A stretch of 33,088 bases of DNA from Verrucomicrobiota bacterium. Its GTDB lineage: Bacteria; Verrucomicrobiota; Verrucomicrobiia; Limisphaerales; UBA9464. Position 1 is the stretch's first letter. Every line of letters begins with the position of its first letter. Shown here piece by piece: positions 1 through 33,088 of this stretch. Location of the stretch: the NCBI GenBank assembly GCA_947471985.1, contig CANIZL010000079.1:1-33088 (forward strand). Direction: 5' to 3'. Both the position numbers and the translations under genes were made by a program. The notes below the pieces were generated by a model, which was given only the letters and a program-made list of their open reading frames with translations, had not been told where the DNA came from and did not search any database.

Positions 1-701
1 AATTGACTGACCAGGAAGCACCAACCGATGGCGCCGACCAACACCAGCTCAGGCAGCCGCGCCACCCGATGAAAAATGCCCGGCAGGAGGTATTTGCTCA
101 CCAACATCGCGGTGGCCACCAAGGCAAATACCCGCAGCAGGGACATGACCACGGTGGTCGCCTGGAGCGAATTCAGATTGGGCTGGATGGCGAGAAAGAG
201 GATGGCTGCGAGGTCTTGCAGGACGAGGATGCCCAACGTGATCCGGCCGGGCAGGGTGTCGAGTTCCCGCTTGTCGTACAGCACCTTGACGATGATGACG
301 GTGGAGGAGAGGGCGGCGGCGAGCCCCAGATACAGCGCGTCCCATCCGCCTACCCCCTTGGCCCCCAAAGCAAATCCCAGCAGACGGAAGAAACAGATGC
401 CAATGGCCGCGCCCCCGATAATCTGGGAAAAGGCCGTGTACGTGATGCTCTTGCCGGCCGAGATGATCTTCTTCAAGTCGATCTCCAATCCGATCATGAA
501 GAGGAGAAAGATCAGCCCCAGTTCCGAGATGGTATCGATCGAAGAGTGATCGGTGACGATCTTGAACGTGGTCGGGCCCAGCAGGAAGCCGCCCAACAGA
601 TAGGCAAGGATGACCGGCTGCCGCACCAATTGCGCGGCGACGCCCAGCAGCCATGCCGCTCCAATGCACAGCGCGATGTCCCGGATGAGGTTATGTTCCA
701 T
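1..701 (-). CDS. Kef-type cation/proton antiporter (CPA2 family), 3' end cut by the window edge
   Basis: The first 233 residues of an inner-membrane monovalent cation/proton exchanger can be read; the rest lies beyond position 1. The protein starts MEHNLIRDIALCIGAAW and continues with successive hydrophobic helices. It contains the CPA2-type segments LLGGFLLGP, ELGLIFLLFMIGLEID and AALSSTVIIVKVL, the last corresponding to the ion-binding core of Kef/Nap-type antiporters. Family members exchange K+ or Na+ for protons for pH and ion homeostasis, and some carry a C-terminal RCK/TrkA-N domain, which cannot be checked here. The ATG at 701 is chosen because a GGGGA stretch lies just upstream and the protein begins directly with the first helix. 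It lies about 100 bp downstream of the small two-TM protein on the same strand, so the two may be cotranscribed. The family assignment is firm; ion specificity is unknown. Confidence 0.9.
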   Translation of the reverse strand, partial: MEHNLIRDIALCIGAAWLLGVAAQLVRQPVILAYLLGGFLLGPTTFKIVTDHSSIDTISELGLIFLLFMIGLEIDLKKIISAGKSITYTAFSQIIGGAAIGICFFRLLGFALGAKGVGGWDALYLGLAAALSSTVIIVKVLYDKRELDTLPGRITLGILVLQDLAAILFLAIQPNLNSLQATTVVMSLLRVFALVATAMLVSKYLLPGIFHRVARLPELVLVGAIGWCFLVSQ

Positions 702-801
702 TTCCCCGCGGGGATTGTTGCCGTGTCAGGGGCCGTGCGGTCAACCACAAGTGCGGCCTAAATGCGCGGAATCCATCCAGCCCCCGGAGCCCCGGTGCGG
801 G

Positions 802-1251
802 TCAGCGCTTTTGATCGAGGAACTGGACCCGGACCCGGGGACGCTCTTCATCGAACGGATTCAAGGTCTGCAACTCGGCGGCACCACGTTCGCCACGCAA
901 CCAAACTCCCAGCGACAGGAGCGCGCCACCCAAAAGTATGAGCAGGCTGGTGACCAACAGGCGGCCCGGCGCATGACTGCCGAAGGCGATCCATCCGGCC
1001 ACCAGGACCAGCAGGATATCCGCGAGCAGTAGCGAACCCAGCGCCCAGCTGGGCAGATGGGTGGCGTCGGTCGTGGCGGCGGGCTGGAGAGTGGGCGGAG
1101 GCGGGGCGATGGGCTGTCCGTTTTCGCCACGCAGCAGGAGCTGTACGCCGGTAGGCGGTCCATCCGCACCCTCCGCCAGTGGGGAGGGAACGTCGCGGGG
1201 AGGGGGGGACAGTAGTCCGCCCAGGCCTCTACCAAGTGCCGGTTTCGACAT
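802..1251 (-). CDS. Small two-TM protein with a ParB-like N-terminal GRGLGGLL motif
   Basis: A 149-aa protein of unknown function. Residues 1-14 read MSKPALGRGLGGLL, strongly resembling the extreme N-terminus of ParB proteins (LGRGLxxLI type), which in ParB contacts and stimulates the ParA ATPase. The rest is not ParB: a Pro-rich linker (about 15-65), two predicted TM helices (about 68-90 and 97-118) and a charged C-terminal tail of about 30 residues. The ATG at 1251 is preferred over an in-frame TTG at 1308 because it puts the motif at the N-terminus; no clear Shine-Dalgarno is visible. It lies 109 bp downstream of the epimerase-like gene and 100 bp upstream of the antiporter, all on the minus strand. 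A role as membrane docking partner of a ParA/MinD-type ATPase is only inference. Confidence 0.7.
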   Translation of the reverse strand: MSKPALGRGLGGLLSPPPRDVPSPLAEGADGPPTGVQLLLRGENGQPIAPPPPTLQPAATTDATHLPSWALGSLLLADILLVLVAGWIAFGSHAPGRLLVTSLLILLGGALLSLGVWLRGERGAAELQTLNPFDEERPRVRVQFLDQKR

Positions 1252-1360
1252 CGGGCCGGTACGATTGGCAGGTCTCGTGCGGGAAGACAGCGATAAGTTG
1301 GTCGGCAAAATTACGACTGGCGTTGGCGAATGCCCGCATCGGGGGGGAGCGACAAGGGCG

Positions 1361-2233
1361 TCAGGCCAGCCGAAAAGGGCGGGGGATTAGTCCCAAATCT
1401 TCCCGGGCGGGGCCCGGATCGCCCACGTTATCCTCCGCCAGCATGCGCAGTTGATCGCGGTTCAATGGAGGCGCTCGACGTAACAGGAGGGGATAAATGA
1501 CTTCCAGGAATCGGGCCTGGGCGCGGGCGATGCTCCAGGGAATGGGCATCAACCAGCGTCGTCGGTGCCGGGCTCGCAGGATCTCCGTGAGCACTTCCCG
1601 CCAGGTCAGCCGATCCGCCCCGCAGAGGTCGTATGTCTGGCCGATGGCCACCGGGCGAATCAGCGCGTTGGCGAGACAGCCAATCACGTCTGCTACCTCG
1701 ACGGGTTGCACCCGGGTGTGTCCGCCCCCCATCAGGGGCAGGATGGGTGACCAGCGGCTCATTTGGGCAAACAGGTTGGTAAAGCCATCGCCGGGTCCGT
1801 AAATCAGCGAAGGCCGCAGAATGGTCCAGGCGTGGGGCGACGAACGAACGAGCGCCTCAGCGCGCCCCTTGCTGGAAAGATAGCGGGAGGGAGCGTCCGG
1901 TCGGGCGCCGATGGCACTGACCTGGAGCCACCGAACCGCTCCCGCACTCCCGGCGGCGTCCAACAGGTTTCGGGTGCCTTCGGTGTGGACACGTTCGTAG
2001 GTCTGCGAGCCGCACTCGCTGATGATGCCGACCAGGTGGACAATGGCCGTGCAGCCGCTGACGGCGTCGGCGAGCGACGCGCGGTCCAGTACGGAGCCGG
2101 CCACAAATTCGACTCCAGCGGGGATTGCGCGCGAAGACCGCGCCAGAATGCGCACCTGATGACCGTCTGCCCGAAGGCGAGGCACCAGGACGCTGCCCAA
2201 GAATCCGGTTCCGCCGGTGACGAGTACACGCAT
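1361..2233 (-). CDS. NAD(P)-binding epimerase/dehydratase-like protein, NDUFA9/atypical SDR type
   Basis: A 290-aa Rossmann-fold protein. The nucleotide-binding motif GGTGFLG is at residues 7-13 and a YxxxK pair at Y118/K122 (YLSSK), as in extended or atypical short-chain dehydrogenases. The segment WTILRPSLIYGPGDGF and the late stretch PLNRDQLRMLAEDNV are characteristic of the complex I NDUFA9-like/YfcH-like group. That group includes bacterial NAD-dependent epimerases and quinone- or ubiquinone-biosynthesis associated proteins. The substrate cannot be read from sequence. The ATG at 2233 is chosen because the Rossmann motif then begins at residue 7; the in-frame extension upstream, starting with TTG at 2329, is low complexity and runs into the divergent sigma-factor promoter. 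Its start faces that of the sigma-factor gene across a 120-bp divergent region. Confidence 0.88.
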   Translation of the reverse strand: MRVLVTGGTGFLGSVLVPRLRADGHQVRILARSSRAIPAGVEFVAGSVLDRASLADAVSGCTAIVHLVGIISECGSQTYERVHTEGTRNLLDAAGSAGAVRWLQVSAIGARPDAPSRYLSSKGRAEALVRSSPHAWTILRPSLIYGPGDGFTNLFAQMSRWSPILPLMGGGHTRVQPVEVADVIGCLANALIRPVAIGQTYDLCGADRLTWREVLTEILRARHRRRWLMPIPWSIARAQARFLEVIYPLLLRRAPPLNRDQLRMLAEDNVGDPGPAREDLGLIPRPFRLA

Positions 2234-2284
2234 CGGAGTGCAGCGTAACACCATTTCCGTATCCGGCATTTCCGCGTGGTTCGC

Positions 2285-2313
2285 TTGACGGTGAAATACC
2301 GGATCCGGATAGT
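2285..2313 (+). promoter_or_regulatory. Predicted sigma-70 type promoter of the primary sigma-factor gene
   Basis: TTGACG (2285-2290, 5/6 to the -35 consensus) is separated by exactly 17 bp from GATAGT (2308-2313, 4/6 to the -10 consensus). It lies 40 bp upstream of the chosen sigma-factor start in the divergent intergenic region. This placement would give a 5' leader of roughly 35 nt. It is a consensus match only. Confidence 0.45.
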
Positions 2314-2353
2314 GCTCCGCTCTCTTCAATTAACAGCCAGGCGGTTCACCCCT

Positions 2354-4279
2354 ATGGCCAAACCGAAAAAAAAGCCGGGTTCTTCCCAGGCTCGACCGCG
2401 CCCGCAACCCCCGTCCCCGCGTGGCTCGACGGGCAAGACGGGCAAGACGGGAGTGGCGTCCCCGGGCTTGTCGCCGACCACCCGCGAAGCCGCGTCACGT
2501 CGAACCGCGCCGAAACTTCCCCCCCGGAACTCGCTTCCCCAGCGGCCTGATCGCGCCGGGGACCGCCGCGAACCCGTTCGGCCCCAGGTACGCGGGAACA
2601 AGGTGACCCCGCCCAGGTTGGCCGCCGTCCCCTCGATCGAGGCCGCTCCAGGCGCGGCGCCCACCGAGTACATAAAGGATCTCATCCGGCTCGCCCGCGA
2701 GCAGGGCTATCTGACTTACGGCGACATCAATGACGCCCTGCCCGATGGCCTGGTGACCCCCGAGGATCTGGAGGATCTGTATGTAAAGCTGCGCGGGTTG
2801 GAGATCGACATCGTGGATCAGGCCGAAGTGGATCGGGTGCAGGCCCCGGAACCGGTCGAAGAGGAGGAAAAGGTGCGGGGCGACATTCTGGACGATCCCG
2901 TCCGCATGTACCTCAAACAAATGGGCGTGGTGCCGTTGCTCTCCCGGGAGCAGGAGGTGGAAATTTCCCGGCGCATCGAGGAAAACGAGCTGGAGGTGCG
3001 GCGCCTGGTCTACAGTTTCGGCTTCACCGCCAAGGAGCACATCGCGCTCGCGGAAAAGCTGACGGCGGATCCGCCCCGGGAACGTTTTGATCGGGTGGTG
3101 CTGGACCAAATGCAGGAGCGCCGCGAGGAGTACGTGAAACAGGCGCGCCTGTTAATTCGCCAGGTGCGTTTGCTCGATGGGGAAGTTGATCGGAAGTGGC
3201 GGGAACTCGCCACGTTGCCACCCACGGGAAAGCGGTGGGAACGCGCCCGAATGGAGCTCAGCCGGCTGGATCGGCGCTTGCAGAAAACCTTCCCCCGCTT
3301 TGCTTACAAGCAGCGCGTGGTGGAGGAAATCTGCCTGGTGGCGGATAGCATCAATGACCGCTTTTTATCGTCGCTTCGGCAGATCGAAGTGCTCGAGGCC
3401 CGCAAACCGGAGCCACAAGTCGAGGCCATCATCGAGGCGGAACGGCGCAAGATGCAGGTGCTGGAGGAATTTGTCCGCTCCGAGCATGGCGCCTTCATTC
3501 TCGCCTTCTCCCAGTTGAAGCACTTCGAAAAGAAGGCGCTGCAGGCCAAGACGGAGATGGTGGAGGCCAATCTGCGGCTCGTGATCTCCATCGCCAAACG
3601 GTACACGAACCGGGGCCTGTCGTTCCTCGACCTGATTCAGGAGGGCAACATGGGCCTGATGAAGGCCGTCGAGAAGTTTGAGTACCGTCGGGGCTTCAAG
3701 TTCTCCACCTATGCCACGTGGTGGATTCGTCAGGCCATCACCCGGGCCATCGCCGATCAGGCGCGGACGATCCGTATTCCGGTGCACATGATGGAGGTGC
3801 TCAACCGGTTGTTGCGGGTGCAGAAGCAGCTGATTCAGGACTATGGCCGGGAACCCAGCCCGGAGGAGATCTCCGAGGAAATGCAGATCCCCGTGGAGCG
3901 GGTGCGGAGCGTCCTCAAAATGGCGCAACAACCCATCTCCCTGCAGGCGCCGGTGGGCGAAACCGATGAAGCCAGCTTCGGAGATTTCATCGAGGACAAG
4001 GCCGCGGAGAATCCCTGGGAAGCGACCAGCTTCAGCCTCCTGAAAGGAAAGCTTTCCGGCGTTTTGAGTTCGTTGGGCGACCGGGAGCGGCGGGTCTTGG
4101 AGTTGCGCTTCGGGGTTTTGGATGGCTACAGCCGGACCCTTGAAGAGGTGGGCAAACAGTTCAAAGTCACTCGCGAACGGATTCGGCAGATCGAAGCCAA
4201 GGCGCTGCGAAAAATGCGGCACCCGACGCGCTTGCGCCAGCTGCAGGGCTTCCTCGAAAACGAAGACCTGATGGGCTGA
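2354..4279 (+). CDS. rpoD: RNA polymerase primary sigma factor (sigma-70/RpoD family)
   Basis: A 641-aa housekeeping sigma factor that directs core RNA polymerase to -35/-10 promoters. Order of parts: a Lys/Pro/Arg-rich disordered extension (1-100); a region 1.1-like domain (about 104-155, with [11 protein letters not shown]); region 1.2 (about 181-215, [11 protein letters not shown]); a non-conserved region (about 220-390); region 2 (about 400-475) with [20 protein letters not shown] and the melting and -10 recognition segment [17 protein letters not shown]; region 3 (about 478-560); region 4 (about 570-635) with the helix-turn-helix [20 protein letters not shown]. All signature motifs are intact, which argues for the primary factor rather than an alternative one. 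The ATG at 2354 (MAKPKKK) is chosen over an upstream in-frame GTG at 2276, which would lie before the predicted promoter; an AGGCGG 9 bp upstream is a fair ribosome site. Confidence 0.96.
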
Positions 4280-4320
4280 TCGGTGGGGGCTCGCCGGGGG
4301 CTTGTCGGGCCGCCGCCGTT

Positions 4321-4346
4321 GGCGCGGAATTCTCTCCGGAATTCGC
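4321..4346. terminator. Possible bidirectional terminator hairpin between convergent genes
   Basis: Two GAATTC arms (4327-4332 and 4339-4344) flank a six-base loop, with GC-rich outer bases that extend the stem with a bulge. It is the only clear palindrome in the 79 bp between the sigma-factor stop and the SCO-gene stop. No T-tract follows on either strand, so this is a weak call from position and symmetry. Confidence 0.3.
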
Positions 4347-4358
4347 CCGCCAGGAGGC

Positions 4359-5324
4359 CTATTTCGCGCCTGCTTCGATGATGGCCTCCACCAACGTGTC
4401 GGCGGCCCATTCATTGCCCACCAGAATCTTTCGCACCCGGCCGGCGCGATCAATCACCACTGTCCGGAGTTTGTGCCCCAAGCGGTCCGGCGTGACGTTC
4501 ATGGCAAATTCCAGACCGAAATGAGAGCCCAGCGGCTGGAGTTGCTCGTAAGCGCCCGTGCCGAAAATCCAGCGCGCCGGATTCGCACCGTACCGGTGGG
4601 CGTAGGCCGACAAAACAGGCGGCGTGTCGTAGAGGGGATCGATCGACAGCGAAAGAAGCTGCCAGTCCGGCGGTGCATCCTTCCGTTCCAACAGGGAATT
4701 CTGCGCGCTGCGCATACGGGCCGAAATGCGCGGACAGAAATCGGGCATCGGGCATCGGGTAAAGATGAAGCTGAACGCCAGCACCCGGCCCCGGTAATCG
4801 GTCAGGTTGAAGGTTTTTTCCAGTTGATTGGTGAAGGTGTAATTTGGGACTTCATCACCCTCCTTCAGCTCGGGTACCACCCGGAAAAACGAAACGGCTG
4901 TGGGATCATTCAGCACCACTTCCGGCACCGTCACCGCTGCCGGGCCGACATTGCTCAAAACCTGGAAGCCGTTGACCCAGGAGTCGTCGGCCGTCACATG
5001 GAGCTGAAATTGTACGGCGTCATTCACCTTCAGACCGTGGAGCGCCGCCGGGTTGGTGGCGTCGAAGTTCATGGTCATGGATTCCATGAAGCCGGCGATC
5101 CGATCGTGCTTGATCACCACGTTGGTGCCATCGGGCTTCAATTCGCGGACAATTCCCGAGACCTGATAGTTGGTGAGTCCGCCGGAGGAGCCGCTGCCGG
5201 CACCGTCGGCCGGATTGCCGGCCGCGGATTCAGCGGCGGGGGGACGGCATCCTGCGAGCGTCCAACCCGCGAGGGCGGCCGCCAGAAGGAGGCGGAGGGA
5301 CGGGAGGGCCCGATGGCAAATCAT
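4359..5324 (-). CDS. SCO1/SenC-type thioredoxin-fold lipoprotein with N-terminal CusF-like domain
   Basis: A 321-aa exported protein. A lipoprotein signal (hydrophobic residues 8-24, lipobox LAGC, acylated Cys26) is followed by a Gly/Ser linker. Next comes a CusF-like copper-binding domain (about 53-122; GIVRELKPDG and IAGFMESMTMNF resemble the GFMPAMTM motif). A SCO-type thioredoxin-fold domain (about 150-320) follows. SCO proteins deliver copper to the CuA site of cytochrome c oxidase or act as periplasmic thiol reductants. The Cys pair is in CPMPDFC (C191, C197), five residues apart rather than three, and the distal His ligand is likely H284 in LGHKL. The ATG at 5324 is chosen because it starts the signal peptide; the longer in-frame stretch upstream is only translated repeat sequence. 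No oxidase gene lies nearby. Confidence 0.92.
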   Translation of the reverse strand: MICHRALPSLRLLLAAALAGWTLAGCRPPAAESAAGNPADGAGSGSSGGLTNYQVSGIVRELKPDGTNVVIKHDRIAGFMESMTMNFDATNPAALHGLKVNDAVQFQLHVTADDSWVNGFQVLSNVGPAAVTVPEVVLNDPTAVSFFRVVPELKEGDEVPNYTFTNQLEKTFNLTDYRGRVLAFSFIFTRCPMPDFCPRISARMRSAQNSLLERKDAPPDWQLLSLSIDPLYDTPPVLSAYAHRYGANPARWIFGTGAYEQLQPLGSHFGLEFAMNVTPDRLGHKLRTVVIDRAGRVRKILVGNEWAADTLVEAIIEAGAK

Positions 5325-5450
5325 GGGTGTAATAGTGTCCAGGCCACCGATCCCCGCAAGCTTGACGGCCAGCGGCGCGGAAATTGAGTGTGGAACAAAA
5401 ATCTTCCAGCCGTCGCCCGGGCAAGGAGCGACGGAGGGTATCGGCACGCC

Positions 5451-5635
5451 TAGCGAGCTGGTGACGAATTGGCCCGCTCCCTGCGTACCAGGTTCAAAGT
5501 CCACCCCCACCAACACGGTGCCAGGTTCACTGTCGCCTGGAAGTGGTGCCACGCTCCCTATCCCCCCGCGCGCCGAATAGCGTACCAGGCTCCCTATCCC
5601 CGGCCGTCCTCCGGAGATCGTGGCAGGCTCGGTTT
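5451..5635. repeat. Upstream REP-like repeat cluster of the RAYT locus
   Basis: Imperfect copies of a short unit of the form GTRCCAGGYTCNCTAT occur in direct orientation near 5485, 5518, 5546, 5582 and 5620. The clearest are GTGCCACGCTCCCTAT (5546-5561) and GTACCAGGCTCCCTAT (5582-5597). An inverted copy resembling TAGCGAGCTGGTGACGA begins at 5451. Spacing of the direct copies is about 28-38 bp. One copy contains a short internal palindrome (CCAGG at 5521, CCTGG at 5536). Units of the same type flank the other end of the transposase gene. Most of the otherwise gene-free stretch 5325-5727 is this cluster; 5325-5450 shows nothing else recognisable apart from the SCO gene leader. Confidence 0.72.
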
Positions 5636-5727
5636 AAAAAAGTCGGTAACTCCAGCCCGAATTCTCCGTAGCAGGACGTGGAACCCCGCCCCGTTGGGCA
5701 GGGACCGCAAACACCACGGAGAACAAC

Positions 5728-6696
5728 ATGAGACTGAAGCGGATCAAACCAGTCGGGGAGACGGCAGTGTATCACTGCCTTTCACGAATAGTGGGCGGGC
5801 AGAAGCTGTTGGATGACCTGGGGAAGGAGAAATTGGTCCAGCTCCTCTGGCCTCTGGCCGCCTTCTGCGGGGTGGAGGTGCTGACCTACTGCATGATGTC
5901 CAATCACTTCCACCTGCTCTTGCGGATACCCCCACCGGCCGAACTCTCCGAGGAGGCGCTACTGGAAAAGCTGACAGCGTTTTACGGCCCACAGGGCGTC
6001 TGGACGTTGCTGGCGCAGGAGAGCTTGAAACAACGGGGGAAGATCGATGCAACCATCCGGGCTTCGGTGGAGGCCCGTCAGGGGGATGTGTCGGCCTTCA
6101 TGAAGGAGTTCAAGCAAAGCTTCAGTCGGTGGTACAACGAACGGAACGACCGCTTCGGCACCCTGTGGGCCGAACGTTTTACGAGTCTTCTGGTGGAGGA
6201 TTCCCCGACGTCGGTGCAGACATTGGCGGCGTACATTGATCTGAACCCCGTGCGGGCGGGATTGGTCTCGGATCCGAAGGACTACCGGCACTGCGGCTAC
6301 GCCGCCGCGCTGGTGGGATCAAGCGCGATCCGGGAGGGATTAATGAGCTTCCTGGAATCCAAGGAATGGCCCGCGGCCGCGGCCGCCTACCGGCGCCTGC
6401 TCTTCGTGACGGCGGGCTCGGCGAATGCGAGCGACAAACAGGTGTTGGATCCGGAAACGATCCGCGCCGAACTCGCGCGTGGGGGCGAGTTGGGCGGGGG
6501 GCAAGTGCTGCGCCTGCGAATACGGCATTTCAGCGATGGAGTAGTCCTGGGTTCACGAGAGTTCGTAGATCGACAGTTCATTCGGTATCGGGACCGCTTC
6601 AGCCCGAAGCGGAAGGATGGGGCCCGCCCCATCCGGGGCGTCCCACTCCCCGGAATCAGCGTGCTACGCGACCTCCGCGTCGACGCCATCGGCTGA
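5728..6696 (+). CDS. REP-associated tyrosine transposase (RAYT, Y1/HUH family)
   Basis: A 322-aa HUH-type single-strand DNA transposase related to IS200/IS605 TnpA. The HUH pair is H60/H62 in MSNHFHLLL. The probable catalytic Tyr is Y169 in YIDLNPVRAG (assigned by analogy). The segment FSRWYNERNDRFGTLWAERF is typical of RAYTs. At 322 aa it is far longer than compact RAYTs of about 150-200 aa. The extra C-terminal part (about 200-322) includes DGVVLGSREFVDRQF and FSPKRKDGARP, seen in a longer subgroup. The ATG at 5728 has a GGAG ribosome site six bases upstream. REP-like units lie on both sides, as expected for RAYTs, which are usually single-copy domesticated enzymes that mobilise or maintain REP palindromes. 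All motifs are intact, so it is likely active. Confidence 0.92.
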   Translation: MRLKRIKPVGETAVYHCLSRIVGGQKLLDDLGKEKLVQLLWPLAAFCGVEVLTYCMMSNHFHLLLRIPPPAELSEEALLEKLTAFYGPQGVWTLLAQESLKQRGKIDATIRASVEARQGDVSAFMKEFKQSFSRWYNERNDRFGTLWAERFTSLLVEDSPTSVQTLAAYIDLNPVRAGLVSDPKDYRHCGYAAALVGSSAIREGLMSFLESKEWPAAAAAYRRLLFVTAGSANASDKQVLDPETIRAELARGGELGGGQVLRLRIRHFSDGVVLGSREFVDRQFIRYRDRFSPKRKDGARPIRGVPLPGISVLRDLRVDAIG

Positions 6697-6918
6697 CGGC
6701 TCAAAGAACTCACACTTCCACCAGCTGAACCGGCGAAATCTCTGCGCCGGGTCGGGAGAACTCTGCCTGTCGCTGGCGTAGGCGAGGCACCGAAGGCGTT
6801 GTGGCCCGCCAAATGGGCAGACCCGCAGCCCAAATTGCCCGTTTCGGACCGGGCCCAGCGCCCAAAGCTCACGCCGCCGACCGCGGCATCGCCGTCGGAG
6901 GCCGCTACGCAAGATACT

Positions 6919-6996
6919 GAGGCTGGCTCCCTATATTGCGAAGATAGCGAGCCTGGCACGATCTTTCGACTGGGCTGAATAGGGAGGTTGGCACCG
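6919..6996. repeat. Downstream REP-like palindrome and extra unit
   Basis: GGCTCCCTAT (6925-6934) and ATAGCGAGCC (6944-6953) form an inverted repeat with one mismatch and a nine-base loop, extending imperfectly outward to about 17 bp per arm. The right arm read on the minus strand is GTGCCAGGCTCGCTAT, matching the unit found upstream of the RAYT gene. A further inverted unit, GTGCCAACCTCCCTAT on the minus strand, lies at 6979-6994. The 5' cluster and this palindrome therefore bracket the transposase gene. Confidence 0.75.
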
Positions 6997-7027
6997 GTTT
7001 TTGGAGAGGGTGTGGGACGGAAACCTT

Positions 7028-7126
7028 CTAACTGCCGCCCGAGGGAGAGAGCGGCAGGGCATCGGGGCCGACACGGTCGAAGTACTGCTCGGTGAGTTCG
7101 CGGGCCCGCTGATACCCCTCGATGGC
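7028..7126 (-). pseudogene. Possible C-terminal coding remnant, family unknown
   Basis: A minus-strand frame open from a stop at 7127-7129 to a TAG at 7028-7030 encodes about 32 residues with protein-like composition, including AIEGYQRARELTEQYF and ending PLSPSGGS. It has no start codon at its beginning and nothing in-frame upstream. It may be the tail of a gene disrupted near the repeat region, or chance; the family is not recognised. Confidence 0.2.
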
Positions 7127-7186
7127 TTAAGTGAAATGGAATTTGGGTTCAGCCCCACATTCTTACGCCCCGTCCAGACGCGAAAC

Positions 7187-7216
7187 GGCGGCGGTCACCG
7201 TGAGGCAACCGCCGCC
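7187..7216. repeat. Perfect 9-bp inverted repeat (hairpin 1)
   Basis: GGCGGCGGT (7187-7195) and ACCGCCGCC (7208-7216) are exact reverse complements with a 12-base loop. It lies about 90-120 bp downstream of the stop of the secreted CHRD protein gene. No T-tract follows, so a termination role is unproven. Confidence 0.4.
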
Positions 7217-7264
7217 ACCATCGAAATCAGACAACTTGGCCGACCTCGAACAGAGAATCCTCAT

Positions 7265-7287
7265 CGCCGCCGGGATTGCCGGCGGCG
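7265..7287 (-). terminator. Perfect 9-bp GC hairpin after the secreted CHRD protein gene
   Basis: CGCCGCCGG (7265-7273) and CCGGCGGCG (7279-7287) are exact reverse complements with a five-base loop. The hairpin begins 17 bases beyond the minus-strand stop codon of the CHRD protein gene, a typical terminator position. No U-run follows, so it could instead protect the transcript 3' end. Confidence 0.45.
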
Positions 7288-7303
7288 TGGGAATCGGGCG
7301 TCC

Positions 7304-10300
7304 TTACGGCAGGATCTGGCCGCGGATTTCACCGCCACCAAACTTCGTCGTGTGGATGTTGAAGTACGAGCCGCCGGAGACGATGGCAGCCTTTTGATCG
7401 GCCGTCATCGTGGCCGTGCCCGAGATGATCCCGGAGAAACTGCCGACCAGCGGCGTGAAGCCGATGGACACCGGCCCGGCGACACCGACCGCACCGTTGT
7501 GGATGTGCGACGCGGTCAGACCGGTCGTCAGGCCTTCATAGCTCACGTAGTAGGTCAGCTTGAGACCTTCAATGATCGCCATGCCCGCGCCCGTGGCGGT
7601 GGAAGCCGGCTTGTTGGGTTCCTGCGCGGCATCCAAATGTGCCTTGAACACTTGAACGGTCTTGGTCGCACCGTCGAGTACGCGGATATAGCCCGCACCA
7701 CCGACCAACGGCAGCGTCACCGTGCGATCCGCCGTGGTGACGGTGTCGATCCAAGTACCGAGAACCGGCGAGGTTTGGACGAGGAACGGACCGGTTCCGC
7801 CGGTCCAGGTGATGGTGACGTCCTGAGCCTGACGCGTGGCCGTCACAACGATCGGCTTGGCGGAGGCCGAGGGCGTCGGGTCATCCTGCGGACTCGGATG
7901 CGAGAACACGGTGTAGAAGTTGATTTCCTTCAGAGGTCCACCGGTGTTGAGGTTCACCGTGGCACCGTTCGCAGGCTTGTTCTGGAGGTTGATCTCGCCC
8001 TTCGCCGCGATGCAGATCTGCTTCGTGGTCATGGCGACGCTCATACCGACCGAGCGAATGTCGCCGGTCTTGGCCTGGTTGACGAACGCCAGGAAGCTCG
8101 GCGTGAGGGCGGTGATCGTCATTGTGTCGCCGTTGAGGGCGAGGACCCGCGCCGCGACCTGCTGCTGTTCGTAGCCGTCGGGCTTCGAAACCCAGGCCAC
8201 CGTGATGCGATTGAGGGCGTCGACCGCCAGATTGGCGCGGTCAAATCCACCACCGAACGCCGGCTCGCTGGCGTCGAACAAGGCAACCCGGTCCGGATTG
8301 CGCGTGTCCCAGGCCGCGACCTTCATCACCGTGGATCCCGCCGGTTGTCCGAACAGGAAGATGTAGGGCGAATTGATGTGACCCGCGATGCGCGTTCCAT
8401 CACCACGGCCATTGTCGTAGCTGGCCCCCGAGGAGGTCTGCGCGATCGTGTTCTTGAGGTTGCCCGCGTTATCAAACAGATAGATGACCCGGGTCGCCGC
8501 ACCATCCTGCGGCTTGCACCGCACCGCGAAGCCACCCTGGTACGAGGCGACGTTCGCCCAGATGTCGCCGTTCGCCACCACCCAGGCGTCCTTCACGATC
8601 GTGCCGTCCGCCGCGAAGATCGTCGCAATCACCGCATCCCCCGCGGCGAGGACATGCCCGCGATCTTCCACCACGGAAACGAAGTTGCCGTTGTCGAGGC
8701 CGGCCACATCCCCACCGAAGCGGGAGATCTGACTGCCCGCAGCCGTGCCGGAAGTCAGGCGACCATTGGAGGAATCCGCCGCTTTCATGATGGGCGTCGG
8801 AACCAGCGTGGTGGTGTCCAGGTTATACGTCTGCACCGTGCCGTAACGGCCGTCGGACAAGCGATCAAAGCCCAAGGTCCAGCGGTTGTCCGAGCCGAAC
8901 TCGCTGAGCGTATGGGGCGAGGCTTCCGCACCTACGATGTAGCGCGTGGCGCCCGGTCGACGGTCGCCGGCGACGCGACCCGGATTGCCATTCTGGCGGG
9001 ACGCATTGATGGGACCTTTGTAGGGCGTCTTGTTGTCGGCATAGAAGCCTTCAACCGTCTTGCCGGGCTTGCCGTCCGTCGGCTGGAGCGCCACGACGTA
9101 CCGTTGCTTGCCATCCGTGGCATCAAAGCCGTCCGCGAAGGTACTGCCTTCGATAAGGAAGGTCGAAGTGCCCAAAACGCTGATGTACGGTTCCCAGTTA
9201 CCCAAGGCGTCGTTCTGCGGAACAATGATCGGCTTGTCCGGAACGATGCGGGTCAATCCAACGGATTCCACGCTGCCCGGTACGAGCACCGGAATGTCCG
9301 CCACCGCTGAGGGTGACAGGGGGCCGGTGAGGGAGTTGGCGCCCGGAGTGCCCGCCGCCGCCGCCGTGTAGGTCACCGCAATCACCACCTTATCATCCGG
9401 CGCCACCTTCATGCCGCGCAGGTCTACGCGGAACTTGTTCGCCGCCGCATCCAGATCGCCGCTGCCATTGTCCACAAACGAACCGGCATAGCGACCGGGC
9501 AGGATCACGCCCTTGTCGGCCGACTTGGTGTCCACCACGTAGACATCGACCACGCTCTTGGTATAGGTGCCGCTGGCGCTGGGGACCGGCAACGTGCCGG
9601 TCATGATCCCGGCCGTGATGCTGGTGATCGCCGGAATGGCTCCCGCGGCGGGATCCGCAACGGCGTTGGCGAAGTAGGTGGCATAGGTGCGACCACCGCT
9701 GCCGTCGGCAAACGGGAAGCCGTCGAACGCATTGTTGATCATCGTATTGCGACGAATGACGGCGGGCAAGGTGCCCTCCAAGATCTGGAGGCCAGGGGTG
9801 TTGACGATGAGATTACCCTCGATGTCATCGCTGACACCATCGCCGTTCGAGCCGACCCGGTAGTCACCCCCGGAGGTACCAATGAGATTGGGAAGCTTGA
9901 CGGTCAATTCGGCCTGTGCGGTCACGCCGTCGATGCCCACGCCAAAATAATTCCCGGCCACGACCGTATTGGTGGCCGTACGACCGCCATTGGCGGTGTC
10001 CGCACCATAGAATTCGATCGCGTGCTTGTAGTTGGGATGAGCGATGATGTTGCGCTCATTACCGTCGCTCTTGTTGTCACCATTGGTGCCAATCAGGGTG
10101 TTGGCCGTATCCCGGCCGTTTTCCATGAATTCAATCGTGTCATTGCCGCCGTTCGGTACGGCGAGGTACGCGTCCTGCAAAGTCTCAACGTTCACGAACG
10201 TCAGACCATCGGGAAACACGTTGATGTAATTACCCGAAATGCGAACATCGCCAGCTTCCAAGCCCAGGGCCACATGGGTCCCCACCACTACATTGAATTC

Positions 10301-11092
10301 CTGCACATCCGCGGTGCCGTCGCCATCCGTACCGAACACCAGTCCCGTTGAGAAAACCGAATTGGCCTTGGCCGTATCGCGCCAGCGGTACGCCGTCACG
10401 GCATCCGTCACCGGCTTGATGTTTTCCTGCGTGTACTCCGCCCCGGGCATAATACCGAACCAGCAGCCCTGCACCTTGGCATTCTTGGCCTCCTTCACCA
10501 AGGCCACGCCATAGATGCTGGGATCCGCCGTGTTACCGGCTGCGTAGTGGCCGATGAATCCCAGGCCCCGCACCTTGAAACCGTCGCCCTGATACACCAC
10601 CAAAATGCCATTCTCGCCGTCGCCGTAGCCATTGTTATCGCTGCTATCCCCATAGAGATGACCCAGGATACGCGTCGATCGCGTCAAGATCAGATCCGGT
10701 TCATTCGAGTCCGGGCTCGGGAGCGTGTCCACTCCGGACGAATCCAGCACGACGCCAATCACCGCATTGTTGCCACCCAGGATGCCGTTGCTGTTGGGCT
10801 TCGATCCCGGCTGTGAGTAGCCATCAATGCTGACATTGTTGGCCGTGATCACCGGATAGCCACCAATGGGCGTCACAATCACGTGCGGTCCAGCCCCAGG
10901 CAGATTGAATTGAATGACGTCGCCGTCCGCCAACTGGGAAATCGCCTGTTTCAGCGACGTTTGCCCAGCCGGTGGTGCGTCATTGTTGGGAGTCGTGACC
11001 ACGATATTCTTGGCTTCCAGCGCAAGGCCGGTCGAGAGCAGGAATATCGCTGCCATCGTTGGTTTGAGTGAGGGAATATACTGACGTTTCAT
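7304..11092 (-). CDS. Large secreted beta-helix-like protein with C-terminal CHRD domain
   Basis: A 1262-aa exported protein. A Sec signal occupies about residues 1-27 (MKRQYIPSLKPTMAAIFLLS, then an ALEAK cleavage region). Residues 30-480 look like a parallel beta-helix of the CSLREA/polymorphic outer-membrane type, with recurrent NNVSIDGYSQPG, VQGCWFGI, VVAGNYFGVGIDG and IRRNTMINN segments. The middle (about 480-1050) is probably beta-rich, with VVEDRGHVLAAGDAVIATIF and similar strands; no family is recognised. Near 1080-1140 is a short module with ITWTGGTGPFLVQTSP, resembling one in the giant surface protein at the other end of the window. The last 115 residues form a CHRD domain (FKAHLDAAQEPN, ASHIHNGAVG, YFNIHTTKFGGGEIRGQI). 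Role in adhesion or extracellular matrix is inference. No sorting tail such as PEP-CTERM is seen. Start ATG at 11092 begins the signal peptide; the Shine-Dalgarno is weak. Confidence 0.88.
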   Translation of the reverse strand: MKRQYIPSLKPTMAAIFLLSTGLALEAKNIVVTTPNNDAPPAGQTSLKQAISQLADGDVIQFNLPGAGPHVIVTPIGGYPVITANNVSIDGYSQPGSKPNSNGILGGNNAVIGVVLDSSGVDTLPSPDSNEPDLILTRSTRILGHLYGDSSDNNGYGDGENGILVVYQGDGFKVRGLGFIGHYAAGNTADPSIYGVALVKEAKNAKVQGCWFGIMPGAEYTQENIKPVTDAVTAYRWRDTAKANSVFSTGLVFGTDGDGTADVQEFNVVVGTHVALGLEAGDVRISGNYINVFPDGLTFVNVETLQDAYLAVPNGGNDTIEFMENGRDTANTLIGTNGDNKSDGNERNIIAHPNYKHAIEFYGADTANGGRTATNTVVAGNYFGVGIDGVTAQAELTVKLPNLIGTSGGDYRVGSNGDGVSDDIEGNLIVNTPGLQILEGTLPAVIRRNTMINNAFDGFPFADGSGGRTYATYFANAVADPAAGAIPAITSITAGIMTGTLPVPSASGTYTKSVVDVYVVDTKSADKGVILPGRYAGSFVDNGSGDLDAAANKFRVDLRGMKVAPDDKVVIAVTYTAAAAGTPGANSLTGPLSPSAVADIPVLVPGSVESVGLTRIVPDKPIIVPQNDALGNWEPYISVLGTSTFLIEGSTFADGFDATDGKQRYVVALQPTDGKPGKTVEGFYADNKTPYKGPINASRQNGNPGRVAGDRRPGATRYIVGAEASPHTLSEFGSDNRWTLGFDRLSDGRYGTVQTYNLDTTTLVPTPIMKAADSSNGRLTSGTAAGSQISRFGGDVAGLDNGNFVSVVEDRGHVLAAGDAVIATIFAADGTIVKDAWVVANGDIWANVASYQGGFAVRCKPQDGAATRVIYLFDNAGNLKNTIAQTSSGASYDNGRGDGTRIAGHINSPYIFLFGQPAGSTVMKVAAWDTRNPDRVALFDASEPAFGGGFDRANLAVDALNRITVAWVSKPDGYEQQQVAARVLALNGDTMTITALTPSFLAFVNQAKTGDIRSVGMSVAMTTKQICIAAKGEINLQNKPANGATVNLNTGGPLKEINFYTVFSHPSPQDDPTPSASAKPIVVTATRQAQDVTITWTGGTGPFLVQTSPVLGTWIDTVTTADRTVTLPLVGGAGYIRVLDGATKTVQVFKAHLDAAQEPNKPASTATGAGMAIIEGLKLTYYVSYEGLTTGLTASHIHNGAVGVAGPVSIGFTPLVGSFSGIISGTATMTADQKAAIVSGGSYFNIHTTKFGGGEIRGQILP

Positions 11093-11105
11093 GGCTTGAG
11101 AGGCC

Positions 11106-11166
11106 GCCCGGCAGGAACTGCCCGGCGGTACATGCGTTGAACTTTAACCAAACGTTCCGGGCAGTT
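11106..11166. promoter_or_regulatory. Inverted repeats in the leader of the secreted CHRD protein gene
   Basis: AACTGCCCGG (11116-11125) and CCGGGCAGTT (11157-11166) are a perfect 10-bp inverted pair 31 bp apart. GCCCGGCAG (11106-11114) can also pair with CTGCCCGGC (11118-11126) around a three-base loop with one mismatch, just 14 bp before the start codon. The two pairings compete for the same bases, so the leader could form alternative structures, or the pair could be an operator. The remaining intergenic sequence up to 11351 shows no gene. Confidence 0.35.
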
Positions 11167-11351
11167 TAGGGACGCCAAGTGACTGCGAACGGGCAGCCCG
11201 ACGCGCTGGGGGTAAGAGCCCAGCCAGATCGGGTCTGTCAGGTACCTGTGCGGCATAAAGTTGCGGGGAACGCAGGACAGTGCTCCCGAAGGACGCAACC
11301 GCGCAAACGGCAAATTTGAAAATCTTGCCTCCCTCCCGGCCCGACCGGTCC

Positions 11352-12029
11352 TCAACGCGTCGCCGATCGCTCTCGATGGAGCAACCGATGGCAACCGTAG
11401 GTGAGGGCCATCGCTCCGGTAATCGCGGCCGGAAGGTACAAAGTCGCATAACCCAGACGCCGGTAGGCTCGGGTACCGATCACTCCCCCACAGAAAAACG
11501 CCGAGATGATCAGGAGACTCATCCGCAACCGCGGAGCATCCACCCGCAATCCCCGGATCGCGTGCCCCAAAAATATTCCCAGATCCGTGAACATCCCGGA
11601 CAGGTGGCAGGTGCGGATGACCGTACCGCTGTAAGTGGTAACCATCGCATTTTGCAGGCCGCAGGCCGAAGCGGCCAGATACAACCCGGCGGCATTGTTG
11701 CCCTTGAGCAGGGGCACGGCCGCAATGAACAGCAGGGATTCCACCAGCAGGGCCACTCCGTAACGGCGGCCGATTTTCAAGGTGCTGTCTTGTATGATGA
11801 ATCCGCTCAGGACGCAGCCCGTGAGAAAAGCCCCCAAAACGCCGCACAACTGCACCACTGCCGCGCCGTCTTTTTCCGCCACCGCGGCCGCCAGCATCGA
11901 CGTCGTGCCGGTCAGATGCGTTATGGCTTGATGTTCCAGCCCGAGCAGACCGACGACGTTGACCATGCCCGCCACGCAGGCCAACGCCCAAGCTCCCAGC
12001 CACGCCCAGTAAGGCAGTTTTGAGATCAT
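11352..12029 (-). CDS. DUF1275 (YoaK-like) integral membrane protein
   Basis: A 225-aa polytopic membrane protein with about six or seven predicted helices. The N-terminal half has AGMVNVVGLLGLEHQAITHLTGTTS, typical of the DUF1275/YoaK family (G-x-N-D/V near the first helix and HxTG). Later segments include GLYLAASACGLQNAM, where the QNA element is also characteristic, and HLSGMFTDLGIFLG. No biochemical function is established for the family. The ATG at 12029 starts directly before the first helix; a GTG at 12065 is an in-frame alternative. It lies 80 bp downstream of the cytosolic paralogue gene, so it may be the last gene of the creatininase operon or transcribed separately. Confidence 0.85.
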   Translation of the reverse strand: MISKLPYWAWLGAWALACVAGMVNVVGLLGLEHQAITHLTGTTSMLAAAVAEKDGAAVVQLCGVLGAFLTGCVLSGFIIQDSTLKIGRRYGVALLVESLLFIAAVPLLKGNNAAGLYLAASACGLQNAMVTTYSGTVIRTCHLSGMFTDLGIFLGHAIRGLRVDAPRLRMSLLIISAFFCGGVIGTRAYRRLGYATLYLPAAITGAMALTYGCHRLLHRERSATR

Positions 12030-12109
12030 CCGTTCGCACCGGGTGTCCGTACGCACCCGCCACACGACTCGACGGCAACCCTCACGCCGTCCAAGGATTT
12101 ATGCGAACC

Positions 12110-13183
12110 TCAAAGGGCCCGCCACGAGCCAGCCCGCAGCGGCGCCGCGGCGAGGGCCGCCGTCAACCGCGTCCACGCCGGCCCGATATCGGGGCCACCG
12201 GCGGTCCCGCCCGGCACCACCAAACGGGTCCATTGCTCCACCAACCCATCGTATTGCCGCAATTGCGGTGTGCCCGGGCGAAAAAGTTGGCCGGAAATAA
12301 TCCGCCCGGCACGGGTCCGGGCCGCGAGACAGACGTCCTTAATCAGGCCCGTCTGGAGGACTATCGTGGAACGAAAGCCATCGGCGTGCTCCAATTGCCA
12401 CACCTCCAACTGCTGGGCCAGGCCCGGGGCCAAACCGAGGCCCACCAAATCCTGCACCCGGCTTTCCCGATCCGAATCGCCCTGGGGATTGTCCGAGCGG
12501 GAAACGGCGGCCGCGAACAAGTCCCCCGGCCACTCGGCACGCGACTGCCAGGCACCTGTGCCCAGCCAGCAACGCACCCGGCGCAGCGCCAATTCGGCGC
12601 TTTCCGCGCCGGGCCGGCGACTGATTCGCGGGAGCCAGGCTCCCAAGGCATCATTCAGCGCCGAATCGCCGGTGTTCGGCGCCAGCAGAAGGCCTTCCTT
12701 GAAGGCCTGCCCGGAAAGGAAAACCTCCGTCGCCGGCAGGGGCACCAAAAAGGCATCCGCATGCGTCGTCCAGATTCGCAAACGCTTTTGTCGTACGGTC
12801 GAGGCCACCATCGCCGCCCTCTCCGGCGTGGTCCCCCAGGGCCCGTGAAACGCCAATGCCGACTTCTCGGCACCCGTCCGAAGCACCTGTTCCACCGCCG
12901 CGGCGAGCTTCAAGGAGGGAATCCCTCGGGCGATCACCATCGTGGCGGTGGCGCCACTCACCGCCGCGTCGATGGCCGTAAAAATCTTCAACCCGAAGCG
13001 CTGCTGGCGTTCCTGAAGTGCGAACGGCATTTCGGGGCCGACAAAACCCACCCGCACCTCCCACACCGGCGGCTCCTGCACTTCGCCGTCCACGACCCAA
13101 CCGAGGAGGACACGATCCAGAATCTGCTGGGCCGGGCCGCCCAACTCAAACTCGTCGAAAACCAAGGTCACCGTGGGCTTCAT
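12110..13183 (-). CDS. Uncharacterised cytosolic paralogue of the adjacent Tat-exported protein
   Basis: A 357-aa protein without signal peptide or TM segments. It aligns by eye over most of its length with the preceding gene product. The N-terminal halves share a VDR/LDRxL..G.....P..EV pattern followed by ER..R.G and a T..EA/IDA block. The C-terminal parts share EHADGFRSTIVLQTG versus EHRDGFRSTMVLLNG and then R.R.G..(I/V)S.Q(L/M). No catalytic motif is recognised. The ATG at 13183 lies two bases after the upstream stop and begins MKPTVTLVFDEFEL; the in-frame TTG at 13198 would overlap the upstream gene. The 2-bp spacing implies translational coupling. A partner or regulatory role for the exported paralogue is inference. 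Confidence 0.75.
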   Translation of the reverse strand: MKPTVTLVFDEFELGGPAQQILDRVLLGWVVDGEVQEPPVWEVRVGFVGPEMPFALQERQQRFGLKIFTAIDAAVSGATATMVIARGIPSLKLAAAVEQVLRTGAEKSALAFHGPWGTTPERAAMVASTVRQKRLRIWTTHADAFLVPLPATEVFLSGQAFKEGLLLAPNTGDSALNDALGAWLPRISRRPGAESAELALRRVRCWLGTGAWQSRAEWPGDLFAAAVSRSDNPQGDSDRESRVQDLVGLGLAPGLAQQLEVWQLEHADGFRSTIVLQTGLIKDVCLAARTRAGRIISGQLFRPGTPQLRQYDGLVEQWTRLVVPGGTAGGPDIGPAWTRLTAALAAAPLRAGSWRAL

Positions 13184-13185
13184 GA

Positions 13186-14517
13186 TCAGACGCGCCAATG
13201 GTTGGAGGTTTGCGGCGCGGTATACGCCACGTCGAGGTAGGGCGTTTCCAGTCGCTGGGAACCACGGTGAAGGGATTCCACCCCCGCCAGGGTCAGCCCC
13301 GACGTCAGTAACGTTCGTTCAATCGGATACGGCGCCTTTCCGTTGAGAACCATCTGCTCAATATGATGCACCAGCGGACTGAAGAAGCTGGCGAGGGTCG
13401 ACAGCCGCGGCGGCATCGGCAGATGCATCTGACACGAAACCACCTTCCCACCCCGCAGCCGTCCGGCGTAGGTGAAGTCCTGCACCATGCCGTTGAGCAG
13501 CACCATGGTTGATCGGAAGCCATCCCGATGCTCAATGCGATTCAACGAAAAGCCGCTCCCGTTCTCCCGCAGCCACGGCAAATCCGGCACCGCGAACGTA
13601 TATCCCGGCCGGGGCCGCAGGGAAAAGCTGCGGGTCAGCGCTGCCTTTACCAGCTGCCACGTCGCTGGATTTTCCGCCAACCAGTCACAAACCGCCCCAC
13701 CCTGCAGCATGTGTACGGAGCGCACGCCCACCTCGCCACCCCGGCGGCGCTCCGACATGCACTGGGCCGTTTCATACGCGTGAAAGTCATAGGAATCGAT
13801 GCCGCCATACGCGACCGAGACGCTTTCCTCCAGATCCGCGCCCCAGGGAATTTCCACTTCAGGAATCCGCCAGGTCACCGGCAGCGACGACCCGGCCAAA
13901 TACGGAAATCCGAGGCGATGCGTCGCCGCCACTTGTTCCCGACACTCGGTCCAATCGGTCGAAAGATGCTTGTCCTGAAAAACCGGAACCGCCCGGCCGC
14001 TCTGCTCAAACACGCGCACCGATTCCATTAAAAAGCGGTGGCGCGGATACAACACCTGCCCATTCTCGTTCCGCGGATAATTGCCGTGCTCGCCAATGAT
14101 CACGACGCCATCCACCGCGAGTTTCGATCCCCCGAGGGTCAACGCCTCGGTGAGGGTCGGATACAACGGAACCCCGCGCCGGCGGGAGCGCTCGTGCGCC
14201 AGGTCCTGTTCCGGAAATTGGTCGCAATAAAGTGAGGCCACCTCCAGCTGTGGCTGATGCCAGGAGCCCTGCCAGCCGTAGCCTTCCAAAAGGCGATCCA
14301 CGAAGTGCTCCATGTGGGAGTACTTGTTGATGACCGTACCCACCACGGCGATGCGTGGGCGGGAGCGGGTCTTGGGGCGCGTACGAATGAACGGCGCGCC
14401 CAGCACTGCACCGGTGCCCAGCCACGCCACGCCACCGGCAAGACCACCAATAAATGCCCGACGCCGCAGGCCGTGCGGCATCAAGGACTCCGGGGAATCA
14501 GGCTCCGAGGCGAACAT
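13186..14517 (-). CDS. Tat-exported protein of unknown function in the creatininase operon
   Basis: A 443-aa protein with a twin-arginine signal: RRRAFIGG at residues 18-25 followed by a hydrophobic stretch to about 40. The mature part begins with a beta-alpha unit (RIAVVGTVINKYSHMEHFVDR) suggestive of a Rossmann-like fold but without a GxGxxG nucleotide motif. Other notable segments are VDGVVIIGEHGNYP, VFQDKHLS and DSYDFHAYETAQCMSERR, and several His and acidic residues could form a metal site. Similar Tat proteins occur in Planctomycetota and Verrucomicrobiota, often annotated only as hypothetical (from memory). The ATG at 14517 starts five bases after the MFS stop; an in-frame ATG at 14481 is closer to the RR motif. 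Sequence similarity to the next gene product indicates a tandem duplication. Confidence 0.8.
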   Translation of the reverse strand: MFASEPDSPESLMPHGLRRRAFIGGLAGGVAWLGTGAVLGAPFIRTRPKTRSRPRIAVVGTVINKYSHMEHFVDRLLEGYGWQGSWHQPQLEVASLYCDQFPEQDLAHERSRRRGVPLYPTLTEALTLGGSKLAVDGVVIIGEHGNYPRNENGQVLYPRHRFLMESVRVFEQSGRAVPVFQDKHLSTDWTECREQVAATHRLGFPYLAGSSLPVTWRIPEVEIPWGADLEESVSVAYGGIDSYDFHAYETAQCMSERRRGGEVGVRSVHMLQGGAVCDWLAENPATWQLVKAALTRSFSLRPRPGYTFAVPDLPWLRENGSGFSLNRIEHRDGFRSTMVLLNGMVQDFTYAGRLRGGKVVSCQMHLPMPPRLSTLASFFSPLVHHIEQMVLNGKAPYPIERTLLTSGLTLAGVESLHRGSQRLETPYLDVAYTAPQTSNHWRV

Positions 14518-14522
14518 AAAAT

Positions 14523-15770
14523 TCAAGTCGCGGCGGACGGCCGCACTGCGGTCGGGGCGGGATCGCGCCCCCAGAGAAGGGCCAACACCACCCACGCCAA
14601 CAACGGTGCACAACCCGCCAGGGCAAAGCCCAGGTCAAAGGATCCCGTATGATCCACCAGCCGCCCATAGTACTTGTGGGCGGGCGCCCAGCACCAGGCC
14701 AGAAACGAGCCCAGGCCACTGATTTTGCCCTGGTGTTGCGGAGCGATGTCCTGGGTCAGGGCGTGGTAAATCGGGAAAACCCCCAAGGAGCCGGCCGCCA
14801 CCACACTCAGCACCAGCAGCAATTCCGTTCCCTTGGGTAGAATCAGCACAAAAAGTGACGACGCACTCAGCACCGCACAGCCTAGGAAGGTCAACGATCG
14901 CGAACGATGAATCGAGCAGCCACGTCGGTGCAACCACAGCGTCATCATTCCCGCCCCAAACACGCCCAGATCCGAGGCGATGAAGAATATGGAATTGAAA
15001 TTAAGCGCCTCGGTATCGGTGAGCCCGCGGCCTTGTATGAGGAACTTCGTCAACCACGCCCGAATGAGCTGCCAGCCGGTGTTGATGAGCGAAATGATGA
15101 TCACCACCGTGAGCATCCGACGGCTCCACACCGCCCGCCAGAAACCACCGGACAACCCCGGTCCGGGAGCAGGCGCGACCTTTTGCAGATCGGTTTCCCG
15201 CACCGAATAAAACCACGCGATCAGCCACAGCACCCCCATCACCCCGACCACCTGAAACGCCGGCCGCCAGCTATCGGGTTGATCGGTCAAAAACAACTTC
15301 ATGAACTGCGGCGTCAGAATCGCACCAATGGAAGTACCGCTTTGCAGCACGCTGTTGCCCATGGGACGATCCTTGGCTTCCAGCAGGCGCAAGGTGGTCT
15401 TGATGGCACACGGCCAATGGCCGCCCTCAAAAAAGCCCAGCAGGGTTCGACACACCAGAAGCTCCGGATAATTGGAAACCGCCGCCGTGGAAAACCCCAC
15501 CACGGACCAGAGGCAAACGACGACCGGGTACACCCACCGCACCGGCCAGCGATCCACCACCCACCCAAAAAACAAGGACCCGCACGCAAACGCCAACCCG
15601 AAATAGGTTTCCAGATTTCCGTAGAGTTCCTCGGTCAGATGAAACTGTCGCGTGATGCGGGTGGACACGTTCGCCAGCGTTTGGCGGTCCATGTAATTGA
15701 GCGCCGAGGCCAGCAGCAGCAGCCCACAGATCCACCATTTCCAGGAATCGCGGCGGAATGGTGTGCTCAT
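14523..15770 (-). CDS. MFS transporter, anion:cation symporter (ACS) type
   Basis: A 415-aa inner-membrane secondary transporter with about 12 predicted helices. The first helix ends with SALNYMDRQTLANVS, a signature of the ACS family (hexuronate, galactonate, glucarate and related organic anion transporters). The inter-helix motif DRWPVRW after helix 2 corresponds to MFS motif A. LLGFFEGGHWPCAIKTTLRLL in helix 4 is the ACS motif containing the conserved Arg-Glu-Pro pattern. Substrate is probably a small organic anion, unproven. It lies 18 bp downstream of the creatininase-family gene and 5 bp upstream of the Tat protein gene, consistent with one operon for uptake and processing of the same compound or sugar acid. 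Confidence 0.92.
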   Translation of the reverse strand: MSTPFRRDSWKWWICGLLLLASALNYMDRQTLANVSTRITRQFHLTEELYGNLETYFGLAFACGSLFFGWVVDRWPVRWVYPVVVCLWSVVGFSTAAVSNYPELLVCRTLLGFFEGGHWPCAIKTTLRLLEAKDRPMGNSVLQSGTSIGAILTPQFMKLFLTDQPDSWRPAFQVVGVMGVLWLIAWFYSVRETDLQKVAPAPGPGLSGGFWRAVWSRRMLTVVIIISLINTGWQLIRAWLTKFLIQGRGLTDTEALNFNSIFFIASDLGVFGAGMMTLWLHRRGCSIHRSRSLTFLGCAVLSASSLFVLILPKGTELLLVLSVVAAGSLGVFPIYHALTQDIAPQHQGKISGLGSFLAWCWAPAHKYYGRLVDHTGSFDLGFALAGCAPLLAWVVLALLWGRDPAPTAVRPSAAT

Positions 15771-15788
15771 GTCTTTAATCGGAGCCGC

Positions 15789-16550
15789 TTAACCGTTCCA
15801 GGACACCCCGTCCCACCGAATGACCCGCTCCAGCAAATCGACGACCCCCTGCGTGAACACCCGGAACAGGGCTTCACCCTTCGCCGCGGTCGCCAAATGG
15901 GGATCCCCGATGTGCCCCGGTTCGGTCCGCTCCCGGGTGATCCAGGCGCGAAAGGCCGGAGAAAAGGCGTTACCAAAGGGGACCGGCGCGAGCTTCTCGT
16001 GGCCCGGCACCACCAGGTGCGGCGCCAATCGCAGGATCATCGAGGTCTCCCACTCACAGGCATGGCCCATTTCGCGTTGGTGACTTCCGGGTACGGATTC
16101 CCACGGACGTTCCACCAAATGCCAGTACGTCGCGAAGGCCAGCAACAAATCAGTGCGCTGCCGCTCCCGCTGCCGCACTTCAAAGAGCGCCTGTTTCCCG
16201 GGCACATCATTCCCACCGTGCCCGTTCAGAAAGACGATCCGTTTGAAGCCGTGGGTGAGAAAGTTCTCGGCCAGACCGGCCAGCAGATCGAGATAGGTCC
16301 GCGGCGAAGCGGAAAGTGTGCCCGCAAAATCCAGGTGGTGATGGGAATTTCCCAGCCACGTCAGGGGAGCCACCAATACCTGGTCGCCCAGCCGCTCGCT
16401 CGCCCGCCGCACAATCTCTCCCATGAGGAGACTATCGGTGAAGACCGGCAGGTGATGTCCGTGTTGCTCCAGCGCCGCGACGGGAATGATCACCGGCGTG
16501 CGCTTGTCCAGGGCCGCCACCGCGGGCCAGGTCATCTCACTCAGGTTCAT
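15789..16550 (-). CDS. Creatininase-family metal-dependent amidohydrolase
   Basis: A 253-aa protein of the creatininase/FAPy-deformylase/MftE superfamily. Conserved elements are IPVAALEQHGHHLPVFTDS (metal ligands expected at E28, H30 and D39), LNGHGGN (H111) and the family H-A-x-E-x-E-T-S type motif, here GHACEWETSM at about 162-171. These enzymes bind two divalent ions and hydrolyse cyclic amides, formamides or peptide-like bonds; the actual substrate cannot be inferred. The motif around H111 is NGHGGN, as in most non-creatininase members, so true creatininase activity is unlikely. The ATG at 16550 is chosen; a TTG at 16562 is in frame. It is the first gene of the creatininase-MFS-Tat operon, behind a hairpin that ends the preceding operon. 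Confidence 0.92.
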   Translation of the reverse strand: MNLSEMTWPAVAALDKRTPVIIPVAALEQHGHHLPVFTDSLLMGEIVRRASERLGDQVLVAPLTWLGNSHHHLDFAGTLSASPRTYLDLLAGLAENFLTHGFKRIVFLNGHGGNDVPGKQALFEVRQRERQRTDLLLAFATYWHLVERPWESVPGSHQREMGHACEWETSMILRLAPHLVVPGHEKLAPVPFGNAFSPAFRAWITRERTEPGHIGDPHLATAAKGEALFRVFTQGVVDLLERVIRWDGVSWNG

Positions 16551-16622
16551 GCAGGTGACCAACGATGGACAGGCCGCCGGGCGAGTCCAAAGAGTTCAGC
16601 GAAAAATGTCGGCGGCCCGATG

Positions 16623-16644
16623 GCCCAGCCATCAAGGGCTGGGC
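16623..16644 (-). terminator. Hairpin terminator after the MoxR/VWA operon
   Basis: GCCCAGCC (16623-16630) and GGCTGGGC (16637-16644) form a perfect 8-bp stem with a six-base loop, 22 bp downstream of the stop of the large VWA protein. A run of five T on the minus strand follows about 15 bases later, farther than in a canonical terminator. Its position separates the MoxR operon from the creatininase operon. Confidence 0.5.
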
Positions 16645-16666
16645 GAGGCCGCACGCGAACGTTCGC

Positions 16667-19552
16667 CTATTTTCGCTGCGCCCGGCGTTTCGCTTCGAGC
16701 AGTCGGCTCGTCACGCCGCCCCGCGGATCGGCGGGAGGTGGCGCGTCAGCGACCCCGGACGGAGGCGGCGGGGCGGTGGTCCCTGCCCCGGCGTTATCCG
16801 CGGGAGCCGTGGGGGCCTGCTTCGGCCGGAAAAGCTCCGCGGCTGGCACCACCGGCACGACCACGCCATCCCCGCCCTCCGCGGTCTTGGCTTCGCGCAC
16901 CCGGCCCTTCGCCGCCAGGAGGGCGCCCACATTCTCCTGCGACTCCACCCCTTTGCGCAGGTCGCCGAAGCCCAGCCGCCGCCGCACCCGGGCAAACCAA
17001 TTCGCCCATTCCTCCCGATCGAAATCCACCCGGCGTACGCCCACATCCAGGACAAACAAAATAACAAACCAACGGAACAGTCCTTCCCAGAGATCCACCG
17101 GCTGGAACGTCTTCTGACGTCCGATTAAAAACGGATTATCCTTTCCCGGTTCCAACCAGCGGCCGCCACTGAGTTCCGCCAATCGGCGCAGGAGGCTGAG
17201 ATTGGGTGCGCTCGCATTGAATTCCGGCGAGTAGTTCACGCTGGCCCCAAGCACCTGGGATCCGCGAACGCCACCCTTGTCGTCCAGATCCTGCAAATTC
17301 ATCAAGTACGCACCGACCTCCTTGGTATCAAACTTCGCCTCGTAGCGGCCCGGCCCGGTTTGCTCCAGTACGACATCCTGGCGGACACCTTTCGGACTCA
17401 CCACGGCCGTACGAAGTTTGAGGAAGTTCCGAAAGTTTCCTTCCCGATCCAAGGCCTCCACGGCGACGTGCCCAACGCCGTTCTCGACATTAACCTCAGT
17501 ATTGAATTCCGCGGCATCCACCCGGCGCAGCGCCCATTTGGCGGTCTGCGACCAGAACTGCCGGTACTTCTCCCACCCCATCCAGTCCTGCGCCCACTTG
17601 CTGCGCGCATCGCTCGTGAACGCCACCGCGCGGCCCAGACCATATTGCCAATGTGCCAGAATGGGATCGCCCTTCTCGGAAACGATCGGCACCTCGGCCC
17701 GGGGCTTCGCCGTCGCCGCGACATATCCCCGAAGCGTGGGAAATTCCCCGGCGCCGATGCCCCGGATCAGTTCGCTCCCGCCGGTCACCTGCGGTTTGAA
17801 CGGTTCCTCAAAGATCGCGGACTTCAGGATCACCGCCGCCTCCTTGATGAAAATCTGGGGGAGCATCGCAGCCGATTTCACATCGTAAAAACGCCCCTTC
17901 CCCTGTTCGGCGATTTTGATCATGGAATCCGGCATGACGTGCCCGCCGATCATGACAGTGCTGACCGTCACCCGGGCCGACACCAAATCCCGCATCAGGG
18001 CATCGGTCGGAGCCCCCGGATCCCCGTCGCTAAACACAATCATGTGTTTCAGATTCGCCGTGGATTTCTTGAGTCCGTCATGCCCCATCTGCATGAGATT
18101 CTGAAAGGACGGCAGATCCCCCTGATTCATCCCGGCGATGGTGTTGGCGATCGCCTTCTTGTTGGTGACCTTCTGCAGCGGCACCAACCAGCGATCCGTG
18201 CCATCCCACAGCAGCACACCCAATTCGTCCTGCGGGCCGAGCGAATCCAGCGCGGCGATGGCCACTTCCCGGCTCACCTGGTTGCCGTTGCCAAATTCCA
18301 TGCCGTGCATCACCAGCACCAGGGCGCCACTGGGCAGGACCTTTTTGGAACTCAGCTCCATATCCAACGGCAACGTCGCCTCCAGCGGGGTATTGCGATA
18401 GCCACCCGCCGCATAGGAATTATCGCCGCCGATGCAGACCAACCCGATCCCGAAATCACGCACCGCGGATTCCAGCAACCGCATCCGATCCTGCCCCAAA
18501 TCCCCAGCGGCAATATTGGAGAGGAAGATCGCGTCGTAACTCTGCAGTTCCGCCAGTGAATCGGGAACCACGGTGACATCCTTCAGCACCACCTCCACGT
18601 TCGCCGACCGCAAGGCACCCACGAGGTTCGCGTCCTCCGCGGGTTGAGCCGACACCAGCAGGATCCGCGGATCCCCCCGCACACTGGCAAATCCCGCCGC
18701 CCGATTATTTTGGGCTACCGTGTCGCCCGCGACCTCCAACTGCACGTCATACCCGTAAAAACCCGGATCACTCAAGGTTTGGGGAAACGAGAAAAGATTT
18801 TTCCCCGCGTCGAGTTTCACGGTCTGCGAGCCCAGCAATTGCCCATTGCGATACAGCCGCACCGTGCCGTTCTGCACCTTGTCAGAAAGCGCAAAAATCT
18901 TGGCCTCAAAGGTCTGTCCCTTCTTGAGATTCGCGGGTATCTGGAGTTTCTGGACCGAGACGTCGCCCCCCTTTTCGGTACCCAACGGCACCACATCCAC
19001 CGTGACCCCCAAGGGGCGCGCGGCGATCACGGCGGCCGCGGCATCGCCGACGTTCTCATTGCCGTCGGAAAAGATCACCAGCTTCTTCTGGCCATTCTCG
19101 GGAAATGCGGCCGTGCCCAATCGGATGGCACCGGCGAGGTCCGTCCGCTCACCACCCACGATCGCCTGGATCTTGATGGCCGAGGTGGTCTCCCGCACCT
19201 CCGTCTCCAAAGCGGCGTCCGAACCGAAGACCAGGAAGCCGGATTTATCCTCCCGCTTCTTTCCTTCGGCCATGGTATTGGCCATTTCACGGGCCTGTTC
19301 CTGCTGCGGCGAAGGAACGGAATCCGAACGATCCAGCAGGAAAAACGTATTCATGCCTTCGCGCGGACGTTTCCACTGAATCCCCGCGACCCCCAAGAGC
19401 AGCAGCAGGAGCACGAACAACCGCAGGCCCGTCGACACCCAACGACGCCACGGCGCCAGGGACGCGTCCGAGCGCCAGACGAGCCAGAGCGTCCACGCCA
19501 CTGCCGGGATTAGCAGCAGGAGCCATTCGGGATGCGTGAACTGGAAGCGCAT
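16667..19552 (-). CDS. Large membrane-anchored VWA/GATase1-like protein
   Basis: A 961-aa protein. Two N-terminal TM helices (about 10-26 and 42-59) precede a VWA domain (about 68-220) with a MIDAS motif DRSDS (D74, S76, S78) and SDGNENVGDA. A beta-sandwich-like segment (about 225-320) follows, then a glutamine-amidotransferase-like domain (about 320-435, VCIGGDNSYAAGGYRNTPLE). A second VWA-like region (about 435-590) has IVFSDGDPG but an eroded first MIDAS element (VMHGMEFGNG). A further beta-rich region, a C-terminal TM (about 850-870) and a Pro-rich cytoplasmic tail end the protein. Such proteins occur in MoxR-DUF58-BatA loci of Planctomycetota and Verrucomicrobiota; the function is unknown but probably extracytoplasmic protein or metal-complex assembly. 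Its start is 15 bp after the stop of the permease-NHL gene, the last gene of the operon before the hairpin. Confidence 0.88.
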   Translation of the reverse strand: MRFQFTHPEWLLLLIPAVAWTLWLVWRSDASLAPWRRWVSTGLRLFVLLLLLLGVAGIQWKRPREGMNTFFLLDRSDSVPSPQQEQAREMANTMAEGKKREDKSGFLVFGSDAALETEVRETTSAIKIQAIVGGERTDLAGAIRLGTAAFPENGQKKLVIFSDGNENVGDAAAAVIAARPLGVTVDVVPLGTEKGGDVSVQKLQIPANLKKGQTFEAKIFALSDKVQNGTVRLYRNGQLLGSQTVKLDAGKNLFSFPQTLSDPGFYGYDVQLEVAGDTVAQNNRAAGFASVRGDPRILLVSAQPAEDANLVGALRSANVEVVLKDVTVVPDSLAELQSYDAIFLSNIAAGDLGQDRMRLLESAVRDFGIGLVCIGGDNSYAAGGYRNTPLEATLPLDMELSSKKVLPSGALVLVMHGMEFGNGNQVSREVAIAALDSLGPQDELGVLLWDGTDRWLVPLQKVTNKKAIANTIAGMNQGDLPSFQNLMQMGHDGLKKSTANLKHMIVFSDGDPGAPTDALMRDLVSARVTVSTVMIGGHVMPDSMIKIAEQGKGRFYDVKSAAMLPQIFIKEAAVILKSAIFEEPFKPQVTGGSELIRGIGAGEFPTLRGYVAATAKPRAEVPIVSEKGDPILAHWQYGLGRAVAFTSDARSKWAQDWMGWEKYRQFWSQTAKWALRRVDAAEFNTEVNVENGVGHVAVEALDREGNFRNFLKLRTAVVSPKGVRQDVVLEQTGPGRYEAKFDTKEVGAYLMNLQDLDDKGGVRGSQVLGASVNYSPEFNASAPNLSLLRRLAELSGGRWLEPGKDNPFLIGRQKTFQPVDLWEGLFRWFVILFVLDVGVRRVDFDREEWANWFARVRRRLGFGDLRKGVESQENVGALLAAKGRVREAKTAEGGDGVVVPVVPAAELFRPKQAPTAPADNAGAGTTAPPPPSGVADAPPPADPRGGVTSRLLEAKRRAQRK

Positions 19553-19567
19553 GAAATGAATATGAAG

Positions 19568-22144
19568 TTACCGCTGCAGCGCCGCCGGTTCCGCATCGCT
19601 GACGCGGCCATTGGCGGGATCGCTGGGATTAAATCCGTGCCCACCCGCTGTCGCCACCAACGGAGCCGCCCGCCGAAGCAGTTTCTGCACGCGATGATTC
19701 TGTGAATCGGCAACATAGAGATTACCCCGGGAATCAAAGCAGATGGCCCAGGGATTCGCGAACTCACCCGGTTCCCGGCCCGCCCGGCCGACGGTTTCCA
19801 ACAGCTGATCGGCCGCATCGTAAATACTCACGCGACTGTTGCCGAATTCGCAGATGAATTGCCGCCCCATGGCGTCGACCCGGACATCATAGGGAAAACT
19901 AAAGGCTCCCGCTTCCGCCCCCGCATGCCCGTATTCGCGCACGAACTTTCCGGACCGATCAAAAATCTGGATCCGATGATTGCAGGAATCGGCCACATAG
20001 ACCAGATCGCCCGGACCGACGGCGATGCCCTCCGCTCGATTGAATTCCCCCGCCCCCTGCCCCGGCCGTCCCCAGGTCCCCACCAACTGGTACGGAGACA
20101 CAGCCGAGACTCCGGCGGCCGGCACGTGGGTAAGGTCCGCACTCACGCTGAATCTCTGCACCCGCTCCACGGTGGTATACTCCCCCAGAAAATATTCGCC
20201 CGCCGAATTCACGGCGACGCAGCGCGGCAGAATGAATTCGCCGATATTGGTGCCCCGACGCCCCCACTGGGCCACCAACTTGCCCTGCGGCGTGAAGTGA
20301 TTGACCCGCTGATAATGCGGCTCCACCACGAGGATGTTGCCCGCCGGATCCACGGACATTCCCTTGGCCTTGCCGATATCCGTCTGCGGCATCTGCCACT
20401 GCAAAAGAAAACGGCCGTCCGGACTGAACTTCTGAATGCGGCCAGTGATGTCGGCCACATAGAGATTGTCGTCCCGATCACACGCCACCGAGCGCGGTTT
20501 GTTAAACTGCCCCGGCGCCACCCCGCGCGATCCAACAATTCGGGCCGCAGCGAAATACTTCGACGTCAGCGGGCGATCCCCCGGCAACGCGGCGGAGCGA
20601 TCGGAACACCCGCCGAGCACCACCGCGCCGCAGCCGACGGCTAGACACCGCGAACGCCACCCGCTTTGGACGCGCGGATTGGAATCGATCTCCGGGGGCA
20701 GTCCCGGGCGCTGCGGCCGGACGCTCCAACGGGCCACTCCAAATCCGACCAGCGGCAGCAGGGCGATGCCCAACGTCACCAGGCACAACGCATTAACCTG
20801 GGCGGCGTGGCCGTAATGGAGCAGATTGAAAATTCGGAGGGCGAGAGTTTCACCGCCCGGAGGCTGCAACAGAACCAGCGTCTCGACATCCCAGAGACAC
20901 AGCAGATACACGGCATAGGCCATCGCCAGGATCGGTCCCGGCAACTGCGCCCAGGTGACCAAGCGAAAATGCGCCCAGCGCCCGGCGCCGAGCAGACGCG
21001 CCGTTTCGTCCAGCGCAGGATCCACGGTCTGCACCGCCGCCGATATGGCCCCCCAGGCAGGTGCCAGATACCGCAAGCCCAGCGCCAGCCAGACAATGCC
21101 AAAGCTCGAGTACCACCAGATCAATCCCGGCCGGTTCAAGGCCACAATCAAACCTACCGAGAGGAAGACTCCCGGGAGCAAAAACACCAGCCAGGCCCCG
21201 CGCGCGATCCACGAAAGAAATCCGGCACGGTTATGATCCCTCCGGCTCAGCCCGCGCCCGCGCCCGCGCCCGGCCAGGAGCAGCGCCATCGCCGGCAGCA
21301 AAACCGCCACCGCCGCGGCCGATAGAAAGGAATTACCGGCGGCCAGGCTCCCGGCGGCAAAGGCGCCGGGCAATTCCGTCCAGGTCCGCCGATGGATCAC
21401 CAATTGGCCCAACGGCAACGCCAACGAAGCCAGGACGACCAGGACGCTCAATCCGATCGTCACCGTTCGGCCGGTCCGGCCGATTCGCCGCGCCAGCAAG
21501 GCGGGTGGCACGGTGCTGGCTTCACGGCGCCACGCCACCTCCGGCGTGCGCCACAGCGCGGTCAGGAGCACCGGCAGAATCCACAACGGCCACGTGGCCG
21601 AAAGCGCGCCCCAAAGATCGAACTGGGTGTTATAGCGCAGCCAAAATTCCTCGGTGAACACCCGGACTTGAAAAAGTGTGGGCACCGTGAAATTCGCCAG
21701 CGCCAACGTCAGTGTCAGCACGGACGACAGTTTCAAGGCGGACCGAGCCGCCGGCCACAGCACCCAGCGCACCAGGGACCAACCCCGCAGATTCGGTTCA
21801 GCTTCCAGGACGATCGCTTCCAGTTTTCGCCACGCGCCCAACACCAGAAAGAGCGTCACCGGCCACAGCCCCAAGCCCAGCACCATCGCCGTGAGTGGCA
21901 ACATCGCGATGGCGGATGCTTCCGCTCCGATCGTCGAGCGCCAAGCGGCGGTGATTTCCAGCCAGCAGTTGGCCGGAAGAAAGGGTGGCAGCGCAAGAGT
22001 CACGGCGCCGGCAGCGCAACCCCAGCGACGCAGCGCAGGTCCCGCCGTGGCCACGGTCACCGCCATGGCCAAGCCCGCCAGCAGGGCAACCGCCCACGCA
22101 CCAATCGCCACCGCGAAGGAATGCCACCAGAGGGAGATATTCAT
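19568..22144 (-). CDS. ABC importer permease fused to a C-terminal NHL-repeat propeller
   Basis: An 858-aa protein with two parts. Residues 1-475 form a duplicated binding-protein-dependent permease of the FbpB/ThiP (ferric iron or thiamine) type. It has about 11-12 helices and two EAA-like cytoplasmic loops, near 112-135 (EAEPNLRGW to a Pro) and 379-404 (DETARLLGAGRWAHF). Residues 535-825 are an NHL beta-propeller of about six blades, with recurrent pairs such as DNLYVADITGRIQKF and LVYVADSCNHRIQIF. Between them lies a lipoprotein-signal-like segment (about 499-513, VVLGGC). This suggests the propeller descends from a separate lipoprotein and is outside the cytoplasm. The only near in-frame alternative start is a GTG at 20737. 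The ATG at 22144 overlaps the solute-binding gene stop by four bases. No ABC ATPase gene is in this window. Confidence 0.85.
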   Translation of the reverse strand: MNISLWWHSFAVAIGAWAVALLAGLAMAVTVATAGPALRRWGCAAGAVTLALPPFLPANCWLEITAAWRSTIGAEASAIAMLPLTAMVLGLGLWPVTLFLVLGAWRKLEAIVLEAEPNLRGWSLVRWVLWPAARSALKLSSVLTLTLALANFTVPTLFQVRVFTEEFWLRYNTQFDLWGALSATWPLWILPVLLTALWRTPEVAWRREASTVPPALLARRIGRTGRTVTIGLSVLVVLASLALPLGQLVIHRRTWTELPGAFAAGSLAAGNSFLSAAAVAVLLPAMALLLAGRGRGRGLSRRDHNRAGFLSWIARGAWLVFLLPGVFLSVGLIVALNRPGLIWWYSSFGIVWLALGLRYLAPAWGAISAAVQTVDPALDETARLLGAGRWAHFRLVTWAQLPGPILAMAYAVYLLCLWDVETLVLLQPPGGETLALRIFNLLHYGHAAQVNALCLVTLGIALLPLVGFGVARWSVRPQRPGLPPEIDSNPRVQSGWRSRCLAVGCGAVVLGGCSDRSAALPGDRPLTSKYFAAARIVGSRGVAPGQFNKPRSVACDRDDNLYVADITGRIQKFSPDGRFLLQWQMPQTDIGKAKGMSVDPAGNILVVEPHYQRVNHFTPQGKLVAQWGRRGTNIGEFILPRCVAVNSAGEYFLGEYTTVERVQRFSVSADLTHVPAAGVSAVSPYQLVGTWGRPGQGAGEFNRAEGIAVGPGDLVYVADSCNHRIQIFDRSGKFVREYGHAGAEAGAFSFPYDVRVDAMGRQFICEFGNSRVSIYDAADQLLETVGRAGREPGEFANPWAICFDSRGNLYVADSQNHRVQKLLRRAAPLVATAGGHGFNPSDPANGRVSDAEPAALQR

Positions 22145-23055
22145 GGGGCAAATATCCCCCTCAGTTCCTGTCCCGCGGCCGCAAAATCCCGCAGCATGTC
22201 GTCCCAGCGGGGCTCGACCGCCCACTCGGTCGGTGCTTCCAGTGCCCCGGCGGTGCGCAGTTTTTCCTGTACCCCGGCGGATTGCAGATACTGGAACAAT
22301 TGCTCGGCGGCCGACGCCCGGGGCGCTCCGTGAAGAATCGCCACGGTATTGCGCAGCCGCCAAAGCACCGGCCCGGGCAGTACCGGGAGGCCGTCGGCTT
22401 GAGCGGAAATAATATCATCGGAATCCGTCAAACCCACCCACGCTTCCCCGCGCGCCACCCGCCGCACCACGTGGGAATTTCCCTCTTCGAGAAACACCTG
22501 ATTCGCGGCCAGCGCCCGGCACCAGGCACGCCACGCGGTTTCTCCCCACTCGGCCCGCAATGCGGTCATATGCGTGGCCGTGGAACCAAACCAGGGCGCG
22601 GCCAGCGAAACCCGTCCCCGCAGCGCGGCATTGGTCAGCCCGGCGAGTCCAATATCCGCCAGCTCCGGCCGCTGCTTTCCCACGACCAAACGTCGGGAAC
22701 GTTGCCCAAAACCCGCCCAACCGTTGCTCGCCCGAAAGACCCCCAGCGCCGCCAGGCGCCGCGTCTGAAACTCTTCGTTGCCCCAGAAAACATCGGCCGC
22801 CGGGTGTTCCCGTTCCGTCAGGAGCCGATTCGCCAGCCCCACGGTTTTCACTGCTTCGCTGTCAAATACCGCCCGCACGCCAATACCTGTGACCGCAGTG
22901 AAGGCGGCAAAGATGGGCTCGGCGTAGGCCTGATCCTGGGCGCAATACACCACGACGTCCGGGCGGGCGCCGCACCCCGCACCGATGGACGCGAGTCCGA
23001 TCAATGCCAACAGCCAGCACCCGATCCAACCGCGAAGTCCGGGAGGCCGTTTCAT
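22141..23055 (-). CDS. Extracellular solute-binding protein of a ferric-type ABC importer
   Basis: A 304-aa exported protein of the FbpA/AfuA-like periplasmic binding class. An N-terminal hydrophobic signal ends in ASIGAGC (Cys28), a non-canonical lipobox. The mature part begins with VVVYCAQDQAYAEPIFAAF and AVTGIGVRAVFDSEAVKT, and continues with HPAADVFWGNEEFQTRRLAALG, which are the typical opening strands and hinge of this class. These proteins bind Fe3+, phosphonate or polyol substrates and pass them to a permease; the ligand is not evident. The ATG at 23055 starts the signal and overlaps the upstream VWA stop by four bases (ATGA). Another ATGA overlap joins it to the permease gene, so all three are translationally coupled. 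Confidence 0.87.
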   Translation of the reverse strand: MKRPPGLRGWIGCWLLALIGLASIGAGCGARPDVVVYCAQDQAYAEPIFAAFTAVTGIGVRAVFDSEAVKTVGLANRLLTEREHPAADVFWGNEEFQTRRLAALGVFRASNGWAGFGQRSRRLVVGKQRPELADIGLAGLTNAALRGRVSLAAPWFGSTATHMTALRAEWGETAWRAWCRALAANQVFLEEGNSHVVRRVARGEAWVGLTDSDDIISAQADGLPVLPGPVLWRLRNTVAILHGAPRASAAEQLFQYLQSAGVQEKLRTAGALEAPTEWAVEPRWDDMLRDFAAAGQELRGIFAP

Positions 23056-24920
23056 GCGGTGCGGCGGTGGTACCACCACCATTCCAGCATCATCACGGCC
23101 AGGGCTCCGAGGGCGAACCACCGCCAGTATTCCAGATCGGCCCGTTTCTGGCGGGTCGCGGTCACCTCCGTGTACTTGCCCACCTGCAAACTGTCTCGCG
23201 GACGAATATTACTCTCCTGTGAATCCAGCAGGTTGGAGGCAAAGGTCAGTCGATTGGTCCCCAGCGTGACCCGGTACACGCCCTGCCGGGAGGTTTCTCC
23301 AAACACCAGTTCGCGGGTTTGGGCATCCAGTTTTACCACCCGCTCGCTGCCGTCAGGTCGGGTCAGCTTCGCCGAGGTCAATCCCGTGCCCCCAAAATCA
23401 CCCAACGGCAGCCGGATCGCCTCGCCGGCCCGCAGTGAAAACAGCTCCGCCTTGGCCGTGGCGGGGTTCAACCAATCGATGGCGTTGGCAACAAAAATCG
23501 GGAATCCAATGCGCAGCGGCCAGGTGCTCTGCAGGGCATCAAATCCCACCCAGACAATCCGCTGACGGCCGAGTTCACCGGCCACAATCAGGGGACTCTG
23601 CGGCGAATCCACCAGCGATACACCCCAGGTGGGCGGTTTCACCGCCATGGCCCGGGCGATCTGAACATTGTCAAACGTCACAAACCGCAGCAGCGGATGC
23701 GTGTTGCGCCAATCCACGATCGCCGGATTCTCGATTTCGCCGACCGGCGCCGCGAACCAGTTGGTCGCGGCCACATTCAGTGCGAGCACATTGCCTTCCG
23801 GCCAGCGGGTCGGCGCCACATCGTCGAGGACATACACATCCGCCTTCGTCGCCAAATCCGTATAGTCGCTCACCACCGCCAGCTCGAGATTTGGCGCGGC
23901 CGCCTTCAGCGCTTTCTCCAAAAAACGATTCCCCTTCGTCACCAGCAGCACATGGACCGGCTGCGGCAATAGACTGACCAGCCGGGCTTCATCGTCCGCC
24001 GGCAGATCATCCTTTCCGGTAAGCCGCAGGGTGAAGACCCCGTCACGGTCCTGCGCGGTCACCAACGCCACCGGCGTCGTGTTGGTGGGTCCCAGCGACA
24101 AGTTGCGCGTCTCCCGCAATTCCCCGTCGAAGAGCAACTCAACCCGAACCTCGCGCGCCGCGGAGGAGTAATTCGCAATCGCGGCAAATACCGCCCGCTG
24201 CGCCGGATTTTCCGGATTCGCCTTCACATCCATCGCCACGATGCCCGCGTTTTCCGACCGCACCCCGACGCGGTGATACACCAGGCGCAATTCCTTGGCC
24301 GCAAATTCCGAGAGATCGATGCCGGCACCGTCCGAAAACAGATGCACCTCGGCATCCGCCCGATCGCGAGTCAGGGTTTCCGCCACCCGCAGCGCCTCGG
24401 CCAGACGGGTGGTGGAGTCGGTCACCTGCGCCTCCGTGATCGCCCGCCGGAGAGCGGCCTTTTCCGAGGTCGCACTCTGCCGCACTTCCGCATTGGCTCC
24501 GGCCACCATCACCAGCATTTGCTGATTCCGCTCCCCAAAGCCCGTCTTAAGGCCGTCCACGAGCTTCAAAGCTCCGGCCCGGGCCGCTTCAAAGCGCGAG
24601 GGTGTAACGTCCGTGGATTGCATGGAGGCCGAGGCATCCAGGATGAGCACCTGCAATCCGGCTTCGCCCGCCTGACCGGAAAAATAGGGTCGGGTAAGGG
24701 CCAGAATCATCAACGCCAGCAGGAGCAGTTGAAACCACAGCAGCCAGTTGCGGCGCAGACGCTGCAGCGGCGCACTCGCCTGGGTTTCCGCCAGAAACCG
24801 CTGCCAAAGCAAAGTGCTCGGCACGACTCGCACGACCCGCTTGCGCTTGAGCAGATAAAACAGCACCACGACCGGCAGCGTGGCTGCAAAGGCAAAGGCG
24901 GCCGGGGCCAAAAAATTCAT
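23052..24920 (-). CDS. BatA-like membrane protein with VWA domain
   Basis: A 622-aa protein. The N-terminus (MNFLAPAAFAFAATLPVVVL, then RRKRVVRV-type basic loop and a second TM at about 58-78) matches the BatA/aerotolerance-regulator N-terminal double-TM domain. A VWA domain follows (about 88-215) with an intact MIDAS start LILDASASM (D95, S97, S99). The remaining 400 residues are predicted beta-rich and GATase-like in part (VYVLDDVAPTRWPEG; PLIVAGELGRQRIVWVGFD). A C-terminal TM (about 598-616) ends the protein. Such proteins are partners of MoxR ATPases, whose substrates are usually VWA proteins. Start ATG 24920 is 28 bp after the DUF58 stop. Together these features support a membrane-anchored arm of the MoxR system. 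Confidence 0.9.
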   Translation of the reverse strand: MNFLAPAAFAFAATLPVVVLFYLLKRKRVVRVVPSTLLWQRFLAETQASAPLQRLRRNWLLWFQLLLLALMILALTRPYFSGQAGEAGLQVLILDASASMQSTDVTPSRFEAARAGALKLVDGLKTGFGERNQQMLVMVAGANAEVRQSATSEKAALRRAITEAQVTDSTTRLAEALRVAETLTRDRADAEVHLFSDGAGIDLSEFAAKELRLVYHRVGVRSENAGIVAMDVKANPENPAQRAVFAAIANYSSAAREVRVELLFDGELRETRNLSLGPTNTTPVALVTAQDRDGVFTLRLTGKDDLPADDEARLVSLLPQPVHVLLVTKGNRFLEKALKAAAPNLELAVVSDYTDLATKADVYVLDDVAPTRWPEGNVLALNVAATNWFAAPVGEIENPAIVDWRNTHPLLRFVTFDNVQIARAMAVKPPTWGVSLVDSPQSPLIVAGELGRQRIVWVGFDALQSTWPLRIGFPIFVANAIDWLNPATAKAELFSLRAGEAIRLPLGDFGGTGLTSAKLTRPDGSERVVKLDAQTRELVFGETSRQGVYRVTLGTNRLTFASNLLDSQESNIRPRDSLQVGKYTEVTATRQKRADLEYWRWFALGALAVMMLEWWWYHRRTA

Positions 24921-24948
24921 ACCGTCGCCCTCCCCTTCTGGTGCGGGT

Positions 24949-25857
24949 TCACGCCCACACCTCCTGGGCGCGCAATTGTTTCAAAAGCAGAACGCTCAGA
25001 TCGGTGGCTGAACTCACACTGAAGAACCGCACCCCACGCGCGCGACAGTATTCCCGCAGGCGTTGCACGTAATTCGCGACACTCTGTTGATACGCCGCCA
25101 GACGGAATTTCCCGAAGGTCACTTCCTGTTCCACCCCGGTCTCGGAATCAATCAAACGAAGATCCCCGAACGAGGTGGGTTGAATTTCCTCCGGCGCGAG
25201 AATTTGAACCGCGTGTACTTGGAAGCCGCGCCCGATCAGCGCCGTGAGCCCCGCCTCGTAACCCGCGGGATCCAGAAAATCACTGAGCACAATGGCGACC
25301 CCGGTCTGCCGCGCTTCCATGGCGCCCCGCTTGAGGGCCGCATTGAAATCCGCGGCTCCACCGGCCGTCAGCGCCGCGAGGTTCTGAAAATAGCCCATGG
25401 AGGCCTTCTTGCCGCGCACGGCCCGCAACGCGCCCCGTACCGCGGTCTCCCGGGCTGCCGTTTCACCGGTGGCCTCGGGAAAGGCCACCACGGATACGCG
25501 ATCAAAGCCGCAGAGCGCCACGTATCCCACCGCGGCGGCCAATTGTCGGGCCAGTAGAAACTTGCTGGGCTCGCCAAAGGTCATGCTGGCGCTGGCATCG
25601 AGAAAAATCCGCACCGGCAATTCCCGCTCTTCTTCGTAGAGTTTCAGGAACAAACGATCCAGCCGGCCGTAGAGGTTCCAGTCGAGATAGCGGAGATCGT
25701 CGCCACTGACGTAATTACGGTGATCGGCGAACTCGACGCTCAAACCGCGAGCCCGGCTGCGGCGCTCGCCTTTCAGCGAACTCTTGGCCCGACGCGCGGA
25801 CAACAACTGGAGTTGCTCCAATCGTCGCAGCAGGTCCACCGTGATCAGCCCACTCAT
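24949..25857 (-). CDS. DUF58-domain protein of the MoxR system
   Basis: A 302-aa soluble protein of the DUF58/VWA-like family. The signature region is VEFADHRNYVSGDDLRYLDW at about 41-60, followed by LYEEERELPVRIFLDASASM at about 73-92 with a complete MIDAS-like DxSxS (D88, S90 and the following S). The C-terminal half is the VWA-fold remainder with AIVLSDFLDP. DUF58 proteins are nearly always encoded next to MoxR ATPases and act with them, probably in protein or metal-complex maturation. The ATG at 25857 gives the family's usual N-terminus; a longer frame extends upstream but begins inside the spacer. The gene starts 39 bp after the MoxR stop. Confidence 0.94.
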   Translation of the reverse strand: MSGLITVDLLRRLEQLQLLSARRAKSSLKGERRSRARGLSVEFADHRNYVSGDDLRYLDWNLYGRLDRLFLKLYEEERELPVRIFLDASASMTFGEPSKFLLARQLAAAVGYVALCGFDRVSVVAFPEATGETAARETAVRGALRAVRGKKASMGYFQNLAALTAGGAADFNAALKRGAMEARQTGVAIVLSDFLDPAGYEAGLTALIGRGFQVHAVQILAPEEIQPTSFGDLRLIDSETGVEQEVTFGKFRLAAYQQSVANYVQRLREYCRARGVRFFSVSSATDLSVLLLKQLRAQEVWA

Positions 25858-25896
25858 GATTGCATTCCGGATCGGCCACCCAACCGGCACCCACCG

Positions 25897-26898
25897 TCAC
25901 GCCGAAACCAAGCCCGCATCCCGGGGTACATCGCGCAGGATCTGGGCAATGATCTGATCCGTCGTGACCCCTTCCGCCTCCGCCTCAAAGTTCGGAATGA
26001 GACGATGCCGGAAGGTCGGAGCGGCCACCGCGGCGATGTCTTCAAAACTGACATTGAATCGTCCCTGCGTCAGCGCCCGCACCTTCCCCGCCAAAGTGAG
26101 CACCTGAGCCGCCCGCGGACTGCTGCCGAAGCGCAGAAACTGATTGGTGATGGGCGCCGCCGTGTCGGTCTTGGGATGCGTGGCCAGCACAAGGCGGACG
26201 GCGTAATCCTTGACCGCGGTGGCGATGGGCACCTGTCGCACCATCTTTTGCAGGGCGAGCAATTCCTCGCCGGAGACCACTTTCTGCGGGATTACTTTTT
26301 CACCTTCCGTGGTGCGGTTCAGAATCTCCGTTAATTCCTCCCGCGTTGGATACCCCACCAGCAGCTTGAAGAAAAAGCGATCCAATTGCGCTTCCGGCAG
26401 CGGGTACGTTCCTTCCTGGTCAATGGGATTCTGGGTGGCGAGAACGAAGAACGGCAGCGGCAGCGGCCGCACCGCACCGCCCGCCGTCACCTGACGTTCC
26501 TGCATCGCTTCCAACATCGCCGACTGGGTCTTCGGCGTCGCCCGGTTGATCTCGTCCGCCAGTACGATGTGCGCAAAAACCGGTCCCTTTTGGAATTGAA
26601 ACTCCCGCCGCCCGCCCGGGGTTTCCATCACCAGGTTGGTGCCCAGAATGTCGGCCGGCATTAGATCCGGAGTGAATTGAACGCGGCTGAAGCTCAGATC
26701 CAGCACCTCGCCCAAGGTTCGCACCAAGAGGGTTTTGCCCAGCCCCGGAACGCCTTCCAGGAGCACATGCCCGCCCCCGAAGATGGCGGTCAACGTACCG
26801 TCGACGATGGCATCCTGACCCACCATGACCTTGCCAATTTCTGCTCGGGCACTGGCATAGACGGTGCGAAACTGGGCGATGGCTTCTTCGGTGGTCAT
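25897..26898 (-). CDS. MoxR-family AAA+ ATPase
   Basis: A 333-aa AAA+ ATPase of the MoxR subfamily. Walker A is GVPGLGKT at 49-56. Walker B with the adjacent acidic residues is IVLADEINRATPKTQS at about 111-126 (D115, E116), and a sensor-1 segment ATQNPIDQEGTYPLPEAQLDR follows. Substrates of this subfamily are usually VWA proteins such as those encoded in the same operon, and known members assist cofactor insertion (for example methanol dehydrogenase or nitric oxide reductase) or stress resistance. The ATG at 26898 is chosen because the protein then starts with the family helix MTTEEAIAQF; an upstream in-frame start lies in the terminator. First gene of the operon. Confidence 0.96.
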   Translation of the reverse strand: MTTEEAIAQFRTVYASARAEIGKVMVGQDAIVDGTLTAIFGGGHVLLEGVPGLGKTLLVRTLGEVLDLSFSRVQFTPDLMPADILGTNLVMETPGGRREFQFQKGPVFAHIVLADEINRATPKTQSAMLEAMQERQVTAGGAVRPLPLPFFVLATQNPIDQEGTYPLPEAQLDRFFFKLLVGYPTREELTEILNRTTEGEKVIPQKVVSGEELLALQKMVRQVPIATAVKDYAVRLVLATHPKTDTAAPITNQFLRFGSSPRAAQVLTLAGKVRALTQGRFNVSFEDIAAVAAPTFRHRLIPNFEAEAEGVTTDQIIAQILRDVPRDAGLVSA

Positions 26899-27020
26899 GG
26901 CGTTAGCATTGCTGTTCGGATTGGACCGGCAACTCCCGGTTTCGTTCCAGCGAATCCTCCAAGACTGCCCGGTGCGCGCCCCCTTTGGCAAGCGGCATGC
27001 TCCAAACCGTCGGACAAATT

Positions 27021-27050
27021 GGCCGCGCCCCACCACCGTGGGTCGCGGCC
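27021..27050 (-). terminator. Strong hairpin terminator of the giant surface-protein gene
   Basis: Arms GGCCGCGCCCCAC (27021-27033) and GTGGGTCGCGGCC (27038-27050) pair over 13 positions with one mismatch and a four-base loop. The hairpin begins eight bases after the TAG of the giant surface protein and is followed on the minus strand by AATTTG. This is close to a classical rho-independent terminator except for a short T stretch. It separates that gene from the MoxR operon; the rest of the 159-bp spacer shows no gene and no convincing promoter. Confidence 0.6.
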
Positions 27051-27057
27051 CCGGCTT

Positions 27058-30000
27058 CTACGGGCGCTCCAGGGTTCCCTGCGCGCGACTGCGACCCAGC
27101 GTCGCATTGAGCGCATCCCACAATTGCACCGTGAACGTCCGCTGCGATCCCGGAACCGCAGTGCCAAACGTCGTTATGGTCAGCGTCTTTTGCGTCTCGC
27201 CCGGAGCGAAGGTCACCGTCGGACGCGGCTTGCGCGCGAGGCGATAGAACCAGGCCCCGTTGGCCGCCGGCAGGGTCACCTGTTGGGAACCGTCCGTGGT
27301 CTCGGGCAGTTGGGACGCCGTCTTCCAACCCGCCGGATCCCCCAAGCCCTCGCGCACCTGCAACAGCGGCACGCCCGGTTTGCGGAACCAGGATAGGCGC
27401 ACGCCGCCGTCCACCACCTCAATGCTCAACGGCTCCCCAATGAGGAACGGTGGCACCGTCAGGTCCGGTACTCCCAGATAGTCCGGCCCCGCTTGGGCGG
27501 TTCCATTCTCGGTTCCAAAGTCCACCACGATCGGCAGCGTTCCCGGATGGTCCAGGCTCACCTTGAAGGTCAGAGGATAGACGCCCGAATTCCCCACGGC
27601 GCCCCGCGCATCGGCAATGCTCACCACCGGCAGCGAGGCCGATCGCACCACCACCCGTTGACTGCACGTGGCCTTGTTGCCCGCGTGATCCGTCACCGTC
27701 CAAACCACGGTGTGGGTCCCCACCGGCAATATGGCAGGTGCGTCATTGGTGATGGAGGCGACGCCGCAGCTGTCCGCGGCGACCGGCGCGCCCAGGTCCA
27801 CCAAACTCGCACCAGCGGATCCGGGGGCGGCGTCAATGACCACCGGCAGCGGACAGGTGATCGTCGGCGGGAGCGCGTCCGTTACCCGGATCTTCTGTGA
27901 AGCCGTCGCGGTGTTGCCGCAGCTGTCGACCGCTTTCCACGTCCGGGTCAGCACAAAGACCCCCAATTTCCCGTCCGTGATGGTTTCCTGGAAGGTCACC
28001 GCGACGCTTCCCGAGCACAGGTCCGTCGCCGTCACGTCCGGCAGGAACGGCAGATTGTTGCACGACGCCGTGGTGTCTGCCGGTACGCCGATTAACACCG
28101 GCGGTGTAGTGTCCACCAGAGTGATGCGTTGGGACCGATTGGTCACATTACCGCAACCATCCACGGCGATCCACCTGCGGGTAACGATCCGCTGGCAATT
28201 CACCACGTTGGTGGTGGTCAGGACGCTCGGAGTGATGATCCCGTCGCAGGCATCGGTGAACACGGGGGCGATAAATGCCGGATTGGCCGGGCATTCCACG
28301 ATTCCGTCGGGGCCCTGCGGCTTCGTCACCGCCGGCGGTTGCGTGTCCTTGACCGTGATCGTCTGGGTCCGGTTGGTGGCATTGCCGCACGCGTCAGTCG
28401 CCCGCCAGGTCCGCGTAATCACGACATCACAATCGATCTGATTCGTGGTGGTGACGATGATCGGCAGGATCAGGCCTCCGCAGGCATCGGTGAATACCGG
28501 GGCCGTAAAGACCGGCGGGGCCGGGCATTCGACGATTCCGTCAGGCCCTTGCGATTGAGTGACCGCCGGCGGAGTGGTATCCATCACCGTGATCCTCTGG
28601 CTCCGGTTGGTGGCGTTTCCGCACGCGTCCACCGCAGTCCAGGTACGGGTAATCACTTTCCGACAGTCCGGACCATTCGTTGTCGTCAAGACGCTGGGCG
28701 TAATCACGCCGTCGCAGGCATCCGTGAAAAGCGGTGCGGTAAAGACCGGCACCTCCGGGCATTCCACCGTGCGATCCGGCCCTTGCGCCTGAATCACCCT
28801 CGGGGGCGCGGTATCCACCACCGTGATCGTCTGCGTCCGGTTCGTCGCATTGCCACAGCTGTCGGTCGCAATCCAGGTTCGAATAATCACCCGGCTGCAG
28901 CCCGCCGCATTGGTCGTGGTCAAGATGCTCGGATTAATGATCCCGTCGCACGCATCCAGGAACACCGGGGCCGTAAAGATCGGCGCTGCCGGACATTCCA
29001 CCGTGCCATCGGGGCCCTGCGATTTGGAAACCGTTGGCGGAGTGGTATCCACCACGGTGATGGTTTGAGTCCGATTGGTGGTGTTACCGCAGGAATCCGC
29101 CACCCGCCACGTGCGGGCAATGACCCGGCGACAGCCCAGCTGATTTGTCGTGGTCGTCACCGTCGGCGTCAGCACATCCCCGCAAGTGCCCGAGAAGCCC
29201 GGCGCCGTGAACACCGGAACCGTTGGACATTCCACCGTGGCGTCCGGCCCCTGTGGGGTCGTTACCAACAGGACGGAATCGTCGTCCAGAATCGTCCCCA
29301 CACCGATCGCATCCGCGATCTGGGCATTCACCGGATTGCTCAAGCGAACGGCAAAGGTCTCGTCCAATTCATCCAGCGTGTCGCCCTTCACCTGCACCGA
29401 CACAGTCTGAGTGAGTTGTCCCGGAGCGAAGGTGAGCACGCCGCTTCGGGGGGTGAAATCCCCCGGGGCGACCGCCGTGCCATTTTCCGTGGCATAGCCG
29501 ACGGTAATGGTCTGCGCGCTGCCGAGGGAAAGGGTGACCACAAATTCGGCATTGGTGGTGCCGGTATTCCCTTCCTTCACCACCACGTCCCCAATTTTGA
29601 TCTGGGGTACGGGCAGATCATTGAGAATGGTCCCGGTGGCCCGGCCACGACCCAGCTTCGCGTTCACCGGATTGGCCAACTGAACGAAGAAGGTTCGATC
29701 CGTGTCGTGCACCGTCTTGCCGTAGACGAGGATCGTGATCGACTTCCGGGTCTCGCCCGGATTGAACGTGACGCTGGCGCGACCGCGCCGGGCCAGGCGA
29801 TAGAACTTCTGGCCCGTGCCCACCGTCAGCGTCAGGTGATGCTCCGTGCCCACCGTCACCGGCAGCTGTTCCACGAGCTTCCAGCCGTTGACATCCAAAT
29901 CATCCCGCACCTGCAGGACGGTGGATCCGTCGAGACCCGACCAGGACAGCTCGAGTTGATCACCCACCTGCGCGATCTTCAACGGCACCGCGGGCGGTCC

Positions 30001-33000
30001 GGACACACTGGAAATTCCAATGTAATCGCGACCAGCCACCGCCGTGCCGTCCTCGGTGTAGAATTCCACCACCACCGGCAGGCGGCTGGGCACATCCATG
30101 GAGACCGTGATGGCAAACGGTTTGACGCCCGCCGAGCCGCTCACGTCGCTGATGTCCACGACATTGATCACCGGAACCTGTGTCGACTCCACAATCACCA
30201 ATTGCGTGCAAGTCGCCTGATTGCCGCTGCGGTCGGTTACCGTCCAGGTCACCACGTTCGTTCCCACCGGGAAACTGGCGGGCGCATTGTTGGCCACTGA
30301 GGCGACACTGCAGTTATCCGCGACCTGCGGAGTACCCAACACCACCCCACTCGCTGTCTGGACCCCGGAGGCCAGGGTCACTGTCACCGTCGGCGGACAG
30401 GTGATCGTCGGCAGCACCCGGTCGAGGATTGTCACCCTCTGGGTGCCCGTCGCGGTATTGCCGCACGCATCGGTCGCCGTCCAGGTGCGGAGCACCGTGA
30501 GACCCGTGGCCAGATCGCCGCTCCGGGTCTCGCTGAACACCACAGGCACAACACCCGAACAGGCATCCAGTGCCGTCACCGTCGGAGCGGACGGCAGCGA
30601 ATCACAGACCAGCGTCAGATTGGCGGGAACTCCCGACAGAACCGGCGGTGTGGTATCCCGCACCGTAATCGCCTGAGTGCGGTTGGTCGCATTGCCGCAG
30701 GTATCCACCACACTCCAGGTCCGGGCAATGACCCGGGCACAATTGACGATATTGGTCGTCGTTGTCGCCACCGGAGTGAGCACTCCATCACACGCGTCGG
30801 TAAACACCGGGGCACTGAAGACCGGGACCGCCGGGCACTCGATGGTTCCGTCAGGACCTTGCGCCGTCGTCACCGCCGGACGCGTCGTGTCCTGCAGCGT
30901 CAGCCGCTGGGTCCGGTTGGTCGAATTGCCGCAACTGTCCGATACAATCCACGTCCGGGTGACCACTCGCGTACAACCCACCCCGTTGGTGACGGTCAAA
31001 ATACTGGGATTCAGCACCCCGTCGCAGGCGTCCGTAAAGACCGGCGCCGTAAAGACCGGCACGGCGGGACATTCGACGATCGCGTCGGCCCCCTGTGCCG
31101 TCGTCACCGCCGGCGGGGTCGTATCCCGGATCGTAATCGTCTGCGACCGGTTGGTCGCGTTGCCGCAGGAATCGGCCACGCTCCAGGTCCGCACGATTTC
31201 CCGGGTGCAATTGACGGTGTTCGTGGTGGTAACCACCAGCGGCGTCAAGACGCCGTCACACGCATCCGTAAACACGGGCGCCGTGAACACCGGCACCGCC
31301 GGACATTCCAGGGTCCGATTCGAACCTTGCGCCGCTGTCACCGCCGGCGGAGTCGTGTCGTTGATGACGATATTCTGCGTGCACTCCGACACATTCTGAC
31401 AGCCATCCGTCACCCGGTAAGTCCGGCTGATGGTGCGCGGGCAGGTCCCGTTGGAAACATCGCCCACAAACGAGAAGGTCAGGCCGAGGCCGCAGTTATC
31501 CCGCGCGACGCCACCCGCGGTCACAAAGGCCGCCAGGTTCGCATAAGGCGCCGGCACCGTGGTTCCGCATTCAATGCTGATCGTGCCCGGGCAGGCCAGC
31601 GTCGGCGGCGGAGTGGCCGAGAAGCGGATGGCTTGCGTGCATTCCGTCTGATTGCCACAGCGGTCCACCAGCCGATACGTCCGGTTGACCGTCTTCGGAC
31701 ACGTTCCAATGGTCACATCACCCACATGCACCAGCGTCAAAGCGGCGCTGCAGTTATCCGTGGCCAGCCCACCCGCGGCGAGGAACGCCGTTAGATCCGC
31801 GTACGGCGCCGGAACCGCCGCCCCGCATTGCAGGGCAATTGGCGACGGACAGACCAGCGTCGGCGGCGTCGTGTCGCTGATCCGAATCACTTGAACGGCC
31901 GTACTGCTGCGACCGCATCCGTCGGTCACCGTGTAGGTTCGCGTGACCACCAGCGGGCAGCCCGCCACCGCCACGTCGGCGGAGGTGACCGCCAAGGCCG
32001 CGTCGCTCGAACACGCATCGCTGATGTTCAAGCCGAGGGCCTCCAGCGCCGCCACCGAGGCCACGGGCGCCGGCGCTGCCGCCGCCGTGCAGCCTTCGAT
32101 CGCAATTGCAGGAAGGACACCCGCGATGCTCGGCGGAGTCGTATCCACCACGATGATGGTCTGCGTCCGATTCGTGGAATTCCCACACGCATCGGCAGCA
32201 ATCCACCGACGGACCACCACCTTGGTGCAACCCACCACGTTGGTGGTGGTCAGGACGCTGGGCGTAATAAGCCCACTGCAGGCGTCGGTGAACACCGGTG
32301 CGGTAAACACTGGCGCATTGGGACATTCCACGGTCCCGTCCGGTCCCTGTGCCGTGGTCACTGCCGGCGGCACCGTGTCGGTCACCGTGATCGTTTGGAC
32401 GGCCGAACTGCTGTTATTGCAGGCATCGGTCACCGTATAGGTGCGCGTGATCACCAGCGGACAACCACCAGCAGCCACGTCCCCGTGAGTCACAATCAGA
32501 GCGGCATCCGCCGTACAGGCGTCACTGATTCCCAAGCCCAAGGCCTCGAGGGCGGCCACGGTGGTCGCCGCCGCGGGCGTGGCAGCCGCACTGCAACCCT
32601 GCACCTGAATCGCCGGCAGCACCCCGGTAATGACCGGCGGTACGGTATCCCGCACGTTAATAATCTGGGTCGCGGTGCTGCGGTTGTTGCACGCATCCGC
32701 CACCGAGTAGGTGCGGGTAATCACCAACGGACAGCCACTTTGTACACTGTCGGCATGGGTCACCACCAGCTCGACGTCCGCCGTGCAGGCGTCGCTGATA
32801 TCCAATCCGAGCGCTTCCAACCCCGCCACCGTGGACGCGGCCGCCACGTTCGCCGAGCACCCCTCGATCGTGCTCGCGGGTAGGATTCCCACGATCACCG
32901 GCGGAGTGGTGTCCCGAACCCGGAGTGTCTGCACCACCGAACTGCGGTTGTTGCAGGCGTCGGTAACCGCATAGGTGCGGGTGATCACCACCGGGCACGT

Positions 33001-33088
33001 GCCCGTGACCACATCACCGTGGGTTACGGTGAGTGCCGTATCGTTGGAGCAGGCGTCACTGATGCCCACGCCCAGTGCCCGCAAACCG
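27058..33088 (-). CDS. Giant secreted surface protein with Ig/HYR-like and Calx-beta repeats, N-terminus beyond the window
   Basis: At least 2009 residues; the frame stays open to the window edge, so signal and N-terminal modules are missing. Numbering from a TTG at 33084: 90-aa Cys-containing repeats at 1-90, 91-180, 181-240 (partial) and 319-408; one 78-aa repeat at 241-318; two 86-aa repeats at 409-580; three 78-aa repeats at 581-814; a related domain at 815-892; an HYR-like domain at 893-968; Calx-beta regions at about 971-1156 and 1159-1271; five more 78-aa repeats at 1272-1662; a related domain at 1663-1740; a second HYR-like domain at 1741-1816; and a final Calx-beta at 1819-2008. 78-aa units end in DTTPP and hold VxECPAVPVFTAPVF and CGNATNRTQTI. 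Two Calx-beta domains appear interrupted by a module ending FYRLAR. No sorting signal is seen at the C-terminus. Probably an adhesin or sheath protein (inference). Confidence 0.9.
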   Translation of the reverse strand, partial: GLRALGVGISDACSNDTALTVTHGDVVTGTCPVVITRTYAVTDACNNRSSVVQTLRVRDTTPPVIVGILPASTIEGCSANVAAASTVAGLEALGLDISDACTADVELVVTHADSVQSGCPLVITRTYSVADACNNRSTATQIINVRDTVPPVITGVLPAIQVQGCSAAATPAAATTVAALEALGLGISDACTADAALIVTHGDVAAGGCPLVITRTYTVTDACNNSSSAVQTITVTDTVPPAVTTAQGPDGTVECPNAPVFTAPVFTDACSGLITPSVLTTTNVVGCTKVVVRRWIAADACGNSTNRTQTIIVVDTTPPSIAGVLPAIAIEGCTAAAAPAPVASVAALEALGLNISDACSSDAALAVTSADVAVAGCPLVVTRTYTVTDGCGRSSTAVQVIRISDTTPPTLVCPSPIALQCGAAVPAPYADLTAFLAAGGLATDNCSAALTLVHVGDVTIGTCPKTVNRTYRLVDRCGNQTECTQAIRFSATPPPTLACPGTISIECGTTVPAPYANLAAFVTAGGVARDNCGLGLTFSFVGDVSNGTCPRTISRTYRVTDGCQNVSECTQNIVINDTTPPAVTAAQGSNRTLECPAVPVFTAPVFTDACDGVLTPLVVTTTNTVNCTREIVRTWSVADSCGNATNRSQTITIRDTTPPAVTTAQGADAIVECPAVPVFTAPVFTDACDGVLNPSILTVTNGVGCTRVVTRTWIVSDSCGNSTNRTQRLTLQDTTRPAVTTAQGPDGTIECPAVPVFSAPVFTDACDGVLTPVATTTTNIVNCARVIARTWSVVDTCGNATNRTQAITVRDTTPPVLSGVPANLTLVCDSLPSAPTVTALDACSGVVPVVFSETRSGDLATGLTVLRTWTATDACGNTATGTQRVTILDRVLPTITCPPTVTVTLASGVQTASGVVLGTPQVADNCSVASVANNAPASFPVGTNVVTWTVTDRSGNQATCTQLVIVESTQVPVINVVDISDVSGSAGVKPFAITVSMDVPSRLPVVVEFYTEDGTAVAGRDYIGISSVSGPPAVPLKIAQVGDQLELSWSGLDGSTVLQVRDDLDVNGWKLVEQLPVTVGTEHHLTLTVGTGQKFYRLARRGRASVTFNPGETRKSITILVYGKTVHDTDRTFFVQLANPVNAKLGRGRATGTILNDLPVPQIKIGDVVVKEGNTGTTNAEFVVTLSLGSAQTITVGYATENGTAVAPGDFTPRSGVLTFAPGQLTQTVSVQVKGDTLDELDETFAVRLSNPVNAQIADAIGVGTILDDDSVLLVTTPQGPDATVECPTVPVFTAPGFSGTCGDVLTPTVTTTTNQLGCRRVIARTWRVADSCGNTTNRTQTITVVDTTPPTVSKSQGPDGTVECPAAPIFTAPVFLDACDGIINPSILTTTNAAGCSRVIIRTWIATDSCGNATNRTQTITVVDTAPPRVIQAQGPDRTVECPEVPVFTAPLFTDACDGVITPSVLTTTNGPDCRKVITRTWTAVDACGNATNRSQRITVMDTTPPAVTQSQGPDGIVECPAPPVFTAPVFTDACGGLILPIIVTTTNQIDCDVVITRTWRATDACGNATNRTQTITVKDTQPPAVTKPQGPDGIVECPANPAFIAPVFTDACDGIITPSVLTTTNVVNCQRIVTRRWIAVDGCGNVTNRSQRITLVDTTPPVLIGVPADTTASCNNLPFLPDVTATDLCSGSVAVTFQETITDGKLGVFVLTRTWKAVDSCGNTATASQKIRVTDALPPTITCPLPVVIDAAPGSAGASLVDLGAPVAADSCGVASITNDAPAILPVGTHTVVWTVTDHAGNKATCSQRVVVRSASLPVVSIADARGAVGNSGVYPLTFKVSLDHPGTLPIVVDFGTENGTAQAGPDYLGVPDLTVPPFLIGEPLSIEVVDGGVRLSWFRKPGVPLLQVREGLGDPAGWKTASQLPETTDGSQQVTLPAANGAWFYRLARKPRPTVTFAPGETQKTLTITTFGTAVPGSQRTFTVQLWDALNATLGRSRAQGTLERP
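28099..29271 (-). repeat. Five tandem 78-aa (234-bp) repeats in the giant surface protein
   Basis: Units start at about protein residues 1272, 1351, 1429, 1507 and 1585. Each has QGPDxxVECP, an APVFTDACDG-type strand, a central Cys before RTW, and CGNxTNRxQxIT leading to a DTTPP linker. Codon choices differ between units while the residues are conserved, so the array is old and held by selection on the protein. Confidence 0.85.
30643..31344 (-). repeat. Three tandem 78-aa (234-bp) repeats in the giant surface protein
   Basis: Units at residues 581-658, 659-736 and 737-814, each of exactly 78 residues, share the same Cys positions and the DTTPP (or DTTRP) linker with the larger array. They precede a related Cys domain and an HYR-like domain, the same order as after the five-unit array. 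Confidence 0.85.
32365..33088 (-). repeat. 90-aa (270-bp) Cys repeats, first copies cut by the window edge
   Basis: Nearly three copies of a 90-residue unit with EALGLxISDAC, LVVTHxD, CPLVITRTYxVTDACNN and PAxxIEGCSA. A fourth copy lies at 31861-32130 after one 78-aa unit. The unit resembles the repeat type seen in gliding adhesins such as SprB (from memory), but no motility gene is present here. Confidence 0.8.

Follow-up and report, generated by a model that had tools for sequence, protein, structure and literature searches.

Does a single gene encode both an ABC permease and an NHL propeller, and what is the role of the lipoprotein-like segment that separates them? The question is raised by a minus-strand gene at 19,568-22,144 of the window, by which we mean the whole stretch of 33,088 nucleotides that was analysed. 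Its ATG lies at 22,144 and is followed by 858 codons up to the stop, and the plus strand of the same interval contains several stop codons, so that the coding frame is that of the minus strand. According to the open reading frame, Pfam and a structure model, the 858-residue product consists of a permease, an internal lipoprotein signal and an NHL propeller. These parts and the operon genes described below are all encoded on the minus strand.

The N-terminal part, residues 1-475 (20,720-22,144), is an FbpB-type ABC permease with two repeats. Residues 3-474 match 9j4r, the solved iron ABC permease of FbpBC from Thermus thermophilus, with an E value of 2.3e-5, which becomes 8.7e-30 when the family profile is used. 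A Foldseek comparison of the permease part with the same structure gave a TM-score of 0.72 of the target, in line with a two-repeat permease fold. The NHL beta-propeller occupies residues 531-824 (19,673-20,554) and was recognized both by Pfam (NHL, E 1.8e-29) and by Foldseek (TMt 0.90 to Thin NHL 6xg7). Both domains had been proposed in a preliminary description of this DNA, as an FbpB/ThiP-type permease up to about residue 475 and a C-terminal NHL propeller, and these assignments were confirmed. In the structure model (60 rows, mean pLDDT 87.9), a helix at residues 447-475 closes the permease and is followed by a basic loop of low confidence, a 19-residue helix at 494-512, Cys513 and the propeller strands at 531-824.

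The permease-NHL fusion is real and conserved. Of 40 regions fetched from relatives, 32 encode both parts in a single frame; the other eight comprised one region with the parts out of frame (G009, L051), five with the propeller only and two with the permease only, some of the single-part regions being due to contig ends. A one-frame fusion was also present in all 80 best-ranked of 259 named loci, a ranking that favours long matches and hence fused forms, and many of these loci lie on contigs already represented among the 40 fetched regions. By title, 70 of the 80 loci belong to Verrucomicrobia in some form, Pedosphaera or Limisphaerales and four to a "bacterium", and six are titled Akkermansia muciniphila, which we take to be mislabelled. 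Of 293 genomes surveyed within the order, at least 150 gave a match with an E value of 1e-60 or lower, whether the parts are fused or split. Among 288 genomes drawn from the phylum, seven matched at 1e-25, including the genome studied here, and the other six matches cover the propeller part alone. The window represents one contig of a draft assembly. The preliminary description had raised a lost stop codon or a sequencing error as alternatives to the true fusion that it claimed. The claim of a true fusion held, and an assembly or sequencing artefact, or a stop codon recently lost in this genome, is refuted by the recurrence of the same fused frame in relatives from many families, among them G104 and G129, whose genomes each consist of a single contig.

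Relatives in which the two parts are separated had been named beforehand as a sign against a true fusion, and such relatives do exist: the parts are apart in G009, G029, G035, G072 and G112 and in additional f2 family members. In the propeller tree, however, the split G009, G029, G072 and G112 are nested within fused clades, and they are thus read from their placement as what look like later fissions. The split f2 group (genus g10) branches inside the order in a tree whose root is almost unsupported (0.095), and its history is less clear. Sequence alignments were prepared from 31 of the 40 fetched regions (A1) and from 59 of the 80 named loci (A2), with 21 loci excluded from the latter, several of them with long linkers. 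Long linkers in which the frame is still kept were seen in L249, L253, L259, L260, L270, L298 and L304, several of them with repeat-like text, e.g., KSQTPNAKQTPNTKHQTP and GAWCF.

The segment between the two domains ends in VVLGGC, with the cysteine at residue 513 (20,606-20,608), the predicted site of lipidation and cleavage. Cys513 was invariant in 32 of 32 rows based on A1 and in 60 of 60 aligned rows, in which Gly512 was conserved at 97%, and no other residue from G445 to F531 shares this invariance within the interval. The surrounding linker is the least conserved stretch ahead of the C-terminal tail, with a mean conservation of 0.22, whereas the permease reaches 0.54 and the propeller 0.68 (60 rows), and the stretch from residue 453 to the cysteine occurs in 24 different lengths of 32-71 residues. 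Despite this variation, the composition follows that of a lipoprotein signal. A basic linker, or n-region, at residues 476-493 (20,666-20,719; low model confidence) precedes an h-region helix at 494-512 (20,609-20,665), in which VVLGG stands directly before the cysteine. Lysine or arginine occurs at positions -30 to -13 in every one of the 60 rows, with an average of 3.3 K/R and 0.2 D/E, and charge is absent at -12 to -1 in 57 of them. A relaxed signal pattern with charge rules was matched at Cys513 in 56 of the 60 rows, whereas elsewhere in the same proteins it gave 26 hits in all, with at most four at any one residue number. In the 80 named loci, a cysteine after eight uncharged residues was found without exception no more than 50 residues ahead of the propeller match, and serine was the commonest residue at +2 (36 of 75 scanned rows). 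The basic n-region, the uncharged h-region and the cysteine of a lipoprotein are all present, at about residues 476-513 and not at the N-terminus. An Lsp gene is present in the same genome. The preliminary description had recognized the lipoprotein-like segment correctly and had considered it a relic. Since Cys513 is kept in all 60 rows across linkers of differing length and sequence, the lipobox is no relic and would represent a functional signal.

The gene lies within an operon of the order MoxR - DUF58 - BatA - SBP - permease::NHL - VWA. In the window, the MoxR AAA+ ATPase (25,897-27,036; AAA_3, E 2.3e-62) is followed by a DUF58 protein (24,949-25,890; Pfam), a BatA/VWA membrane protein (23,052-24,920; Pfam) and a solute-binding protein (22,141-23,121), which overlaps the fused gene by four bases; a VWA/GATase1-like membrane protein (16,667-19,552; Pfam) starts 15 bases after the fused gene. 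Among the 80 named loci, in which many contigs are short, MoxR was found in 36, DUF58 in 52, BatA in 64, the SBP in 68 and the VWA protein in 74. Outside the operon, the window encodes a giant protein of at least 2008 residues with HYR_4C, HYR and Calx-beta domains (27,058-33,084, ending a few bases from the contig end), a 1262-residue protein with a C-terminal CHRD domain (7,304-11,092) and an IS200-like transposase (PF01797; 5,728-6,696).

The solute-binding protein has a lipoprotein-like N-terminus and an FbpA fold (PF13531, E 6.9e-13; model pLDDT 91.4; Foldseek to 7w3w, E 2.0e-19), and is the only match in its genome. The relatives of this fold bind, by their titles, iron, sugar phosphates, 2-aminoethylphosphonate or pyridoxal phosphate. 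In a profile alignment, the tyrosine pair of the ferric proteins is aligned to Asp-Asp, and iron is therefore a doubtful substrate as judged from the sequence. In an alignment of 51 of 63 extracted relatives (A3), D233, D235 and D236 were invariant in 52 rows.

How the fusion may have come about is indicated by three genomes outside the order. In G512, overlapping genes are arranged as SBP - permease - ATPase - NHL lipoprotein - VWA - MoxR - DUF58 - BatA. In G300, the operon was put together from two contigs, one with permease - ATPase - NHL - VWA and the other with MoxR - DUF58 - BatA - SBP. In G531, SBP and permease are followed by a single open frame that encodes both ATPase and NHL (L324:6370-8251), where PF00005 and NHL in one protein represent a second, different fusion onto an internal lipoprotein signal of the same kind. 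The outgroup permeases appear very divergent. Those of G512 and G531 gave no Pfam hit; by profile, the former aligns over 27-448 with an E value of 4.1e-7, the latter is collinear but weak (E 0.004, probability 8%), and the match of the G300 permease spans 43 residues. The operon ATPases of the outgroups do not form one clade, as G512 and G531 stand together in the ATPase tree and G300 apart. From the order permease-ATPase-NHL in these genomes, the fusion probably arose via loss of the ATPase gene: starting from an ancestral operon SBP-permease-ATPase-NHL-VWA, loss of the middle gene would have joined the permease to the NHL lipoprotein.

We hypothesize that the gene encodes a natural polyprotein, from which a permease and a lipoprotein are released by Lsp at the internal signal, and which originated by loss of the ATPase gene. 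We consider this reading probable; lipidation, cleavage and the evolutionary direction are what we infer in it. The ribosome would make one chain, of which the FbpB-type permease inserts into the membrane. The basic linker would stay in the cytoplasm and the next hydrophobic stretch would act as an internal type II signal that exports the propeller, after which Cys513 would be lipidated by Lgt and probably cut by Lsp. Two products would result: the permease, extended at its C-terminus by one short helix, and an NHL propeller detached from it and anchored by a lipid. The propeller is thus probably located outside, as the preliminary description had suggested; as a guess, it might be anchored at the membrane to dock the binding protein or the VWA proteins. 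In the titles and abstract openings of the open-access literature, we found no description of the operon, of a permease-NHL fusion or of an internal lipobox in a permease, nor any earlier case of a polytopic protein with a type II signal inside it, so that the ability of the cell to cut there is assumed.

The chain might also never be cut, with the hydrophobic stretch spanning the membrane as one more helix and holding the propeller to the permease on the outside, and with Cys513 at most lipidated. The modelled helix of 19 residues would suit such a role, permanent tethering would make sense of the fusion, and the strict lipobox [LVI][ASTVIG][GAS]C was found in only 31 of the 60 rows, although LGGC of the window fits it. 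The distance from the last K/R to the cysteine ranges from 11 to 28 residues, and the 12 of 60 rows with 18 or more could have plain extra membrane helices. However, the median of 15 is short for a membrane-spanning anchor, the stretch is no longer than 13 residues in 19 of the 60 rows, and a plain helix needs no invariant cysteine preceded by glycine. The stand-alone relatives of the propeller also have ordinary lipoprotein-like signals with a lipobox-like cysteine. A chain that stays intact is accordingly unlikely in our judgement, yet deserves to be kept in mind. Far less probable is that internal initiation, e.g., at the GTG at 20,737, yields the propeller as a product of its own, and that the long chain is unimportant. 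Such a GTG does exist, at residue 470, and separate permease and propeller genes occur in some relatives. A loose scan of 75 rows, in which one row was lost by its pattern, detected some start codon in 73 rows and a start with a Shine-Dalgarno sequence in 21. With a stricter motif and 990 control windows, an ATG with a Shine-Dalgarno sequence ahead of Cys513 was found in 0 of 60 rows, and any start with a Shine-Dalgarno sequence in 4 of 60 (7%) versus 9% of the controls; ATG alone occurred in 20 of 60 rows versus 36% of the control windows. The linkers, moreover, are of many lengths, yet all are in frame. Internal initiation, which the preliminary description had listed as an alternative, thus found no support in these comparisons.

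A different kind of alternative concerns the function of the permease, and is compatible with the polyprotein reading: the permease may no longer transport, and together with the binding protein and the propeller may form a receptor that reports ligand to the MoxR/VWA proteins. The operon partners are conserved, and no ABC ATPase was found inside the operon when four ATPases served as tblastn queries against 123 sequences (1.94 Mb including duplicates, many of the sequences being the same contigs); matches were located only outside it, in L072/L299 (one contig) and L304. Motif scans would miss degenerate signatures of the G512 and G531 type, which were used as queries in the tblastn search. 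Against loss of transport stand the two EAA-type ATPase-coupling loops, one in each permease half, which are both retained: loop 1 at about residues 112-133 (21,746-21,811), with E114 and G121 at 90% or more and P131 invariant in 60 aligned rows, and loop 2 at about 378-400 (20,945-21,013), with G386 and P399 at 90% or more. Loop 1 is the more degenerate, and L056 is poor in loop 2. With its coupling loops retained, the permease probably works with an ATPase whose gene lies outside the operon. The genome itself has a solitary MalK-type ATPase adjoining leuC (C82:15747-16721). A solitary MalK/UgpC-type ATPase gene adjoining leuC, with no permease nearby, was observed at L077:7745-8722. Co-occurrence likewise speaks against loss of transport: orphan MalK-type ATPases of clade A or B, as read by eye on sampled matches and with clade A unstable between trees, were present in 40 of 44 operon-bearing genomes versus 1 of 14 operon-lacking ones (Fisher 9.7e-9, a value that ignores kinship, six of the 14 being one genus). 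In one tree, the ATPases of the operon-lacking G002, G046 and G057 fall within clade A as long branches, and a looser count that includes them gives 4 of 14 (Fisher 1.4e-5, kinship likewise ignored). Most orphan ATPases had no EAA-motif permease in the fetched flank, with L173, L178 and L193 as exceptions; several adjoin other membrane ORFs, and 8 of the 44 genomes with the operon lack ATPases with TOBE_2. It was also considered that the orphan ATPases are the displaced operon ATPase, and this was rejected, as the outgroup operon ATPases share at most 41% identity with any other sequence and fall outside clades A and B. This lack of closeness fits the receptor as well, which we nevertheless regard as improbable, though not to be dismissed. 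For the comprehensive statement, i.e., a polyprotein that is cut by Lsp, arose from loss of the ATPase gene and was kept across the order, with a permease that either borrows its ATPase or is part of an ATPase-free MoxR/VWA receptor, we see the chances as evenly divided.

If true, the polyprotein would provide a clear example of how a lipoprotein can be derived from an internal part of a membrane protein. Signal-peptide predictors that are designed for N-terminal signals would be expected to pass over a lipoprotein signal in such a position. The conserved operon joins an ATPase-less importer of the FbpA/FbpB type to MoxR/VWA proteins of poorly understood function, and the outgroups show how the fusion probably arose.

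MoxR, VWA and propeller are also found together in the MoxR-vWA-beta-propeller ternary systems, reported from Verrucomicrobia among others (PMC7159879). In the systems described there, the propeller is present in the VWA protein and in the third component, and the MoxR P-loop is often GXXXTAKS. By Pfam at E 0.1, no propeller was detected in the three VWA/DUF58 proteins of the window, where the propeller is instead fused to the permease and predicted to be exported. The P-loop of the window MoxR is GVPGLGKT, and PF20030 (bpMoxR) scores 46 bits against a cut-off of 27, with AAA_3 far better at 209 bits. Because the VWA protein carries a propeller there and not here, the operon is not a MoxR-propeller system of the kind described in that paper. 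The stand-alone NHL lipoproteins of Verrucomicrobiota (G300, G485, G512, G514 and G493) resemble the C-terminal part in a propeller that is 36-45% identical, in the lipobox-like cysteine before it and, in G300, G512 and G514, in an adjoining VWA gene. They differ in being separate genes with an N-terminal signal, preceded by an ATPase gene in G300 and G512. With FbpB of FbpBC from Thermus thermophilus (9j4r), the gene shares the two-repeat architecture over residues 3-474, the coupling loops and an adjoining gene for an FbpA-fold binding protein, the latter set apart from FbpA-type proteins by Asp-Asp at the tyrosine pair. Unlike FbpBC, the gene adds a C-terminal lipoprotein signal and a propeller, and its operon has no ATPase gene. 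A comparable arrangement is known from the cytochrome b/c1 polyprotein (fbcH) of Bradyrhizobium, in which a polytopic membrane protein continues into an internal signal peptide and then a domain that is exported, the chain being cut after synthesis. The internal signal after a polytopic protein is common to both, whereas the fbcH product is a haem protein cut by signal peptidase I and the signal here is that of a lipoprotein.
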